Source: Maribacter cobaltidurans (GTDB taxonomy: Bacteria > Bacteroidota > Bacteroidia > Flavobacteriales > Flavobacteriaceae). Taken from it: DNA of 64,000 nt. The DNA lies in assembly GCF_002269385.1 (NCBI RefSeq), contig NZ_CP022957.1, forward strand, positions 3,773,001-3,837,000. The letters are read 5' to 3'. Both the position numbers and the translations under genes were made by a program. The notes under the pieces are model-generated. The model did not search any database, was not told where the DNA came from, and saw only the letters and a list, made by a program, of their open reading frames with translations. How positions within the stretch are numbered: position 1 is the stretch's first letter; each line of letters begins with the position of its first letter. Positions 1 through 64,000 of the stretch are shown piece by piece.

Positions 1-625
1 ATACATTTACGCTAATATTAGATCCGCTACTGGCCTCGGCGCGACATTCTTCCGAAATTAAGTCTTTTGCCCTTATATTGGCGCCACTACTTCCATCCAC
101 ATATACTTCTTTAGCATTTCCTGAAATTTCGATATTGGCGCCACTGCTTGCATCTATTTCCAAATGATTGGCTTTAACCTCAATGTTTAGGATGGAACCA
201 CTGCTGGAATCTATATTGATGTCATCTCCGGTAATACCATTCTGTGAGGTTAGTTGTGCGCCACTGGAGCTTTCCAAGGAAGTGATTTCCGGTAAGGAAA
301 CAAAAACCTTTTTAGTGGCTCTGCCAATGTTTTCGATGGCATGTATTTTCAGTTTACCATTTCGGATGTCTGTACCGATCAAATCTATGATGTTTTCATC
401 TCCTTCCACTGAAATGCTGAAATCCGATGCCTGGGTCACATAGACCTGTATTCCTTCCGAAGCATGTACTACATTAAAATCTTCGGTTACTTCCCTAGTC
501 TCCTCCACAACGATACCGTTGCCGGCCTTTCCTGAACCAAAATCCCCGAAATTAATATCGAATCCACAGGAGGTAAGGAATATGGCAAGTACAAATGCGA
601 TGGTTACTCTAACTATTGTTGTCAT
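1..625 (-). CDS. DUF2807 (head GIN domain) lipoprotein, C-terminus cut by window edge
   Basis: The translation starts MTTIVRVTIAFVLAIFLTSC, a signal peptide ending in a lipobox (LTSC), so an envelope lipoprotein is expected. The mature part carries several 'SSGA/SSGS' turns spaced by roughly 15-20 residues, the hallmark of the right-handed beta-helical DUF2807 (putative auto-transporter adhesin head GIN) fold. The start is the ATG whose complement is at 623-625. It lies just downstream of the PspC gene on the same strand (117 bp gap), so it may be the last member of a PadR-PspC-DUF2807 unit. Family function is not settled; adhesion or envelope-stress roles are only inferred. The reading frame is still open at base 1, so the protein is partial. 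Confidence 0.85.
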   Translation of the reverse strand, partial: MTTIVRVTIAFVLAIFLTSCGFDINFGDFGSGKAGNGIVVEETREVTEDFNVVHASEGIQVYVTQASDFSISVEGDENIIDLIGTDIRNGKLKIHAIENIGRATKKVFVSLPEITSLESSSGAQLTSQNGITGDDINIDSSSGSILNIEVKANHLEIDASSGANIEISGNAKEVYVDGSSGANIRAKDLISEECRAEASSGSNISVNV

Positions 626-742
626 GATGTTCGTTTTTTGATTGTTGTTTATTGAATGATGTAAAATTGATAAAATTGCTTCTCTCGTTTAAAATTATAC
701 TACCGAATTGTAATATTTCCTATCTGAATTGTAATAGGCCGA

Positions 743-2563
743 TCAGTTTTGGGATATGGTCTTTCGCATAGTGGTATCGCCGTCCTGGGCTTTGATTTCT
801 ATGGTGCTGTCATTTGCATCGATATTGATATCCACCTTTTCCTCGTCGTTGTCCTTTGCATTGATGCGCACCCCGTTTTCATCGATCTGCATTTTAAAGG
901 ATTCGCCGTCCGTATCGTTGATATTGATGTCAATACCATTTTCATTGATCTTGACCCGATTATTGGAATCCTCATCAAATTCCATATCAGCAGGGCAATC
1001 CAAGCACTTTAGTTCATTGTCACTTTCCATTTCCCAAGTATATCCATCCAAATTATCGATGTCCCTATCCGTATCGGCTCTCATAACCCAACTACGCCCA
1101 TCGCCATGATCATAGGTGAGTACGGTACCCACTGGAACAAAAAGATTCACCCGAACTTCTTGATTGTTGAACTTACTGTTTCCTGGAATTTGTAAATAAT
1201 TGTTCAGCATAATATTATTGCCATTAATGGTATAGTCATATTCAATGGCCTCGGCAGTTTCCTTGGCCCTGGCAAAGGAAGGTCCATTCGCTTCCCTACG
1301 GACTTCAATTCTAAAAATGGTATCTGTCGATTTTCTGATTCTGAACCTAACATTTTCGGATACCAAAATCTTTTCGCCCTCATTGTCATGGGTAATAATC
1401 ATATTGCCCATATGCATTTTACGATCCCGGTTATAGTCGAAGGTGGCCAGGCTTATGTTCAAAGTGTCCATGGGGTTTTCAAAATATATTTCCCTTTCTG
1501 ATGTTGAACTGCCAGAGTATGCATGTGCGGCAGCCTCCCTAATTCCAAATACGACCAATAATATGATGGATAATAACCAAAGTCCCAAAAGACTGAATTT
1601 GGCAATGTTTCCTATTGATTTAAGGTTCCTTACCAAAATCTTCAAACCTAAATAGAGAAGGAAAAAGAAAGGAATTCCTATAGCGAAAAAGGCCAATAGG
1701 GAAACCAACCAGATGGGCATATTGCTGGAGTTGACCACATTGTAGAAATCTATTCCCGGTACGTTGACCATATCCAGGATACCTACGGAGATCAACCCTA
1801 CGAATAAACCAATTAGGGTAGAGGCACCTATGATGACCAATAATATCCCAATGAATTTGCCAAAGATTTTGAAAAGGAACATGATAATATCCCCAAGCGT
1901 ATCAAAAAATGTTTTTCCTCCTTTTTTGACGGTATTGCCTACCTTTTCGTAGTCAACACTTTTTACACGATCCGCAACGTCCTCAAAACCCTCTTTGACT
2001 TTACGCTCAATATTACTAATGTTTACCGCTTCCCCACGCATGTCCAGTTTTTGGGCCGTAGTAGTAGCCTCGGGGATTAATATCCAAAGCAGACCATATA
2101 ATAGAATAAATCCACCACCTGAACCTATGGTCAAAAAGACCCATAGGATACGGATCCAAAGAGGATCTATTCCAAGATAGTGTGCCAGACCGGATGAAAC
2201 ACCGGCAACATATTTTTGTTCCGTATCACGGTATAATTTTTTCACTCTTTGCGTAGGCTCCTTGGTTTTGGCCTTTGGCTCATCTTCGAAAATATCCTCA
2301 TCTACCATATAATCTTCGGGCTGACCCATGATGGCGATTACCTCGTCTACCTGCTTTTGGGTTATGACTTGTCTCTCGTTCTCTAATTTCTCATAGAAGA
2401 GTTCGGCAATCCTAGCTTCTATATCGGCCAAAATTTCGTCGCTCCCTGGCGTATTGGCAAAGGAACGTTTTACACTTTCCAAATACCTTCGCATTTTGTT
2501 GTACGCATCTTCATCGATATGGAAGAGCGTATTCGCTAAATTTATATTTACTGTCTTGTTCAT
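743..2563 (-). CDS. PspC-domain membrane protein with acidic C-terminal tail
   Basis: 606 residues. Residues 1-105 form a charged N-terminal region typical of flavobacterial PspC proteins. Residues about 106-168 are a PspC domain (VAGVSSGLAHYLGI, then WIRILWVFLTIGSGGG) with its membrane segment. Three more hydrophobic segments follow at about 230-350. The C-terminal third is soluble and ends in an unusually Asp/Asn-rich stretch of near-repeats (DENGIDININ, DENGVRINAKDNDEEKVDIN). PspC proteins belong to the phage-shock/envelope-stress group. The gene begins 2 bp after the PadR gene, so the two are almost certainly co-transcribed and probably autoregulated by PadR. This larger form, with an extra C-terminal domain, is common in Bacteroidota, but its biochemical role is unknown. 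Confidence 0.88.
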   Translation of the reverse strand: MNKTVNINLANTLFHIDEDAYNKMRRYLESVKRSFANTPGSDEILADIEARIAELFYEKLENERQVITQKQVDEVIAIMGQPEDYMVDEDIFEDEPKAKTKEPTQRVKKLYRDTEQKYVAGVSSGLAHYLGIDPLWIRILWVFLTIGSGGGFILLYGLLWILIPEATTTAQKLDMRGEAVNISNIERKVKEGFEDVADRVKSVDYEKVGNTVKKGGKTFFDTLGDIIMFLFKIFGKFIGILLVIIGASTLIGLFVGLISVGILDMVNVPGIDFYNVVNSSNMPIWLVSLLAFFAIGIPFFFLLYLGLKILVRNLKSIGNIAKFSLLGLWLLSIILLVVFGIREAAAHAYSGSSTSEREIYFENPMDTLNISLATFDYNRDRKMHMGNMIITHDNEGEKILVSENVRFRIRKSTDTIFRIEVRREANGPSFARAKETAEAIEYDYTINGNNIMLNNYLQIPGNSKFNNQEVRVNLFVPVGTVLTYDHGDGRSWVMRADTDRDIDNLDGYTWEMESDNELKCLDCPADMEFDEDSNNRVKINENGIDININDTDGESFKMQIDENGVRINAKDNDEEKVDINIDANDSTIEIKAQDGDTTMRKTISQN

Positions 2564-2565
2564 TG

Positions 2566-2901
2566 TTAGCTGTTTTTTGTGTTGGTTACCAGATTGGTGG
2601 CTTTTCTCAATTCATCCCAGGTGGTATCCAATTCCTTTAGGAAAAGTTTACCGGTCTCTGTTAGGGTATAGTATTTTCTTGGTGGTCCGGAAGTGGATTC
2701 TTCCCAACGATAGTTAAGCAACCCTGCGTTCTTCAAACGGGTAAGTAAGGGGTAAATGGTTCCCTCTACCACCAGCATTTTGGCATCTTTTAGCGTATCC
2801 AGGATTTCAGAGGCATACTTGTCCTCTCCGTTTAAGATGGACAGGATGCAGTACTCCAAAACTCCTTTACGCATCTGCGCTTTTGTATTTTCTACATTCA
2901 T
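2566..2901 (-). CDS. PadR-family transcriptional regulator
   Basis: 111 residues with the compact PadR winged-helix layout: GVLEYCILSILNGEDKYASE (helix-turn-helix entry), EGTIYPLLTRLKNAGLL (recognition region) and the wing SGPPRKYYTLTETGK. PadR proteins are dimeric repressors, often released by envelope-active compounds or phenolic acids. It sits immediately upstream of the PspC gene on the same strand (2 bp gap), so it most likely controls its own operon. Length and motif order match the short PadR subtype (about 110 residues). The DNA between this gene and the NTF2-like gene (2902-3060) should hold the operon promoter and operator; no operator palindrome was evident by eye. Confidence 0.92.
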   Translation of the reverse strand: MNVENTKAQMRKGVLEYCILSILNGEDKYASEILDTLKDAKMLVVEGTIYPLLTRLKNAGLLNYRWEESTSGPPRKYYTLTETGKLFLKELDTTWDELRKATNLVTNTKNS

Positions 2902-3060
2902 AATGTCTTTTTTCTTTTATGCGACCACCTTTCTTGTGGGGATTGCTCCTTCTGCTTCCTTGTGGACTGCATGGTTAACGGTTCGTTTTTTGATTGATGA
3001 ATAAACATAGTTTTTGATTGATTGTAAACTCCGAAGGGTGTGATGAATACCCCAATTATT

Positions 3061-3513
3061 TTAATGTAAACTTATAACTCTATGCATGAGCCAACGGTCG
3101 TCTGTCTTTTTCCAAATGGCAATAAATTTTGATGGTATGGATTCTGCATTGGGTTCCTCCTTATTAAAAAAGCTATGCAGGCCTATCTGTACCGCCCCAA
3201 AACCGGTTATGGCGTGAACTTCTACACTATCTTCCACCAAGCTCCTGGTAACTTTACCACAAATATTGGCTTTAATACTTTCCAAAATGGCCGCTTTATC
3301 CGTTGCCAAGCCGCCCTTGTCATGATAAAACTCCAAGTCCTCATCATAGAATGCTTCTTGGGTATCCATATCACATTCGTTATAAGCGGTGAAATAGGTT
3401 TTGTCCAGGTCTAAAATGGTCTTATACAATTCAGAATCCTTTGAAACTTGTCCACATGCCAAGCTCGTAAAGAAGGCAACTACTACATATATGATAACTT
3501 TTAATAGTGTCAT
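3061..3513 (-). CDS. Exported NTF2-like (SnoaL/DUF4440-type) protein
   Basis: 150 residues with an N-terminal hydrophobic signal (VIIYVVVAFFTSLACGQ), then the pattern of the DUF4440/NTF2-like fold: an amphipathic helix (ELYKTILDLDKTYFTAYNEC), FYDEDLEFYHDKGG, and a C-terminal strand ending IAIWKKTDDRWLMHRVISLH. Proteins of this fold bind small ligands or act as isomerase-like domains; no specific reaction can be assigned. The stop-start junction with the upstream DUF4870 gene overlaps at base 3513, so the two are translationally coupled. Confidence 0.75.
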   Translation of the reverse strand: MTLLKVIIYVVVAFFTSLACGQVSKDSELYKTILDLDKTYFTAYNECDMDTQEAFYDEDLEFYHDKGGLATDKAAILESIKANICGKVTRSLVEDSVEVHAITGFGAVQIGLHSFFNKEEPNAESIPSKFIAIWKKTDDRWLMHRVISLH

Positions 3514-3995
3514 TACTTGATGAATTTAATAGTTATGGGATACTGAAAAGTTTGTCCCTCATTGGTTCTGATGGTCGCCAATATGGTATAGACAATGTTC
3601 ACTACAAATAATGCGCCTTGCAATAGACCGGTAATTCCAACAGGTACCAACCAAGTGCCAAACCTAAAATCGTCACTGTCTATATGAAAATTAATATTGT
3701 TCCAGTGGTTCCAACGTCCAAAATCAAAAAGATCGAAATCGAAAATATTAGGAAAAAAACCTATGAAAAATGGAATACTGATAATACCTAGGACAATGGA
3801 GTAGAGGAGTAGGCTAATTTGAAAATTAAGCGCCTGTTTCCCATTATGATCTACAAATTCATACTCTTTCTTATTGGCAGTCCATAGAATCAATGGCACA
3901 ATAAAATTGCCGAAGGGAATAAAGAATTTGGAAAAGGTACTCGCATGAATCAATGCGGATAAATTTCTTTCGTGTTTGGATAGTGACTCTGTCAT
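3513..3995 (-). CDS. DUF4870-type integral membrane protein
   Basis: 160 residues. The pattern PFGNFIVPLILWTANKKEYEFVDHNGKQALNFQ is the DUF4870 (Tic20-like) signature: a proline-rich helix, a polar 'N/DHNGKQALNFQ' loop, then hydrophobic helices (LLLYSIVLGIISIPFFIGFF and a long one near residues 115-140). It is a small polytopic inner-membrane protein of unknown function. It is upstream of, and overlaps, the NTF2-like gene by one base. Flavobacterial DUF4870 genes are frequently found next to PadR/PspC modules, which fits the position here. Confidence 0.85.
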   Translation of the reverse strand: MTESLSKHERNLSALIHASTFSKFFIPFGNFIVPLILWTANKKEYEFVDHNGKQALNFQISLLLYSIVLGIISIPFFIGFFPNIFDFDLFDFGRWNHWNNINFHIDSDDFRFGTWLVPVGITGLLQGALFVVNIVYTILATIRTNEGQTFQYPITIKFIK

Positions 3996-4186
3996 GGTTT
4001 GTTCTTTGATTGATGAAATATCAGCTACTGTGTTTAAACGATATACGTTGATAGCATAATAACTTACAATGCAAATATATATCTAAAAGAAGGTACTATG
4101 CAACACATAGTACTATAATTTAACTTTTTATTAACATTTTAGCAATCTGATTTTTATCAATACATTTAGTGTTTAAAGAAAAAAAA

Positions 4187-4642
4187 ATGGCTGTAAGTAT
4201 TAGTAAATTCAATACGTTTACATTCTTTAAGTTACCCTCTGCATGGTGGTGTGGCGTACGTTTGCGGTATTTGGACAAAGAGAAGGCAATTGTAACCGTA
4301 AAACATAAATGGTTTAACCAAAATCCGTTTAATTCCATGTTTTGGGCCGTTCAGGGTATGGCGGCAGAACTATCTACTGGGGCCATGATGATCGATCAAA
4401 TTAATGCTACGGGAAAAAAAATATCCATGCTCGTGGCCAATAACAAAGCCAACTTTACAAAAAAGGCGACTGGTAGAATCACTTTTACCTGTGAAGACGG
4501 ACATTTAATAAAGGAGGCATTGGAGAAAACCATTTCCACGGGTGAAGGGCAAACCGTTTGGATGAAATCCATAGGTGTCAATACTGATGGGGTAGTGGTA
4601 AGTACTTTTGAGTTTGAGTGGACGGTTAAACTGAAGAGTTAA
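4187..4642 (+). CDS. DUF4442 hotdog-fold (thioesterase-like) protein
   Basis: About 151 residues from the ATG at 4187, preferred over an in-frame GTG at 4169 because ATG dominates here and an A-rich leader precedes it. Diagnostic features are LPSAWWCGVRLRYLDKEK, KHKWFNQNPFNSMFWAVQGM and AAELSTGAMM, the substrate-binding helix region of DUF4442 proteins, which belong to the thioesterase/hotdog superfamily. A thioester substrate is plausible but not shown by the sequence. It is divergent from the DUF4870 gene; the A/T-rich gap 3996-4186 probably carries both promoters. Confidence 0.85.
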   Translation: MAVSISKFNTFTFFKLPSAWWCGVRLRYLDKEKAIVTVKHKWFNQNPFNSMFWAVQGMAAELSTGAMMIDQINATGKKISMLVANNKANFTKKATGRITFTCEDGHLIKEALEKTISTGEGQTVWMKSIGVNTDGVVVSTFEFEWTVKLKS

Positions 4643-4735
4643 GTCAATTTTATTGTAAATTGTCACCCTGAGATTACAAAAAAAAATGAATGGATGAGGA
4701 AATTAAAGTAGCAGTGGGCCTAAATTAAATCTGAA

Positions 4736-5602
4736 TCATTCCCAAATCTGATATTCCTTAATATAATTTTTTACTTCTTCAATATGAGGTTCTGTTGGAA
4801 TCAAAAAATTTAGTTCACCATTATTTATGTATTTAGCATCAAAATAAAAAGTATCTAAATGTTGCTCTTTTGTTGATAAATCTTCGTATTTGACAAAACT
4901 CGCTGATGTAAAGTTTGAAAAATTCTCAACTAAATACTTTTTGGATAAATTAATTTTAAATAAATAATTCATACTTCCCTGAGGCTCTATTTCAAAGTTA
5001 TAACCTCTTCCATCGGAATGAATATTTTTAAAATGTATTAATTGATTTGTAAATTTTTTCAGTCCAATTGCTACATTACTAATTTGTCTGATTTTAGCTA
5101 TACGTCCTCCTACATTTTCAATTTTAAATTGAATGTTTAACAAAGATGTATCTTCTTCAATTGCTCTAAAAAAAATATCAGTTATCATTAATTTGGGTCT
5201 GTTTGAAGCGAAAACTGATGCTTGAATTTGATAAAGTTTACTTGTCTTCCCGATTGTAGAGTCTAAAATATTCAGTTGATTATTTAAATTATACTGAACA
5301 TTTATTAATTCACTATCAATAACTATTAAACGACTTTTTGTTTCGGAAATCACATCAAAATTTTGATTTAATCCTTCATTTAAATTTGATGTCTTAGTCA
5401 AAATTGTTCTGGCTGTATTTATTAGTTCTTCATTTTCTTTATTACTGTCATAAAGATTTATAACTGAGAGGATGAAAAAAAAACCTGCTATAGAACCATA
5501 GAGCAACCTTTTTATTTTCGGATTAAATTCGTCAGTTTTCGGAAAAAGCTCTCTCCAAATAAAAAACAGGGAAATGAAAAGTAATAGATAGTCTACAAAC
5601 AT
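4736..5602 (-). CDS. Unrecognised membrane-anchored coiled-coil protein, A/T-rich
   Basis: 288 residues that match no family I recognise. The N-terminus has two hydrophobic helices (about 3-20 and 33-50, LLYGSIAGFFFILSVINLYD). A long polar helical region follows, rich in Asn/Leu/Ile heptads (about 55-125, NLNEGLNQNFDVISETKSRL), which looks like a coiled coil. The C-terminal half has beta-strand character (LNIQFKIENVGGRIAKIRQI). Base composition is clearly more A/T-rich than the flanking genes, which suggests recent acquisition. It is a monocistronic minus-strand gene between two plus-strand genes. A membrane-tethered sensor with a periplasmic or cytosolic beta domain is one possible reading; no function is claimed. 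Confidence 0.7.
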   Translation of the reverse strand: MFVDYLLLFISLFFIWRELFPKTDEFNPKIKRLLYGSIAGFFFILSVINLYDSNKENEELINTARTILTKTSNLNEGLNQNFDVISETKSRLIVIDSELINVQYNLNNQLNILDSTIGKTSKLYQIQASVFASNRPKLMITDIFFRAIEEDTSLLNIQFKIENVGGRIAKIRQISNVAIGLKKFTNQLIHFKNIHSDGRGYNFEIEPQGSMNYLFKINLSKKYLVENFSNFTSASFVKYEDLSTKEQHLDTFYFDAKYINNGELNFLIPTEPHIEEVKNYIKEYQIWE

Positions 5603-5717
5603 TTTATTTTAATAGAAATTCAATTTAATTAATTTTCCTTAATCGTAATTCAAAGAGTTTGTAACAAAATCCTTAAACTAACAACTAATAACTGTCAACA
5701 AAAAACAAAACATAAAA

Positions 5718-6518
5718 ATGAACGCACACGAAATAGACTACGAGATTTTTGGAGAAGAAATGCAATATGTAGAGATAGAGTTAGATCCCCAAGAGGCCGT
5801 TGTGGCCGAGGCCGGAAGCTTTATGATGATGGATACCGATATTAAAATGAATACCATTTTTGGTGATGGTAGCAATCAGGACAATAGCGTATTGGGCAAA
5901 ATATTTTCAGCGGGTAAGCGAATGCTAACCGGGGAAAGCCTTTTTATGACTGCCTTTTTAAACATTGGTCAAGGAAAGAAGAAAGTAAGTTTTGCGTCTC
6001 CGTATCCCGGTAAAATTGTCCCTATTGATTTGTCCGAATTGGGTGGAAGGTTTATCTGTCAAAAAGATGCTTTTCTATGCGCAGCACAAGGGGTTTCAGT
6101 GGGCATCGAATTTTCAAAACGGTTGGGTCGTGGATTTTTCGGTGGTGAAGGCTTTATTATGCAGAAATTGGAAGGTGACGGAATGACCTTTGTCCATGCC
6201 GGAGGTACCCTTGCAAAAAAGACATTGGGACCCGGTGAAGTTCTAAAAGTGGATACCGGGTGTATCGTTGGGTTTACCAAGGATGTGGATTATGATATTG
6301 AGTTTATCGGGGGAATACGAAATACGGTTTTCGGTGGTGAGGGACTTTTCTTTGCGAAGTTAAGAGGCCCTGGGACCGTATATATTCAATCTTTACCATT
6401 TAGTCGCTTGGCAGGTCGTGTTTGGGCAGCCGCACCTAAGGGAGGCGGAAAGGATAAGGGAGAGGGAAGTATTCTAGGTGGCCTAGGCGATTTGCTGGAC
6501 GGTGACAATCGATTTTAA
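5718..6518 (+). CDS. AIM24/TIGR00266 family protein
   Basis: 266 residues. The N-terminus ([20 protein letters not shown]), the repeated Gly-rich beta turns ([19 protein letters not shown] and [18 protein letters not shown]) and the C-terminal [12 protein letters not shown] are the signature of TIGR00266, related to the mitochondrial AIM24 beta-sandwich. The bacterial role is not established. Length is normal for the family. The tail ends in a Gly-rich, probably flexible, segment ([20 protein letters not shown]). The upstream leader is A-rich, as is common for strong Bacteroidota genes. Confidence 0.92.
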
Positions 6519-6674
6519 AATCAAATACAAGTTCAGACACAGGCTCAAGAGTCAATTTCAACTATTAAGGTTAAGCGTTTGGAATGCTTAGGTCTGAGGT
6601 GTTAATTTAAGTCAAAGCCAAAAGGCAAAAGCGCAAAGCCATAAACCAACAACCTTAAACCATCAACGAAACAA

Positions 6675-7328
6675 GTGGATTTCAAAAACTTAATTACTTT
6701 TCTCCAAGAACTCAACAAAAACAACAATAAGGAATGGATGGATTCCAATAGAAAGTGGTATCACCAAGTTCGGAATGAATTCGTTGGATGGCTTGATGAA
6801 CTGAACGATAATCTTCTACGGCAGTATGATGATTATTATGATACGCCAGGTAAAAAGGGAATCAACCGTATCAATAATAATTTACTATATCATCCAAACC
6901 GACCTATTTATAAGGACCATTTTGGCGCCGGTTTGGATAAAAGGCCCAATACGGGCGATTTTTATATCGAAATTGGGATGGAAGAATCCATGTTCGCCGG
7001 CGGTCTCTGGCGACCAGATCCCAAAAGATTGGCCAGCATTAGGGATGCCGTCGACTATAATGGAGAAGAATTGGTCGACATTTTGGAAAAGCCTTCTTTT
7101 AAAAAAGCCTTTGGAGGTTTGGTAGAAGACGTAAAACTCACCAGGCCTCCTAAGGGTTTTTCTGAGGACCATCCCCATATCGATTTACTCAAACACAAAA
7201 CCTTTGCCGTGATGGCAAAATTTGATAATACCTTGCTATTTCAAGATAATTTTAACGAAAAGGTTTTCGGTGTCTATAAGGAAATGCTTCCCTTTCGAAC
7301 CTATCTCAACAAGGCCATTACCGTTTAA
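6675..7328 (+). CDS. DUF2461 (TIGR02453) family protein
   Basis: 217 residues. The N-terminal motif LQELNKNNNKEWMDSNRKWY and the central RINNNLLYHPNRPIYKDHFGA and FYIEIGMEES are characteristic of DUF2461/TIGR02453. The start is a GTG at 6675, which places the conserved block at the expected distance from the N-terminus; no ATG fits better. Function is unknown. It converges on the M81 gene with only a 3 bp gap. Confidence 0.88.
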   Translation: MDFKNLITFLQELNKNNNKEWMDSNRKWYHQVRNEFVGWLDELNDNLLRQYDDYYDTPGKKGINRINNNLLYHPNRPIYKDHFGAGLDKRPNTGDFYIEIGMEESMFAGGLWRPDPKRLASIRDAVDYNGEELVDILEKPSFKKAFGGLVEDVKLTRPPKGFSEDHPHIDLLKHKTFAVMAKFDNTLLFQDNFNEKVFGVYKEMLPFRTYLNKAITV

Positions 7329-7331
7329 ATG

Positions 7332-8900
7332 CTATTCGTTGGAGGCCGGAATTAATCTTGCATTTAAATCCGGCGTTTCCATATCCGCATCCAAGGGATA
7401 CATGGGACGCTTGATATTTTTATAACCCAAACGCTCCAAATCCTGATCCACACCTCCGGGTGTCAAGGCCATAATCCAATCACCCCGCATATCATATAGT
7501 TCAGGAACCAGATAACCTATTTTTACTACGATAATGTCCGTTTTCATGGGGTTTAGGCCCAAATTTGTGAAATCACTTTTATGGTGATAGGGTTTTCTTT
7601 TTTTAGTAACAATTACATGTACGCTTCCTACCTTAACGACAACCTCCACTTCCGCATCTCGGTCTCCCTCTTTTATTGCTTCGATTGTTCCGGTGATTTC
7701 CAGAGGTGGGGCAAATCGGTCATCCACGTCCGCTCCGGCGGTTGCACTTATTTTTCCGCCAACGCCTACTTCCAGAGCTTTTTCCACCAATTCTGGCCCA
7801 GGAATAGAGGCATAGATAAGGGAAGGACCATTTTCGGATTTAAACTCGGGCCGATTTAAAATCTGTTGCAAGGTCCATGTTACGTCGCCTGCGCCACCGG
7901 CCGTGGGATTATCTCCCATGTCACTGATCATGAAAGGTTTTTTATCACTCTTAAGCGCCAACGCCAAACTTTCTTCCAGCGTACCGACAGGGGCTACAAA
8001 TTCAAAATCATTACGTACCTCCCAAAAGGCATTTGCCAATTTTTCGGCTCCTTGGGTCACCTTTTCCTTATCATCTCCCGTTACCATCACTACGGCATGA
8101 TTCCTAGGTTCATCTGCCCAAGCATATCCTATCCAAATAGCGGCGTCTATGACACCGTCCTGATCAGCTACTTCAGGAACTTTGGCATATAGACTTTTAC
8201 CGGGTTCGATGCGGGTGCTTGTTTTTTCCCCTGGCAGCAAAATTGGAACGGGTACCCATGCTTTATAGGCTGGTTTTCCTTTACCATTTTCCAAGCGTTC
8301 CAAAAGGAGACGTATGGAACGCTCTTTAGATTCCAAAGCATCTTCATGCGGGGCCATACGGTAACAGGTAATTAGGTCACTCTGTTTGGCCAAGGTTTCC
8401 GAAACGTTGCCATGAAGATCCATAGAGGTTGAAATTAAAACGTCAGGGCCAACCACCTCTCGGATACGTGTAATTAAATCACCCTCAGCATCCTCCAGAC
8501 CGACAACGCTCATGGCCCCATGGATATCGAACCAAATACCGTCGTAAGGTCCATTTTCTTTTAACATGGTCAAGGTTTTGTTTACCATGGACTCATAAGC
8601 TTCCCTAGTAACAATACCCCCTGGAATAGATTTGCCAAGAAGCGTTGGTACCCAATCGGCCTGTTGGCGAATATCGCTATCTGCATCAAAAAAAGAATAA
8701 CGCCCGAAAATGGAATCTCCGATTCTAGCATGAAAAGCGGCTTCCTCGGTTTGTGCCGGGGAAAATGTACTGGATTCAATACCGATACCTGCAATGGCGA
8801 TTTTTGGCAGCTCTTGTTGTTCTGTTATCTTTTCGGATTGGTTTTTGCACCCTAGAAAGCTAAAAAGGGAAAGGACAAATAAGAGGACAATTTTTTTCAT
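7332..8900 (-). CDS. M81-family metallopeptidase (MlrC/microcystinase C-like) lipoprotein
   Basis: 522 residues. The N-terminal signal with lipobox SFLGC predicts a lipid-anchored envelope protein. The mature start IAIAGIGIESSTFSPAQ and the metal-ligand motifs WFDIHGAM, SMDLHGNVS and YRMAPHED match the M81/MlrC family, whose founder cleaves linearised microcystin; other members act on small amide substrates that are mostly unknown. The C-terminal domain (TPGGVDQDLERLGYKNI) is the MlrC C-terminal domain. Lipidation suggests a periplasmic or surface role. It is monocistronic, and the substrate cannot be inferred from context. Confidence 0.9.
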   Translation of the reverse strand: MKKIVLLFVLSLFSFLGCKNQSEKITEQQELPKIAIAGIGIESSTFSPAQTEEAAFHARIGDSIFGRYSFFDADSDIRQQADWVPTLLGKSIPGGIVTREAYESMVNKTLTMLKENGPYDGIWFDIHGAMSVVGLEDAEGDLITRIREVVGPDVLISTSMDLHGNVSETLAKQSDLITCYRMAPHEDALESKERSIRLLLERLENGKGKPAYKAWVPVPILLPGEKTSTRIEPGKSLYAKVPEVADQDGVIDAAIWIGYAWADEPRNHAVVMVTGDDKEKVTQGAEKLANAFWEVRNDFEFVAPVGTLEESLALALKSDKKPFMISDMGDNPTAGGAGDVTWTLQQILNRPEFKSENGPSLIYASIPGPELVEKALEVGVGGKISATAGADVDDRFAPPLEITGTIEAIKEGDRDAEVEVVVKVGSVHVIVTKKRKPYHHKSDFTNLGLNPMKTDIIVVKIGYLVPELYDMRGDWIMALTPGGVDQDLERLGYKNIKRPMYPLDADMETPDLNARLIPASNE

Positions 8901-9014
8901 AAGGGTATCTTAAGTTTCGTTAAAAATACTACTAATTTTTGTTTGATGGATGGGCATTCTCTTGTCATATCCTCGAATAACCCTATCTTTATTGAGTTAA
9001 TTTTATAATTTTTT

Positions 9015-10715
9015 ATGGCCAATTTTAATATAGATGCAAAAAAGGACCTGACCTATGACGCCATTGTCGTCGGGTCTGGAATCAGTGGTGGATGGGCAGC
9101 AAAGGAACTTTGTGAAAAAGGGCTTAAAACCCTGGTTCTTGAACGAGGCCCCATAGTGGAGCATGTAGTGGATTACCCTACTATGAATTGGGATCCTTGG
9201 GACATGGAATACCGCGGAGGTCTCACTCCCGAAGAAAAAAAGAAGCATTACAAGAACATCCGCTCAGGATGGGTGGGCAAGGATACCGAACATTTTTGGG
9301 CGGATGATGAAGCCAATCCGTACACGGAAGAGAAGCCGTTTTTATGGTTGAGGGGTCACCAAATGGGAGGTAAATCCCTTCTTTGGGGTAAACAGACCTA
9401 TCGTTGGAGCGATTTGGACTTTGAGGCTAATGCAAAAGATGGTCATGGTGTAGACTGGCCTATACGATACAAGGATATTGAACCTTGGTACACTTACGTG
9501 GAGAAATTTGCAGGAATTAGTGGGGAAGCCTTAGGATTACCACAATTGCCCGATAGTCACTTCCTTCCTCCCATGGAACTGAACTGTGTGGAAAAACATG
9601 TTAAGGAACGAATCGAGAAGAATTTTGAAGGTAGAAACATGATTATTGGTAGGGTTGCCCATTTGACCCAACCTCATAATGGAAGGGGACAGTGCCAAAA
9701 CCGTAATCGATGTAGTAGGGGGTGTCCTTACGGAGCCTACTTTAGTAGTAATGCGGTAACCTTGCCAGCGGCGAATGCCACGGGAAATTTGACCATTAGG
9801 CCATATTCCATTGTGCAAGAGGTTATTTATGATGACGCCAAAGGGAAGGCCACGGGAGTTCGTATTATTGACGCGGAAACGAATGAGGTTATCGACTATT
9901 CTTCCAAGATTATTTTCGTGAATGCCTCGGCACTAAGTACGGCACATATACTTATGAAATCTACCTCAAAACGTTTTGAGAACGGTTTGGGTAATGATAG
10001 CGGAGAATTGGGCCATAACTTAATGGATCATACCTATCGAGTAGGTGCTATAGGTAAGGTTGATGGTTTTGAGGATAAATACTACAAGGGAAGAAGGCCG
10101 AATGGCATTTATATCCCTAGATATGTAAATATTGATGAAAAATCCAAATCGGATAAGTTTGTACGTGGATTCGGTTTCCAAGGTAGTGGTTACCGTGGAG
10201 GTAATCCGGCAAATATAGAATCCTTTGGGGCCGACTTTAAGGACAGTATCTTGAAGCCGGGCGATTGGGAGTTCTTTATCACCGGTTTTGCGGAATGTTT
10301 ACCTTACCATGACAACAAAATCAGTCTTAATAAAGATGTGTTGGATAAATGGGGACAACCTACCTTGACCATAGATGCGGAGTTTAAGGAAAATGAAAAG
10401 GCCTTGAACAAGCAGATTCAAGAGGACGCGGTTGAAATGTTAGAAACAGCCGGACTCAAAGATGTGATGGGCTTTGATAAAGAACACCCACCAGGATATG
10501 GAGTACATGAAATGGGAACTGCAAGAATGGGTAGGGACCCAAAAACGTCCGTGCTTAATGGATTTAATCAGGTACATGCGGCCAAAAACGTCTTTGTAAC
10601 GGATGGCGCGTGTATGACTTCCTCGTCTTGTGTGAATCCATCATTGACCTACATGGCGTTAACTGCCAGAGCGGCGGACCATGCCGTATCCGAATTGAAA
10701 AAATTTAATATCTAA
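9015..10715 (+). CDS. GMC-family FAD oxidoreductase, gluconate/glucose dehydrogenase-like catalytic subunit
   Basis: 566 residues. An FAD-binding Rossmann motif lies at about 17-45 (VGSGISGGWAAKEL, then LVLERG). A Cys cluster with spacing C-x5-C-x3-C (CQNRNRCSRGCPYG, about residue 227-240) equals the 3Fe-4S ligand spacing reported for bacterial FAD-glucose dehydrogenase catalytic subunits. The C-terminal GMC block is HEMGTARMGRDP, FVTDGACMTSSSCVNPSLTY, with catalytic His and Asn. It probably oxidises a sugar or sugar acid and passes electrons through the cluster. The next gene, 4 bp downstream, encodes the matching small subunit, but no cytochrome c subunit follows. There is no signal peptide, so export would depend on the partner. 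Confidence 0.92.
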   Translation: MANFNIDAKKDLTYDAIVVGSGISGGWAAKELCEKGLKTLVLERGPIVEHVVDYPTMNWDPWDMEYRGGLTPEEKKKHYKNIRSGWVGKDTEHFWADDEANPYTEEKPFLWLRGHQMGGKSLLWGKQTYRWSDLDFEANAKDGHGVDWPIRYKDIEPWYTYVEKFAGISGEALGLPQLPDSHFLPPMELNCVEKHVKERIEKNFEGRNMIIGRVAHLTQPHNGRGQCQNRNRCSRGCPYGAYFSSNAVTLPAANATGNLTIRPYSIVQEVIYDDAKGKATGVRIIDAETNEVIDYSSKIIFVNASALSTAHILMKSTSKRFENGLGNDSGELGHNLMDHTYRVGAIGKVDGFEDKYYKGRRPNGIYIPRYVNIDEKSKSDKFVRGFGFQGSGYRGGNPANIESFGADFKDSILKPGDWEFFITGFAECLPYHDNKISLNKDVLDKWGQPTLTIDAEFKENEKALNKQIQEDAVEMLETAGLKDVMGFDKEHPPGYGVHEMGTARMGRDPKTSVLNGFNQVHAAKNVFVTDGACMTSSSCVNPSLTYMALTARAADHAVSELKKFNI

Positions 10716-10719
10716 AATC

Positions 10720-11313
10720 ATGGATAGAAGAAAAGCACTTAAGAAAGCTGGCCTATTGGCAGGGGCAACGATTGCGATGCCATCCCTTTTTTCCCTTTTA
10801 CAATCCTGTAAAAATGAAACAAGGCTGGATTGGCAACCTGAGTTCTTTACCGAGGACGAAGCCAAGACCATTTCCGCTTTAATAGATACTATTTTACCAA
10901 CTACCGATACCCCTGGTGGATTGGATGTAAAGGCCGATATGTTCATAGACAAGGTTGTTGCCCAAACGTATGATGCCGAAGGACAACAAAATATGCGCAA
11001 TGCGATTGCCGAGTTTAATGCTTCCTGTAAGGAAAAATATGGAGCTGTTTTTCCGGAACTAAGTGATGCCGACAAAACGGCCGTACTGAAAGAGGCAGAA
11101 GCGAGCTCTCCAAAATTCAATCCCGGTGTTTGGGGAACTACGGTAGGGGACCAACAACCAGTAGGATTTTACAGATCGATGAAATCCATGGCTATTTGGG
11201 CTTATTTTACATCCGAGGAAATGGGAGAAAATGTATTGAGCTATGACCCCATTCCTGGAACTTACGAACCTTGTAAGCCACTTTCCGAAGTAGGTAATCG
11301 TTGGAGTCTGTAA
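10720..11313 (+). CDS. Gluconate 2-dehydrogenase subunit 3 family protein
   Basis: 197 residues. The N-terminus MDRRKALKKAGLLAGATIAM is a Tat-type signal (RRKALKK), with a Cys after the hydrophobic stretch (LLQSCKNE) that could also be lipidated. The mature part has the subunit-3 pattern (FTEDEAKTISALIDTILPTT, DTPGGLDVKADMFIDKVV and a C-terminal FYRSMKSMAIWAYFTSEEMG). In related enzymes this small subunit acts as a Tat hitch-hiker chaperone exporting the GMC subunit. That fits the 4 bp spacing from the signal-less catalytic gene. A stem-loop terminator follows at 11401-11448. Confidence 0.9.
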   Translation: MDRRKALKKAGLLAGATIAMPSLFSLLQSCKNETRLDWQPEFFTEDEAKTISALIDTILPTTDTPGGLDVKADMFIDKVVAQTYDAEGQQNMRNAIAEFNASCKEKYGAVFPELSDADKTAVLKEAEASSPKFNPGVWGTTVGDQQPVGFYRSMKSMAIWAYFTSEEMGENVLSYDPIPGTYEPCKPLSEVGNRWSL

Positions 11314-11400
11314 AAGGAAACTCGTACCGGTTGTTTAGTAATTTGTAGAAATATAGCCTGTTCAACTACAGGTATCAATACTTGTTTCTTCTAAAAAAAT

Positions 11401-11448
11401 CCATCTCACTTATTAGGGTTATGCCCTTAAAGTGGGGTGTTTTTTTTC
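11401..11448 (+). terminator. Rho-independent terminator after the GMC operon
   Basis: Outer arms catctcactt and aagtggggtg pair with G-U tolerance, inner arms agggt/gccct extend the stem, and a run of eight T follows. It closes the GMC/subunit-3 unit. Confidence 0.7.
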
Positions 11449-11594
11449 GGCCTTAACTAAGAATTTGGAATTTACCAAAAATGAATCTCTTTACAAGCTA
11501 CCATTTTGGTTTTTGGAACTTGGTGCTTGGGATTTCTGAATATTGAAATCCTGAAATGCTTTTATCTTTTTCCTTAAACTATCGGTTTACATTT

Positions 11595-11748
11595 TTATTT
11601 TTCCCATTTAACAGGGCTAACGTCATCGTGGTTTAGAACCCTCAGGCTATCACGATCTATTCGCATGTTGGTAGCCATTTGACGAAAATATTGCGTTAAA
11701 ATTAGATGTTCATAAAAAAGAAAAGTTGTAAATTAAAACAACAAAAGT
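11595..11748 (-). pseudogene. Possible C-terminal remnant of a lost gene
   Basis: On the minus strand an open frame of about 50 codons ends in TAA at 11595-11597 and reads …YFRQMATNMRIDRDSLRVLN and then HDDVSPVKWEK. It is blocked upstream by a stop. The composition looks protein-like (charged, balanced, ending naturally), but no convincing start or full domain is present and I do not recognise the family. It lies in the 557-bp gap between the GMC operon and the A/T-rich peptide/GLPGLI island, so it could be the stump of a gene displaced when the island arrived. The rest of the gap shows only the terminator at 11401-11448 and short stems near 11821-11850. Confidence 0.3.
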
Positions 11749-11870
11749 CACTCACTTAAAGAGATTTGAACAGTATGAGTAAACAAGATACAGGAATTGA
11801 ATGATTACTACAAACGGGAATAATTCCCACCCCAACTTAAAAAGTTGGATAACCATTAAATACAAATAAT

Positions 11871-12131
11871 ATGAAAAATGTATTTTTTGCACTAGCCTTC
11901 ATGCTAGTAGGAACATTTGCTTTTGCTTCAACTGGCGAGGTAACTAAACTAAACGAGAACTCGCCTATTGAGATAGTTGAGTTAAAAACTGCTAAAACAT
12001 CAGAAAAAGCAGAGGATGACTGGGCGTGTTGTACTGTTACTAGAAATGGTGGTAGTGCAACTGTATGTCGTGCAGACGGTAATGCAGGCAGAGCTTGCAG
12101 ACAAGCGAGAAGGTTAACAAGAGCACAATAG
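11871..12131 (+). CDS. Small secreted Cys-containing peptide, unknown family
   Basis: 86 residues. Residues 1-19 (MKNVFFALAFMLVGTFAFAS) are a clear signal peptide. An acidic/neutral leader-like part follows (LNENSPIEIVELKTAKTSEK), then a C-terminal domain with WACC, VC and AC cysteines (four in all) and a basic tail (RACRQARRLTRAQ). No ATP-grasp, radical-SAM or lanthipeptide enzyme is adjacent. The gene precedes a GLPGLI protein and a TonB-type receptor on the same strand, separated by an attenuator-like stem. It may be a secreted effector, or a bacteriocin-like or surface peptide with two disulphides; this is inference. Composition is A/T-rich like the following two genes. Confidence 0.7.
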   Translation: MKNVFFALAFMLVGTFAFASTGEVTKLNENSPIEIVELKTAKTSEKAEDDWACCTVTRNGGSATVCRADGNAGRACRQARRLTRAQ

Positions 12132-12147
12132 TAACCTTATTCAAAAT

Positions 12148-12187
12148 ATAAACATCATCTTGCTAGAAACAGTAAGGTGATGTTTAT
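12148..12187 (+). terminator. Attenuator-like stem between peptide and GLPGLI genes
   Basis: The arms aaacatcatctt and aaggtgatgttt pair across a short loop and are followed by a T-rich stretch at 12190-12200. It would allow strong expression of the short peptide with reduced read-through to the GLPGLI and receptor genes. Confidence 0.5.
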
Positions 12188-12225
12188 CAATTATTTTTTA
12201 AGTTTAATTTAATCATTCATGTATT

Positions 12226-13002
12226 ATGAAACAAATAATATTAGTAGCAACGCTTTTATTTTCGTGCATTACATATGCCCAAGATGAAAATTTAGTATTC
12301 CATTTTCAAGTTCAAAAAAACTTTTTAACCTCAGATTACGATTTAGTGCTAGGTGAAAATGTTACAATGTGGAAAGAAGTGAGCGACCCAAAACAATCAG
12401 AATTTAATCCTACATACATACCCGATGAGGATTATAAAAGGAAAGTCTTATTTAAAAACCTAAAATCGAAAGAAGTATTCAGTGAATATGATGTGTTAGG
12501 AGCTCATTTTTTTGTAAACGACTCTTTGCATAAGATGGCGTGGACGTTAATGGATAATGAAACTGAAAAAGTATTAGGCTATGACTGTAAAAAAGCTAAA
12601 ACAACTTTTCATGGCAGAGAATATGAAGTTTTCTACACCGATGATATAGCCATTAGTAATGGACCATGGAAGTTTGGCGGTTTACCTGGTATGATTCTTA
12701 AAGTAGTCGCCAAAAGCGATAAAGAAATTTATAAAATGGAATGTTACAGCATAAAAAAACAAAAAAAAGAAACCGAGGAAGAATTTACTAATTATTTAAA
12801 GAAGAACAAAAAAAAGAAGTTTCAAACATGGGATGAATTTGTGAAAGATTTTAATTCGTTTTTGGACAGATATATAAAAGGTTTAAAATCTGAAGTTGAA
12901 GCAGACGGTGATAGCGGGTTTACACTACATTTTAGTGTTGATAACCATTTAGAAATTTTTTCAGAAAAGGTGCAAACTGATGGTGTATTGCTTGAATTCT
13001 AG
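12226..13002 (+). CDS. GLPGLI family secreted protein
   Basis: 258 residues with a signal peptide (MKQIILVATLLFSCITYAQ). The family-naming block appears as GPWKFGGLPGMILKV (about residue 146-160), preceded by the usual ETEKVLGYDCKKAKTTFHGR and FYTDDIAISNGPW. GLPGLI (TIGR01200) proteins are restricted to Bacteroidota and are of unknown biochemical role. They often occur beside TonB-receptor-like outer-membrane proteins, as here (5 bp gap). The C-terminal region is Lys-rich (KKQKKETEEEF, LKKNKKKKFQ). Low G+C compared with genes before 11.3 kb and after 15.8 kb suggests the three-gene set moved together. Confidence 0.88.
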   Translation: MKQIILVATLLFSCITYAQDENLVFHFQVQKNFLTSDYDLVLGENVTMWKEVSDPKQSEFNPTYIPDEDYKRKVLFKNLKSKEVFSEYDVLGAHFFVNDSLHKMAWTLMDNETEKVLGYDCKKAKTTFHGREYEVFYTDDIAISNGPWKFGGLPGMILKVVAKSDKEIYKMECYSIKKQKKETEEEFTNYLKKNKKKKFQTWDEFVKDFNSFLDRYIKGLKSEVEADGDSGFTLHFSVDNHLEIFSEKVQTDGVLLEF

Positions 13003-13007
13003 TTTGT

Positions 13008-15686
13008 ATGAAATTTATTTGTAGAGTGAGATTAACTTTGTATTTTATAGAATTTTTCTCTTTTTCTTTACTGATTTTTAATCCAAAAGCCGTTTATTCT
13101 CAAACATTGGATATCTCAGTTATTGATAGTTATGGAGTGAACATAAGCCCTGTGATAGTTACGGTTAGTGAATTTGACAGTTTAAGAATCAGAGAATTTT
13201 TTGAACTAGAAAATGGCAAAGGAAAAATAAAGTTAAATAGCAATTATGAGAATATAGTTGTTAATTTTAAGAGTTATGGATATTTTAATAATTCAAAAAT
13301 TATTAAAAAAAATGACCCTGATAGTATATATTCCTTACGCGTGGTATTGAAAGAGAAACCACCTATAAAACTAGATGATATAATCGTAATAGCTAAAAAA
13401 AAACCTTTTAGAATTGCTAAAGATACTATCTCTTACAATGTTTCTGCATATTCAGACGGTAGTGAAAGAAAAATTCAAGAAGTCATAAAAAAATTACCTG
13501 GAGTAGAAGTCAATGAGCAATCGGGTGAGATAAAATACAAAGGTAAATCTATTGAAACCGTTACATTAGATGGGGATAATTTATTTGGGTTCAACTATAC
13601 TTTGGGTACAAAGAATATCAATGCAGATATGGTAGAGCAAGTAGAAGCCATAGATAACTATGCCGAAAATCCGTTTTTAAAAGGCATAGAACAAGGAGGT
13701 AAAGTTTCCTTAAATTTAAAACTAAAAAAAGGGAAACTAGATATTTCGGGTAATTTAGATTTTGGAAGTGGTTGGTTTGATGATGGAGACCAAGCTTTAA
13801 ATGTTTCTTCAAATATTTTAGGCATAACTAAAACCTATAAATCCTTTGCAACCTTATCTTATAATAATGTTGGTGTAAATCAAACGCCATTTGATTATTT
13901 TGGCTTTAATTATAGCTTAGAACAAGAAAAGGAAAAAAATTTTTTTGCAGAAAAAATAATACCTGAAACACGTTTTTCAAATTTATTAGAAGATAGAAGA
14001 GCAAACATCAACACTCAGTTCTTTGGAAACTACAATGCTATTTTTAAACTTAATCCAAAGTTGAGTATCAAAACCAATTTGTATTATTTGCAAGATAGAA
14101 TAACCACAAATCAACTGTTTCAAAATGATTTCCAAATAAATAACGATATTTTTACAACAACCGACAAGACTTTCATTACCAAAAAACCCCAACAATATCG
14201 TGGTGATTTGGAAATCAAATACAATACCTCTAAAACCTCTTTACTGGAATATAATTTAAGATTAAGACAAGAAAATATAGAAACACCATCAACGGTAATT
14301 CAAAACCAAACTGATGAGTTTTCTACCTTTTTAAACACAGAGGATTTTTACTTCAAACAAGATATACTTTGGACAAAAAAGCTATCAGATAAAAAGGCAT
14401 TACAACTTTCACTTTTTCATTCGTTTAATGATTTACCACAAACTTTTAGCATAACACCATCGCTTTTTGATGAAAATGCTTTGATAGACACCCAAGAAAG
14501 TGAATTTAAACGAACATTTTTAGAGGGAAAAGCAACTTATCTCGGTTCAGGGAAAAGAGATAAATACACTTTTGTTTTAGGAGCTAATTTTAATGAGTCG
14601 CCATTTTTATCAAGGTTGTTTAATTCAGAAGAAAACATTTCAGAAAATAATTTTGATTATACTCAAAATAACATTTTCAATACAGGCGTATACAATTTCA
14701 ATCGAGGTAAGTGGCAAATTTCGCCGTCTTATTCCGTTAGAATTCTAAATCAAAATTTAGAACAAAACATAGTAAATAATGAACAAACTCAAAATGATTT
14801 TGTCTTTGAACCTGCTTTAAATTTAAAATACAAATTAAATTCAGTTTCCTTTCTGTCTGGTAATTTAGGCTATAAACAAAATACGAATGCAGAACAGTTT
14901 TTTTTCTTAAATCAAGTATTGATTAATAACCGAACTACCATTAGTAATTTGCCAACTTTAGAATTACAAAACAGTCAAAGATATAGTTTGTTGTATTTTA
15001 ATAATGATTTGTATAATCAATTTCAACTTAACGCTAATGTTAGTTATCAAAAGTCAACAGGCAACTTTTTTACCAATCAAAACATCACAGAAAACACAAC
15101 TCAAATAGAATATTTCTTTTTGCCACAAGACAACAGTAATTGGAATATGAATATGCAAATTTCAAAATATATTCCATTTATAGAATCCACGCTTAAATTA
15201 ACGAGTAATTACACGCTGTCAAACTTTAGAAATATTGTAAATAACTCAGATTTAAGACAAAATCAAAACCAATTTTTTAGCAATTCATTCTTTTGGAAAA
15301 CCGCTTTTGAAATACCCGTGAATTTTGAAAATACATTTACCTATCAATATTCCAATTCTAAAAGCGAAAATCAATCAGCTTTTATTAATAAATCTTGGCA
15401 GAACACTTTTAAAGTGATTATTAAACCTACTAAAAAATGGTTTTTTATAGTTTCATCAGATTATTACTTACCAAATACAGAACAATCAGATGAACAATTT
15501 TTCTTTCTGGATGCAACATTAAGACATAGACCGAAAAGTAAAAAATGGGGAGCGAGTTTCACAATGAGAAACATTACAAATGAAAATAATTTTGAACAAG
15601 TTCAAACGTCTGACATTTCTACAACAATATTTAGAAGTAATTTACTACCAAGATATTTTTTATTGAATTTGACGTGGAATTTTTAA
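13008..15686 (+). CDS. TonB-receptor-like outer-membrane beta-barrel protein linked to GLPGLI protein
   Basis: 892 residues. A signal segment (FFSFSLLIFNPKAVYSQ) is followed by a carboxypeptidase-regulatory-like domain (about 30-115). A plug-like segment contains IQEVIKKLPGVEVNEQSGEI and YKGKSIETVTLDGDNLFG (about 155-200), the signature of Bacteroidota TonB receptors. The rest is a beta-barrel rich in alternating Asn/aromatic strands and ends with LLPRYFLLNLTWNF, a terminal aromatic outer-membrane insertion signal. It may import or export the neighbouring peptide or a cognate ligand. It is strongly A/T-biased and lies 5 bp after the GLPGLI gene. The stop is followed by the attC-like hairpin at 15721-15842. 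Confidence 0.85.
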   Translation: MKFICRVRLTLYFIEFFSFSLLIFNPKAVYSQTLDISVIDSYGVNISPVIVTVSEFDSLRIREFFELENGKGKIKLNSNYENIVVNFKSYGYFNNSKIIKKNDPDSIYSLRVVLKEKPPIKLDDIIVIAKKKPFRIAKDTISYNVSAYSDGSERKIQEVIKKLPGVEVNEQSGEIKYKGKSIETVTLDGDNLFGFNYTLGTKNINADMVEQVEAIDNYAENPFLKGIEQGGKVSLNLKLKKGKLDISGNLDFGSGWFDDGDQALNVSSNILGITKTYKSFATLSYNNVGVNQTPFDYFGFNYSLEQEKEKNFFAEKIIPETRFSNLLEDRRANINTQFFGNYNAIFKLNPKLSIKTNLYYLQDRITTNQLFQNDFQINNDIFTTTDKTFITKKPQQYRGDLEIKYNTSKTSLLEYNLRLRQENIETPSTVIQNQTDEFSTFLNTEDFYFKQDILWTKKLSDKKALQLSLFHSFNDLPQTFSITPSLFDENALIDTQESEFKRTFLEGKATYLGSGKRDKYTFVLGANFNESPFLSRLFNSEENISENNFDYTQNNIFNTGVYNFNRGKWQISPSYSVRILNQNLEQNIVNNEQTQNDFVFEPALNLKYKLNSVSFLSGNLGYKQNTNAEQFFFLNQVLINNRTTISNLPTLELQNSQRYSLLYFNNDLYNQFQLNANVSYQKSTGNFFTNQNITENTTQIEYFFLPQDNSNWNMNMQISKYIPFIESTLKLTSNYTLSNFRNIVNNSDLRQNQNQFFSNSFFWKTAFEIPVNFENTFTYQYSNSKSENQSAFINKSWQNTFKVIIKPTKKWFFIVSSDYYLPNTEQSDEQFFFLDATLRHRPKSKKWGASFTMRNITNENNFEQVQTSDISTTIFRSNLLPRYFLLNLTWNF

Positions 15687-15720
15687 CGGATAATAAAGTG
15701 TGGGCGAATGAAAACGGCTA

Positions 15721-15842
15721 CCAACATGGTGTATAAGCAATAGCGGTTTAAGTGCTAAATCCAAAGTTAAGTGCACAAAATTTAATACATTTACAATTCG
15801 AATAGTAGTACATAAAATCCGCTACTGCTCATACACTAGACC
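15721..15842 (+). repeat. attC-like imperfect hairpin at end of the A/T-rich island
   Basis: Left arm gtgtataagcaatagcgg (15729-15746) pairs with right arm ccgctactgctcatacac (15819-15836) with two mismatches. It is preceded by CAACATG and followed by TAGACCG. The same framework (CAACAATG-TATAAC…GTTATAC-GAGACCG) forms the elements at 38670 and 42900. Its right arm overlaps the 3' end of the TIGR04076 gene, and a final GTTRRRY-type core is not evident, so this copy may be decayed or captured at a secondary site. Confidence 0.55.
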
Positions 15843-16124
15843 GATAAGTTTGCATTCAGGATCTGGGCAGACGACACGTGCATCGGTTTCCATCCAGTCT
15901 GCCGGATGGTTTTTTCGCTGTTTTGTGGGTAAGAGAGGTATGGTGGATTGTAGGGCATACAAACAAAAATCGGCCTTATCCGGCATGGACAGTTTTCCAC
16001 CTTTTAGGTGAAATTTATCGCCAACTTTCATATTACAGGTGCAGTTACCGCCAATGTTCTCAACGACCACAGTTAAATCGTAGAGTTCAAATTGATCATC
16101 TCTCAATTCACTTTCTGTTTTCAT
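15822..16124 (-). CDS. TIGR04076 family protein
   Basis: 100 residues. The pattern FELYDLTVVVENIGGNCTCN, GDKFHLKGGKLSMP, FCLYALQSTIPLLPTKQR and the Cys-containing end VVCPDPECKLIGLVYE match TIGR04076, a short conserved protein with Cys residues that could ligate a metal. Function is unknown. It is the last gene of a tight minus-strand run (2 bp gap to NhaC). Its final codons form one arm of the hairpin at 15721-15842, so the stop may have been re-created when foreign DNA joined here. Confidence 0.85.
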   Translation of the reverse strand: MKTESELRDDQFELYDLTVVVENIGGNCTCNMKVGDKFHLKGGKLSMPDKADFCLYALQSTIPLLPTKQRKNHPADWMETDARVVCPDPECKLIGLVYEQ

Positions 16125-16126
16125 TT

Positions 16127-17524
16127 TTAATCTTTTCTTTCATTAAATTTTCCCCAGCCAAAAATTAGGGTTATAACTGCCATGAGCAATAAGCCCCAAG
16201 ACATAAAATTGAACAAACCTACTTCTAGCGGACTCACTTGCGGGATATCATATTCTTGGCCGGTTTTGGTCATATTGGCCATTAATATTACCGGAATAAA
16301 ATAGGGTATCAAAAATGGGAATATACAGGCGATCAAGCTTAAGAGATTGGCGCGTCTAATTTTAGGTACCCCTAATCGTTCGCCTGTTTTTTTTGTAAAG
16401 TCGGCGACTATTATAATAGCGACAATACTATGGGTAGTCAATAACACGGCCATACTCATGACCGTAACGATCCAACCTTCGGCATGCTTTTCGGTTTTTG
16501 CTTTGGCAGCGGCAAAATCCACCAAACGGTTCATAAGTCCACTGGCCTTTAACGTTGCTACCAGGGCCATTAAGAGTATGGTAAAAAAACTGAGTCCAAC
16601 GGCCCTGTTGATACCATCGATAATAAAACTTTTGGTGGTGAAATTTTCGATATCCAAGACAATGACCTTATCGAATGGTAAAAGTCCAAATACTAGACTC
16701 AAAACTGTTCCGAAAAGTAATCCAAATAAGAGTCCGTGCAAAAGATGTTTTCCTTTCAGGAAAAGATAGATTATGAATGCGGGCACCAATAACATAGGGA
16801 GTCCTTTCGGATTGCCCAACCCACCTATATCAGCAATGCTTGAACCTACATTGTTGTAGGCCATCACGCCATAGGAGACCAAAGCAAACAATGCTGCCGG
16901 AAAAACATATTTCAATCGGCTTTTTATGGTAGTACCGATTTTGGCATCTTGACTTAGGGCGCTGGCAATGGTCGTGTCTGAAATAGGAGCGATAAAATCC
17001 CCAAAGGTGGCTCCGCCTATAATGGCCCCTGCCAAGGAAGGTAGATGTGCCCCTAAAACACCGCCAGTAGGGTAGAGTAGTGGACTACAAATCAATATGG
17101 TAGCGAAACTTGAACCCGTGGACAAAGAAACGATACAACAAATGATGAACGTAGCGATGACAAAACCTGAGCCCGAAAGTTTTACTTGATCGGTAAGCCA
17201 AATCAATGCTTCCACAAAACCCGTAAGTGTCATAAGGACTCCTATGATAGATGCCAAAATCCAAGCGGTGATCATGATCATCACTATTTTTTGGGACATT
17301 CCAGAAATGACTACTTCGGAAAATGCGGTTCGGTCCTTACAAAGCAAAAGACCTAAACCCAAGGCCAATATTAAAATGGGCCAGAATCCACGCTCGTCCG
17401 GAGCACCGGAGAGGGCAATGCCAATAACTCCGGAAACGAAAACAAAAAAGGGCAACAAGGTCCCTAAGGTGCCACCATAGAATTCAATTTTTGGAAGGGC
17501 TTCCTGTGTTTCGTCAAGTTTCAA
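16127..17524 (-). CDS. NhaC-family Na+/H+ antiporter
   Basis: 465 residues, strongly hydrophobic, about 11-12 membrane helices. Family blocks include GSSFATILICSPLLYPTGG (about 138-156) and GGATFGDFIAPISDTTIASA (about 169-190), the unwound-helix region carrying the cation-site Asp residues, plus a second-half repeat TTHSIVAIIIVADFTKKTGE. NhaC proteins exchange Na+ for protons (or amine/carboxylate pairs in some relatives such as MleN). It is co-directional with the aldo/keto reductase and DUF885 genes with 2-3 bp spacing. That suggests the operon takes up or excretes an organic acid or amino-acid product rather than serving Na+ homeostasis alone; this is inference. Confidence 0.87.
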   Translation of the reverse strand: MKLDETQEALPKIEFYGGTLGTLLPFFVFVSGVIGIALSGAPDERGFWPILILALGLGLLLCKDRTAFSEVVISGMSQKIVMIMITAWILASIIGVLMTLTGFVEALIWLTDQVKLSGSGFVIATFIICCIVSLSTGSSFATILICSPLLYPTGGVLGAHLPSLAGAIIGGATFGDFIAPISDTTIASALSQDAKIGTTIKSRLKYVFPAALFALVSYGVMAYNNVGSSIADIGGLGNPKGLPMLLVPAFIIYLFLKGKHLLHGLLFGLLFGTVLSLVFGLLPFDKVIVLDIENFTTKSFIIDGINRAVGLSFFTILLMALVATLKASGLMNRLVDFAAAKAKTEKHAEGWIVTVMSMAVLLTTHSIVAIIIVADFTKKTGERLGVPKIRRANLLSLIACIFPFLIPYFIPVILMANMTKTGQEYDIPQVSPLEVGLFNFMSWGLLLMAVITLIFGWGKFNERKD

Positions 17525-17526
17525 AC

Positions 17527-18570
17527 TTAGTCTTCGTTAAGGTTATATTTCATGATGGAGCCATGTTTTCCGGTCTTATCGCGTTCCAATTCATAAAAGG
17601 GGCCCTTGGGGCCTTTGCTTCGGGAAACAATTGATTCTATTTTGACAAGGTCATTCTGGTTTAAGGTAGAACTGTCCAGTTTCTGTAGACTCTCTAGATG
17701 ATTACGGTTTCTTGCACCAACGATGATACCACCTACCATTTGTTTTTGTAAAATATAGTTACAAGCAACTTCGGTGATTCCTACCTGATATTGGTCGGCA
17801 ATCGTTCTAAGCACCTGAAGTGCCTCTTGAAAAAGTTCATAACCTCCAAATTCATCAATGATCAATCTGTATTTGGTCAGGGAACGGTTTTCATAAGGGG
17901 GTACAGGGTCGGGTGCGTTCAGATAACGGTCACTCAGGAACCCACCTGCCACAGTGCCGTAGCAGAGATAGGGAATGTTGTGTTCTTTGGCCAGGGCGGT
18001 CATATTCTTTTCAACACGCTGATCCAATACGGAATATTGCACTTGATTGGATGATATGGTTACACCGGCATCCAGCATTTCCTGAATGTGCTTCGTATCA
18101 AAATTAGTAACCCCTAGAAATCGTATTTTTCCGCTTTTTTGCAATTCCGAAAGGTGGACAGCAGTTTCCAAATATTTCGGGAATTGATAATCCCACCAAG
18201 CGAATTGTACCAAATCCAATTGTTCTACACCAAGGCGTTTGAGCGAACGATCAATTATCCGGATCGTATCCTCTTTCTTGAGCGTTGCCAGGGCATTGTA
18301 GTCGGGAACATATTTGGTGTGTACTTGAATCGGGGACAATTCTCCCGAACGGAATTCATCTTCATATTTTTTTCTGAACTTGCCGATGAGTTCTTCTACC
18401 CCTGTATAAATATCGGCACAATCGAACGTGGTTATACCCGCTTTTACGAAATGACGCATATCGACCAAGGCTTGTTCTTCAGAAATATTCCCATGACCTC
18501 CCGCCAAGTGCCATCCCCCTTTGATCACTCTTGAAATGGTATATCCGGGTTGTAATTCTATTCGTTTCAT
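17527..18570 (-). CDS. Aldo/keto reductase
   Basis: 347 residues with the AKR barrel: TTFDCADIYTGVEELIGKF (Asp and catalytic Tyr, about 48-66), IQVHTKYVPD (catalytic Lys), LDLVQFAWWDY, and IRFLGVTNFDTKHIQEML. The C-terminal cofactor region GGIIVGARNRNHLESLQKL matches NADP-dependent AKRs of the YgdS/L-galactose-dehydrogenase-like group. It acts in the cytoplasm; the substrate is unknown. It is part of the four-gene minus-strand run 20280-15822 (3 bp from DUF885, 2 bp from NhaC). Confidence 0.9.
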   Translation of the reverse strand: MKRIELQPGYTISRVIKGGWHLAGGHGNISEEQALVDMRHFVKAGITTFDCADIYTGVEELIGKFRKKYEDEFRSGELSPIQVHTKYVPDYNALATLKKEDTIRIIDRSLKRLGVEQLDLVQFAWWDYQFPKYLETAVHLSELQKSGKIRFLGVTNFDTKHIQEMLDAGVTISSNQVQYSVLDQRVEKNMTALAKEHNIPYLCYGTVAGGFLSDRYLNAPDPVPPYENRSLTKYRLIIDEFGGYELFQEALQVLRTIADQYQVGITEVACNYILQKQMVGGIIVGARNRNHLESLQKLDSSTLNQNDLVKIESIVSRSKGPKGPFYELERDKTGKHGSIMKYNLNED

Positions 18571-18573
18571 GGA

Positions 18574-20280
18574 TTAATTGGGGCTTGTATTTTTAAAAAT
18601 GTCATAAAATTCTTCAATAGGTATTGGTCCGGCCTTCATAATGGTATCCATAAAATATTTCAAATCGAACTTGTCGCCTAAGCGTTCCTTTTCGGTTTTT
18701 AATAATTGCGTGAATTGGGCACCTCCCAAATAGTAGGAGGTAAGCTGCAAGGGGCTGTTTATGATACGTCCCCAAAGACTTTTGGCGAATTGTGGTGCCA
18801 ATAAGGAAGTTTCGGTCGAGAATTCTAAAACTTGATCCTGGTTCCAGTCGTTACAATGTACTTGTACGGACGTGTAAGCCCGATTTGCATTTTCCAAGCG
18901 TTTGCGCAAGTGTGCTAAAAGGGTCAGTTTATTTTCAGCTTCCCACCCGGCATCCAACAGCACTTTTTCAGTAAACGTGGCCCAACCCTCAATGAAAATG
19001 CCATATGGGAAAAGCAACCTTAGTCTATGCGGTGTTTCCCGACTGATTTTCAATTGCATGTAATGCCCTGGGAAAAGTTCATGGATAACGATCATGCGGT
19101 TAAAGGGCTTGTTGAAAGAAGCCCAAAAATCAACTTGTTCCTGTTTTGGAAGCGTATCCGGAATTGAAGGTAAGTTGAGCGTAGTCATGGGATTGGGGTC
19201 GAATGGCGGCGCACTCGCCACCCAGCCGATACGTGCTGCGGGACCAGCACTCTCAGGGGCCGTTTGAATGCGTAAGGTCTGATTTTTGGGTAAGGTGGCG
19301 ATATTGTTTTTTTGAATGAAAGCGACGGCACTATCGGCTAGTTGTTGCCAAAATTGAAGGTAGTCGGCACTGTTCAAGGGGGCGTCCTTTTCCATATCGG
19401 CCAAGGCCAAATCAATTATTTCCCGGTCATTTTTTGGAAGGTTTTTAGTTGGATACTTTTCTAGAAGGTATTGTTTTGATACTTGAGCCATTAAATCACG
19501 AACCGTCCCAATTTCGTTCAAGGCCATTTCTGCCAACTCGGTTGAAGTTAGATTGCTGTCCGTATACAATTTTAACCTTCGGTCATATTCTTGTTTTCCT
19601 AGAATGGATGTCTCAGGTAACGTGTTGTCCTCAAATTTTTCCAGCGCAAATGCCTTTAAGGATTCCATACTTTGTATAGCGGAATCCATCGCTGGGCATT
19701 CCCTTGAAATTAAATTCGGACCTCTATTTTTGAAGTCATGCTGAGTCAGATAGGTAAGGGATTTTGATAAATTCTCAAGGCCTTGTTCCAAATCGTCTTT
19801 TGAAACGTTTTTTAGATTTTTTTGAGCAGCCGATGCCAATTTTTCCATGGATACAAACCGATTGCAAATTAGGTCATCTTTCTCATGGTCCAGAAGATAA
19901 TCGGCTTTTATAACCGTAGGGATTGCATCCGAAATAAGTTCTGCGTACAGATCGAGAGAATTGGTATGCTTGCTTAGGTTCTTCCACGTATCAACTTCAG
20001 ACTGGGCCTGAACCCTTAGTAATCTTCCGTCAACAGGGTCAATTGGGGCATTGGGTTGGGTAAGTGAAGTCAGGATTTGTTCGTTGAATTCCAGCCATTG
20101 GGCAATCGTATTTTCTGATAGGTCTTCATAATGAAATACAGAAGGCAGCATACCCGCTTCCAATGCTTCGGAAGGGTAAAATGCCTTCCAAGCTGAAATA
20201 TATTGTTCGCCCAAGTCTTGGGCCGAGGAGGAGAAGGTTAACAAGAAAAAAAGCAGCCAATGGCCAAAATGGGTCTTCAT
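18574..20280 (-). CDS. DUF885-family metallopeptidase-like exported protein
   Basis: 568 residues with signal peptide (MKTHFGHWLLFFLLTFSSSAQ). The zinc motif HELFPGHYMQ (about residue 395-405) with the downstream Glu in FIEGWATFTEKVLLDAGW (about 427-445) is the DUF885 signature, a gluzincin-like peptidase family. The C-terminus YLGGAQFTQLLKTEKERLGD and KYFMDTIMKAGPIPIEEF is typical. It is the first gene of the tight minus-strand run, so its promoter should lie in 20281-20353, divergent from nudK. Peptide degradation in the periplasm feeding the downstream transporter/reductase is a possible operon theme. Confidence 0.88.
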   Translation of the reverse strand: MKTHFGHWLLFFLLTFSSSAQDLGEQYISAWKAFYPSEALEAGMLPSVFHYEDLSENTIAQWLEFNEQILTSLTQPNAPIDPVDGRLLRVQAQSEVDTWKNLSKHTNSLDLYAELISDAIPTVIKADYLLDHEKDDLICNRFVSMEKLASAAQKNLKNVSKDDLEQGLENLSKSLTYLTQHDFKNRGPNLISRECPAMDSAIQSMESLKAFALEKFEDNTLPETSILGKQEYDRRLKLYTDSNLTSTELAEMALNEIGTVRDLMAQVSKQYLLEKYPTKNLPKNDREIIDLALADMEKDAPLNSADYLQFWQQLADSAVAFIQKNNIATLPKNQTLRIQTAPESAGPAARIGWVASAPPFDPNPMTTLNLPSIPDTLPKQEQVDFWASFNKPFNRMIVIHELFPGHYMQLKISRETPHRLRLLFPYGIFIEGWATFTEKVLLDAGWEAENKLTLLAHLRKRLENANRAYTSVQVHCNDWNQDQVLEFSTETSLLAPQFAKSLWGRIINSPLQLTSYYLGGAQFTQLLKTEKERLGDKFDLKYFMDTIMKAGPIPIEEFYDIFKNTSPN

Positions 20281-20353
20281 AGCCTAAAAAACAGGTTTGG
20301 TCTAGTTGAGAAAGATAGCAATTTATGCGGATTATGTTCGTTAAATTTAGCAC

Positions 20354-20947
20354 ATGGAAAACAGCAGAATAAAAAATATAAAACACGAAATTCTTTCCGA
20401 TAATTGGTATACCCTGAACAAATACACTTTTGAATATCAAAAGTTTGATGGTAGCTGGGAGGTCCAAAAACGGGAATCCTATGATTGTGGCGATGGGGCG
20501 GCCGTACTTTTGTACAATACCCAGAAAGGAACCGTGGTGCTTACCCGTCAATTTAGGATGCCCACGTATGTAAATGACAATACGGATGGAATGATGGTGG
20601 AGGTCTGTGCGGGTGTATTGGACGGACTCACGCCCAAGGAATGTATTTTAAAGGAAATATTGGAAGAAACTGGGTATCAACTTACCGAAGTAGAACAGGT
20701 ATTGGTCACCTATATGTGTCCGGGGTCCGTAACCCAGAAGCTCTATTTGTTCATTGGGGAGTATCAAGACGCCATGAAGGTTGATGCAGGAGGGGGTGCG
20801 GACGATGAAACCGAAAATATCGAAGTTTTGGAAATGCGCTTTGAAAAGGCGTTACAAATGATGGCTACAGGTGAAATCCGTGATGCCAAGACCGTCATGC
20901 TGCTGCAATATGCGCAAATTAATAAGTTGATAGGATTTAATAGTTAA
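20354..20947 (+). CDS. nudK: Nudix hydrolase, GDP-mannose pyrophosphatase-like
   Basis: 197 residues. The Nudix box reads GVLDGLTPKECILKEILEET followed by G, in the form characteristic of the NudK/TIGR00052 group (the first Glu of the classical box is displaced, as in E. coli NudK). The N-terminal half has LNKYTFEYQKFDGSWEVQKR, RESYDCGDGAAVLLYN and LTRQFRMPTY, which form the dimer and substrate elements. It hydrolyses GDP-mannose or related nucleotide sugars in the cytoplasm. It is divergent from the DUF885 operon and followed by the CCAACAA heptamer repeat. Confidence 0.88.
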   Translation: MENSRIKNIKHEILSDNWYTLNKYTFEYQKFDGSWEVQKRESYDCGDGAAVLLYNTQKGTVVLTRQFRMPTYVNDNTDGMMVEVCAGVLDGLTPKECILKEILEETGYQLTEVEQVLVTYMCPGSVTQKLYLFIGEYQDAMKVDAGGGADDETENIEVLEMRFEKALQMMATGEIRDAKTVMLLQYAQINKLIGFNS

Positions 20948-20956
20948 TTTTATTAC

Positions 20957-21017
20957 CAACAACCAACAACCAACAACCAACAACCAACAACCAACAACCA
21001 ACAACCAACAACCAACA
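20957..21017. repeat. Tandem heptamer repeat (CCAACAA)n
   Basis: About eight perfect copies of the 7-bp unit CCAACAA run between the stop of nudK and the stop of the convergent carboxypeptidase gene. A 7-mer repeat is frame-shifting if copied into coding DNA and is a likely slippage hotspot. Related CCAACAA/AACAAC strings occur singly in other leaders of this window (6650, 49270). Confidence 0.9.
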
Positions 21018-21018
21018 C

Positions 21019-22287
21019 CTAATATCCCTCCCGTATCGCTTCAAAAATAGTCTGCATTCGTTCCTTTACTTCCGATGAGGAATGCCTAAAGTGATTGTTC
21101 ATAAAACTGAAGATTAGCAACTTTCCTTTTCTGGTCCTTAAATATCCGCTTAGACAATAATTGTTACTTAGACTTCCCGATTTCGCAAAGATATAGGGTT
21201 CCTCTATTCCACCGTACCAAGATTCAACTGTTCCCGAAACACCTCCTGCAGGAAAAATACTAAAAAGCCGTTCTTGAGGCACTTCTTTATAAAGCTGGTT
21301 TAATACGTATACCATGGATTGCGGCGTGAACAGATTGTATCTTGAGAGTCCCGAGCCATCTACCCATCTTGGTTCTTGGGGTAGGTTTTTCAAATCATTT
21401 TCCAATATATACCTTTGGGCATTCGAAGTATTCAGGGTATCCGTTAGTTCTCCGGAGGCCAGGATCAATAACTGTTCCGCGATGAAATTATCGCTTTCAT
21501 GCATTAGTCGAACGTAAAGGGAATCTGCATGAATTCCGTAAAGTGTTTTTTTGGGACCCTCAGGCATCTTTTTTGCCAGTGTTATCGGTTTGTTGAGTGA
21601 AGTTTCCAAAATGTTCTTTATGGTATTTCTATTTGATTTAAAAGGAATTTCCAAGGTGTCTTTTGTTCCTTTATCAAAATAGAATAGGTTTTTGTTCCGT
21701 TCCCTGTTCCACTCATTTCGAATGGTATTTACACTATCCATAAAGTAACTTGGGGATATGTTCCATTCCGGAGTATCATAAATCATGACAGTATTCCCAT
21801 AAACTGGGAAGGCATTTCGTTCAGGGGAATAATACCATTGGAAATCGTCCCATGACCATCCCGGACCCCATTCGGTATCCATAAAATTCCCATTGTAAAA
21901 GGCGAGATTATCTCTGTTTTTCAAAAAATTGAATCCTGTACTATCCTTTAAATAATGGTGTAAAAAGGAAGGATCTCCCGTGCCCTCAAAGTACAATGTG
22001 TCATTTTGTTCAGTGTATCTAAGGGTGGGAATATGGTCTGGAAGGGTTTTTAGAGCAGTATATAAAGTGAAGATTTTAGTGTTACTCGCCGGTGTAAAAT
22101 ACTTATCACTATGATAATTATATAGGGTATCTCTGGAAATTGGATCAATCACCAAAAATCCAGTGAATTGATTTCTGTAGAAAGACGAATTAAGGGTAAC
22201 ATCTATTTTTTTTATTGTCTTTCTTTTTAAACTGGCACAGCTAAACAATAGAAATATCAACAAGAGAGGGATGATTGTTTTTTTCAT
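21019..22287 (-). CDS. dacB: D-alanyl-D-alanine carboxypeptidase/endopeptidase, PBP4 (S13) type, lipoprotein
   Basis: 422 residues. The signal ends in a lipobox (LLFSCASL). The penicillin-binding triads are SNTK in FTPASNTKIFTLYTAL (about residue 68), SDN in MHESDNFIAEQLLILASGEL (about 265) and KSG in FAKSGSLSNNYCLSGYL (about 370). This is a periplasmic peptidoglycan peptidase of the S13 family, which trims or opens cross-links. It is monocistronic. The KTG box is KSG, which the family tolerates. Confidence 0.87.
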   Translation of the reverse strand: MKKTIIPLLLIFLLFSCASLKRKTIKKIDVTLNSSFYRNQFTGFLVIDPISRDTLYNYHSDKYFTPASNTKIFTLYTALKTLPDHIPTLRYTEQNDTLYFEGTGDPSFLHHYLKDSTGFNFLKNRDNLAFYNGNFMDTEWGPGWSWDDFQWYYSPERNAFPVYGNTVMIYDTPEWNISPSYFMDSVNTIRNEWNRERNKNLFYFDKGTKDTLEIPFKSNRNTIKNILETSLNKPITLAKKMPEGPKKTLYGIHADSLYVRLMHESDNFIAEQLLILASGELTDTLNTSNAQRYILENDLKNLPQEPRWVDGSGLSRYNLFTPQSMVYVLNQLYKEVPQERLFSIFPAGGVSGTVESWYGGIEEPYIFAKSGSLSNNYCLSGYLRTRKGKLLIFSFMNNHFRHSSSEVKERMQTIFEAIREGY

Positions 22288-22472
22288 GTAAATAAATTGT
22301 TCTTACTTGTAAATCAAAACGTTATGATATTATAATTGATTTTGTTATATTAAGGCCTGTAGACTTAAGAATCGGTTTAACATTATTTAATTGATTTTAA
22401 CTTTTTGGCTACAATATTATATCCTATTTAGGGTTTAAATTTACACAACAACTAATTTAAAAACGTGTTTAC

Positions 22473-22670
22473 ATGAAAAGAACAATGTTGGAGTACAGTA
22501 AAACTGTACTACAAAAGGTTAGTTTTGATGCAAAATTATTCTACAAGGAACTCAAAAAGGCACTTGTACGATTACTACCTGAAGAGGTAGAGGAATTAAA
22601 AGCTTGGTTAGAAACTTTTATAGTGGACAAACCGGAACTTCAACAAAGTTTAATGTACTTAAAATCATAA
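22473..22670 (+). CDS. Small helical protein, unknown function
   Basis: 65 residues, MKRTMLEYSKTVLQKVSFDA start, predicted all-helical with a charged centre (RLLPEEVEELKAWLETFI). It has a good ATG after an A-rich leader, its own upstream gap and a clear terminator immediately downstream (22676-22700), so it is a real short gene. I do not recognise a named family. The pattern of a small, monocistronic helical protein suggests a regulatory or stabilising partner; no target can be inferred. Confidence 0.75.
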   Translation: MKRTMLEYSKTVLQKVSFDAKLFYKELKKALVRLLPEEVEELKAWLETFIVDKPELQQSLMYLKS

Positions 22671-22675
22671 GTTAA

Positions 22676-22700
22676 AAGCCACTGCAAAGTGGCTTTTTTA
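22676..22700 (+). terminator. Terminator after the 65-residue protein
   Basis: Perfect stem AAGCCACT…AGTGGCTT followed by TTTT. It lies 6 bp past the stop codon. Confidence 0.85.
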
Positions 22701-22754
22701 ATTTACCAATTCCAATTGTTGGTATGATTTATTGTTTAAAAGGAAAGTGACACC

Positions 22755-23693
22755 TTACTTCCCTAAGGGACTGATAATCTTTACATCCTGAAATGCAATC
22801 GCACCTCTTACAACGGAGGAGATAACATCCCTAAGAGCCTCCGTAATCTGTATTTTTAGTTCACTTTTATGATAAATAAGACTTACCTCCCTGGCTGGGG
22901 ATGGTTCTTTAAAATATTTTAAGTTTTCCTTTTTTTCGTCTTCCAATTCCAAAGTATTCAAAAATGGGAGAAGGGTCATTCCAAGTCCTTCATTGGACAG
23001 ATTGATCAAAGTCTCAAAACTACCGCTCTGTAATTGGAAATGATCACCACCTAATTTTTTAGGAGCCTTACAGAGATTCAAAACGCCTTCCCGAAAACAG
23101 TGCCCATCCTGCAACAAAAGAATATCGGTGACATCCAAGTCTTCCACTTCAAGAGTATCATAAGTTCCCAATCTATGATTTTTGGGTACGTAGCCTACAA
23201 AGGGTTCGTAATAAAGTGGACGTTCAATGATATCATCTTCTTCCAAAGGTGTAGCCGCGATAGCTGCATCCAAATGTCCGTCCTTTAAATTTTCAATAAG
23301 GTTCTCTGTATTTTGCTCCTTTATGATGAGGTTGACCTTAGGGTATTTGGTGATGAAAGTTTTAAGAAACATGGGTAAGAGTGTAGGCATAATCGTAGGT
23401 ATTATGCCCAAGGTAAAGTCTCCACCTATAAATCCTTTTTCCTGATCTACGATGTCCTTTATCCTATTAGCTTCGTTGACAATATTTTTGGCTTGGGCTA
23501 CAATTTTTTCGCCTACATCGGTAACGGAAATAGGTTTTTTTCCTCGATCAAATATTTGGATATCCAATTCATCCTCAAGTTTTTGAACCTGCATACTTAA
23601 AGTTGGTTGGGTAACGAAACTTTTCTCGGCTGCAAGTGTAAAATTCTTATATTCTGCTACAGCAAGAACATAGCGCAACTGTGTAATGGTCAT
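22755..23693 (-). CDS. oxyR: OxyR-type LysR regulator
   Basis: 312 residues. The N-terminal LysR winged helix is TQLRYVLAVAEYKNFTLAAE and QPTLSMQVQKLEDELDIQIF. The decisive feature is QDGHCFREGVLNLC in the effector domain (about residue 196-210). It has two Cys with eight residues between them, matching the redox-active Cys199/Cys208 arrangement of E. coli OxyR in an equivalent sequence context. It is therefore a peroxide sensor forming an intramolecular disulphide. It is divergent from a Dps gene, its classical target, and the 122-bp gap 23694-23815 should contain the shared operator. Confidence 0.92.
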   Translation of the reverse strand: MTITQLRYVLAVAEYKNFTLAAEKSFVTQPTLSMQVQKLEDELDIQIFDRGKKPISVTDVGEKIVAQAKNIVNEANRIKDIVDQEKGFIGGDFTLGIIPTIMPTLLPMFLKTFITKYPKVNLIIKEQNTENLIENLKDGHLDAAIAATPLEEDDIIERPLYYEPFVGYVPKNHRLGTYDTLEVEDLDVTDILLLQDGHCFREGVLNLCKAPKKLGGDHFQLQSGSFETLINLSNEGLGMTLLPFLNTLELEDEKKENLKYFKEPSPAREVSLIYHKSELKIQITEALRDVISSVVRGAIAFQDVKIISPLGK

Positions 23694-23815
23694 GTGAATG
23701 ATTTTAACTATAAAGTTATCAAAACTATCAATAAATCTTATAATCGACGTCAGGTTTATTTGATATCTTTATAATGAAATTTATAATTTACTTAGGAACA
23801 TATAAATACAAAGAG

Positions 23816-24295
23816 ATGAAACTAAATAGCATAGGTTTAGAAACCGATAAATCACAAATTATTAGTAAGGAGCTAAATTTACTTTTGGCCAATTTTCAAA
23901 GGTATTATCAAAACTTAAGGGGAATACATTGGAATATCAAGGGGAAACGATTTTTTGACCTGCACCTAAAGTTTGAAGAACTTTACACGGACGCCAATTT
24001 AAAAGTAGATATGATTGCCGAACGTATTCTTACACTGGGAGGCGTGCCTTTACATACTTTTGAGGATTATATAGAAAGCGCATCGGTTCCCGTGGGTAAA
24101 AATATCACTAAAGACGATGATGCCATTCGTCTTATCGTGGATTCACTGAAGGAACTTTTGACTATTGAAAGGGGAATCTTGAATGCCTCGGACGAAGCCA
24201 ATGATGAAGGTACCAATTCAATGATGAGCGATTTTATCACGGAACAGGAAAAAACGGTCTGGATGATGAAAGCTTGGTTGGCAGAGGAAATCTAA
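23816..24295 (+). CDS. dps: Dps-family ferritin-like DNA-protection protein
   Basis: About 159 residues from the ATG at 23816, which follows an AAAGAG ribosome-site-like string. An in-frame ATG 14 codons upstream would add an atypical hydrophobic stretch and is not preferred. Motifs are LLANFQRYYQNLRGIHWNIK and FFDLHLKFEELYTDANLKVD (ferroxidase His/Asp/Glu at the dimer interface), then ERILTLGGVPLHTF. It is expected to oxidise Fe(II) with peroxide inside a dodecamer. Its divergent partner OxyR indicates peroxide induction. Confidence 0.92.
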   Translation: MKLNSIGLETDKSQIISKELNLLLANFQRYYQNLRGIHWNIKGKRFFDLHLKFEELYTDANLKVDMIAERILTLGGVPLHTFEDYIESASVPVGKNITKDDDAIRLIVDSLKELLTIERGILNASDEANDEGTNSMMSDFITEQEKTVWMMKAWLAEEI

Positions 24296-24306
24296 AAACT
24301 TACAGA

Positions 24307-24360
24307 TAAAAAAATGGTCAGTTACTTAGTTCCTTCACTTTGAAACTGACCATTTTTTTT
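24307..24360. terminator. Bidirectional terminator between dps and DUF1801 gene
   Basis: Arms aaaaaaatggtcagtt and aactgaccattttttt pair perfectly with A and T tails on either side. One arm contains the stop codon of the minus-strand gene. Confidence 0.85.
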
Positions 24361-24677
24361 ATGACCTCCAATGGTAGTTCCTCATTAAAGGGAAACTGTA
24401 CGGAACCTTTCCCTCTTTTGTAACCCGCTAATTCCGCCTCAAACGCGGCATGCACAGAAGGAGTGGCATAGAACCCGAAATGATTCTTTTGTGCCGCAAA
24501 ATATACCAATGGCTTCCCCTTTAATTTGTAGGCCGGCATCCCATAACTTATACCCTCCACGGCTTCTGGGGCTGTTTCTTTTACCAACTTTTTTAGTAGA
24601 TGTAATTTCTTCTGAATCTCCGCTGGAAAATGGGAACTATATTCCTCAAAATTGACTGCTTTTATCATTTTTGACAT
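24318..24677 (-). CDS. DUF1801 (YdhG-like) protein
   Basis: About 119 residues from the ATG complement at 24675-24677 (MSKMIKAVNFEEYSSHFPAE). A longer upstream extension is hydrophobic, A/T-rich and not family-like. Blocks KKLHLLKKLVKETAPEAVEG, ISYGMPAYKLKGKPLVYFAA and KNHFGFYATPSVH identify the DUF1801/YdhG fold, sometimes annotated as iron-chaperone or frataxin-like, although that role is poorly supported. It is convergent with dps, and its stop lies in the shared terminator. Confidence 0.85.
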   Translation of the reverse strand: MSKMIKAVNFEEYSSHFPAEIQKKLHLLKKLVKETAPEAVEGISYGMPAYKLKGKPLVYFAAQKNHFGFYATPSVHAAFEAELAGYKRGKGSVQFPFNEELPLEVIKKMVSFKVKELSN

Positions 24678-24725
24678 ATAAAAAAGAATCTTGGTTGAGA
24701 AATAAAAGTAGAAAATTAGAATCAA

Positions 24726-24764
24726 AAAGATAACGGCTCCCTAAAAAGGGAGCCGTTATCTTTT
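24726..24764. terminator. Perfect palindromic terminator
   Basis: Perfect arms AAGATAACGGCTCCCT and AGGGAGCCGTTATCTT with a short A-rich loop, flanked by A-run and T-run. It sits just upstream of the start of the minus-strand DUF1801 gene and past the 3' end of the DUF2141 gene, so it ends the DUF2141 transcript. Confidence 0.9.
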
Positions 24765-24780
24765 GTTATTGATGCTTCTT

Positions 24781-25197
24781 TTAGAAACGTACCCTAAATT
24801 CAAGGTCCTTATCCGCAACTTCAAACTTTGATCCGTCAAAACTTGGAGGTCCAAAGGCCATATCCCCGGAAGTGGCATAGCTTTCTTTGGGCATCCCAGA
24901 AGGTTCAAAATCCATACGCTGGTTACCGTTTTTATCATGCATCAACATCAATGCAAAAGTACCCGGCTTAACATTGGGGAAGGTAAGGGTTACTTTCCCT
25001 ATAGATGCATCCTTGCTTTTATTTTGGACACCTGGTGCCTTCATAAAGGTGTCCGCTGTATGCAGTGAACCAATAATTTGTCCCTCATCAGATAATACAT
25101 TTTCAATGGTTACAGTAACGGTGACTCCTTCTTGATCTTGCGCTTGCATGATCATGCTAGTAAATACTAATCCTAAAATAATTCCTAATCTTTTCAT
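24781..25197 (-). CDS. DUF2141 secreted protein
   Basis: About 138 residues from the ATG complement at 25195-25197, which gives a clean signal peptide (MKRLGIILGLVFTSMIMQAQ). The mature beta-sandwich pattern EGVTVTVTIENVLSDEGQI, IGSLHTADTFMKAPGV, KPGTFALMLMHDKNGNQRMD and GMPKESYATSGDM matches DUF2141. These are exported proteins of unknown role in Bacteroidota and Proteobacteria. The gene is monocistronic, with its own terminator at 24726-24764. Confidence 0.9.
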   Translation of the reverse strand: MKRLGIILGLVFTSMIMQAQDQEGVTVTVTIENVLSDEGQIIGSLHTADTFMKAPGVQNKSKDASIGKVTLTFPNVKPGTFALMLMHDKNGNQRMDFEPSGMPKESYATSGDMAFGPPSFDGSKFEVADKDLEFRVRF

Positions 25198-25411
25198 GTG
25201 TAAGGTTTTAAAGTTATTTGTTGCTTCAAATTTCAATGAACACTGTCTTTTTTTAAAAATGAAAATACCGAACTGTGGAATGTATGGAGTGAAATGTAAT
25301 GTTCAAAAATCGTATCAATTCAGGTTATAAATTCTACAATTCGGTTACAAGGAATTTTATACCGTGTGTCATTCAAAGAGTTTTGTGGTGTAATCAATCA
25401 AGGAAAACAAC

Positions 25412-27571
25412 ATGAAAAAAATTAATCTATTTATCATTCTTTTAATCGCCACGGGAACATTTGCCCAAACCGTTGTTTCGGGAATCGTAACGGATGCCGC
25501 AAAAAAACCAATAGAAGGCGCAAATGTCTATTTGGAAGGCACCTATGATGGGGCCTCCACGGATGCCCAAGGATATTTTAGCTTTGAGACCACTGAGACG
25601 GGCACACAAAACTTATTGGTTTCCATGCTTTCCTTTGAACCGTTTTCACAAGCCGGGGATGTAACTTATTTAAATAACCTTGAAATCACACTGTATGAAG
25701 CACTTAATGAGTTGACCGGTGTCACCTTGACGGCAGGAAGTTTTAAGGCGGGCGATAACTCCAAGGCATCTGTTCTAAAACCTTTGGATATTGTTACCAC
25801 CGCAGGCACAGCAGGTGATTTTGTCGCTGCTTTAAGGACGTTACCAGGGACAAGCACCGTAAATGAAGATGGGCGATTGTTCGTTAGGGGAGGTGCTGCG
25901 GGAGAGACCCAGGTTTTTATAGATGGATTACGTGTGTTTCAACCTTTTAACGCTACTACGAACAATATGCCCACCCGAGGCAGGTTCTCCCCATTTCTTT
26001 TTAAGGGAATTACCTTTAGCACGGGGGGATATTCAGCCGAATACGGACAAGCGTTATCCAGTGTGCTGCTTTTGAATACTACGGATATTCCTGATCAGGA
26101 AAAAACGGATATTTCCATAATGTCTGTAGGTGCGGGTCTTGGTCATACCGAAATTTGGGGGAAGAAGTCCCTTTCCATAAACACAAGTTATACGAATTTG
26201 GGCCCATATCAATTCTTGGTACTATCCGACCAGGATATGCGTTGGAACAAACCTTACGAATCCGTTGCAGGAGAAGCGGTATTTCGCAGTCAGGGCGAAA
26301 GTAGTATGTTTAAATTTTATACCGGTTTCAACCATTCCAATGTAGAGGTGGAACAACAGGATATCAATTTTGAGGAATACGTACCCTATGGTTTAAAAAA
26401 CAACAATTTCTATTTGAACAGTTCATATAAAAACTATTTTGAAAATGAGTGGACCCTTACTTCCGGAGCTAGTATTTCTATAGATAAAAACAATGTGGAT
26501 ATCCTAGAAAATTCCATTGATTCCAAAGAAGTGGCCGCACACTTAAAGACCAAGTTGGGCAAAAAATTCAGCAATAGATTTCAATTAATGTTTGGAGCGG
26601 AATATTTCAATCAGCAATTTGACGAACAGTATACGGATTCCAATGCCGATGTTTTTTCCTATGGTTTTAAGGATCATCTTTTTAGCGGATTTGCCGAAAC
26701 GGATATTTACTTAAGCAATCAATTTGCGATGAAACTCGGTGGCCGTTTAGAGAAAAGCAATCTTCTTGATCAGATTACCTTTTCACCAAGAATGGCCTTG
26801 GCCTATAAGAGTAGTGAGAAAGGGCAATTTTCGTTGGCCTATGGAGATTTTTACCAGAATCCGTGGACTGAATACTTAAAATTTGACCAAAACTTGGAAA
26901 CCGAAAAGACCTCTCACTATATATTAAATTATCAGTTTTTGGATAATGGGAAAACTTTTAGGGCAGAGGCATACTACAAGAATTATGACCAATTGGTAAA
27001 GTTCGATACCGAAATGCCACAGTTCAATTCAATTTTCAACAATAGCGGTGGGGGATATGCTTCTGGTTTGGATATCTTTTGGAGAGATAATAAAAGCATT
27101 GGCAACCTTGATTATTGGGTATCCTATTCCTTTTTGGATACACAAAGGAACTACAGGAATTTTAAGGAAAAGGCAACTCCTAATTTTGCTCCTAAGCATA
27201 GTTTGTCCTTGGTCACAAAGTACTGGATAGAGGATTTGCGCTCTCAGGTAGGCATTTCTTACAATTATGGGTCTGGGAGAATGTACAACGACCCTAATAA
27301 AATGGAGTTCCAGAGCCAAAAGGCAAAGGCTTATAATAATCTTAGTGTAAACTGGGCCTATCTATTATCACAACAAAAAATCTTATACTTTTCCATAAGT
27401 AATGTAGCCGGATTTAATAATGTGAATGGATATCAATACGCCAATACGCCAAATGACATGGGGACTTATGAGCGAAGGACCATACGACCCAACGCGGATA
27501 CATTCTTCTTTGTGGGATTCTTTTGGACCATCAGCCAGGATAAAAAAAGCAACCAATTGGATAATCTTTAA
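25412..27571 (+). CDS. TonB-dependent receptor with carboxypeptidase-regulatory-like domain
   Basis: 719 residues. Signal peptide MKKINLFIILLIATGTFAQ; residues about 20-95 form the CarboxypepD_reg-like beta-sandwich (VSGIVTDAAKKPIEGANVYL). The plug domain follows with AALRTLPGTSTVNEDGRLFV, RGGAAGETQVFIDGLRV and FKGITFSTGGYSAEYGQALS. The barrel continues to the C-terminal FFVGFFWTISQ strand region, and a short hydrophilic tail follows. It is an outer-membrane importer energised by TonB; its substrate is not deducible because no SusD or enzyme gene is adjacent. The length is short for the family but the plug is complete. It is directly convergent with DoxX (0 bp gap). Confidence 0.9.
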   Translation: MKKINLFIILLIATGTFAQTVVSGIVTDAAKKPIEGANVYLEGTYDGASTDAQGYFSFETTETGTQNLLVSMLSFEPFSQAGDVTYLNNLEITLYEALNELTGVTLTAGSFKAGDNSKASVLKPLDIVTTAGTAGDFVAALRTLPGTSTVNEDGRLFVRGGAAGETQVFIDGLRVFQPFNATTNNMPTRGRFSPFLFKGITFSTGGYSAEYGQALSSVLLLNTTDIPDQEKTDISIMSVGAGLGHTEIWGKKSLSINTSYTNLGPYQFLVLSDQDMRWNKPYESVAGEAVFRSQGESSMFKFYTGFNHSNVEVEQQDINFEEYVPYGLKNNNFYLNSSYKNYFENEWTLTSGASISIDKNNVDILENSIDSKEVAAHLKTKLGKKFSNRFQLMFGAEYFNQQFDEQYTDSNADVFSYGFKDHLFSGFAETDIYLSNQFAMKLGGRLEKSNLLDQITFSPRMALAYKSSEKGQFSLAYGDFYQNPWTEYLKFDQNLETEKTSHYILNYQFLDNGKTFRAEAYYKNYDQLVKFDTEMPQFNSIFNNSGGGYASGLDIFWRDNKSIGNLDYWVSYSFLDTQRNYRNFKEKATPNFAPKHSLSLVTKYWIEDLRSQVGISYNYGSGRMYNDPNKMEFQSQKAKAYNNLSVNWAYLLSQQKILYFSISNVAGFNNVNGYQYANTPNDMGTYERRTIRPNADTFFFVGFFWTISQDKKSNQLDNL

Positions 27572-28069
27572 CTAGAAGTATCGCTTGGATATATAATGGT
27601 CCAAGCTATATTTTCCACCTCCAAAGCCCATAAAAAAGAGCCCTATGCAGAAGAAAAAGAAAACGGGAAGGACATCCCATGAGCCGTCCCAAATCCTAAA
27701 AAATATACCCATAAACATGGTTAGGAAAACAAAAAATGAGGTCATGCGCGTGTTTAAACCTACAATTAACAAAAGACCTCCAAAGGCTTCCATAAAGCCA
27801 ATGGACCAAGCAAAAAACTTGGGCAAAACATCAAAAGGATATCCGTGAAATGCTATATAATCAACAAATGTACTGGATACCTCAAATAGGGATAATTGCA
27901 TATATTCCGGTGTCCAAGGAGTTCCAAACTTGTCAGGGGCATATACAAAAGCCAATAGGGCACCTGTTATAATTCTAGGCAATAGCAGAAAAAGATTGGG
28001 CAAGAATCCATCTGCCTTAAATGGCCTAAGTAAGTATTTAAAAAAACTTAAAAGGTGAACCATAATCAA
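27572..28069 (-). CDS. DoxX-family membrane protein
   Basis: 165 residues with four hydrophobic helices. Signature pieces: LLLPRIITGALLAFVYAPDK, the helix FFAWSIGFMEAFGGLLLIVG with LNTRMTSF, and a Gly-rich end (FMGFGGGKYSLDHYI). The DoxX/DoxD-like family are small inner-membrane proteins linked in some organisms to quinone or thiol redox balance. No specific role is supported here. Confidence 0.83.
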   Translation of the reverse strand: MIMVHLLSFFKYLLRPFKADGFLPNLFLLLPRIITGALLAFVYAPDKFGTPWTPEYMQLSLFEVSSTFVDYIAFHGYPFDVLPKFFAWSIGFMEAFGGLLLIVGLNTRMTSFFVFLTMFMGIFFRIWDGSWDVLPVFFFFCIGLFFMGFGGGKYSLDHYISKRYF

Positions 28070-28174
28070 AACCTTTCTACCCGTTTAAAGATTGGAATTT
28101 TCTTAAAGAAAAACCAAATTTTCAAAAAATATTTCAATTATCGGGATGAGTGAGATATTTTGTGGGAAGCTTGA

Positions 28175-28585
28175 AGTTTTCCACAAAAAGCTGATTGGGT
28201 GCTAATTTCCAATAACGGTTATGAAATAAATAAACCTATAGGCAGTTTTGATTTCTTATTGAATACCATTCCGGTAGGACATGATATGAACCCTTATGTC
28301 AACTTGCTAAAACGTGATGCAAATATGGTTATCGTAGGAGCGGCGGAACCTTTGGACCCACTTCATGGTGGCGGATTGATAATGGGCAGAAAAAGTATTG
28401 CCGGATCTTTGATAGGGGGTATTAAGGAAACCCAGGAAATGCTCGAATTTTGTGGGAAGCACAATGTGGTTTGCGATATAGAAATGATCAACATCCAGGA
28501 TATCAATGACGCGTATGACCGACTTCAGAAGTCCGATGTTAAATACCGATTTGTAATCGATATGAAATCGCTCAAGGACAGTTGA
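28175..28585 (+). pseudogene. C-terminal fragment of zinc-type alcohol dehydrogenase (CAD/YahK group)
   Basis: The readable part (from about KADWVLISNNGYEI) corresponds to the second half of the NAD(P)-binding domain and the C-terminus: FDFLLNTIPVGHDMNPYVNL, ANMVIVGAAEPLDP, GRKSIAGSLIGGIKETQEML, DAYDRLQKSDVKYRFVIDM. The catalytic GroES-like half with the zinc ligands is missing, and a TGA lies in frame just before position 28175. An internal GTG at 28199 could initiate a 128-residue product, but it would lack the active site. I read it as a decayed gene. Confidence 0.85.
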
Positions 28586-28649
28586 TATTTTTTTGGAAGC
28601 AATCAAATTGCCGCTGCAATGCTGTGCTTTTTAGATTATAAAATCACTT

Positions 28650-30014
28650 TCAATTATTGGGAGGTGTGCCAAACCACTTCGCGATGACGTTTTCGGCGGG
28701 CTTGTAGCGGGGTGAAAAATCAATATCGGTTTGGGCCTCCTCAGCAGTACTCCTGTTTTGCCATTGCCAGATATAAAGTCCGGCAAACCAAGGTTGATTC
28801 CAATTTTTTCTGAACATGGCTTCATAGGCCAACTGCTGCGTCATATCCGACTTCTTTTCGGTCAGCGTGCTAAAATACGAACCCCATTCCCACGGTTTTA
28901 TGGTGGCATCCGGGGTGCTTTTATAGCCCACTTCCGTAAAAAGAATGGGCTTATTGTATTTTTTGTGTACCGCTTCCAAAACCTTTAGGTGCTTGTCCCA
29001 ACCTTTCTCTATGCTTTCCAAGTTTGGTAGTTTTTCCTTGGTCAGCGGAAAATAGGCTTGGATACCAATATAGTCCAACTGGTCCCAGAAATCTATATGT
29101 TCGTATTCATCGTGCCAATTGGCGGCATACGTTAATTCACCGTCGTAAATGGCGCGAATCTCTTTGATCAGCTGCTCCCATTTTTCAGGCTGATTTTTTA
29201 TGGAAGTCCTCAATTCCGTCCCAATGCAAAAAAGCTCCGTATTGGTTTCCTGTGCAATTCTGGCGTACCTTAGCATATTTGATCGGTATGATTCAAACCA
29301 TTGGTCCCATTCGGTTTTGTTCTTTAATTTAATGTTGGCACGCCAACCTTCGCTCATCCATAAATGGGGCTTAAGATGTACATGCAAGCCGTTTTTGTGC
29401 AGATCGTTGATGGCCTTTATAAAACTTGAATCCCTTCTGCTATAGGTTTCCGAAGCATCGGGGATTTCCATTTGTGAGACGGTTTCATTTTCCTGATGTA
29501 AAAATGGAATGATCGCCACCCACTCCACGTTCGCCCGTATCAATTGGTCAATAGCCTCGGTATTATCCTCGGACCAACCAAAAACACTTGCGCCTCGTTG
29601 CTTGCCGTCCGTTTCATAAAAATGGTTTGCCCTGCCCGTTTTGTTTATGGCAGTATGGTCCCACTGAAAATTGTGTCCCTCGTAGGCGTTAATATAGACC
29701 ACGGTCTTAAATCCAACGATTAGAAATACCAAAGGCATTATAAAACATAGTGAGAACTGCCGCCATGCCGTAGCGCTTCCCTTTTTTTGCCCCACCTTTA
29801 TAAAATGGACGATTACAAAATAGAGTAGGCCAAAAAGTATAAAAAGAATATGAAAGCCAATAAGGATAAACTTTCGTGAGGCCAGATCTAGGAAAAAGGA
29901 AACATATTCTGAAAAGCTACCATTACGTCTGGAAAATCGGATAAGGAAGTATACCAAGGTTACTACCCATAACACTAGGTAAAGAAACAAAAGATGTTTG
30001 ACCCTCTTTTTCAT
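28650..30014 (-). CDS. GH113-like membrane-anchored glycoside hydrolase
   Basis: 454 residues. Three N-terminal hydrophobic helices (about 8-25, 45-70, 88-110) anchor the protein. A (beta/alpha)8-type domain follows: ANVEWVAIIPFLHQE, LHVHLKPHLWMSEGWR, ELFCIGTELRTSIKNQ with Glu as likely acid/base (about 252), LDYIGIQAYFPL, and KPILFTEVGYKSTPDA with the nucleophile Glu (about 360). This arrangement matches GH113 (endo-beta-1,4-mannanase) and close relatives. The N-terminal multi-helix anchor is less usual for the family. No other carbohydrate genes are adjacent, so substrate prediction is weak. Confidence 0.78.
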   Translation of the reverse strand: MKKRVKHLLFLYLVLWVVTLVYFLIRFSRRNGSFSEYVSFFLDLASRKFILIGFHILFILFGLLYFVIVHFIKVGQKKGSATAWRQFSLCFIMPLVFLIVGFKTVVYINAYEGHNFQWDHTAINKTGRANHFYETDGKQRGASVFGWSEDNTEAIDQLIRANVEWVAIIPFLHQENETVSQMEIPDASETYSRRDSSFIKAINDLHKNGLHVHLKPHLWMSEGWRANIKLKNKTEWDQWFESYRSNMLRYARIAQETNTELFCIGTELRTSIKNQPEKWEQLIKEIRAIYDGELTYAANWHDEYEHIDFWDQLDYIGIQAYFPLTKEKLPNLESIEKGWDKHLKVLEAVHKKYNKPILFTEVGYKSTPDATIKPWEWGSYFSTLTEKKSDMTQQLAYEAMFRKNWNQPWFAGLYIWQWQNRSTAEEAQTDIDFSPRYKPAENVIAKWFGTPPNN

Positions 30015-30020
30015 TCTCCT

Positions 30021-30623
30021 TTATTTTTCTTCCATCTTAGTGGCTATGGCCTTTGCACCCGCATCACGTTCTTTAAGCTCAGATATAATCTTGGCATGGT
30101 CCTTTTCCCTTCCCTGGGAAAGCTTATAAGTAGCCTGGATATCCGTTATCCTTATCTTAAATCCCACAACGCCCCTAATCTGCGCCATGGTTTTATCGGA
30201 CATATCGTGCAATGAAATGGGATGTTTGGAATCACTTTCGTATTTGTCCACTAGCTTGTGCATGGAGGCCAGAACTTCTTCTTCGGTTAAAATCGTAATG
30301 AGTCCATATACATGTACGGCAATATAATTCCAGGTGGGTACTTCCTCATCGGTATACCAGGAGGAGGAAACATAACTATGTGGTCCATTAAAAATGCAAA
30401 GCACTTCATCACTGTCATTAAAACTTTTCCATTGCGGATTGGCTTTGGAAATATGGCTAACCAAAAAATCGGTTCCATGTGTATCGGTAACCAATTCCAT
30501 AGGAATATGGGTGGCCCAGTGTTTTCCATCGACCTGATTGATCAAGATTCCAAAACCGTTGTTTTCTATGAAATCCCGCACCTGGGAAATGTCCTCATTT
30601 TTATAATGGTTGGGAGTATACAT
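30021..30623 (-). CDS. paiB: PaiB-type FMN-binding negative regulator
   Basis: 200 residues. MYTPNHYKNEDISQVRDFIE, GKHWATHIPMEL, FLVSHISKANPQWKSFNDSD, FNGPHSYVSSSWY, VPTWNYIAVHVYG, and GVVGFKIRITDIQATYKLSQ are the PaiB/FMN_bind_2 blocks. The family has a flavoreductase-like split barrel that binds FMN; the B. subtilis member was first described as a negative regulator of sporulation and protease genes. It lies 6 bp upstream of the GH113-like gene on the same strand, so co-transcription is likely. Confidence 0.9.
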   Translation of the reverse strand: MYTPNHYKNEDISQVRDFIENNGFGILINQVDGKHWATHIPMELVTDTHGTDFLVSHISKANPQWKSFNDSDEVLCIFNGPHSYVSSSWYTDEEVPTWNYIAVHVYGLITILTEEEVLASMHKLVDKYESDSKHPISLHDMSDKTMAQIRGVVGFKIRITDIQATYKLSQGREKDHAKIISELKERDAGAKAIATKMEEK

Positions 30624-30727
30624 AATGTAAAGTTAGCAAAACATGGATTCAGGTAACAATCAAATTAAAAGCGTCAAGGTGTTTTAGAATGGAAAGGTAT
30701 ATTCAAGGGAACTAAAAAAAAATTAAG

Positions 30728-31558
30728 ATGCCATTTATAACAAATAAAAAAGCAAAAGAAGCTGTTGATATATTCTATGAGGACTATGGAGAAGGACAAC
30801 CGGTGATTCTAATTCACGGATGGCCCCTGAGTCGAAAATCCTGGGAGCACCAGGTTTGGAAAATCGTTGAAGAAGGATACCGTTGTATTTCCTATGACCG
30901 TAGAGGTTTTGGAATTTCCTCGGCCCCTTGGGGAGATTATGACTATTCCGCATTGGCGAGCGATTTGGATACCCTTATTGAAGGCTTGGAATTGGATAAT
31001 GTTGTAATTGTCGGATTCTCCATGGGAGGCGGCGAAGTGGTCCGATATTTAACGGATTATGGAAGCAAGAAAATAGCGAAAGCGGCCTTGATCAGTTCTA
31101 TAATTCCGTTGGTCAAGAAAAAGGATGATAATCCGGCGGGGGTACCCGAAAACGTATTGGACAATATTAAGGAAGGTCTGCAAAAGGACCGTGTAGGCTT
31201 CTTAAAGAACTTCCATAAAGGCTTTTACAATTACGATGATAATAAGAACAAGGTAAGCGAAGGACAGTTGGAATATGATTTCATCATTGCTTCCCACGCA
31301 TCACCACGAGCTACCATACAAACAGCCTTGGCATGGATGCACACCGACTTTAGACCCGAACTCAAAAATGTAAACGTTCCTACCTTGGTGGTTCATGGCG
31401 ATGCGGATGAAACCGTACCCATTGAGACCTCTGCGGAACAGGCGGCCAAGGGAATTTCAGACAGTACCTATGAGGTAATCAAAGGAGCACCCCATGGTCT
31501 CAACGTTACGCATTCTAAGGAATTGAACGATATCTTGATTTCTTTTCTGAAGAAATAA
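30728..31558 (+). CDS. Alpha/beta hydrolase (non-haem chloroperoxidase-like)
   Basis: 276 residues. The oxyanion region is LIHGWPLSRKSWEHQ, the nucleophile elbow is GFSMGGGEVVRYL (Ser about 99), the acid is in VVHGDADETVPIE, and the His is in GAPHGLNVTH. Sequence order matches the chloroperoxidase/arylesterase subgroup (GFGISSAPW after the YDRRG motif). It is cytoplasmic and monocistronic, with a terminator at 31578-31612. Confidence 0.92.
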   Translation: MPFITNKKAKEAVDIFYEDYGEGQPVILIHGWPLSRKSWEHQVWKIVEEGYRCISYDRRGFGISSAPWGDYDYSALASDLDTLIEGLELDNVVIVGFSMGGGEVVRYLTDYGSKKIAKAALISSIIPLVKKKDDNPAGVPENVLDNIKEGLQKDRVGFLKNFHKGFYNYDDNKNKVSEGQLEYDFIIASHASPRATIQTALAWMHTDFRPELKNVNVPTLVVHGDADETVPIETSAEQAAKGISDSTYEVIKGAPHGLNVTHSKELNDILISFLKK

Positions 31559-31577
31559 AGATCCGTATATATTTTCA

Positions 31578-31612
31578 TAAATCGGACCCTAAAAAGGGTT
31601 CGATTTTTGTTT
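31578..31612 (+). terminator. Terminator after the alpha/beta hydrolase
   Basis: Arms aaatcggaccct and agggttcgattt pair with one G-U type mismatch across an AAAA loop, followed by TTGTTTT. Confidence 0.8.
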
Positions 31613-31628
31613 TAAATCCATTTATAGC

Positions 31629-32762
31629 ATGAAATTTGGCCGTATTTTTCTCTTCCTTTTGATAGGAATCGCATTGGTGACCTGTAAACAGGTACGGAGA
31701 ATTACCGATGTGGTTACAGATCCTACTGCCAGGGAATTGTATAGGCGCAATTTCGAGGAAGATTCCCAAGGTTTCAAGAACTGGCAACGTGCCTTTGAAC
31801 AAGCCTTACTTGACAGTTTAACCATTGAATTACCGTATGCGGAAAGGGGAATTAGGGATTCTTGGCAAAATCGTACGGTGGGGTACCGCTTCCTTCTGGA
31901 GGAAGGAAGTTTGTTGTATGTGCAAGCGGAAACGGATACCATTTCGCAACCCGTTTTTCTGGATCTTTTAAAAATCCATTCGGATAGCTTGACTACGAGC
32001 GATGTTATCAAAAGCAATGACCCAGCAACCAAGAACCTTGAATATCAAGTCGGGACTACTGGCAAATATCTTCTTGTGGTACAACCTACCATAGGGTTTA
32101 CTGGAAGTATAGATTTAATACTATATACTTCACCATCCTTTGGCTTTCCGGTGGCTGGCAAAGATTATAGCGCCATTCGCAGTTTTTGGGGTGCGGAGCG
32201 CGATGGCGGGGCGAGAAGCCATGAAGGCGTGGACATCTTTGCGCCTAGAGGAACTCCCGTGGTGGCCGTAAAAGAAGGTAGGATTACCTTTACTGGAAAC
32301 CGTGGATTGGGAGGAAAGCAGGTTTGGCTTCGGGAAAGTTTGTTTGGCAAATCGGTTTATTATGCGCACTTGGATAGCATATTGGTACAAGGAGGAAGTC
32401 GGGTTAAAAGGGGGGACACTTTGGGGCTGGTAGGAAATTCCGGTAACGCGCGGACAACCGCTCCACATCTTCATTTTGGTGTGTATGCCAGTGGAAGAGG
32501 CGCCGTGAATCCGCTACCTTTCATAAAACGGACGGATTCCATTTCCATTAATTCCATTACCCAGCCCAAGGATGCACGAGCGGTAGTGTCCGGATCGGTG
32601 GCAAATCTTCGACAATCGCCTACCTCCAAAGGGTTAAAAATTGGTTCAGTGCAGCGAAACGATACTTTAAACATATTGGGGCACACCCAAAATTGGGGGC
32701 ATGTTCGTTTGCAAAACGGCCAACGGGCCTATATCCATAGAAGCCTTTTAAAACCTTTGTAG
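31629..32762 (+). CDS. M23 (LytM-type) metallopeptidase with C-terminal SH3 domain, lipoprotein-like
   Basis: 377 residues. The signal ends near a Cys (IGIALVTCKQ). Residues about 160-300 form the M23 domain: ARSHEGVDIFAPRGTPVVAV (His and Asp ligands), GSRVKRGDTLGLVGNSGNA and TTAPHLHFGVY (HxH). Residues about 315-377 are a bacterial SH3 fold (VSGSVANLRQSPTSKGLKIG, WGHVRLQNGQRAYIHRS). It should cut peptidoglycan cross-bridges or act as an envelope hydrolase. The N-terminal 140 residues are family-variable. Confidence 0.9.
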   Translation: MKFGRIFLFLLIGIALVTCKQVRRITDVVTDPTARELYRRNFEEDSQGFKNWQRAFEQALLDSLTIELPYAERGIRDSWQNRTVGYRFLLEEGSLLYVQAETDTISQPVFLDLLKIHSDSLTTSDVIKSNDPATKNLEYQVGTTGKYLLVVQPTIGFTGSIDLILYTSPSFGFPVAGKDYSAIRSFWGAERDGGARSHEGVDIFAPRGTPVVAVKEGRITFTGNRGLGGKQVWLRESLFGKSVYYAHLDSILVQGGSRVKRGDTLGLVGNSGNARTTAPHLHFGVYASGRGAVNPLPFIKRTDSISINSITQPKDARAVVSGSVANLRQSPTSKGLKIGSVQRNDTLNILGHTQNWGHVRLQNGQRAYIHRSLLKPL

Positions 32763-32906
32763 TTTTTTGGTGTTACAATGACTTATAGAGGCAGGACCCT
32801 ACTACATGGAAAATTTAAACATAGCAATTATATAGTGTAATTTAATGATTAGGATTTATGGTATATTGGAGGTAAATATGGTAAAAACACTTAATATTTA
32901 AACTTC

Positions 32907-33848
32907 TTGCTCGTAGAACTAAATATCACCCAGAATTTAAAAAGCCAGTTTGAACATTATTTTAAGCTGGAGTTTCGGGAAGGGGAGTACATGCTTCACC
33001 CTTCCATCGGTGGGGGTAGGGGCATGCGGTTTCTGGAGTTTCCCGGCCAAATGGAATTTTATCATTTTAAAAAGTCCTTTTTCAAAACTCCCATACAAAT
33101 GAAATCCGTTAATCCCCAGGGTTCTGAATGGTTACTTATTCATATCAATTTATCCAATACACAACAGAACAAAAAGGCCAATGACGAGAACATTGCCTTT
33201 CAAAAACACCTCCCCATCGGTATATTGCTCTATGGTGCTGGTTTGGAAATTGAAACGCTCCTACCTCCCAATATAGAAATGGAGCTTGCTTCGGTCCATT
33301 TTCATCGTTCCTTCCTCGATACGTATTTTGATGATTGGAAATCTATTATAGATTTATCCAAGAACATCATTTACGAGGACTTAGATACTACCCTGGAAAC
33401 AGCACTGTACAAGGCTTTGGGCAGTATTGATGATAAAATGGCCTGTCATTCCCATGTGCTACATTTTATGCATCTTTTTATTAGAAAACTTAGTTTGCAT
33501 GCCCAATCCAGAACACATAATGAGTTACATACGGATGATGTGAAAAATTTATTTGCTGCTTCCATATATCTTAGGGACCCATTGGCCGAATCCTACCCCT
33601 CTATAAATGAACTTGCGGCCATTGCGAATATGAGCAATACAAAATTCAAGACCTTGTTCAAACAACTTTTTGGAAGTGCCCCACAACAGTATAAGACCAA
33701 AATACGTATGGAATATGCCCGGGAAGAACTATTGACCAATCATCGCACTGCCTCGGAAATAAGTCGGGAACTGGGATATTCACATCCTTCCAACTTCTCC
33801 GCTACCTATAAAAAATATTTTGGGGAATTGCCATCGGCAACCAAATAA
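32907..33848 (+). CDS. AraC-family transcriptional regulator
   Basis: 313 residues starting at a TTG (32907), which keeps the conserved N-terminal region in frame; an upstream ATG is lacking. The C-terminal AraC DNA-binding domain spans about 220-313: SINELAAIANMSNTKFKTLF, KQLFGSAPQQYKTKIRMEYA, ASEISRELGYSHPSNFSATY. The N-terminal domain resembles Bacteroidota AraC regulators with a jelly-roll sensor. It lies 89 bp upstream of the polytopic membrane protein gene at 33938, the probable target. Confidence 0.88.
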   Translation: MLVELNITQNLKSQFEHYFKLEFREGEYMLHPSIGGGRGMRFLEFPGQMEFYHFKKSFFKTPIQMKSVNPQGSEWLLIHINLSNTQQNKKANDENIAFQKHLPIGILLYGAGLEIETLLPPNIEMELASVHFHRSFLDTYFDDWKSIIDLSKNIIYEDLDTTLETALYKALGSIDDKMACHSHVLHFMHLFIRKLSLHAQSRTHNELHTDDVKNLFAASIYLRDPLAESYPSINELAAIANMSNTKFKTLFKQLFGSAPQQYKTKIRMEYAREELLTNHRTASEISRELGYSHPSNFSATYKKYFGELPSATK

Positions 33849-33937
33849 AAAGTGTCTTCTACCAATATACATCGGTCTTTTATCAATAAAAAATAGGCCA
33901 GACTAACTTCTATCTTGCTGTTGCAAAAGAAGTTGTA

Positions 33938-34642
33938 ATGAAAAAGTTTCAAAAGGCACATCTTTGGTTAACCATTCCCTTTTTAATTGCCTTTTTAGGT
34001 TTTTACTTTTCCTATTGGAGCACCTTCAAAGAGGCCAGTTTTCAACAGCACCTGCACGGACTATCCGCTACGGCCTGGTATGTTTTGTTAATCGTTCAGC
34101 CTTACTTATACCAAAGGTCCAATATGAACCTGCACCGTATTTTGGGAACTATCGGATTATTTTTGGCAGGAGGTGTGGTTTTTTCAGCCCTGCAGATTAT
34201 TCCCAACAATCTAAAGTTGGAGAATATTTCGGAAAACCTCCGATATAGCTTTGTATTTGCCGATTTTGTTTTTGTGTTTGGATTCTCCTATTCCGTGGTT
34301 ATGGCGATTTTAAAAAAGAAAGATGTAGACCTGCACGCCCGATACTTATTTTCGAGCACCTTTTGGGTCATGCTTCCCGCTTTGGCAAGGCTTCTATATT
34401 TCCCCATGCTGGTCGCATATGGTTATCCAACCCCCATTTCGTTTAACCAATGCGTGTATCTTGCCAGTGGGCTGATTATTCTTGTGCTCTGTATTTTGAT
34501 TTATGCCGATTTTAGAAAGGAAAAGAGAATTTATTCGCCCTATGTTTTGGTTGCCATTACCTCCTTAATAGTACTCTTGCTATGGGATTATTTTGGTGAG
34601 GCCGATTGGTGGCGAAGCTTTTGCCATACTGTTTTACAGTAA
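33938..34642 (+). CDS. Seven-helix membrane protein with paired His motifs, unnamed
   Basis: 234 residues with about seven hydrophobic segments. Conserved-looking His positions are in QQHLHGLSATAWYVLLIVQP and NMNLHRILGTIGLFLAGGVV; such helix-embedded His residues occur in cytochrome b561-like and DUF2306-like proteins, so haem or quinone binding is possible. I cannot assign a specific family. It follows the AraC regulator with an 89-bp gap and is likely regulated by it. It marks the left border of the cassette-like region. Confidence 0.7.
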   Translation: MKKFQKAHLWLTIPFLIAFLGFYFSYWSTFKEASFQQHLHGLSATAWYVLLIVQPYLYQRSNMNLHRILGTIGLFLAGGVVFSALQIIPNNLKLENISENLRYSFVFADFVFVFGFSYSVVMAILKKKDVDLHARYLFSSTFWVMLPALARLLYFPMLVAYGYPTPISFNQCVYLASGLIILVLCILIYADFRKEKRIYSPYVLVAITSLIVLLLWDYFGEADWWRSFCHTVLQ

Positions 34643-34784
34643 TTTTCCAATAATATGAAGCCACAAATTACACATGCAATTTGCCGATATTAATTTTTTA
34701 TAGGATTTTTAATGTGCATACGCATATTTAAAAGAGTGGATATAATTTATTTCCCTACGGATGTAAAGTCGGAATAGTATAATC

Positions 34785-35312
34785 ATGACAGAAATAGAAA
34801 TCCTCAATAAACAAACGGAAACCGCCTATGACTGGACGCATAGGCTGATGGACTCCGTTCCCGCTGAGAAATGGGAAATCATCCCCGAAGCTTTAGGTTC
34901 AAATTTTAGTTGGCAAATAGGTCATTTAGTGGTGAGTATCTACTACCATTCCATAATGACCACGGTAGGGCATTTACCGGAACTTTTGGAAAAAATGGAC
35001 CTAAGGTCGTATACCAAATTATGTGGTTACGACACCTTTGCCCAAGAAATGAAGGGAACTTGGACCCCAGCCGAGCTTACGTCCGATTTACAACGGATGC
35101 AAGACAAATCCTTGGAGGTCATCAACTCGTTGTCGGAATCCGACTTGTGGCAACCCGTGGAACCCACCAAAGTGCCGCACCCCGTGGCTAAAACCAAGTT
35201 TGAGGCCATTGATTGGAACATAAAACATACTATGTGGCATTGCGGACAAATGGCAACTATCAAAAGATTGGTAGATAAACCTTACGATTATGGACTTGAA
35301 AGGAGGAGTTGA
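34785..35312 (+). CDS. DinB-superfamily protein
   Basis: 175 residues with the four-helix DinB layout: EILNKQTETAYDWTHRLMDS, SWQIGHLVVSIYYH (first His), a middle helix (PAELTSDLQRMQDKSLEVIN) and the C-terminal IKHTMWHCGQMATIKRLVDK with the second and third metal-binding His. DinB-like proteins are putative metal-dependent thiol transferases or hydrolases (bacillithiol-S-transferase type) with largely unknown substrates. It is the first gene of the cassette-like run. Its upstream region 34690-34760 contains a degenerate form of the array repeat (tttttataggatttttaa). Confidence 0.88.
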   Translation: MTEIEILNKQTETAYDWTHRLMDSVPAEKWEIIPEALGSNFSWQIGHLVVSIYYHSIMTTVGHLPELLEKMDLRSYTKLCGYDTFAQEMKGTWTPAELTSDLQRMQDKSLEVINSLSESDLWQPVEPTKVPHPVAKTKFEAIDWNIKHTMWHCGQMATIKRLVDKPYDYGLERRS

Positions 35313-35315
35313 GCC

Positions 35316-35440
35316 AAGACCATATATTTCCCATTTTCCTTGCCCAAATCAAATATTTGTACGATTTTTAAGGTACTTCCCCAGTATTTAAATTCGTGTT
35401 TTACACCATGTTGCTATTAGTAACACGACTTATTTGACCA
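35316..35440 (+). repeat. Array repeat, copy 1
   Basis: It begins like other copies (catatatttcccattttcct, tgcccaaatc) and runs through ttgtacgatttttaaggtac. Its 3' end differs (ttgctattagtaacacgac). It lies between DinB and the truncated DUF6090 gene. Confidence 0.7.
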
Positions 35441-35451
35441 ACCACTGACCC

Positions 35452-35730
35452 ATGGCAAAATTCTTTAGAAAAATTAGACTGAATTTACTTTCCGAAGGAA
35501 AAACTGGAAAGTACTTAAAATATGCCGTTGGAGAAATCATTCTTGTTGTTATTGGGATTTCCTCAAAGATGCCATCTTTACAGGAATTGGACATCGCCAC
35601 GGATAAAAAATTATTATCCGACCTATTCGCGACAAAAATGATGATCGGTGTTCAAAATGAGTTGATATTGGATACACAAAGCCGAAACCAGGAACTTATA
35701 GCTCTAGTGGAGGCCGAATTAAAAAAATAA
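35452..35730 (+). pseudogene. Internally deleted DUF6090-type gene
   Basis: 92 residues. The first ~36 residues carry the complete anchor of the family (MAKFFRKIRLNLLSEGKTGK, YLKYAVGEIILVVIGI) and the last ~15 resemble the usual C-terminus (RNQELIALVEAELKK), while the intervening ~150 residues are absent. The reading frame is intact, so a short product could be made, but the truncated hydrophobic segment and loss of the variable domain suggest an internal deletion derivative. It is followed 24 bp later by an unrelated membrane gene. Confidence 0.75.
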
Positions 35731-35754
35731 CAACCTTCAATAAAAACATACTTT

Positions 35755-36339
35755 ATGAAACTTGGAAAACTACTTTGGATTATTGGTTCCGTTATGATTA
35801 ATATCACGGTAGGGATTTATATCTATTTGTCTAGCAAAGCTCCGCTAGATCCAGTGGAAAGGCACGAATACGTCAATGATAACTGGCAGATATATGGAAT
35901 GCATTGGAAGGCAGAATTTCTATTTATGACCATGATCGCTATCGGTGCCTTGTATTTTGCCTTTAAGTTGAAAGAAGTTAGTTGGGCAATTATTTCGGTG
36001 GGGCAGCTGATACTACTTACCACATACCCCATTATGCTTGGTGGCTATCAAAACACCACTTTTGAAATGTCGGAGATGGCAAATCAAATGGCGACGGTGG
36101 TGTTTGTTTTTGGTAACCTCATATTTCTAGGTGGTTTACTAAAATTGTATATAAGCGATACGTATTTGAAAAAATGGTTGAAATGGACGGCAATCGTGCT
36201 CTCAGGAATAACATTTTTAACCTTTTTTATTACCTATGTGGATATCATAGATTGGCAACAAGCCTTGATGATCGGTCCTCTTATTAATATCCTTTACTTG
36301 ATAAACGCCTTCTACGGAGCAAAGATCAAAGTAGATTAA
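35755..36339 (+). CDS. Polytopic membrane protein, unrecognised
   Basis: 194 residues, about six hydrophobic helices (LLWIIGSVMINITVGIYIYL, FLFMTMIAIGALYFAF, WAIISVGQLILLTTYPIMLG, and three later ones). There is a loop with WQIYGMHWKAEF. I do not recognise a family, and there is no enzyme motif. It occupies the same unit as the deleted DUF6090 gene (24 bp gap), without a repeat between them. Confidence 0.7.
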   Translation: MKLGKLLWIIGSVMINITVGIYIYLSSKAPLDPVERHEYVNDNWQIYGMHWKAEFLFMTMIAIGALYFAFKLKEVSWAIISVGQLILLTTYPIMLGGYQNTTFEMSEMANQMATVVFVFGNLIFLGGLLKLYISDTYLKKWLKWTAIVLSGITFLTFFITYVDIIDWQQALMIGPLINILYLINAFYGAKIKVD

Positions 36340-36394
36340 ATAATCAAGCAGTAGGTTTAGTTAAAGTTGCATCATATTGCACTGTGAGCGCCGT

Positions 36395-36490
36395 TGAAGA
36401 GGAGTCTAAGGCACATATTTCCCCCTTTTCCTTGCCGAAATAGATAATTTATAGGAATTTTAGTCGCTATATGGGTAGTTAAAGCAGGTT
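36395..36490 (+). repeat. Array repeat, copy 2
   Basis: gaggagtctaaggcacatat, then ttcccccttttccttgcc, then ataatttataggaattttag match the core of the other copies. The 3' part (taggtaag…GTTRGC) is not recognisable. Confidence 0.65.
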
Positions 36491-36537
36491 ATATAAAATA
36501 TGAATACTAGCCTATTGGGAAAAATATTAATCATAGC

Positions 36538-37008
36538 ATGGCACGGAATAAAGAATTGGCGGGTAGACTAACGGAAGTACTGTTAAGCGGACGCTGGATT
36601 GCAAATACCAATTACAAGGAGCTATTGGAGGATGTAACCTGGGAACAGGCCATGCAAAAGATAGCTGGATTGAATTCGATTGCCGCGCTGACCTTTCATG
36701 TGAATTATTATCTAGCCGGTATTATAAATGTATTCAAGGGCGGGAATCTTGAGATACGGGACGCCTATAGTTTTGACCACCCAAAAATTGAATCTGAAAG
36801 GGATTGGGAAAGCCTGAAAAGTGATTTTATTAAGAATGCGGAGATATTTGTCAATGAAGTTTCCCGCCTTACTGAAAACACACTAAACTCCACATTTGTG
36901 GATGAAAAATATGGTACCTATGTGCGGAATATTGAAGGCGTTATAGAGCATAGCTATTATCATCTTGGTCAAATTTCGTTGCTTAAAAAGATGATTAAAA
37001 GTAGGTGA
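36538..37008 (+). CDS. DinB-superfamily protein (second copy, divergent)
   Basis: 156 residues. Helices with AALTFHVNYYLAGIINVFKG (first His) and EGVIEHSYYHLGQISLLKKM (paired His) fit the DinB metal site. Sequence similarity to the 34785 gene is low, so it is not a recent duplication; the two arrived separately. It starts at an ATG after the repeat copy at 36395. Substrate unknown. Confidence 0.85.
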   Translation: MARNKELAGRLTEVLLSGRWIANTNYKELLEDVTWEQAMQKIAGLNSIAALTFHVNYYLAGIINVFKGGNLEIRDAYSFDHPKIESERDWESLKSDFIKNAEIFVNEVSRLTENTLNSTFVDEKYGTYVRNIEGVIEHSYYHLGQISLLKKMIKSR

Positions 37009-37045
37009 TTGAGCAGCCTGCCCTGAGCTGCGTTAAAAGATTTGG

Positions 37046-37187
37046 TGCCTGAGCGCGGTCACTGAGCGGAGTCGAAGGCACATATTTCTCAATTTCTTTG
37101 TCCAAACCAAATTTTATAGGACTTTTAAAGTACTTCCCCTAAAATAGAAATAAACGTACCTTAGGTAAGTTTAAACACTTGTTGTAC
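37046..37187 (+). repeat. Array repeat, copy 3
   Basis: A REP-like block (cactgagcggagtcgaag) is followed by the core (attttataggacttttaaag, tacttcccctaaaatagaaa) and the 3' block ttaggtaagtttaaacactt, ending in core GTTGTAC 41 bp before the next start codon. Confidence 0.85.
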
Positions 37188-37227
37188 AGAAGCTAAAAAC
37201 GAAATCAATAAAAAAACGCGAACAATT

Positions 37228-37635
37228 ATGAAAGTACAAACCATTTATGTCAACTTACCTGTGACTGACATAGAAGTAACAAGAGCTTTTTGGACAAACC
37301 TTGGGTTTAAGTTTAATGAAGACTTTTGCGATGAAAACACATTGGCGTTGGAATTAAACGAAGGGACAATTTACGCTATGCTCTTAAAAAAGGACAAATT
37401 TTCGACATTCACGGACAGACCGATAGCAGATAAATCGACCACTCAAGTATTGATTGCTATTCAAGTTGAGAGCAAGGACAAAGTGCTTGAACTTGTTAAG
37501 CTAGCAAAAGATAATGGTGGGACTAGTTATAAGGAACCTGCTGACCACGGATGGATGTATTATGACACATTTGCTGATTTAGACGGGCATCAATGGGAAC
37601 TGATGTTTGCGGATATGTCAAAAATGGAAAATTAA
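37228..37635 (+). CDS. VOC-superfamily (glyoxalase/bleomycin-resistance fold) protein
   Basis: 135 residues. YVNLPVTDIEVTRAFWTNLG, FKFNEDFCDENTLALELNEG, and DHGWMYYDTFADLDGHQWEL show the two beta-alpha-beta3 modules; the final Glu/His pattern resembles lactoylglutathione-lyase-like proteins. The reaction is not assignable. It is a single gene between array repeat copies 3 and 4, so it behaves like a cassette cargo. Confidence 0.88.
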   Translation: MKVQTIYVNLPVTDIEVTRAFWTNLGFKFNEDFCDENTLALELNEGTIYAMLLKKDKFSTFTDRPIADKSTTQVLIAIQVESKDKVLELVKLAKDNGGTSYKEPADHGWMYYDTFADLDGHQWELMFADMSKMEN

Positions 37636-37671
37636 AAAGCCAACAACCTCACCTGATTAGTGCTTTAGCGC

Positions 37672-37846
37672 GGTCATTGAGCGGAACCGAAGTGGAGTCT
37701 AAGGGGAGTCGAAACCACCTTTGGCAAAGCCAAACCCACGTATTTCCCCTTTTCCTTGCCCAAACCAATTTTTTATAGGACTTTTAAAGTACTTCCCTCT
37801 AAAATAGAGATATACGTACCTAGGTAAGTTTATACAATTGTTGTGC
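37672..37846 (+). repeat. Array repeat, copy 4
   Basis: Includes agcgcggtcattgagcgg, the hairpin cctttggcaaagccaaac, the core aattttttataggactttta, and the 3' block taggtaagtttatacaattg, ending in GTTGTGC at 37840, 25 bp before the next start. Confidence 0.85.
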
Positions 37847-37870
37847 TTCATTATCCGAAACCGCTAACCA

Positions 37871-38656
37871 ATGATAAAATTCTTTAGAAAAATTAGACAG
37901 AAACTACTCTCTGAAAACAAATTCAGCAGGTATCTTATTTATGCCATTGGAGAAATATTTTTGGTTGTGATAGGGATTCTCATTGCATTGCAAGTAAACA
38001 ACTTCAATGAAACAAAAAAAGATGTCAAAAAGGAACAAATCATTTTAACTCAATTAAAAGAAGTTTATCAAGCCAATCTAATCCAATTAGAACAGAAAAT
38101 GCTAATGAGAGAGAATATCGTCAAATCTGCTCTAAATATTTATAAGGCTATAGATAATCCCAACCAAATTTCTCGAGCTAGTTTGGTAAAGTCAATAGCT
38201 GAAATAGATATTGACCCAACATTTAATCCAGTACAAAGTGATTTGACCAATTCTGAAAATCTTCGTTTGATAACAAATCAAAATTTAAAACAGTTATTAT
38301 CAAATTGGTCATCTGACATAGTTACACTTCAAGAACTTGAATCAATTTGGACTAATCAAATGTACCAACAGCTAGAACCGTTTATCAGAGAATTAGGTAT
38401 TTCGAGAGAAATTGCTAACAACTTTGTAAATAATACTGAACATATTTGGTTATTAGACGATAATAAAAAAAAGTTAGAAATTCCAAGCGGTAATTCACAG
38501 AACACAGTTTCTAAAATGAATATAATTGATAATAAAGAATTGGAAGGTATGGCTTCATTTGCAATAATATACAATCATTCTGCTAATGCTCAATCTGAAG
38601 CATTAATAATAAGAATTAAGCAAATAATCGAATTGATTGATAAAGAAATTGATTAA
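37871..38656 (+). CDS. DUF6090-type membrane-anchored protein, cassette copy A
   Basis: 261 residues. Residues 1-50 are the family anchor: a basic amphipathic start (MIKFFRKIRQKLLSENKFSR), YLIYAIGEIFLVVIGILIAL as the single membrane helix, then NNFNE. The rest is predicted helical, with the central family motif present as NSENLRLITNQNLKQLLSNW (about 118-140). The C-terminus ends with IIELIDKEID. It is A/T-rich. Family function is unknown; topology suggests a cytoplasmic N-terminus and an exported C-terminal domain. It is a single gene between repeat copy 4 and the attC-like element at 38670. Confidence 0.85.
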   Translation: MIKFFRKIRQKLLSENKFSRYLIYAIGEIFLVVIGILIALQVNNFNETKKDVKKEQIILTQLKEVYQANLIQLEQKMLMRENIVKSALNIYKAIDNPNQISRASLVKSIAEIDIDPTFNPVQSDLTNSENLRLITNQNLKQLLSNWSSDIVTLQELESIWTNQMYQQLEPFIRELGISREIANNFVNNTEHIWLLDDNKKKLEIPSGNSQNTVSKMNIIDNKELEGMASFAIIYNHSANAQSEALIIRIKQIIELIDKEID

Positions 38657-38669
38657 AAAAATAACGAAA

Positions 38670-38802
38670 GCACAACAATGTATAACCGCAATTACGGCAG
38701 ATTCGACTACGTCCGAATCCATTCGGAATTGCTTACGTCAGTTCTAAACCGAAAATTAACGCATATTAACCCGTAACTGACGGTTATACGAGACCGTTCC
38801 GC
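38670..38802 (+). repeat. attC-like imperfect hairpin element 1
   Basis: R''-like GCACAAC (38670-38676), short spacer, arm tgtataaccgcaattacgg. The distal arm is ccgtaactgacggttatac, then spacer gagacc and R'-like core GTTCCGC (38796-38802). The arms pair with an extra A on the distal side, an asymmetry typical of attC extrahelical bases. The loop region contains a second stem (ggattcg/cgaatcc in copy 2). It follows the stop of cassette copy A. Confidence 0.65.
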
Positions 38803-38839
38803 TTCATTCCCAATAACTATCGGAACCAACTAATAACCA

Positions 38840-38956
38840 ATGATAAAATTCTTTAGATTATCGAAACTAAATTTTGCAAAGCAAAATCAAATGTCCGGTG
38901 GACATTTGGTTGAGATAGCCGCTTGCGGAAGAAAAAGAAACCTGAAATATGATTAA
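38840..38956 (+). other. Overlapping 38-codon ORF: vestigial DUF6090 start
   Basis: ATG at 38840 opens MIKFFRLSKLNFAKQNQMSG, then GHLVEIAACGRKRNLKYD, and stops inside the next gene's first codons. The leader and first six codons (accaATGATAAAATTCTTTAGA) equal the start of the cassette A gene, after which hairpin-rich DNA intervenes (attttgcaaagcaaaat; aaatgtccggtggacattt). It may be a decoy or leader peptide, or a scar of recombination between DUF6090 starts. The same arrangement recurs at 43066-43182. Confidence 0.5.
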
Positions 38957-39740
38957 GTTCTTCAGACAAATAAGACAAAACCTACTTTCCGAGGGTAAAA
39001 CAGCAAAGTATCTTAAATATGCAATTGGAGAGATAATTCTGGTGGTTATCGGTATTTTAATTGCTTTACAAATTAACTCTTGGAATGACAATCGCAAGGC
39101 AAAAATCGTGGAAAACAACTTCTTTGCCAATGTCCTACTCGACTTGGAAAAGGATGATGAAAAGCTTAATTATTACCATAGGTTTCACCAAAAGAGAATT
39201 CAATATTTAGATACACTTTTAACGTATGTTAGAAATCCGAATCGGACCATGGGTATTGAAAAATTTGGTATGTATGTAGAACCTTTGTTTTATTCAACAA
39301 ATGCTACCAATTACGCAACGACATTCGAATCGGCTAAATCGATGGGCATTTTCAATAATTTTCGTGAAAAAGATATCGTAAAAGAGCTCTCTCAGTACTA
39401 TGCCGACTTTGTTTTAGTAGAGAATTCTTTTAGCGCAATAACAAGAATAGTTGAAAATCAATTTGAACCTTTAATGTATACATTACCAGAAGGTTATATT
39501 ACGGAGACTACGGGGACATTGGTAGTTAGTGAAGAGGATGTACAGAAGTTCTATCAGAAGGTCTCGTCAATAAAGGACAATCGAGACATTACCTATGATT
39601 ATGATAGGATTTTAAAAACGTCAAGCTTTGAAAATTATTTGATCGGGGATATGGGGAGGTCGTATGGAGCAATTGGTATCATAGAAACTAGAAAGTCGAT
39701 TTTAAATCGATTATTGGAACGTATAAAGGAACACGACTAA
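38949..39740 (+). CDS. DUF6090-type membrane-anchored protein, cassette copy B
   Basis: 263 residues. Anchor MIKFFRQIRQNLLSEGKTAK with helix AIGEIILVVIGILIALQINS. The variable part differs from all other copies, with the central motif as SMGIFNNFREKDIVKELSQY and a C-terminal run ETRKSILNRLLERIKEHD. The 5' end is nearly identical to the gene at 43175 (about 90 bp into the coding region), but the rest is unrelated. The start overlaps the vestigial ORF from 38840. Confidence 0.85.
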   Translation: MIKFFRQIRQNLLSEGKTAKYLKYAIGEIILVVIGILIALQINSWNDNRKAKIVENNFFANVLLDLEKDDEKLNYYHRFHQKRIQYLDTLLTYVRNPNRTMGIEKFGMYVEPLFYSTNATNYATTFESAKSMGIFNNFREKDIVKELSQYYADFVLVENSFSAITRIVENQFEPLMYTLPEGYITETTGTLVVSEEDVQKFYQKVSSIKDNRDITYDYDRILKTSSFENYLIGDMGRSYGAIGIIETRKSILNRLLERIKEHD

Positions 39741-39789
39741 ATTAAAAATAACAAAAGCCCATACCTTTTTACTCCGTTGACGAAGTAGC

Positions 39790-39957
39790 CTGCACTGAGC
39801 CTTTCGGCTAAGCTCAAGGTAATCTAAAGTCGAAAGGGAGTCGAACGCACATATTCCCCCCTTTTAATTGTACAAACCAAATTTTTATAGGACTTTTAAG
39901 GCACTTCCCCTAAAATAGAAATAAACGTACCTAGGTAAGTTTATACACTTGTTAGCA
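39790..39957 (+). repeat. Array repeat, copy 5
   Basis: actgagcctttcggctaagc and aaagtcgaaagggagtcgaa (REP-like), core aaatttttataggactttta, 3' block taggtaagtttatacacttg, ending in GTTAGCA at 39951, 21 bp before the next start. Confidence 0.85.
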
Positions 39958-39977
39958 AAAATTTAAAACCAACCGAA

Positions 39978-40490
39978 ATGAACAAAATAATTCTAATATC
40001 ACTAAGCATAATTTTTACTTGTAATTCAATTTTCGGACAAACGAACGAAGAAAAATATGCGAAAGATGTGCAATCAATAGATGCAATAATTAATGCATAT
40101 TATGATGTTGTTTCAGGTTCGAGTAGTGACCCTTGGGAATTCGAAAGAGATAAATTTATTCATTCAGAAACTGCTGTAATCACAAGACTGAACGAAAATG
40201 GAAAAGCGGAATCACATACTCTTGAGGCGGAATATATACCAATCGGATTATCACCGAAAGAGGATTTTTACGAAAAGGAACTAAAAAGAATAGTAAACAA
40301 ATATGGAAATATTGCCCAAGTTTGGAGTGCATTTGAAATACGAACTGACCCAAATACGGAATCTAATATTAGAGGACTGAATAGCATTCAACTTCATTAC
40401 GAAAATGGAAGATGGTTTATTGACAGTTGGACTTGTGAAATGGAAACTGAAAAAAGTTCCGTAGTTACTGAATTTATGAAGAATCGATAA
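39978..40490 (+). CDS. Secreted NTF2-like protein
   Basis: 170 residues with signal peptide (MNKIILISLSIIFTCNSIFG, cleavage before Q). VQSIDAIINAYYDVVSGSSS, WEFERDKFIHSETAVITR and the final strand SIQLHYENGRWFIDSWTCEM resemble NTF2/SnoaL-like proteins of Bacteroidota. It is cargo of one repeat unit. The attC-like DNA that should follow its stop is split by the IS91 element (40517-42899). Confidence 0.8.
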   Translation: MNKIILISLSIIFTCNSIFGQTNEEKYAKDVQSIDAIINAYYDVVSGSSSDPWEFERDKFIHSETAVITRLNENGKAESHTLEAEYIPIGLSPKEDFYEKELKRIVNKYGNIAQVWSAFEIRTDPNTESNIRGLNSIQLHYENGRWFIDSWTCEMETEKSSVVTEFMKNR

Positions 40491-40783
40491 AAAACTTTTG
40501 CTAATAACTAGCGTTCGTGTGGTCGGTACGACCCAGCATGAACGTCGTGTTGACTGAACCGGTTCTCTGTCGGTCAGCCTTCTATGGGTATTGGTCTGTT
40601 TTAGGATGGGTTATTTAAGGTCTGCACTTGAACCGTATAGTGATTTGGAGGTCTTGTTTTTCTCCCGAGTATGTCCATCACTTCTTAAATTCTATTGAAC
40701 CTCCTGTTTTTGGGGTATTTTGGCCGCTTTTGCTTGGTTTCGGACATAGGCTTCCCTATCCCGTTCAAAGGGCGTTTATTTTC

Positions 40784-41914
40784 TTACTGTGCTTTAGTGT
40801 ATTTTTTAAGTTTTGTGATCCAGTGTGCCGGTGGTCCCCGTGCGGTAAACGTATGCAGGGTCACCAGTTCTCCCTTTTTACAAGATGGGCAGATTCGGTG
40901 TTGCAGGGGCGGTTTTTCTTGGAGCTGTACCTTCCCCAGGGTTTTACCCAAGTGGTCAAGACTTTTGCGTTTATGGTAAGCACTTAATATCCCATAATGG
41001 CGGATGCGCACAAACCCCTTAGGGAGTATGTGCAGGGCAAAGCGCCTGATGAATTCAGTATCGCTCAGGTACATCAGGGATTTGTTTCCCCCGTGGCGGT
41101 AATCTTTTACCGAAAACACCACGCCGCTGTCATCCAGGTTTTTGATTCGGTGGTTGCTGATCGCAATTTTATGGGTATAGCGACCAAGGTATTCCACTAC
41201 CTGAGGTGGCCCTAAAAACGGACGCTTGCAATAGACGACCCACTCTTTTTTGAACAGGCTTTGGTAAAGGGCCTCTGGTTGTTCTGTTTTAATTTTTTTA
41301 CGTAACCCTGCAACAAAGCGGGCACGGAATACCTTGCTCATGGCCTTGACCGGGAACAGGTATTTCCCCTTGTTCCGGGCAGGTTTCCACTTACCACTTT
41401 TGGTTGCCCCACCACCGGGCACGATACAATGCAAGTGCGGATGCAGGGACAGGTTCTGTCCCCAGGTATGCAGGATGGCGATCATCCCGGGACCGGCACC
41501 TAAAAACTTAGGATTGGAAGCAAACCCCGCTATGACTTCCCATGAAGTTTTGAACAGCAGGCCATACAGCAGTTTGGGTTCGTACAGGCACAGGCGGTTG
41601 AGTTCTGAAGGCAGGGTAAATACCACGTGGAAGTAAGGAACGTTCAAGAGCTCTTCTTCCCGTGCCCTGATCCATTGTTCCCTTTTGTGCCCCTGACACT
41701 TTGGGCAATGCCGGTTGCGGCAACTGTTGTAGCTCAGGTGCAAGGTATTACAGGATGGATTCGTGCAGTGGTCAATGTGACCGCCCAGGGCAGCCGTACG
41801 ACATTTGCGCAGGGCGTGCAGGGTCCTTAGTTGCCAGCTGGTGGCACAACAGTCTGCTAAAGACTCCCTGTTGCGATTTAATACCTGGGCCACTTCGTGA
41901 GCAGCGGATGCCAT
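40784..41914 (-). CDS. IS91-family Y2 (HUH) rolling-circle transposase
   Basis: 376 residues. An N-terminal zinc-binding domain has HCTNPSCNTLHLSYNSCRNR followed by HCPKC (about 48-76). The HUH metal motif is HPHLHCIVPGGG (about 157-168), and the paired Tyr motif is YLGRYTHKIAISN (about 243-255), with two Tyr four residues apart as in IS91. It nicks and joins single strands at the element ends. Its start codon overlaps the stop of the recombinase gene (TAATG), so the two are translationally coupled. Length is normal; no frameshift is seen. Confidence 0.93.
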   Translation of the reverse strand: MASAAHEVAQVLNRNRESLADCCATSWQLRTLHALRKCRTAALGGHIDHCTNPSCNTLHLSYNSCRNRHCPKCQGHKREQWIRAREEELLNVPYFHVVFTLPSELNRLCLYEPKLLYGLLFKTSWEVIAGFASNPKFLGAGPGMIAILHTWGQNLSLHPHLHCIVPGGGATKSGKWKPARNKGKYLFPVKAMSKVFRARFVAGLRKKIKTEQPEALYQSLFKKEWVVYCKRPFLGPPQVVEYLGRYTHKIAISNHRIKNLDDSGVVFSVKDYRHGGNKSLMYLSDTEFIRRFALHILPKGFVRIRHYGILSAYHKRKSLDHLGKTLGKVQLQEKPPLQHRICPSCKKGELVTLHTFTARGPPAHWITKLKKYTKAQ

Positions 41915-42753
41915 TACTCTTTGTAGAGCCGATCCAGTGGACTGAAAGGCTTTTGCCTGCCCAGTTGTGCCACGTGAAGGTAGGTCAGTGTGGTCTGTAT
42001 ATCTGCGTGCCCCAAAAGGTCCTTTACACTCATAATATCCAAGCCCATTTCCAGAAGGTGGGTAGCATAACTGTGGCGCAGGCTGTGGGTGGTCACTTCC
42101 TTTTGAATACCACTATGTTTACGGGCTTCCCGTACAATCCAGCGAACCCCTTGGGTAGAAAGCGGGACTGGACGCCCTTCGGTATTGTTCCCAGTGAAGC
42201 ACCAGGTGCAAGGATTTTCTGCCGCAAGATATGTTTTAAGTCCGCGGATCTGCATCCTCGACAAGGGTACATACCGATCTTTCCTGCCTTTGCCTTGGCG
42301 GACGTGAAGCATCATACGATCAAAATCCAGATCTTTTAACTGTAGGTTGCACAGTTCAAAACAGCGCAGTCCGCAGCCATAAAGCAGCGCCAATACCAGA
42401 CGGTGCTTCAGTAGTTTTGGGGCTTTTAAGAGTTGCTTTACTTCCCTACAACTTAAAACTACAGGGAGTTTTTTGGGACGCTCAATAGCGGGGAGCATTA
42501 CCTGCATCTCTTTACGATTTGATATCCGGTAGGCATACCTCAGACCATAAACGGTATGCTTGAAGAAGCTGCTCGACGGGGTCTTGTGCCGGGACTTTAA
42601 AACATGTAGATAATCCAGCACCTGTTCTTCATCCAGATCGAGTGGACTGCACTTAAAATGCAGGGCTATGTGTGAAAGACAGCGGGCATAGTTGGTCAGG
42701 GTGCTTTGGCTTTTGCCCGATAGTTCAACAGAACGTTTTAGTTTGAGATACAA
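41914..42753 (-). CDS. Tyrosine recombinase of the IS91 element
   Basis: 279 residues. An N-terminal SAM-like core-binding domain (SGKSQSTLTNYARCLSHIAL) and a catalytic domain with Arg in YGCGLRCFELCNLQLKD, HSLRHSYATHLLEMGLD (HxxR) and the C-terminal GHADIQTTLTYLHV (His and nucleophile Tyr). It is typical of the XerC/D-like integrase gene carried upstream of the transposase in many Bacteroidota IS91 elements. The additional domain that marks integron integrases (IntI) between the catalytic motifs was not seen. It may assist resolution or circularisation. Confidence 0.9.
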   Translation of the reverse strand: MYLKLKRSVELSGKSQSTLTNYARCLSHIALHFKCSPLDLDEEQVLDYLHVLKSRHKTPSSSFFKHTVYGLRYAYRISNRKEMQVMLPAIERPKKLPVVLSCREVKQLLKAPKLLKHRLVLALLYGCGLRCFELCNLQLKDLDFDRMMLHVRQGKGRKDRYVPLSRMQIRGLKTYLAAENPCTWCFTGNNTEGRPVPLSTQGVRWIVREARKHSGIQKEVTTHSLRHSYATHLLEMGLDIMSVKDLLGHADIQTTLTYLHVAQLGRQKPFSPLDRLYKE

Positions 42754-42899
42754 TTCCTGGAATTCTGGAACACGTTCACAGGCTCGTTCGATCAGGGTAC
42801 TACTTTTTTTTCATAATTTGCTAAATATTAGTTTTATACATCTTAAAGGTAGTGAATGGAGATTTAGATAACTCCTGAAGCTACCTTTAGGTTTAGTTC

Positions 42900-43028
42900 A
42901 ACAATGTATAACCGCAATTACGGCGGATTCGACTACGTCCGAATCCACTCGGAATTGCTAAGGTCCGTGCCAAACCGAAAATTAACACATATTAACCCGT
43001 AACTGACGGTTATATGAGACCGTTGTGC
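42900..43028 (+). repeat. attC-like imperfect hairpin element 2 (interrupted by IS91)
   Basis: From AACAATGTATAACCGC to the R'-like core GTTGTGC at 43022-43028, colinear without gaps with 38674-38802. Stem ggattcg…cgaatcc is perfect here. The first bases of the R'' core lie left of the IS (…GCGTTC at 40511), so the IS sits in the core. Confidence 0.65.
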
Positions 43029-43065
43029 TTCATTCCCGATAACTATCGGGACCAACTACTAACCA

Positions 43066-43182
43066 ATGATAAAATTCTTTAGATTATCGAAACTAAATTT
43101 TGCAAAGCAAAATCAAATGTCCGGTGGAAATTTGGTTGAGATAGCCGCTTGCGGAAGAAAAAGAGACCTGAAATATGATTAA
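43066..43182 (+). other. Overlapping 38-codon ORF, second copy
   Basis: Same structure as 38840-38956, with two substitutions, one of which (gtggaaattt) breaks the hairpin arm seen in copy one. It ends inside the first codons of the 43175 gene. Confidence 0.45.
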
Positions 43183-43951
43183 GTTCTTCAGACAAATTAG
43201 ACAAAACCTACTTTCCGAGGGTAAAACAGAAAAGTATCTAAAATACGCGATTGGAGAAATTATACTTGTAGTTATTGGTATTCTTATTGCCCTTCAGATT
43301 AATAATTGGAATGAAGATCGAAAAGTACGAAAACTAGAAGCACAGATTTACACAGAACTAAAAAGCGATTTACTACAAACCAGAAGTGATATAAACGAAA
43401 CAATTTCTAAACATAGAGAAATATTTAAATCAAGTCAGCAGCTTATAACTGATATCTATGATAAGAAATCAAATTCTCAAAAAATTTATGAGGCACTGAC
43501 AAATTCCAGTCTTGAGTTTCAAATTATTCCTAAAACAAGTGCTTTTGAAAATTTAAAGAACATTGGATTAAACACCTTATCCAATGACAGCTTACGTATT
43601 GCCATAACCAATTTATTTCAATTGAATTTAAAGCGATTGGATGATGAACTTGGGATGAGACAAGCTGAAATTAATATGACAAAGCTTATTCAGCCTTTTC
43701 TATTCAAATATTTGATTGCGGATTATAGTCAACCCACAAAATATGGGTTTGTACATTCTGACTCTATAGCTATTTACAAATTAAGAATAGCTAATTACGA
43801 TAAGTTTTTGGATGATAATGAGCTTATGAAGGCCTTGCAGTTAGCACTCTACAATAGAGGTCAAATAATTGATGAAGAAATAGAAACTGTTAGGGCAGTG
43901 GATAGCGTGATTCATGGAATTGAAGAAGAACTTGAAAAATTAAAAAAATAA
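43175..43951 (+). CDS. DUF6090-type membrane-anchored protein, cassette copy C
   Basis: 258 residues. Anchor MIKFFRQIRQNLLSEGKTEK, helix AIGEIILVVIGILIALQINN, then WNEDRK. The central motif is degenerate (FENLKNIGLNTLSNDSLRIA). The C-terminus ends GIEEELEKLKK. It is 4226 bp downstream of, and colinear with, copy B through its upstream element and first codons, showing duplication of the 5' segment followed by a different body. Confidence 0.85.
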   Translation: MIKFFRQIRQNLLSEGKTEKYLKYAIGEIILVVIGILIALQINNWNEDRKVRKLEAQIYTELKSDLLQTRSDINETISKHREIFKSSQQLITDIYDKKSNSQKIYEALTNSSLEFQIIPKTSAFENLKNIGLNTLSNDSLRIAITNLFQLNLKRLDDELGMRQAEINMTKLIQPFLFKYLIADYSQPTKYGFVHSDSIAIYKLRIANYDKFLDDNELMKALQLALYNRGQIIDEEIETVRAVDSVIHGIEEELEKLKK

Positions 43952-44047
43952 CTAAAGCACAATAGGAACTGTAACTAATGGCGCAGTTTTCCAAGACTTG
44001 TGAAATTTAAGTTTGGCAAGTACGTACCTAGAAGCTCACCGCATTGA

Positions 44048-44235
44048 TGCCTAAGCGCGGTCACTGAGCAGCTTTCCCTAATAGGTGGTTGAGCGTAGTC
44101 GAAACCACATCTCTGGAAAGCGAAGGCACATATTTCCCCTTTTCCTTGCCCAAACCAATTTTTTGTAGGATTTTTAAGGCACTTCCCCTAAAATAGAAAT
44201 AAACGTACTTAGGTACGTTTATACAATTGTTAGCC
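44048..44235 (+). repeat. Array repeat, copy 6
   Basis: Contains agcgcggtcactgagcag, the perfect palindrome ggtggttgagcgtagtcgaa followed by accac, core aattttttgtaggattttta, and 3' block taggtacgtttatacaattg, ending in GTTAGCC at 44229, 20 bp before the next start. The interval 43952-44047 begins AAAGCACAAT, an R''-like string. Confidence 0.85.
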
Positions 44236-44254
44236 ACAAGCAAACCAAGACCTT

Positions 44255-45433
44255 ATGAAAATAGCATTCCATTTTGACGCACAACACGAATCGTTGGCTA
44301 CTTTCTACGGACTTGATTTACAAGAAAAAATTTTTAGTCTAATTTTAAATCACAGAAACTTATCTGCCAATTCCAAAGTTTTTGTTGGAGACTTGCTAAT
44401 GATGATGATAGCAAGAGATAAAACAGTAATCAGCGAAACTCAATTTTCATATTCATTTAATGAAGAAAAATATTTGAATGTTTTCTATCAGTGGGCAAAT
44501 CCTCAAAATGTTACTTGGAAAAGATACTCTGAGGAAAATATTGAGCATTCTTTCGGTAAGGATATTTACGTTATTTGCTTTGAAAGTATCGACTTAAAAA
44601 CTGCTGAATATCTCAATGACGAATTAGAGAGTAACCTAGCTTATCTCGGAGCACTCGAAGTAGATGATTCATCCGAAATTCATTGGATTCTTTATAGTCA
44701 ATCATTAATAGCATTAGGTAGAATTCACGGTGATGAATTTAACTTATTTCATCAACCAGAAGATGACACAGAAGACTTATTAATTAACGATTATGAAACT
44801 TTTGGTTTTAAGAAAGTAAATCCGGAATCATTAAATGGACGCTATACAATATTTGATACTTATTCGAATTTTGAGGAGGCAAGGAGAATTGCGGAATGGA
44901 AAAGAAATTCGGGTGGACTTTTAGCTTTTATTGCGGATGAAATAGTCTCAAAACTTTCTGATATTGCGCCAGATATTGGGAATAAACTATGGTCTGCACT
45001 TAAAACATTTGAAGATTCTGAAACAAATGAACAGCTCGCCCAAGTAACTGCTTCGTGCCGAAGAATTTTTGAATATGTCGTTGACTGTATATTTCCTCCA
45101 ACGGATGAAAAAATGGACGGTCATTCTTTAAAAGCTGATAAATATAAGAATCGCCTTTTTGCATACGCTGATACTTCAAGAAAGAGCAGCACAAATATTG
45201 ACTTGATTGTCGCTACAACCAAAACCCTATTTGAACAATGGGATAAACTGAATAGTTTAGCTAACAAAGGAGTACATAGCGAAGTATTTCGAGCCGAAAC
45301 AAGAAGATGTTTATTGAGGACAATAATGCTATTGGACGATATAGTTTCTTTAAAAGAAAAACCATTTGACATAAAGCCGAATTTAAACTTTGATGATATA
45401 TTCGGAGAAAATGCCAGTGGCTACACCGTATAA
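44255..45433 (+). CDS. Unrecognised two-part protein, possible abortive-infection type
   Basis: 392 residues with no signal peptide. The N-terminal ~190 residues (FHFDAQHESLATFYGLDLQE) look like a mixed alpha/beta domain of unknown family. The C-terminal ~170 residues are helical, with VTASCRRIFEYVVDCIFPPT, DKYKNRLFAYADTSRKS, and NSLANKGVHSEVFRAETRRC. I associate this helical layout with proteins annotated near phage-defence genes, but no catalytic motif (HEPN RxxxxH, nuclease or NTPase) is obvious. The role is therefore an inference. It is single cargo of repeat copy 6. Confidence 0.6.
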   Translation: MKIAFHFDAQHESLATFYGLDLQEKIFSLILNHRNLSANSKVFVGDLLMMMIARDKTVISETQFSYSFNEEKYLNVFYQWANPQNVTWKRYSEENIEHSFGKDIYVICFESIDLKTAEYLNDELESNLAYLGALEVDDSSEIHWILYSQSLIALGRIHGDEFNLFHQPEDDTEDLLINDYETFGFKKVNPESLNGRYTIFDTYSNFEEARRIAEWKRNSGGLLAFIADEIVSKLSDIAPDIGNKLWSALKTFEDSETNEQLAQVTASCRRIFEYVVDCIFPPTDEKMDGHSLKADKYKNRLFAYADTSRKSSTNIDLIVATTKTLFEQWDKLNSLANKGVHSEVFRAETRRCLLRTIMLLDDIVSLKEKPFDIKPNLNFDDIFGENASGYTV

Positions 45434-45439
45434 AATTAA

Positions 45440-45555
45440 TTGCTAGTTCTAGCCTATTTACGATAATGCTCGCGGACTTTCTATCTGTGAATTATTTGCT
45501 AAATTTAGTACCAAACCAACGCAACCAATCTTATAAATCAACGTTACGTTAGCTT
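45440..45555 (+). repeat. Possible degenerate array junction
   Basis: It begins ttgctagttctagcc seven bases after the preceding stop and ends caacgttacgttagctttg; GCTAG…GTTAGC are weakly complementary ends. No strong internal stem was seen, so it is only tentatively grouped with the other junctions. Confidence 0.35.
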
Positions 45556-45632
45556 TGTAAGAACCTACATCACATGATCTACAGGACAAAAAATGGGTTT
45601 ACAGTAATTAATAATCTTTTAACATCGAAATC

Positions 45633-46085
45633 ATGAAAAAGATTGTTTTTGTATTGCTATTTGTGTCCATACCAACACTTCTGTCCGCTCAATTAATTGA
45701 TAATGGAAAATCGAGCAATAATCCAATCAAAACGACGGCGGATACAGGATTTAAAAATACTGTGATGTATTATTCCCATATTCCATATAGCCCATATGGT
45801 ATTAAGTATTCTTATTGTAAATCTTGGGGATTTTATATAAGTGCAACATATGATTTTGAGACAGTGGATGGTGATGCATTTCTAAATGCTGGTGTCGTTA
45901 AATCTATTACTAATAAACTACGTGGTTATCTTGGATCAGGTTATAATCCTCTTTGGGATGAGGCAAGTGTGGAAACTGGGGTAACCTTTGTTTTTGGAAA
46001 TTTTGCTTTGGATACAGGAGGAGGATTTAACTTTGTTGAACCTGAATATAGTTACATAAATTTAGGGGTTGGATTTAATTTCTAA
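45633..46085 (+). CDS. Secreted small beta-rich protein, unknown
   Basis: 150 residues with signal peptide (MKKIVFVLLFVSIPTLLSAQ). The mature part has alternating beta-strand pattern and Gly/aromatic content (YGIKYSYCKSWGFYISATYD, ETGVTFVFGNFALDTGGGFN), ending in aromatic NLGVGFNF, a typical outer-membrane-barrel last strand. It resembles a short outer-membrane beta-barrel of about six to eight strands. It converges with the EEP gene. Confidence 0.7.
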   Translation: MKKIVFVLLFVSIPTLLSAQLIDNGKSSNNPIKTTADTGFKNTVMYYSHIPYSPYGIKYSYCKSWGFYISATYDFETVDGDAFLNAGVVKSITNKLRGYLGSGYNPLWDEASVETGVTFVFGNFALDTGGGFNFVEPEYSYINLGVGFNF

Positions 46086-46139
46086 CCTATACTGGCACCT
46101 AAAACATTGTATTGAAAATCCTTAATTTTATATCCACAT

Positions 46140-46973
46140 TCATTCTATTTCCAACTCCGCCAACACCGGTAAATGATCCGAAATATGTTTGTTATTTTCC
46201 ATACGATCATCAATATGGAGATAGCTTCTTACCATTAAATTTTCCACAAAAATATAGTCAATACGTCGGTCTAAAACCATATCCTGGTCAAAGCCATTGA
46301 AAGTGCCGGTAGGGCCATAAAAAGGGGTTTGGGTGGCGGTTTGCCCGTCCGTTAGCTCCCGTTGCATCAACTGTATGGGTTCGGAGTCCGGCTCCAGGTT
46401 AAAATCCCCAGTGACCACTACAGGTAGGTTTTCGGTATTTATTTCCTGTATCTTATGTAAAATCAGGCGTACGGAGTTGGCCCGGGCCGTTTCTCCCACA
46501 TGGTCAAAATGGGTGTTGAGCACATACAGTTCCTTCCCGCTTTGGATGTCCTTGAAACGTCCGTAAGTACAGATACGCTCCAAGGCCGCATCCCAACCCT
46601 TGGAAACTTTTTCCGGGGTGGGAGAGAGCCAAAAGGTATTGGCTTGGATCAGCTCAAAGGCATTTGTATTATAGAGAATAGGGGAGTACTCGCCCTTTTG
46701 TTTGCCATCGTCCCGGCCCACACCAATATAGGCGAAGTCCGGCAAGTGCTCGTCCAAATATTCCAATTGGTTGTGTACCACTTCCTGCATGCCCACAAAT
46801 TGGGGGCCATAGTGCAGGATCAATTGTACCATGGCCTCCTTTCTAAAATTCCAGTTGTTTACGGTATCGTTTACATTATCGTATTTAATGTTGTAGGACA
46901 TGACCTTAAACGCTTGGGAATATCCTAGGGCGGTCATAAAAACCATCAACATTGCAAAAAATCCTTTTTTCAT
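46140..46973 (-). CDS. Secreted endonuclease/exonuclease/phosphatase (EEP) family protein
   Basis: 277 residues with signal peptide (MKKGFFAMLMVFMTALGYSQ). EEP motifs: KVMSYNIKYDN, QFVGMQEVVHNQLEYL, YVLNTHFDHVGETARANS, VVVTGDFNLEPDSEPI and the final HISDHLPVLAELE. These give the metal/His active site of phosphodiesterases (DNase I, sphingomyelinase or inositol phosphatase types). An exported enzyme for nucleic-acid or phosphoester scavenging is plausible. It is 13 bp downstream of the S9 peptidase on the same strand. Confidence 0.9.
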   Translation of the reverse strand: MKKGFFAMLMVFMTALGYSQAFKVMSYNIKYDNVNDTVNNWNFRKEAMVQLILHYGPQFVGMQEVVHNQLEYLDEHLPDFAYIGVGRDDGKQKGEYSPILYNTNAFELIQANTFWLSPTPEKVSKGWDAALERICTYGRFKDIQSGKELYVLNTHFDHVGETARANSVRLILHKIQEINTENLPVVVTGDFNLEPDSEPIQLMQRELTDGQTATQTPFYGPTGTFNGFDQDMVLDRRIDYIFVENLMVRSYLHIDDRMENNKHISDHLPVLAELEIE

Positions 46974-46986
46974 CTTGTATGCCGAG

Positions 46987-49011
46987 TTAGTCCGTTTTGT
47001 ATTTGTTAAACCAGGCCAATACCGAGGCGATCTTGGCGACCAGATTACTGGGCCGGTTGGCGATACCGTGACCGGAACCGGGAATACGCACCATGGCGGT
47101 TTCCACCCCTTCCAGCTTTAATGCGGTATAGAATTGCTCCGATTCCGCAATGGGGGTTCTATAGTCTTCCTCCCCGGTCAACAACATCGTTGGGGTGGTC
47201 ACATTGCCCACATAGGAGAGGGGAGAGCGTCTAAAATAGTTTTCCGGGTCTTCCCAAGGTTTCTTCCCGAACCAGTATTTGGAGAAGAAGGCGGCCCCAT
47301 CGGCATAGAGTACAAAGCTGGTCCAGTTGATAACGGGCTTGGCCACTACGGCGGCCTTAAAGCGGTCCGTTTTGCCCACGATCCACGCGGTCAACACACC
47401 GCCACCGCTACCACCGGTCACGAACAGGTTATTAGTATCCACATAGCCTTTGGCAATCACGGCATCCACACCGCTCATCAGATCCTCGTAATCGTGGTTG
47501 GGATAATCGTGGTGGATGAGGTTCCCGAATTCCGCCCCGTAACTGGTACTACCGCGAGGATTGGAATACAACACCACGTAGCCTGCCGCGGCATAGGCCT
47601 GAATCTCGGCACTGTAAACGGAACCATAGCTAGAAAACGGTCCGCCGTGGATTTCCAGGATAAAGGGATATTTTTTGTTGGGGTCGAAGTTGGGTGGGGT
47701 TACGATCCATCCTTGTATTTTTCGGTCATCGAAGGAGGAGTTCCACCAGATTTCTTCTACCTCGCCCAAATTCCGGAAGGAAAAGAGGTCGTCGTTTAAA
47801 TAGGTAAGTCGCTTAGTTCCCTTTTTATCGGCTACGGCCAAATCGGACGGATGTTGCGTACCGCCCAAGGTATAGGCGAACTTGCCGTTGTTGGACACGG
47901 TAAAGTCGGCCGCATTGTAGGGTCTTCCCAGGGAGAGTCCGCCAAGACCTTCGGTGATGGTGGTCACTTTACCATCCAACGTAATGTGCCCTATTTTGGA
48001 ATCCCCTTCCTCATCGTACTGAAAATAGAGTCCCTTTCCGTCACTGGCCCATTGCACATTGCCAATGTCCCGGTCAAAATCGCCCGAAAGCAATCGGGAA
48101 TTGTTGCCATCGGTATCCATTACATATAATTGGGTCAACTCATAACCTTGAAAGGTATCATCGTTACCCGTGTAGGCAATTTGTGTACCATCGGGGGACA
48201 ATTGGGGCGAGCCATCGGGGCCAAAACGATCCGTGATCGCATGGACGCTATTATCGCTAAGGTCTAATTTATAGACCTCACTGTTGGCCGGTTCAAAATC
48301 TGTATCGGGGTGGAAATTTGCCGAGAAGTACAGACTTTTGCCATCGTTGGACCATACCGGGGCACCATGATCAAATTCCGCGGTGGTCAACTGTTTTGGG
48401 GTTCCCCCGTTGATGGATAGCGTGAACAGTTGGTCGTTGCCGCCCTTGAGGTACCCTTGCCCATCGCCACGGTAGTTGAGCTTGTCAATATAGGTGGGCG
48501 GGGTGTTCCATTTGGCACCTTCGGGTTTTCCGGGCATTTTAATAAGCGATTCGTCCTTGGCGGGCACGAACATATTGAAGGCCACATAGCGGTCATCGTG
48601 CGACCAGCTTACCGCTCCGGGTGCTTTCGGCGTATTGGTCAACGGGGCCGTTTCCTTGGTATCCAACCACATGAGGTACAGTTTCATCTTGTCATCGGCC
48701 ATATTCGATTTAAAGATGATTTTTTTGCCATCGTGCGACCATCGGGGGTAGTAGTCGTTATGGTTCCCTGTTGTTAAAGGTCTATTTTTTGAACCATCAA
48801 AATTCACGATCCAGAGGTTGGACAGGTTTTTGTCCGTCATAATATCCTTAAAATTACGTACGTAGATCACCTTACTGCCATCCGGCGATATCTGGGGATC
48901 CGATACAAACTCGTATTCGAAAATATCCGTAAGTTCCAGGTTGGTTTTGGTCTGTGCCGATACCGTGGTTACACAGAGGAGAAAGGCGATGATGCTGATA
49001 CAATGCTTCAT
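46987..49011 (-). CDS. S9-family (prolyl oligopeptidase-like) exported peptidase
   Basis: 674 residues. Signal peptide MKHCISIIAFLLCVTTVSAQ; an N-terminal beta-propeller with WD40-like Tol/PD40 repeats (QISPDGSKVIYVRNFKD, PQLSPDGTQIAYTG, APVWSNDGKSLYFSA); and a C-terminal alpha/beta hydrolase domain with nucleophile GGSGGGVLTAWIVG (about 520), acid in LLTGEEDYRTPIAES, and His in IPGSGHGIANRPSN. It cleaves short peptides after removal of the N-terminal residues, DPP/acylaminoacyl-peptidase style. Large antisense frames inside it are not genes. Confidence 0.93.
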   Translation of the reverse strand: MKHCISIIAFLLCVTTVSAQTKTNLELTDIFEYEFVSDPQISPDGSKVIYVRNFKDIMTDKNLSNLWIVNFDGSKNRPLTTGNHNDYYPRWSHDGKKIIFKSNMADDKMKLYLMWLDTKETAPLTNTPKAPGAVSWSHDDRYVAFNMFVPAKDESLIKMPGKPEGAKWNTPPTYIDKLNYRGDGQGYLKGGNDQLFTLSINGGTPKQLTTAEFDHGAPVWSNDGKSLYFSANFHPDTDFEPANSEVYKLDLSDNSVHAITDRFGPDGSPQLSPDGTQIAYTGNDDTFQGYELTQLYVMDTDGNNSRLLSGDFDRDIGNVQWASDGKGLYFQYDEEGDSKIGHITLDGKVTTITEGLGGLSLGRPYNAADFTVSNNGKFAYTLGGTQHPSDLAVADKKGTKRLTYLNDDLFSFRNLGEVEEIWWNSSFDDRKIQGWIVTPPNFDPNKKYPFILEIHGGPFSSYGSVYSAEIQAYAAAGYVVLYSNPRGSTSYGAEFGNLIHHDYPNHDYEDLMSGVDAVIAKGYVDTNNLFVTGGSGGGVLTAWIVGKTDRFKAAVVAKPVINWTSFVLYADGAAFFSKYWFGKKPWEDPENYFRRSPLSYVGNVTTPTMLLTGEEDYRTPIAESEQFYTALKLEGVETAMVRIPGSGHGIANRPSNLVAKIASVLAWFNKYKTD

Positions 49012-49318
49012 ATAGTGGTGCTTGTTTAGTTTGAAGCATCAATTTACGGATTTAACGGTTAAAAGTTTTAAGTTGATAGTTATAAGTTTTAAGTTATTGG
49101 CAATTAGCTGTTGGCTATTTGCTGTTAGCTTTTGGCTTTGATTGTTCTGGACAATAAACAATAATCAAATTAGCATTTACCACTGGACAAATGGTAGTAG
49201 GGAATACGTAAATAAATCAAATCACTATTTCACAATCCCGCTTTGTCACTGGGTCACTTTAATAAGCCAACAACGAAAAACGAACAACGAACAACCATTT
49301 ATTTTATAACTTGACCCT
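49012..49318. other. Intergenic stretch without recognised gene
   Basis: A/T-rich leader of the S9 gene and of the VOC gene. It contains repeated short gctgttggct/gctgttagct strings and a CAACGAAAAACGAACAACG run near 49270, related to the AACAAC strings seen elsewhere. No repeat core or RNA structure is convincing. Confidence 0.5.
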
Positions 49319-49708
49319 ATGAAGGAGAAAATTCATTTACATCAGATACATCCAGTGCTTCCCGTGTGGGATGTTTTGGATGCGCTGGACTTTTATGTAA
49401 ACCGATTGGGATTCCGGATTGCCTTTGCGGACGATTCCAAAAATCCCAAATATGCAGGCGTCATTCGGGACGATGTAGAGATCCATTTACAATGGCACGA
49501 CCGAAAGGAATGGGATTTTGATATCGACCGCCCGATGTTGCGGATCGTGACCCAAAACATTGAAGGGCTGTACGATGAATATGCTGAAAAGGATGTGTTC
49601 CACTCCCATACCTTATTACGGGAAACGGCTTGGGGAACGAAGGAATTCGCCTTTTATGACCCTTTTAAGAACGGCCTGACTTTTTATCGGGATATTTCGA
49701 GTATTTAG
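49319..49708 (+). CDS. VOC-superfamily protein, bleomycin-resistance-like
   Basis: 129 residues. HQIHPVLPVWDVLDALDFYV, NRLGFRIAFADDSKNPKYAG, VIRDDVEIHLQWHDRKEWDF, and KEFAFYDPFKNGLTFYRD are typical of the BLMA/VOC fold used to sequester or modify small molecules. It lacks obvious catalytic Glu in both halves, so ligand binding rather than lyase activity is likely. A DinB-superfamily gene follows, as in the cassette array where VOC and DinB genes also neighbour. Confidence 0.88.
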   Translation: MKEKIHLHQIHPVLPVWDVLDALDFYVNRLGFRIAFADDSKNPKYAGVIRDDVEIHLQWHDRKEWDFDIDRPMLRIVTQNIEGLYDEYAEKDVFHSHTLLRETAWGTKEFAFYDPFKNGLTFYRDISSI

Positions 49709-49833
49709 TTTAGCGAAGTGTTTTAATTATTTGATATTTAATTATTTACATCGTAATTGATTTATTCCGAATTAATTTAAATGGCTTGATCTTGAGATTT
49801 TGAAATAGATATTTTATAAGGAGCGAACACCGG

Positions 49834-50391
49834 ATGGAAAGGGGGTACTTGAACAGCATAAAAAAGCAATTTGAATATTATAAGTCGGTAGGGGAAAAGA
49901 CCTTCTCCCAATTGGATGAGGCAAGCCTTTTTAGGGCCTTCAACGAAGAATCGAATTCCATCGCGGTCATCGTTAACCATCTTTCCGGCAATATGAAATC
50001 GCGCTGGACGGATTTCTTGCATTCCGACGGAGAAAAGGATTGGCGGAATAGGGATATGGAATTTGAAGCGGTTATCAAAACCAAAAAGGAGCTGCTGGAA
50101 AAGTGGAATGAAGGATGGCAATGTTTATTCGATGCCTTGGATTCCATAAATGAAAGGAACTTTGACACAAAGGTTTATATCAGAAATCAGGAACACTCCA
50201 TTTTGGAAGCTATAAATCGGCAATTGGCCCATTATACCTACCATATCGGACAAATTGTTTACATAGGTAAAATGGTCAAAGGAAAGGAATGGCAAAGTTT
50301 AACCATCCCGAAAGGAACATCAAATGATTTTAACGATAGGAAATTTTCATTAGGAAAGCATAAAGGGCATTTTTCCGATGATTTGAAATAA
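49834..50391 (+). CDS. DUF1572 (DinB-superfamily) protein
   Basis: 185 residues. FEYYKSVGEKTFSQLDEASL, NSIAVIVNHLSGNMKSRWTD (first His), and NRQLAHYTYHIGQIVYIGKM (two His) with the final KGTSNDFND are the DUF1572 signature, a DinB-like four-helix metal protein. It is about 125 bp downstream of the VOC gene. Substrate unknown. Confidence 0.9.
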   Translation: MERGYLNSIKKQFEYYKSVGEKTFSQLDEASLFRAFNEESNSIAVIVNHLSGNMKSRWTDFLHSDGEKDWRNRDMEFEAVIKTKKELLEKWNEGWQCLFDALDSINERNFDTKVYIRNQEHSILEAINRQLAHYTYHIGQIVYIGKMVKGKEWQSLTIPKGTSNDFNDRKFSLGKHKGHFSDDLK

Positions 50392-50429
50392 AGAAAATCG
50401 AATCGCCACAATCTATCATAAAAGCAAAT

Positions 50430-50548
50430 TAAGTGTCAGGTCGAGCGGTCATATCGAGCGCAGTCGAGATGCGAGACCTAAGACTAAATAAAATAAATTA
50501 AAAACCTCTCGACTTTAGTTTATCTTGAGCGCTGTCGAAAGGCTAGAG
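50430..50548. repeat. REP-like GAGCGCAGTCGA palindromic elements
   Basis: Two stem elements: aggtcgagcg … gcgagacct, and aacctctcgac … ggctagaggt, each enclosing a GAGCGCwGTCGA string. The same string is part of the array repeats at 37050-44110. Confidence 0.7.
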
Positions 50549-50630
50549 GTGACACGAAGTGATAATTGATTGTGAACATTCATGTAGAATAATTAATGTA
50601 ACATTAAATGTTATAAATCTTAAAGAAAAA

Positions 50631-51617
50631 ATGAAAGTATTATTTATAGGAGGAACGGGAAACATCAGTACTCCGAGTAGTCGGTTGGCGGTCGTCAAAG
50701 GAATGGATTTATACCTGCTGAACAGAGGCAAGGCCAAAGTAGACATAGAAGGTGCCCATTCCATCATCGGGGACATCCATAAGCCGGAAACATTGTCCGA
50801 ATTAAAGAAACATGAATGGGACGTGGTTGTCAATTGGATTGCCTTCACCCCCGAGGATATTGAGCGTGATCTGGAACTGTTCCAGGGAAAAACGAAGCAA
50901 TATATTTTCATCAGTTCGGCCTCTTGCTACCAAACCCCATTGACCTATCCGGTCATTACCGAATCTACTCCGCTCCGTAATAATCTATGGGATTATTCCC
51001 ATAATAAAATATTGTGCGAAGAACGGTTAATGAAGTCCTATCGGGAAACGGGTTTTCCTATCACCATTGTACGGCCTTCCCATACCTATGATACGGTAAC
51101 CCCGTTGGCCATTGGGGGTTTTGATAAATATAATGTCATCGACCGCATTCTAAAAGGGAAAGAAATTATCGTTCATGGCGATGGTACTTCCTTATGGACG
51201 GTGACCCATGCCGATGATTTTGCTAAAGGATTCGTGGGACTTTTAGGATTGACCACCGCCATCGGTCATGCCTTTCATATTACCTCCGATGAGGTGTTAA
51301 GTTGGAATATGATCTATAAGATTACGGCAGAGGCATTGGGCAAGGAGGCAAATATCGTACACATTGCATCCGATTTTATTTGTAAGATAGAACCTTCCTT
51401 TACGGGAAGTCTGTTGGCGGACAAGGCTGAAAGTGTGCTGTTCGATAATAGCAAAATTAAAACCTTTTTACCCGGTTTTAAAGCGACGATTCCGTATTCC
51501 GAAGGAATAAAGCGTACCTTAAAATGGCTACAAGAAAAACCGGAACGACAAAATATTGATAAGGAAAAAGAGGCTAAGATTGAAAATATATTGAAGGCGT
51601 ATAAGGCCTTAGGTTAA
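50631..51617 (+). CDS. NAD-dependent epimerase/dehydratase family protein
   Basis: About 328 residues from the ATG at 50631, which puts the Rossmann motif at the N-terminus (MKVLFIGGTGNISTPSSR); an upstream in-frame start adds an unlike stretch. Further blocks: VVVNWIAFTPEDIERDLELF, FISSASCYQTPLTYPVI, the Tyr/Lys region LWDYSHNKILCEERLMKSYR, IVRPSHTYDT, and HGDGTSLWTVTHADDFAKGF. It belongs to atypical extended SDRs (NDP-sugar epimerase or CSP41-like). Substrate unknown. Confidence 0.9.
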   Translation: MKVLFIGGTGNISTPSSRLAVVKGMDLYLLNRGKAKVDIEGAHSIIGDIHKPETLSELKKHEWDVVVNWIAFTPEDIERDLELFQGKTKQYIFISSASCYQTPLTYPVITESTPLRNNLWDYSHNKILCEERLMKSYRETGFPITIVRPSHTYDTVTPLAIGGFDKYNVIDRILKGKEIIVHGDGTSLWTVTHADDFAKGFVGLLGLTTAIGHAFHITSDEVLSWNMIYKITAEALGKEANIVHIASDFICKIEPSFTGSLLADKAESVLFDNSKIKTFLPGFKATIPYSEGIKRTLKWLQEKPERQNIDKEKEAKIENILKAYKALG

Positions 51618-51626
51618 GTAGAGCCT

Positions 51627-52961
51627 TTAATTATATCCCGTATAAATGGCTACTACAATACTTAGGGCTCCCAATGCCAGCATAAGTAGCAAAGGTTTCC
51701 AAGCAAATCGGAACCATTTGTTATAGGGAATACCGCAAACAGCCAAAATGGCCATCAATGCGCCGTTCGTGGGCACGATCAAATCCCCCATGATGGCCCC
51801 ATATTGGTAGGCCAGTACACACGTCTGTCTGGAAATACCGATTAAATCCGAAAGCGGTACTAAAATGGGCATGGTCAAAATAGCCTGACCGGAGTAACTG
51901 GGTATGGGAAAATGTAAAATAGCATGGGAGACCATCATCAACACTCCGGAGACAGAGGCTGATAGGTATTGTAGGGGACCAAAAAGTCCGTAAACAATGG
52001 AATCAATGATCATGCCCTCCTTTAAGACCATGGAAATACTGTTTGCCAAGCCAATGATCATGGCTGCAAAAATCATTTCCTTAAATCCGTTGACATAGGC
52101 TTCTCCCGTACCGTTCACACCCAATTTTCCCAAAAGACCGGAGACCACTCCCAAGGCAAAAAAGGAGGCGGACATTTCCATAAAGCCCCAATCCAACTGT
52201 AGAAGCCCATACATGACAATGATAAACGTTAAACCTAATAGGGTGAGAATGATCTTGGAATTAAGGGACATTTTTTCGTGGGGAGTGGACGCTTCAACTT
52301 TTTCCATCCTGTTTTTGGCAGCATAGCGGATCAGGTAAATGACCCAAACCAAAAAGGCAATCCCGAGAACTACTAATCGGAACCCGCTTCCCGAAAGCAA
52401 AGGGACACCGGCTTCCTGTTGTGCTATAATTACACCAAATGGGTTTGAAGGACTAAAGGAACTGCCCAACACCGTAGATCCGTAGCTCATATAAATAGTA
52501 GTATAGGTGTTGAAGCCCAAACTTTTTCCAAAAATGAGCAGTACGGGCATCATGGCAATCACTTCCTCTTGCATGCCTATACTTACCCCCGCCGCCGTAA
52601 ACAGTAGAGAGACGATGAATAATGACAGACCTTCCCTTCCTTTGAGAACGTTGACAATCTTATGCAATCCTTCGGATAACGCCCCGGTTTTCTCAATAAC
52701 GAAAAAGCAACCCCCTAACAATAATATTAGGACAATGGTGTCCGCTCTTTCCGCAACTCCGTTGGGAATGGTTAGCATCATGTCAAAGGCGGATAAATGA
52801 TCTCCATCCGTTTCTTGGTATGAATTGCTGACTACTGTTGTGATTCCCGTATCTTCATCCGTAATTCTTTGGTAGCTACCTTGGGGTATGATAAAGGTGA
52901 GCACCCAAGCAAATAGGACGACCCCGATGATGATGACAAAGGCATTTGGAAAGTTTTTCAT
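51627..52961 (-). CDS. YfcC-family transporter
   Basis: 444 residues, about 12 hydrophobic segments. FAWVLTFIIPQGSYQRITDE, GGCFFVIEKTGALSEGLHK, GSTVLGSSFSPSNPFGVIIA and GQAILTMPILVPLSDLIGI fit the YfcC/anaerobic C4-dicarboxylate (DcuC-like) group. It exports or takes up small carboxylates or peptides. It is the last gene of the 63.96-51.6 kb minus-strand unit, 39 bp after the DUF6090 run. The repeated 'NPFGV…' signature and the hairpin loops are intact. Confidence 0.85.
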   Translation of the reverse strand: MKNFPNAFVIIIGVVLFAWVLTFIIPQGSYQRITDEDTGITTVVSNSYQETDGDHLSAFDMMLTIPNGVAERADTIVLILLLGGCFFVIEKTGALSEGLHKIVNVLKGREGLSLFIVSLLFTAAGVSIGMQEEVIAMMPVLLIFGKSLGFNTYTTIYMSYGSTVLGSSFSPSNPFGVIIAQQEAGVPLLSGSGFRLVVLGIAFLVWVIYLIRYAAKNRMEKVEASTPHEKMSLNSKIILTLLGLTFIIVMYGLLQLDWGFMEMSASFFALGVVSGLLGKLGVNGTGEAYVNGFKEMIFAAMIIGLANSISMVLKEGMIIDSIVYGLFGPLQYLSASVSGVLMMVSHAILHFPIPSYSGQAILTMPILVPLSDLIGISRQTCVLAYQYGAIMGDLIVPTNGALMAILAVCGIPYNKWFRFAWKPLLLMLALGALSIVVAIYTGYN

Positions 52962-53000
52962 AGTTGGTTTGGTTGGTTTTCGTTTATTTCACGGGGCGTT

Positions 53001-53738
53001 TTACTCTATAGTTGTTTCCTTCAAGATTTTCTGTATTAATATTTTGGCTTGTGTATAGGCCATATCAGACTCTTTAAGGACATAGAGTTTGTCATCGATA
53101 TAGTTTTCAAATTGAATATTTTGAAGCAACGACGCATTGTTCATTTTTAGTTGGGAGGGCCTGTATGGAAATGTTTTGGATTTGGTATCTATGTTTCTAA
53201 GCGAACCATGTTCCCGTATATATTCGATTAAATTGATATTCGTTTTTTCGGTTTGATCCATCGTTTCCTGTAATTCCTTAAAAAATCGGGACCAATTGAA
53301 CAAAAGAATTTTAAGCTCTGGATTGTTCAATTTTGAGAGTCCGCCAGAGTTTTGCAGGTCGTTCAAAACAAATTCACTGGGCTTCCAAGAAGGACTTTCT
53401 ATGACATAATGCAAAAGGCTGTCGATTGGGTCGGTTTCTTGAAAATCCTCTTCCTTGAACTTTGCAAAAATGGTTTCCGTAGCCAAAATGGTGCGTTTCA
53501 AAATGGTATTTATGGAATCCAAGTCCCTTAAATTTTCTTGGAATTCAGTGTTTAGATTTTGCACGGTGATTTTTTCCCGGTTATTCTCAAGTCGTTCCTC
53601 GTTCCAGTTATTTATTTGGAGTGCAATCAAAATACCGATGACCACGAGTACGATCTCGCCAATGGCATATCTAAAATATTTGGAGGTTTTGTTTTCCATG
53701 ATGAGATTCTGCCGAATTTTTCTAAAGATTTTAATCAT
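53001..53738 (-). CDS. DUF6090-type protein, operon copy 9 (last)
   Basis: 245 residues. MIKIFRKIRQNLIMENKTSK start, helix AIGEIVLVVIGILIALQINN, then a helical domain with central motif as NSGGLSKLNNPELKILLFNW (about 128-150) and ending LIQKILKETTIE. Its first ~110 coding bases are almost identical to those of the gene at 58375 (including the MENKTSK version of the anchor). The remainder is different. 12 bp from the preceding copy. Confidence 0.85.
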   Translation of the reverse strand: MIKIFRKIRQNLIMENKTSKYFRYAIGEIVLVVIGILIALQINNWNEERLENNREKITVQNLNTEFQENLRDLDSINTILKRTILATETIFAKFKEEDFQETDPIDSLLHYVIESPSWKPSEFVLNDLQNSGGLSKLNNPELKILLFNWSRFFKELQETMDQTEKTNINLIEYIREHGSLRNIDTKSKTFPYRPSQLKMNNASLLQNIQFENYIDDKLYVLKESDMAYTQAKILIQKILKETTIE

Positions 53739-53750
53739 GATGCGATAGTA

Positions 53751-54485
53751 TTAGTTCCCTTTTTGATAGGAGGACAGGGTTTTGTCAAGTCTGGGTAGCA
53801 GTTCCTGGATAGCCTGATTTCCTTCCTTTAAGGCAAGAAGGGTACCTTCCTCGTTTTTAATATTTACATTTAGGGACGTGAGAAAATAAAGATCCGATTT
53901 GAGTTGTTCATAATCTGTGGGAATAGCCTCTATACCCCAAGTATAATCTCTAAAATGGTTGCGGGCATAGGGGAGGAACACGGTGCGGAACTCAAAATCG
54001 TCGTCATTGGTATCATCATTGATTTTTTTTACGGCAGTGGTATAATAACTTGTCAACTTGTTACGAAGTTCTTGATCTTGTAGGAGTTCTATTCCTAATT
54101 TCTTTATCAATTGATAGCCATTATCCACTAACACGATACGCCTGGCCAACATAACACGTCCTAGGTGATAATTAATGGAATCATAAGGAATATCACCTGC
54201 TTCAAGTTTATTGATTACGGTGTATTGTATATTGATATCTTCTAACCTTTTGCTGTAGGTTTCCTCAATGCTAAGGCTATCGTTAATGAGATTACTACGT
54301 ATTTCGGTAAGAATTTTCACGATTTCACCATCAACTTTCCTGTTTTCATTCCAGTTGTTGATCTGTAAGGCAATCAGGATACCAATGACAACCAGCACAA
54401 TCTCGCCAACAGCATATTTGAAATATTTTAATGTTTTGCCTTCATCTAGAAGGTTTTGACGAATTTTACGGAAGAATTTAATCAT
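53751..54485 (-). CDS. DUF6090-type protein, operon copy 8
   Basis: 244 residues. Anchor MIKFFRKIRQNLLDEGKTLK, helix AVGEIVLVVIGILIALQINN, NENRK. The central motif is reduced (NGYQLIKKLGIELLQDQELR). It overlaps the upstream copy by 8 bp (ATGATTAA type). Ends LPRLDKTLSSYQKGN. Confidence 0.84.
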   Translation of the reverse strand: MIKFFRKIRQNLLDEGKTLKYFKYAVGEIVLVVIGILIALQINNWNENRKVDGEIVKILTEIRSNLINDSLSIEETYSKRLEDINIQYTVINKLEAGDIPYDSINYHLGRVMLARRIVLVDNGYQLIKKLGIELLQDQELRNKLTSYYTTAVKKINDDTNDDDFEFRTVFLPYARNHFRDYTWGIEAIPTDYEQLKSDLYFLTSLNVNIKNEEGTLLALKEGNQAIQELLPRLDKTLSSYQKGN

Positions 54486-55281
54486 GGTTTATGCGTTCTA
54501 ATAACAGATTTAGGTTCTCAAGTCGTAACATGGTGGCCATAAGATCATTTGTTTTACCTGATTCATTGCCAATTAAATAGCGCAAATCATTTTTTAAACT
54601 TTCATCTTTAAGCAATGCTTCAACAACCGATTTGGCGTAATTGTGGTCCAGTTGTATATTACATTCCTTTGGTAGCCGCGGAAAGTAACTATTTCCGGTT
54701 TTTACATAAGTATCTCCACAGTATGATCTAATCTTTGTCTGAACGTCATCGGGCATTTTTCCTCTTAAATTTTTTCTATATGTATTTTCAAGTATAGTCG
54801 CGCCAGATTCTGACCACCCAATATCATAATATCTAATTAATGCGGTCTTTACACTATCGTTTTGGATGAGGTTGATTTGACCCGAAGCAATTAACTCCTG
54901 ATAGGTTGATGACGCAGAATAGGGGTCTAGTAATTGGCTAGCCTGATACATATCTACAAGATTGGCCACAGGATCAGGGTTAGCATTGGAAGAATTTTCA
55001 AAAACGGCGACAGCAGATTTGGCATGTTCGCTAACCTGTTTGGAATAGTTTAAAGTGGCTTCAATAATTAATTTTTCTTCCCTAACATCATCTAAAAGAC
55101 GCTCATAGTATTGAAATTCTAAATTCTTGTTGAGACGATCTTGATTCCAATTGTTCACCTGAAGGGCCAATAGAATTCCGATCATCACCAATGCAATTTC
55201 GCCAATAGCATATTTCAAGTATTTAGTGGTTCTGTTTTCCATGATGAGATTCTGCCGGATTTTTCTAAAGAATTTTATCAT
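54478..55281 (-). CDS. DUF6090-type protein, operon copy 7
   Basis: 267 residues, the longest copy in the operon. Anchor MIKFFRKIRQNLIMENRTTK, helix AIGEIALVMIGILLALQVNN, WNQDRL. The central motif is well conserved (LIASGQINLIQNDSVKTALI). It contains two internal Cys, RSYCGDTYVKTGNSYFPRLP and KECN, not seen in the other copies, which could form an extracytoplasmic disulphide. An 89-bp spacer separates it from copy 6. Confidence 0.85.
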   Translation of the reverse strand: MIKFFRKIRQNLIMENRTTKYLKYAIGEIALVMIGILLALQVNNWNQDRLNKNLEFQYYERLLDDVREEKLIIEATLNYSKQVSEHAKSAVAVFENSSNANPDPVANLVDMYQASQLLDPYSASSTYQELIASGQINLIQNDSVKTALIRYYDIGWSESGATILENTYRKNLRGKMPDDVQTKIRSYCGDTYVKTGNSYFPRLPKECNIQLDHNYAKSVVEALLKDESLKNDLRYLIGNESGKTNDLMATMLRLENLNLLLERINHD

Positions 55282-55370
55282 GGGTCAATGGTGGGTCTTT
55301 TTAATAAAAATTAGTTTTGGATGTCCTTGTCGTTTCTTGCTTTTAACACCAATAAACATTGAAATCGTTG

Positions 55371-56126
55371 CTATTTTGTTTCTTCTAAATATTTTAAGAT
55401 GGTTTTGGCCTTTTGGGTATATTTTTCAAAATCTTGCCTTATCAATATTCTGTAAGCGCCTATCATTCCCACTTGAGTATTTAAATAATCATTGTTCTTG
55501 ATTTGATTCCATTGTACATGGTATTTAGAAACATTGGATTCAATCGGTTTTTGGAATGTATAGAAATCCTGATATAGCTTTGGACTATGAAATTTAGACA
55601 TTTCATCACGGTAATCATACCAGACTGTTTTGAGGATTCGGGAATTCAAGAGTTGAAACCAAGAATTGTTTACATAATATTCGTCCAAAAGCTTTTTTAA
55701 TTTCACATCATTGAATAGGTGAATATTATTACTGTTGATCAAGTCGTTATAGGTAGAGGATATAAGGGATTTATTGGGAATGTAACCACAAAATACGATT
55801 GAATTTGTAAGCCTTAAGGTATCTATTTCCTTTAGTGAATCGTCTAAATAGGAGGCGAGGTAAAATCCTTCATTTTCGGCGTTGGTATTTATGGTATTTA
55901 GTGTCTCTAAGTTTTGGATGTCCTCCTTCAAATCAGCAATTAAATTTTCTACCAAGGATTGTTTAACTTCATTGTTCTTTCTTTCTTCGTTCCAATTGTT
56001 CACTTGAAGCGCAATTAAAATACCAATGACCACTAGGATAATCTCACCTAAAGCATATTTGAAGTATTTGGTGGTTTTACCCTCTGCTAAAAGGTTTTGA
56101 CGAATTTTACGGAAGAATTTAATCAT
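55371..56126 (-). CDS. DUF6090-type protein, operon copy 6
   Basis: 251 residues. MIKFFRKIRQNLLAEGKTTK, helix ALGEIILVVIGILIALQVNN, NEERKNN. Central motif LINSNNIHLFNDVKLKKLLD. The C-terminal half is aromatic-rich (SRILKTVWYDYRDEMSKFHS, LYQDFYTFQKPIES). It overlaps copy 5 by 8 bp. Confidence 0.85.
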   Translation of the reverse strand: MIKFFRKIRQNLLAEGKTTKYFKYALGEIILVVIGILIALQVNNWNEERKNNEVKQSLVENLIADLKEDIQNLETLNTINTNAENEGFYLASYLDDSLKEIDTLRLTNSIVFCGYIPNKSLISSTYNDLINSNNIHLFNDVKLKKLLDEYYVNNSWFQLLNSRILKTVWYDYRDEMSKFHSPKLYQDFYTFQKPIESNVSKYHVQWNQIKNNDYLNTQVGMIGAYRILIRQDFEKYTQKAKTILKYLEETK

Positions 56127-56886
56127 GGTCCAATTCTTTCTTTACAAGGGTTAAAAAATGCTCGAGTCTTTCTTTTAAAGGAATTAAAAAACCGGATTCT
56201 AAATGGTTGGCAGTGCCCAAAAAAGTCACTAGGTCAGACTCAAAGGCCTTTGACCTGAGCAAATCTTTGTTTGTATCCTCAAATGGGCTTTCCTGTAATT
56301 CTTTACCCAAATCGTTTTCTATAGCCTGGAGGATCATTCTCATGTTACCAATTTCCTTGGAACGTTCAAAACACAGAAGGCGTTGATCCTTAACGGCCGT
56401 TTCCTGTATGCTAATTCGATCAAGTTCTGATTCCCATGCAGACAGAAAGGTTGTGATTTCCCTATTGTGAATAACACTAAGATTACCAGAGGCGATAGCC
56501 TCATTGAGCACCCCTAGGCTGGGTCGGTAGACAGCATCTTTGGACAATGCGTTGAGCCATAGCTTTGAAATTTGACTATGGGAAAGGGAAGATTTCTCGG
56601 GTGCTAATTCATGCAACAAAAGTAAGCAGTTGGTAATGCGCTCGTTATTTACGGTTATGGTATTTTTCAAACGCTGTAGATTTCCATCAAATTCCTGTTG
56701 CAATGCCAAAAGCAAGGTTTGTTCCTTTGCGTTGTTCTTTCGTTTCTCGTTCCAAGTGTTTACCTGCAAGGCAATTAGAATTCCAATCACTACTAGTATA
56801 ATCTCTCCAAGAGCATATTTTAAATACTTGGTCGTTTTGCCCTCCGATAGCAGATTTTGTCTAATTTTTCGAAAGAATTTTATCAT
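56119..56886 (-). CDS. DUF6090-type protein, operon copy 5
   Basis: 255 residues. MIKFFRKIRQNLLSEGKTTK, helix as in copy 6, then TWNEKRKNN. Central motif AIASGNLSVIHNREITTFLS, followed by an amphipathic ELDRISIQETAVKDQRLL region. The N-terminal DNA is close to copy 6. Overlaps copy 4 by 4 bp (ATGA). Confidence 0.85.
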   Translation of the reverse strand: MIKFFRKIRQNLLSEGKTTKYLKYALGEIILVVIGILIALQVNTWNEKRKNNAKEQTLLLALQQEFDGNLQRLKNTITVNNERITNCLLLLHELAPEKSSLSHSQISKLWLNALSKDAVYRPSLGVLNEAIASGNLSVIHNREITTFLSAWESELDRISIQETAVKDQRLLCFERSKEIGNMRMILQAIENDLGKELQESPFEDTNKDLLRSKAFESDLVTFLGTANHLESGFLIPLKERLEHFLTLVKKELDHD

Positions 56887-57623
56887 GGGTTTTGGTTACC
56901 TGAAGGTTTTGAAAGTTCAATTATTTTATCCAAAGTGGCTTGTACTTTTTGTAGCTCACCGCTTGTATTCAAAATTTGATCCACCAAATCATACCTGCTC
57001 CTAACCAAATATTCAAACTCCAGTGTTTGAAGTGCATCAAAATCGTTTCGTTCATCTTTAAAATTGAGGTTCCAATCAAAATGCTTGGACAGATAAGGGT
57101 CGTATTGACTCCAAATATGATCTCTAGAAGCCAATTCTTCCTCTTGATAATCCGTAACCAAGTCATTCCAGGAAATCAATAGATCCCGCAAGGTTTCATT
57201 TTTTATGATATCGAAAGAAGATGTGCTGGCAAGGGCATTAATGCTCGTTTGCGTGGGGTTGAAGGTATTACCGCCGTAAGTCCACCAAAGCATAGTGGCC
57301 AATGAATCCAATGCTTCAGGTCCTGGTTTTGATTTTATTGGGAAAAGACCAATGACGCCGGTGCAATTTTTGAATACGACCTGATGCTGACCAACAACAG
57401 AGTCCAATTGCTTTTTATTCTGTGTAAACTCTTTATGAATATTGGCCAAGACAATAGTTTCTTTTTTCGAGTTTATACGATCTTCATTCCAATTATTTAT
57501 TTGAAGGGCGATTAGTATGCCGATGACTACTAGGATTATTTCTCCAATGGCGTAGAGCAGATATTTGCTGAATTTGTTTTCTGAGAGAAGCTGTTGCCGG
57601 ATTCGTCTAAAGAATTTGATCAT
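56883..57623 (-). CDS. DUF6090-type protein, operon copy 4
   Basis: 246 residues. Anchor MIKFFRRIRQQLLSENKFSK, helix AIGEIILVVIGILIALQINN, NEDRINSKK. The central motif is degenerate at the Gly (STSSFDIIKNETLRDLLISW). Four-base overlaps with both neighbours (ATGA) indicate translational coupling. Confidence 0.85.
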   Translation of the reverse strand: MIKFFRRIRQQLLSENKFSKYLLYAIGEIILVVIGILIALQINNWNEDRINSKKETIVLANIHKEFTQNKKQLDSVVGQHQVVFKNCTGVIGLFPIKSKPGPEALDSLATMLWWTYGGNTFNPTQTSINALASTSSFDIIKNETLRDLLISWNDLVTDYQEEELASRDHIWSQYDPYLSKHFDWNLNFKDERNDFDALQTLEFEYLVRSRYDLVDQILNTSGELQKVQATLDKIIELSKPSGNQNP

Positions 57624-58378
57624 TGGATATCGTTTTTAATCAGTGCAATGATGGTGTTGATCCGTTCCCTTAGGGGTTCGTAAAAGACCACATTCAGATT
57701 TCTGGAAGCCACGATAAATAGATACAGCTGGCTTTCAAATTCTTGATTTTCCAAGAATTTGAAATCGTTATTTGGAAATTTACTGGGAGTTGGGTCAAGA
57801 AGTGCGTCGTTGATGAGGTCAAGGTGTCTTCTGAAATTTCCTTCTTTTAAAAAGAAGTCGTGTCCTATATCCCGTCGCTCCACCACATAGTTTTCTTGCC
57901 TTTTGACACTCTCCAGGCCCGATTGCCATGCGGATAGCGCCTTGCGTAGTTTGTCATCTGAAAGCACACTGAGTCTTCCTGAGTTAATGATTTCTTGAAC
58001 GGTACCTTGATTGGGCAAATATCTGGGCTCTATTTTAAATATGCCGACCATTCTTTCCGAAAGTTCTTTTTCATGGATGTTTGTGACCGAAGGTCCTGTG
58101 TATTCGCCCAAGAGAATGCTATTTTCTATATTGGAATTGTTCAGGGCGATAACATCGTTCAACAGCTGAAGGTTGGATTCAAATTCCGCCAACAAGGCAT
58201 GCAATAGCTGCTGTTCCAGTTTTTTGCTTTTTTGTGTTTCGTTCCAATTGCTAATGGCAAGGGCAATCAAAATACCGATGACCACTAAAATTATTTCGCC
58301 AAGTGCATAGAGCATATATTTGGAAAACCTGTTTTCCTTGAGCAGCTGCTGGCGGATTTTTCTGAAAAATTTTATCAT
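57620..58378 (-). CDS. DUF6090-type protein, operon copy 3
   Basis: 252 residues. MIKFFRKIRQQLLKENRFSK, helix ALGEIILVVIGILIALAISN, NETQKSKK. Central motif IINSGRLSVLSDDKLRKALS, then WQSGLESVKRQENYVVERRD. Overlap of 4 bp with copy 2. Confidence 0.85.
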   Translation of the reverse strand: MIKFFRKIRQQLLKENRFSKYMLYALGEIILVVIGILIALAISNWNETQKSKKLEQQLLHALLAEFESNLQLLNDVIALNNSNIENSILLGEYTGPSVTNIHEKELSERMVGIFKIEPRYLPNQGTVQEIINSGRLSVLSDDKLRKALSAWQSGLESVKRQENYVVERRDIGHDFFLKEGNFRRHLDLINDALLDPTPSKFPNNDFKFLENQEFESQLYLFIVASRNLNVVFYEPLRERINTIIALIKNDIQ

Positions 58379-59124
58379 TTTACTACAGGTTTGGTTTCCT
58401 GAAGAATTTCTTCAATCAACATTTCGGTTTCATCCAACCTATCCATTATATTTTGATGCAGCCATAAGGAATTATCCAACAAATTTTCAAATTCCACTTT
58501 CTGAAACAAGGGATAGTAGTCCGGTTTCACTTTGGATTTCCCAGACCATGGATAATGGGCGTTACTGTCCATTTCCTTAAATGAAATATAAGGTAGCAAA
58601 AAGGGCAAAAGATGTTCATTGTTCCAGGCATCCAATTTGTCAAAACGTGTTTGTCTGATTTCAGATAGTGAATTCCAGTGGTATAAAAGTGAGGTGATGG
58701 AATCGTTTTCAAAAAGGTTAAGACGTCCGTTTTGCACGATACTGTTTACCGAATTGTTGGCAAATGCCAGTTCGTTAGAGGGAAAGGATTCAAAAAATAG
58801 GCTGTCTAAATTTTTGTTTGCGAGCTCTTCTTTTTTGGCCCCGATCAAACTAATCAATTCACTGGAAGATTTTATGGCCCTTTGCTCTTCAAGCCTAAAA
58901 TCCTCTACCAGTTTTTTATTGGTTTTGAACTCTACATGTAGTTTAGAAAGTAAAGCTTTTTTTTCGATATTGTTGATTCGGTCCTGGTTCCAATTATTAA
59001 TCTGCAAGGCAATCAAAATACCGATGACCACGAGTACAATCTCGCCAATGGCATATCTAAAATATTTGGAGGTTTTGTTTTCCATGATGAGATTCTGCCG
59101 AATTTTTCTAAAGAATTTTATCAT
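58375..59124 (-). CDS. DUF6090-type protein, operon copy 2
   Basis: 249 residues. MIKFFRKIRQNLIMENKTSK, helix AIGEIVLVVIGILIALQINN, NQDRINN. Central motif IVQNGRLNLFENDSITSLLY. The coding 5' end (58985-59124) is nearly identical to copy 9 (53600-53738), although the bodies diverge. Confidence 0.85.
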   Translation of the reverse strand: MIKFFRKIRQNLIMENKTSKYFRYAIGEIVLVVIGILIALQINNWNQDRINNIEKKALLSKLHVEFKTNKKLVEDFRLEEQRAIKSSSELISLIGAKKEELANKNLDSLFFESFPSNELAFANNSVNSIVQNGRLNLFENDSITSLLYHWNSLSEIRQTRFDKLDAWNNEHLLPFLLPYISFKEMDSNAHYPWSGKSKVKPDYYPLFQKVEFENLLDNSLWLHQNIMDRLDETEMLIEEILQETKPVVK

Positions 59125-59133
59125 AATGAATGG

Positions 59134-59907
59134 TTATAGTTTCGCATTGATGGTGGATAAAAGTTCTTCGGCTTCATCCTTGATTTTTTGTATCCTGAGC
59201 TCGTTCGATTTTAATAAAATAATCCGCATGGAAATAGCATTTATTATTTCAAACTCCTTATTGGGGTCATCCAAACTATTTTCAAGGGTGCTGGCCATTT
59301 TTTTGGTCAAACCTTGTTGATCGGTATTATCTGATGGGAAACCAAAATTTTCCAAATTCACGATAATCGCTGATTTTAATATGGGGAAGATTTGATTGTA
59401 ATTCACGTTTTCTACATTTCCATTTATTTTTCTTGCTGTGGATTCGGAATTTAGATAATACGTTATGATGTCAGATTTAAGGTTCTTCTCCCTAATAAGA
59501 TTAATGTGCCCGGTTGTGTTTAACTCGTTGAATGTTCTATTGACTTCCGGGTAACTATTGGTATACAGTAAAAAGCTTAATTTTTTATTGATACTGTCAA
59601 TTTGCAGAAGCTTCTCCCTCTGAGTGTAATCGGTAAGGATAGATTCCCCCGTTTCAATAAGTTGGTCATAGAAAACAGCGCGATCATCAAATAAGGAGAG
59701 TTGCTTCCCTAAATCCTCTTGTAGTCCGTAGAGATACTCTTTTTCTTTGGTAGCGTTTTTGGAATTTTCGTTCCAATTATCTAGTTGCAAGGCAATTAAA
59801 ATTCCGACCACCACCAAGACTATCTCACCTATGGCGTATAGGAAGTATTTGGAAAACCTGTTTTCCTCGAGCAGCTGCTGGCGGATTTTTCGGAAAAATT
59901 TTATCAT
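59134..59907 (-). CDS. DUF6090-type protein, operon copy 1 (first)
   Basis: 257 residues. MIKFFRKIRQQLLEENRFSK, helix AIGEIVLVVVGILIALQLDN, NENSKNATKEKEY. Central motif LNTTGHINLIREKNLKSDII. Nine bp after the metallophosphoesterase, so the DUF6090 run is expressed from the upstream hydrolase operon rather than from its own promoter. Confidence 0.85.
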   Translation of the reverse strand: MIKFFRKIRQQLLEENRFSKYFLYAIGEIVLVVVGILIALQLDNWNENSKNATKEKEYLYGLQEDLGKQLSLFDDRAVFYDQLIETGESILTDYTQREKLLQIDSINKKLSFLLYTNSYPEVNRTFNELNTTGHINLIREKNLKSDIITYYLNSESTARKINGNVENVNYNQIFPILKSAIIVNLENFGFPSDNTDQQGLTKKMASTLENSLDDPNKEFEIINAISMRIILLKSNELRIQKIKDEAEELLSTINAKL

Positions 59908-59916
59908 GTTTTACAC

Positions 59917-60915
59917 TTAATGTATCAATGAACCACTTGAGGGCAGTTTCCCTTTTTTGTCCAAAATACCGTCCATTTTTAAGTGGGTGATGATTGGTTT
60001 ATTGGCCATTCTCACCAGGGAAATATGATCAAAGGCCATGGAATCTTGGGCTTGTTGGGATCCACCGGTGGTGCCAAGTATGATATAATCCCGGTTGTTC
60101 CTTATTCTATGGGAAAAGGAATGGATATGGCCATTGATTACGGTATATGGTCTATCGGCCAAAAGCTTTTCCAAGGGATTTAAACCCTTTTCATCTTCCC
60201 GCTGCCAAAGCGGTTTATGCATGAGCACAAAAGTCCATGTAACATCAGGATTTTCTTCTAGAACCTTCTTAAAATATTCAAATTGTTCCAAACCCATACC
60301 ACCTAGTTGACGCTCCGGCATGCTGTAATATTCCGTCTCCTCATACACGCCTTCTATTTCCCCGGCGATAACTTTTAGGGCTTTCGCACGTGCCTCATAG
60401 ATTTCCACCATGCGCTGTTCCTCGTAATCCTCGGAATCCATCATAAGAAAGAGTACATTATCGTACAGAAAATGATAGTATCTTGGGCCAAAACGTTGCT
60501 TCCAAATACTACGCATTGTGGGGTTGGTAAGGTCATGGTTGCCACCCAGATGGAAGAAGGGCATTTTTAATTTTGACGTCCTGTTTTCAAAGGAATCCCA
60601 TTCTTTGGCCAATTGCAGTGTATCCTCCGTTCCGCCATCTATGAGATCGCCAACACTCAGGACAAAGGTTGGGTCTAGGGCATTTAATTGCTCTACAGCA
60701 GCACTGTACACCCCGTCACGTTCACCTCCGTTTAAATCTGAAATGATGGCAAAGGTAAAGTCATCTTCCGTGGGCTCAAAAATAGCACTAGTCCATGGTT
60801 TCGGGCTTTCTCCAAGCGAATGTTCAAAAGTGGATTTCTCAATTTTCTGGTTGTTTTCCTTGCAACTGGAAAGTACAAGAAGAATAACAATCATTTTAAT
60901 CAAATAACCTTTCAT
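59917..60915 (-). CDS. Calcineurin-like metallophosphoesterase, lipoprotein
   Basis: 332 residues. Signal with lipobox (VLSSCKENN). Metal motifs: FAIISDLNGGERDG, LSVGDLIDGGTED, HLGGNHDLTNPT, WTFVLMHKPLW and VINGHIHSFSHR. The first motif has DLN where DxH is usual, as in some purple-acid-phosphatase relatives. It is a periplasmic phosphoester hydrolase. 9 bp before DUF6090 copy 1 and 23 bp after the M28 gene. Confidence 0.9.
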   Translation of the reverse strand: MKGYLIKMIVILLVLSSCKENNQKIEKSTFEHSLGESPKPWTSAIFEPTEDDFTFAIISDLNGGERDGVYSAAVEQLNALDPTFVLSVGDLIDGGTEDTLQLAKEWDSFENRTSKLKMPFFHLGGNHDLTNPTMRSIWKQRFGPRYYHFLYDNVLFLMMDSEDYEEQRMVEIYEARAKALKVIAGEIEGVYEETEYYSMPERQLGGMGLEQFEYFKKVLEENPDVTWTFVLMHKPLWQREDEKGLNPLEKLLADRPYTVINGHIHSFSHRIRNNRDYIILGTTGGSQQAQDSMAFDHISLVRMANKPIITHLKMDGILDKKGKLPSSGSLIH

Positions 60916-60938
60916 AAAAGTGTAATCGTCGTTACTAA

Positions 60939-62426
60939 TTAGTTTTTCATTGGAGCTTTGGGAACTTTATCGTACAATACATTGCCAGCGGCCTCGTATT
61001 TATCTCCCTTGACCCAATAGGGTGTTTCCGGGTCATTGGCTATCAACCTTCCAGAAAGCACATATCCTTGGTAAAATTTTACCAAATAGTCAAAATCCAA
61101 ACTATCGGCCTCATCGGCGGCCTGATGGTAATATTTATTGATTTCGTCATCAAAAGCATCAAAACCGGTAGAGTAGGTGGGTGCAGGAACTCCTTTACTT
61201 GCAAAACTTACATTATCGCTACGGTCAAAAAGGCCCTGTTCCGGTGCAGGGTCATCAATAGCTTCAAGTCCGAAAGTAGCAGCTCCGGCAACAATGTGCT
61301 TTTTAGCCGTAGTTCTATTTAATCCTATTACAGTGGCCAGTTTGGTGTTATTGTAGCCGGCACCATCGGTATTAAATCCATAAACGATTTGATTTAGCGG
61401 AAATATGGGATGTTCAGCATAGTATTTGCTTCCCAAAAGGCCCTTTTCCTCCCCGGTAAAAAGAATGAACACGGCCGATCGTTTTGTAGGATACTTTCCA
61501 ATATTCTCCGCCATACTCAAAACAGCGGTTGTACCTATAGCGTTATCACGTGCGCCATTGTAAATACTATCTCCTTCTGCATTTGGCGTACCGATGCCCA
61601 CATGGTCATAGTGGGCGGAATACATGATGTATTCGTCCTTGAGTTTGGGGTCGGTGCCTTCCAGTACGCCTATAACATTTTGGGTAACAAGCGTTTTCTC
61701 TTTTTTACCATCGGTTTCAATGGAATAAGATGGATTTGATTTAATCAACGCCTCTAGTTTTTCAGAAGTGGTATTCACCCAGAGATGTATGAATTCATCT
61801 TTTTGGTCGGCCATGGCATCCGGAATCTTAACACTTTCTCCCATGAAATGTGACATGCGTGACCACCAATCTTCTTCTAGCAAGGTCATTTCCAAAAGTC
61901 CGATAGCCCCATTTTTTATAGCTAAATCTTGTTTTTCTTGGTGTGTTCGATATATAGCTCTGGCATCGGCGGATTCTGAAGTGCCCGCTTTTACTAGAAC
62001 CAGCTTTCCCTGTACATCCTTTCCCTTGTAATCTTCCTCGGTTCCAAAACCGACATAAACAGCATCACCGGAAAGTGCGGTTGGTTTTGCTTCAACCGCA
62101 ATACTATGCGGGAAGGTCTCTCCGTTTAAGGAAACCTTGATTTCACCGGGTGGCGCGGTCTGTAAAAGATTGAATGTTTGATAATAGGAATTGTTGGCCG
62201 GATGCGGTTTTACTCCATATCCTCGCAGTGTATTCGCCAAATACGACGCTGCTATTTTAAGTTCTGGAGAGCCTGTGGCCCGACCTTTTAGGACATCGTC
62301 CGCCAGAAAATAGATATGACCTTCAATTTCGTTTTTATCGACGGTTTGCTCGGCAATTTCAGCATCGGTTTGAGCAAATAATACACTTGAAAAAACAAGT
62401 GCAATTAGTAGTGTATAGTTTTTCAT
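60939..62426 (-). CDS. M28-family aminopeptidase, exported
   Basis: 495 residues with signal peptide (MKNYTLLIALVFSSVLFAQ). PA-type insert (about 125-215) within an M28 fold; metal ligands in MYSAHYDHVGIG, GARDNAIGTTAVLSMAEN, LFTGEEKGLLGSKYYAEHP and the final YYHQAADEADSLDFDYLVKF. Co-catalytic zinc aminopeptidase of the periplasm. 34 bp after the serine hydrolase gene. Confidence 0.92.
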   Translation of the reverse strand: MKNYTLLIALVFSSVLFAQTDAEIAEQTVDKNEIEGHIYFLADDVLKGRATGSPELKIAASYLANTLRGYGVKPHPANNSYYQTFNLLQTAPPGEIKVSLNGETFPHSIAVEAKPTALSGDAVYVGFGTEEDYKGKDVQGKLVLVKAGTSESADARAIYRTHQEKQDLAIKNGAIGLLEMTLLEEDWWSRMSHFMGESVKIPDAMADQKDEFIHLWVNTTSEKLEALIKSNPSYSIETDGKKEKTLVTQNVIGVLEGTDPKLKDEYIMYSAHYDHVGIGTPNAEGDSIYNGARDNAIGTTAVLSMAENIGKYPTKRSAVFILFTGEEKGLLGSKYYAEHPIFPLNQIVYGFNTDGAGYNNTKLATVIGLNRTTAKKHIVAGAATFGLEAIDDPAPEQGLFDRSDNVSFASKGVPAPTYSTGFDAFDDEINKYYHQAADEADSLDFDYLVKFYQGYVLSGRLIANDPETPYWVKGDKYEAAGNVLYDKVPKAPMKN

Positions 62427-62460
62427 TTAGCTGTTTTTTGTATCGACTGATATTTTAAAT

Positions 62461-63960
62461 TTATTTCTCTTTTGTAAATTTTCGCCCCATAATGTGAAAC
62501 TGGCTAATCTTGCCCGCTTCGTTAAGGTCGAAATTGACTTTTATTCTCTCGTAAAAACGAGGGTCTTTGTTGGTGATAAATGTGTTGTAGTGCCAATGTT
62601 CGGTCGTATAGGTTATAAAGTCATTAAAATTGATTTGCAAAGATCCATCTTCTAAAGTGATTTTTGCTGTGCCTAGCATTTGGTTGGTATAGGTACCCTC
62701 ATAATTAGATAGCGGTAGGCTCGGGTTGGTGTTTTTCACTCGTTCCGAATCCTCTTGTTTGGCCTTTTCAATGCCTTCTTTTTTAAAACCTTCATACAAA
62801 TTGAAAACCTCTTTATGCCAATCCCGACTGTTATCTTCAAAAGCATAGAGGTCCATGGCCTTGTATAAAATGGCATGTCGCAATTCGGCATGATCTAAAT
62901 TGGCAAAAACATAAACTGCAACGTCCTTATCGTGCATGATTCCAGCAATCGCGACTAGTCCAAATAGACTCCCGGTATGAAAATCCAACTTATGGCCTTT
63001 ATAGTCTTGTTGAAACCATCCCAGACCATAGGTATTCCAATTTGGTTTGGTAAGGGCATTAGTAGGATAGATTCCTGTAGTACCCAAAAAGGAATGGGGC
63101 TCGAATAATTTTTTGAAGGTTTTTGGTTGTACCAAAGTGTCTTGTTTATAAACACCGTCATTAACTAAGAATGTTAGATAATTGGATATGTCATGAGCGG
63201 TAGAGCATATCATCCCAGCCGGACCAATTTGGTCCGAGAATCCGTAATCTACCTCTACCATGCCGTCCTCATCATCGTTCAAATAAGGTGTTACGTAGTT
63301 GCCAGCTTTAAAGATATCCGCGGCGACGGCCTGTGTACGGGTCATCTCCAATGGATTAAAAATACGTTCCTGTACAAATTTGTACCATGGTTTTCCGCTG
63401 GCCGCTGCAATGACCTCTCCCGCTACTGCGTACATAATATTTTGATAGGTGAATCCGCCGCGCAACGGATAGGTTTTTTCTGCAAACCGAAAGTGTTGTA
63501 TCGTTTCTTTGGTAGAAACACTGTCCAACGTCCATAGGGCATCGGCATTGCCGATACCTAGGTTGTGGGTCAATAAGTCCTTAACCCGGGCATCTGCTGT
63601 AGTATAGGAATCCGATAATTTAAAGTACGGGACATAGTCCGTTACTTTGTCATCCCAATCCAGTTTACCATCATCTACCAGCATGCCCATAGCAATTGCC
63701 ACAATGGCTTTGGTCGTGGAAGCCATATTGAACAAGGTGTTTTCGTCTACTGGCTCCTTGGTCTCCAAGTTTTTGACCCCATAAGTTTTTTGAAAGACCA
63801 CTTCGCCATCTTTTACCACAATGGCGGCCAATCCCGGAACTTTCCAATCTTTCATGCCCTCAACAATCATGGCATCCAATTTTTTGTCGTTGCCTTTTTG
63901 TTGGGAAAAGGCTATTTGGGAAAAGCTCCCGATTAAGAAGAATAGTACTAGTTTTTTCAT
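62461..63960 (-). CDS. Serine hydrolase (class C beta-lactamase-like/PBP-related)
   Basis: About 499 residues from the ATG complement at 63958-63960, which begins a signal peptide MKKLVLFFLIGSFSQIAFSQ; a longer upstream frame adds no such signal. Catalytic motifs: SxxK in NMASTTKAIVAIAMGMLVDD (about 82), Tyr in YQNIMYAVAGEVIAA (about 178), and the KTG-equivalent HTG in KLDFHTGSLFGLVAI (about 340). A C-terminal DUF3471-like domain follows (NYEGTYTNQMLGTAKITLED). Esterase or D-Ala-peptidase-like activity in the periplasm. It appears to be the promoter-proximal gene of the 12-kb minus-strand unit. Confidence 0.9.
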   Translation of the reverse strand: MKKLVLFFLIGSFSQIAFSQQKGNDKKLDAMIVEGMKDWKVPGLAAIVVKDGEVVFQKTYGVKNLETKEPVDENTLFNMASTTKAIVAIAMGMLVDDGKLDWDDKVTDYVPYFKLSDSYTTADARVKDLLTHNLGIGNADALWTLDSVSTKETIQHFRFAEKTYPLRGGFTYQNIMYAVAGEVIAAASGKPWYKFVQERIFNPLEMTRTQAVAADIFKAGNYVTPYLNDDEDGMVEVDYGFSDQIGPAGMICSTAHDISNYLTFLVNDGVYKQDTLVQPKTFKKLFEPHSFLGTTGIYPTNALTKPNWNTYGLGWFQQDYKGHKLDFHTGSLFGLVAIAGIMHDKDVAVYVFANLDHAELRHAILYKAMDLYAFEDNSRDWHKEVFNLYEGFKKEGIEKAKQEDSERVKNTNPSLPLSNYEGTYTNQMLGTAKITLEDGSLQINFNDFITYTTEHWHYNTFITNKDPRFYERIKVNFDLNEAGKISQFHIMGRKFTKEK

Positions 63961-64000
63961 TTGGTTGGTTTTTGAATTTAGTTGTGGCCCCTCCATCCCG

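Follow-up and report, generated by a model that had tools for sequence, protein, structure and literature searches.

Nine consecutive genes for DUF6090 proteins, all on the minus strand, occupy positions 53001-59907 of a 64,000-nucleotide stretch of Maribacter cobaltidurans DNA, here called the window (Table 1). The open reading frames encode 244-267 aa each, and all nine products match the Pfam family DUF6090 (PF19578), eight above its curated cut-off of 23.5 bits and g3 slightly below it at 22.8 bits; they bear out an earlier note on this DNA that had described nine consecutive paralogues here from the sequence by itself. Five of the eight junctions are overlaps (-8, -8, -4, -4 and -4) and three are gaps of 12, 9 and 89 bp, so that the description of genes that abut or overlap by 4-8 bp save for one 89-bp gap was right as to the overlaps and the long gap but passed over the two small ones. 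The set is operon-like and probably co-transcribed, and g1 adjoins the carrier gene in 7/7 genomes in which that end of the array was read. No recombinase open reading frame occurs within 53001-59907. Further copies lie in a cassette-like region of the window, near an IS91-type transposase and a tyrosine recombinase; three are full and one is truncated, not four and one as first counted, and the total of thirteen members given for the window is reached if the truncated copy is included, the full copies numbering 12. The truncated copy corresponds to a 247-aa gene of two other loci (L061 and L054) with an internal stretch deleted. An Rfam search of 34000-46000 returned nothing up to E 0.5.

Table 1. 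DUF6090 genes of the window and associated features
Feature	Position	Strand	Length (aa)	Body	Remarks
DUF6090, truncated copy	35452..35730	+	92
DUF6090, full copy	37871..38656	+	261	B28
DUF6090, full copy	38949..39740	+	263	B88
Tyrosine recombinase	41914-42753				~10 kb from array
DUF6090, full copy	43175..43951	+	258	B10
DcuC-type carrier (PF03606)	51627..52961	-			downstream flank of array
g1, DUF6090	53001..53738	-	245	B1
g2, DUF6090	53751..54485	-	244	B6
g3, DUF6090	54478..55281	-	267	B5	two invariant cysteines; structure predicted
g4, DUF6090	55371..56126	-	251	B17
g5, DUF6090	56119..56886	-	255	B89	partnerless at 50% identity in genus set
g6, DUF6090	56883..57623	-	246	B9	anchor sits on body B1 in genome G022
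g7, DUF6090	57620..58378	-	252	B4	anchor sits on body B5 in genome G016
g8, DUF6090	58375..59124	-	249	B2	structure predicted
g9, DUF6090	59134..59907	-	257	B30	first in transcription order
Metallophosphatase (PF00149)	59917..60915	-			upstream flank of array

The near-constant anchor of ~50 residues that had been proposed is evident in the 12 full window proteins, whose first ~48 residues include 24 invariant columns and whose anchors have a mean identity of 78% in amino acids and 71% in nucleotides (66 pairs). The NWNE that follows the anchor helix is general but reads NWNQ in g3 and g8, and the central motif SGxLxLIxNxxLxxxL is present but degenerate in a number of bodies, g2 and g6 among them; a further weak one, xEFExxL, is found close to the C-terminus. 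In a set of 651 genes (non-duplicate open reading frames of at least 200 aa that start where expected; the pooled set excludes L089-L092, L125 and L160, six named loci already present among the genus loci) the anchors of 400 randomly drawn pairs have 74% of residues in common on average and the bodies 24%, and the genes fall into 402 body clusters at 50% identity. The bodies are thus highly divergent, as claimed, but they remain homologous, and both modelled bodies have a single scaffold in common. A charge pattern of N-terminus in and body out is seen in a 629-gene set, of which 627 have no second hydrophobic or membrane segment and two have one. Structure models of g8 and g3 are helical and terminate at the final bundle helix, and the predicted form of a DUF6090 protein is accordingly a single membrane helix with a helical bundle facing the periplasm. 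A comparison of body profiles is partly circular because the profiles share members. A PDB sequence search with g5 gave one match only, at E 0.37, and Foldseek against PDB and viral models gave no match at E<=0.001.

Copy number and age of the bodies

Between the same flanking genes the number of DUF6090 genes is nine in the window and five, three and three in other genomes, while a fifth genome has eight open reading frames, some of them broken; in two further genomes the flanked locus is visible in part. Tandem paralogues thus differ in copy number between relatives at one locus, as in arrays of the esaG/tipC type, and the set with its constant anchor and variable bodies is not merely tandem, as had been noted, but also reshuffled between relatives at the same place. 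Matches per genome range from 0 to 26 among 36 Maribacter genomes (its own included, some incomplete), and 6/36 have none, which answers the question of a variable or fixed set in favour of the former. No DUF6090 gene occurs in the examined stretches of the G016 phosphatase contig, the G028 carrier locus or the G003 phosphatase locus. Beyond the genus, the family is matched in 161/249 sampled Flavobacteriaceae genomes with up to 13 candidates scored per genome. Runs reach 19 genes among the loci examined, 133/651 genes are solo, and broken copies occur. A literature search found no paper under the word DUF6090, and at the level of titles and abstract openings shows no description of the family or its arrays in these bacteria.

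Fast diversification of the bodies, which the earlier note had proposed to check by dN/dS, gives way to purifying selection within same-body orthologues: where it is defined, dN/dS ranges over 0.03-0.36 except for one pair (0.71, at pS 0.01), six rows being saturated and undefined. Diversifying selection on the bodies is therefore unsupported. Of the two things that the note had set together against its own reading, uniform purifying selection and a fixed copy number in all relatives, purifying selection was found and the fixed number was not. Two body families searched more widely are conserved across genera. By these comparisons the bodies are old families under purifying selection and not hypervariable alleles, the variable parts being the set of bodies present and the anchor that each body bears. 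Bodies shared between distant species have pS 0.05-0.38 where the hemL-like and cyclase genes have 0.64-0.82, and several bodies must therefore have crossed between species after the core genes diverged; body B8, with pS 0.67 between G002 and G022, indicates that not all shared bodies were recently transferred.

Exchange at the anchor

In 40/80 recent same-body pairs divergence in the anchor greatly exceeds that in the body, whereas control segments in the same 80 pairs, the last 44 codons and a middle stretch, give 0/80 each; the other half of the pairs show no large anchor excess. Discordant anchors are found in 37/59 pairs in which both genes are tandem, 3/18 in which both are solo and 0/3 mixed pairs, the tandem/solo contrast (Fisher 0.0009) being only indicative because the pairs are not independent. 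Junctions in two genomes, one joining a B2 tail, a B4 anchor and a B5 body (G016) and one placing a B9 anchor on a B1 body (G022), fit deletion from anchor to anchor. In 20 pairs hand-picked from the discordant end of the 80-pair list the changepoints are dispersed across the anchor, over codons 20-73, as expected for homologous recombination, and site-specific recombination at a fixed point is not favoured. The 40/80 vs 0/80 excess, the junctions and the changepoints together show recombination through conserved sequence blocks, as in esaG/tipC arrays.

Anchors at least 92% identical on different bodies make up 18 pairs, 13 of them within one locus, and the anchors of g8 and g1 are 92-93% identical in nucleotides. 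Most window anchor pairs are saturated (mean pS 0.82), and a recent duplication of the whole array is rejected. In the genus set the nearest anchor is that of the same-body partner in 53/93 genes that have such a partner, and in same-body pairs with a different upstream gene similarity is above background along the whole anchor, not at its 3' end alone. Third positions of Maribacter anchors agree at 0.522 for the 105 pairs within a run, 0.464 for 804 other pairs of one genome and 0.459 for 9684 between genomes, a small within-run excess. At 217/431 tandem junctions the preceding gene's stop codon falls among the first 8 nucleotides of the gene that follows, and a body can therefore be exchanged at the joint with the end of the preceding gene unspoilt; this built-in stop codon may have been selected for. 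Recombination is not limited to anchors, since the 5' end of the flanking metallophosphatase is mosaic between species in a comparison that leaves out five pairs with L016 (17-22% identity). It is nevertheless very probable from these sequence patterns that the anchor serves as the common recombination joint of a modular repertoire, in which bodies are acquired, lost and transferred from species to species.

Precedents and possible functions

Toxin-free arrays of diverse immunity genes are known from gut Bacteroidales, in the acquired interbacterial defence (AID) clusters, which comprise many unrelated families together with a recombinase. The DUF6090 arrays resemble these as toxin-free arrays in Bacteroidota but consist of one family, with no recombinase among the array genes. 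The nearest working precedent is the type VII secretion (T7SS) immunity arrays of Streptococcus and Staphylococcus, which are tandem, non-identical and variable in copy number, with up to 15 tipC, and which lose and gain copies by recombination at conserved blocks (PMC9484751). The DUF6090 arrays are alike in all of tandem arrangement, variable copy number and recombination at conserved sequence. They differ in having one conserved 5' block where tipC has blocks at both ends and esaG in three places (PMC9484751), in exchange that runs between species, and in hundreds of body families. TipC is likewise membrane-bound and outward-facing, but it is built of a beta sheet and three helices with variable faces, and its cognate toxin is known and adjacent (PMC9484751), whereas the DUF6090 models are helical, the bodies are conserved within a family, and no toxin was recognised in the window flanks or among the large listed neighbours of arrays. 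Orphan arrays without a toxin remain compatible with toxin-free flanks. The same account describes the tandem lpl lipoproteins of Staphylococcus aureus, which recombine at a conserved region of ~130 nt, where a 3' part from one gene is joined to a 5' part from the following one (PMC9484751); DUF6090 genes are similarly tandem paralogues recombining at a conserved region, with the joint at the 5' end and a membrane helix rather than a central joint and a lipid anchor.

The nine genes are best explained as one operon-like slice of a large and open repertoire of proteins anchored in the inner membrane and facing the periplasm, each consisting of an anchor, made up of a basic tail at the N-terminus and a single membrane helix, and a helical-bundle body of ~200 residues. 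Each body family is an old conserved module that very probably moves between species at the anchor joint and there receives an equivalent anchor; the bodies may bind different external agents, and the array may be maintained as a standing, reshufflable set for protection. Of the immunity, recognition or decoy role first suggested for the array, the constant-anchor, reshufflable set stands, but direct evidence for the role did not emerge: no toxin was recognised beside the arrays, no PADLOC match for the nine was better than E 0.02, and the queries used gave no match in phages or viral contigs. A function in immunity or recognition is the favoured though tentative reading, and the explanation as a whole, shuffling and function together, is held with the same reserve. 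Somewhat more speculatively still, DUF6090 arrays may constitute a major repertoire for recognition or immunity in marine Bacteroidota that has so far gone unnamed, with hundreds of specificities on an exchangeable anchor that is a splice joint with a built-in preceding stop codon, across which species trade specificities by recombination. If the modules protect or receive, each body gives a hold on some toxin, phage or ligand of marine bacteria that is still unknown. The arrangement itself is a clean natural case in which one gene family exchanges specificity domains from species to species at an unvarying joint.

A close rival, though taken alone an unlikely one, is that the bodies are periplasmic ligand-binding bundles of sensors that report to a partner membrane protein such as a cyclase or a carrier, the repertoire tracking the variety of ligands. 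The conservation of bodies within families agrees with this, and natural structures among the best matches of both models include four-helix sensor domains (NarQ, Vc1313, MCP2201, Tar/Tsr and Adeh_2942), with scores that lie within the background for bundles. As in Tar, NarQ and MCP2201 the membrane helix is predicted to continue into a periplasmic helical bundle; those sensors have in addition a second membrane helix and a signalling part, and DUF6090 proteins have neither. In six Maribacter genomes a gene of body family B0 adjoins a membrane class-III cyclase that comes first, and in G015, G097 and G208 the order is the reverse, so that the linkage arose more than once; in G003 and G022 a DUF6090 gene with another body lies near a cyclase.

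Distinctly less probable is an ordinary paralogue family spread by recombination and mobile elements, most members having one generic envelope job and the shuffling being a by-product of conserved 5' sequence. The mobile-element genes near the cassette-like copies, the solo genes, the broken copies and array neighbours that are ordinary metabolic genes all accord with it, but purifying selection within families beside extreme diversity between them, together with the Maribacter genomes that have no match, makes one generic essential job unlikely. Phage exclusion or a decoy role, with bodies that keep different phages from entering at the inner membrane, is improbable, as is phage or mobile cargo: g5 has no match in 50,697 phage records or in plasmids, two anchor patterns gave 72 pattern matches in viral contigs and no relative, PADLOC on the nine array proteins reached E 0.024 at best, and on 106 of the 210 genes neighbouring loci of at least three in a row (107 drawn, a DUF6090 fragment left out) it returned four models with at most 7 matches, few and generic, so that defence genes are not evident, although an inner-membrane location and large variable sets would fit such a role.

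Layout, divergence and predicted topology of the array

The nine consecutive ORFs of 244-267 aa all match DUF6090 (PF19578) in a Pfam profile search, eight exceeding the Pfam cut-off, and 12 of the 23 DUF6090 matches in the complete 4.64 Mb genome lie inside the window. Spacings between array genes, in the order of transcription (g9 first, g1 last), are 9, -4, -4, -4, -8, 89, -8 and 12 bp, spacings that make the row resemble a single operon, possibly broken at the 89-bp gap. Each gene joins a near-constant 5' anchor, comprising a basic tail and membrane helix and ending near NWNE, to a divergent body. Codons 1-48, the anchor, have a mean pN of 0.15 against a pS of 0.82 across the 66 pairs formed by the window's 12 full genes: these paralogues are mostly old, and protein-level selection keeps the anchor. 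The exceptional pair is g1/g8, with anchors 92-93% identical in nucleotides (pS 0.25) and bodies ~22% identical in residues. A pool of 651 genes was drawn from the genus loci and from 72 of the 78 named loci; over 400 random pairs from it, residue identity is 74% for the anchor and 24% for the body. Clustered at 50% identity, the bodies fall into 402 groups, including 284 singletons.

Two bodies were modelled from input alignments of 83 and 89 sequences (mean pLDDT 90.4 and 91.2). Both predicted structures have a short N-terminal helix, a 75-77-residue helix containing the membrane stretch, shorter elements unlike between the two, and a long C-terminal helix; in the g3 model two invariant cysteines flank a beta hairpin within the variable shorter-element region. 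Net charge averages +5.1 ahead of the membrane helix and ~0 over the 20 residues behind it, and a second hydrophobic segment occurs in 2 of 629 genes, so that the positive-inside rule predicts a body on the periplasmic side. Some longer DUF6090 proteins carry an extra C-terminal domain, clear in one (DUF6197) and weak in others (DUF3471, CBM30).

Exchange of anchors at a 5' joint

Near-unchanged bodies can bear saturated anchors: body cluster B5 in genomes G008 and G016 has a body pS of 0.05 against 0.97 for the anchor, and B2 in G002 and G012 has 0.06 against 0.72. Among 238 pairs with body identity of at least 70%, 80 have a body pS below 0.35, and in 40 of these anchor pS exceeds body pS by more than 0.3; the same excess is found in 0/80 for the last 44 codons and 0/80 for a 44-codon stretch in the middle, both stretches themselves contributing to the body value. 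By setting, the anchor excess occurs in 37 of 59 pairs in which both genes are tandem, 3 of 18 in which both are solo and 0 of 3 mixed pairs. Of the changepoints in 20 discordant pairs picked by hand, 18 fall within codons 20-53 and the other two at codons 70 and 73.

Individual junctions are informative. The B5 gene of G016 has a B2 tail upstream and a B4 anchor at its start, a tail-anchor succession that the window also has, with the B5 body beginning at about nucleotides 120-140; this is what recombination between a B4 and a B5 anchor would leave. In G022 the anchor on body B1 is that of B9, with 96% identity over the stretch between the ATG and roughly NWNE, and the ATG is preceded by a B2 tail; B9 in the window instead follows a B4 tail, so at least one further event is needed. 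Pairs with a common upstream neighbour and unrelated bodies (58) exceed background similarity chiefly at the anchor 5' end (codons 1-9, 0.80 versus 0.72; 10-18, 0.60 versus 0.51; 28-36, 0.74 versus 0.72), and pairs with a common body and unrelated upstream neighbours (75) exceed it throughout the anchor, most strongly at the 3' end (codons 1-9, 0.78; 37-44, 0.85 versus 0.75; 45-52, 0.79 versus 0.51). These neighbour-dependent gradients fit crossing-over within the anchor.

Among 431 tandem junctions with gaps below 300 bp, overlaps of 8 bp (114) and 4 bp (103) place the upstream gene's stop codon (TAA 111, TAG 3, TGA 103) within nucleotides 1-8 of the downstream gene. Exchange at any point 3' of those nucleotides spares the end of the preceding gene. 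Overlaps of 4 bp are frequent in bacteria.

The locus in relatives and movement between species

Searched at E<=1e-60 in the 36 genomes of the genus, the flanking metallophosphatase is found in eight, the DcuC-type carrier in eight and both in seven. The carrier is adjoined by B1 in all seven genomes tabulated below.

Order of body clusters at the locus, listed from the phosphatase side
Genome	Bodies
Window	B30 B2 B4 B9 B89 B17 B5 B6 B1
G002	B31 B2 B5 B8 B1; ~5 kb other sequence between set and phosphatase
G022 (Maribacter sp. PR1)	B8 B2 B1
G008 (M. flavus)	B5 B6 B1
G012 (M. litopenaei)	B15, B4 (frameshifted into two ORFs), B16 (129 aa), B2, B6, B9, B1
G023 (draft, two contigs)	B15 B33 B16 B2 B4 B9, and B17 B1
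G016 (Maribacter sp. 4G9; contig end, carrier side only)	B5 B1

Comparing G008 or G022 with the remaining genomes examined gives a pS of 0.66-0.76 for a hemL-like gene and 0.64-0.82 for the cyclase gene versus 0.05-0.38 for bodies B1, B2, B5 and B6, so several array bodies moved after the species diverged; B8 gives 0.67 between G002 and G022. The carrier is mostly old (pS 0.73, window versus G008), and the phosphatase is partly young with a mosaic 5' end, so on the phosphatase side the recombining tract extends past the array. Two tandem DUF6090 genes occur on a contig that bears the label uncultured Kangiella, adjoining an aconitase-like ORF; their anchors (the part compared) differ at 1 of the first 40 residues, the contig's remaining large ORFs look gammaproteobacterial, and the pair is an apparent transfer out of Bacteroidota.

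Possible function and associated features

Array neighbours are ordinary by best family per gene (aldehyde dehydrogenase, L-PSP, TPR proteins, M28 peptidases, carriers). The large ORFs neighbouring arrays include no recognised toxin, and the defence models found beside arrays are few and generic. The arrays are tentatively regarded as a recognition or immunity repertoire, likened to the tipC and esaG arrays of T7SS immunity genes in PMC9484751, where tandem paralogues recombining at conserved blocks are already described. That they are sensor modules is a close second, somewhat less likely; structure comparison named bundle-type sensor domains at scores within background. Six Maribacter genomes show linkage of the B0 body family to a membrane class-III cyclase; three more (G015, G097 and G208) have the two genes the other way round, and B0-like genes occur in other genomes without the cyclase. 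As far as literature searches show, the DUF6090 family and the scale it reaches are new, as are its use of one anchor joint at the 5' end and the between-species exchange.

A cassette-like region of the window around DinB-like, glyoxalase-like and DUF6090 genes, in which Rfam gave no match, has intergenic repeats of ~70-110 bp, each present up to 6 times, along with a 300-bp repeat in two 94% identical copies. Inside the latter, just 5' of a full DUF6090 gene, lie DUF6090 start remnants whose six initial codons match full genes and whose sequence beyond is unrelated. In four loci, from different genera, DUF6090 genes enclose a related lipoprotein-like gene of ~556-560 aa, the one copy searched (L102) having no Pfam match. 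Two ORFs adjoining the array of locus L105 have a different yet similar-looking membrane anchor and are perhaps a sister family of DUF6090.

Coordinates of features in the window and in fetched DUF6090 loci (L)
Feature	Location	Strand
Nine-gene DUF6090 array	window 59907 down to 53001	-
Cassette-like region	window 34600-44300	+
300-bp repeat	window 38673, 42899	
DUF6090 start remnants	window 38840, 43066	
IS91-type transposase (Y2_Tnp, Zn_Tnp_IS91) abutting tyrosine recombinase, inserted among cassette-like genes	window 40784-42753	-
Solo DUF6090 gene (B0), 7 bp downstream of membrane class-III cyclase	L022:1771-3642; C1 of the window's genome, near 2.863 Mb	
Longer DUF6090 proteins with C-terminal addition (DUF6197; weak DUF3471; weak CBM30)	L149:2768-3973, L118:5916-6974, L152:7547-8827	
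Tandem DUF6090 pair, Kangiella-labelled contig	L144:9239-10786	
Lipoprotein-like gene	L102:11499-13172, L106:7581-9263, L108:5003-6673, L121:3192-4862	
Anchor-bearing ORFs adjoining array	L105:8432-9193, L105:13858-14580
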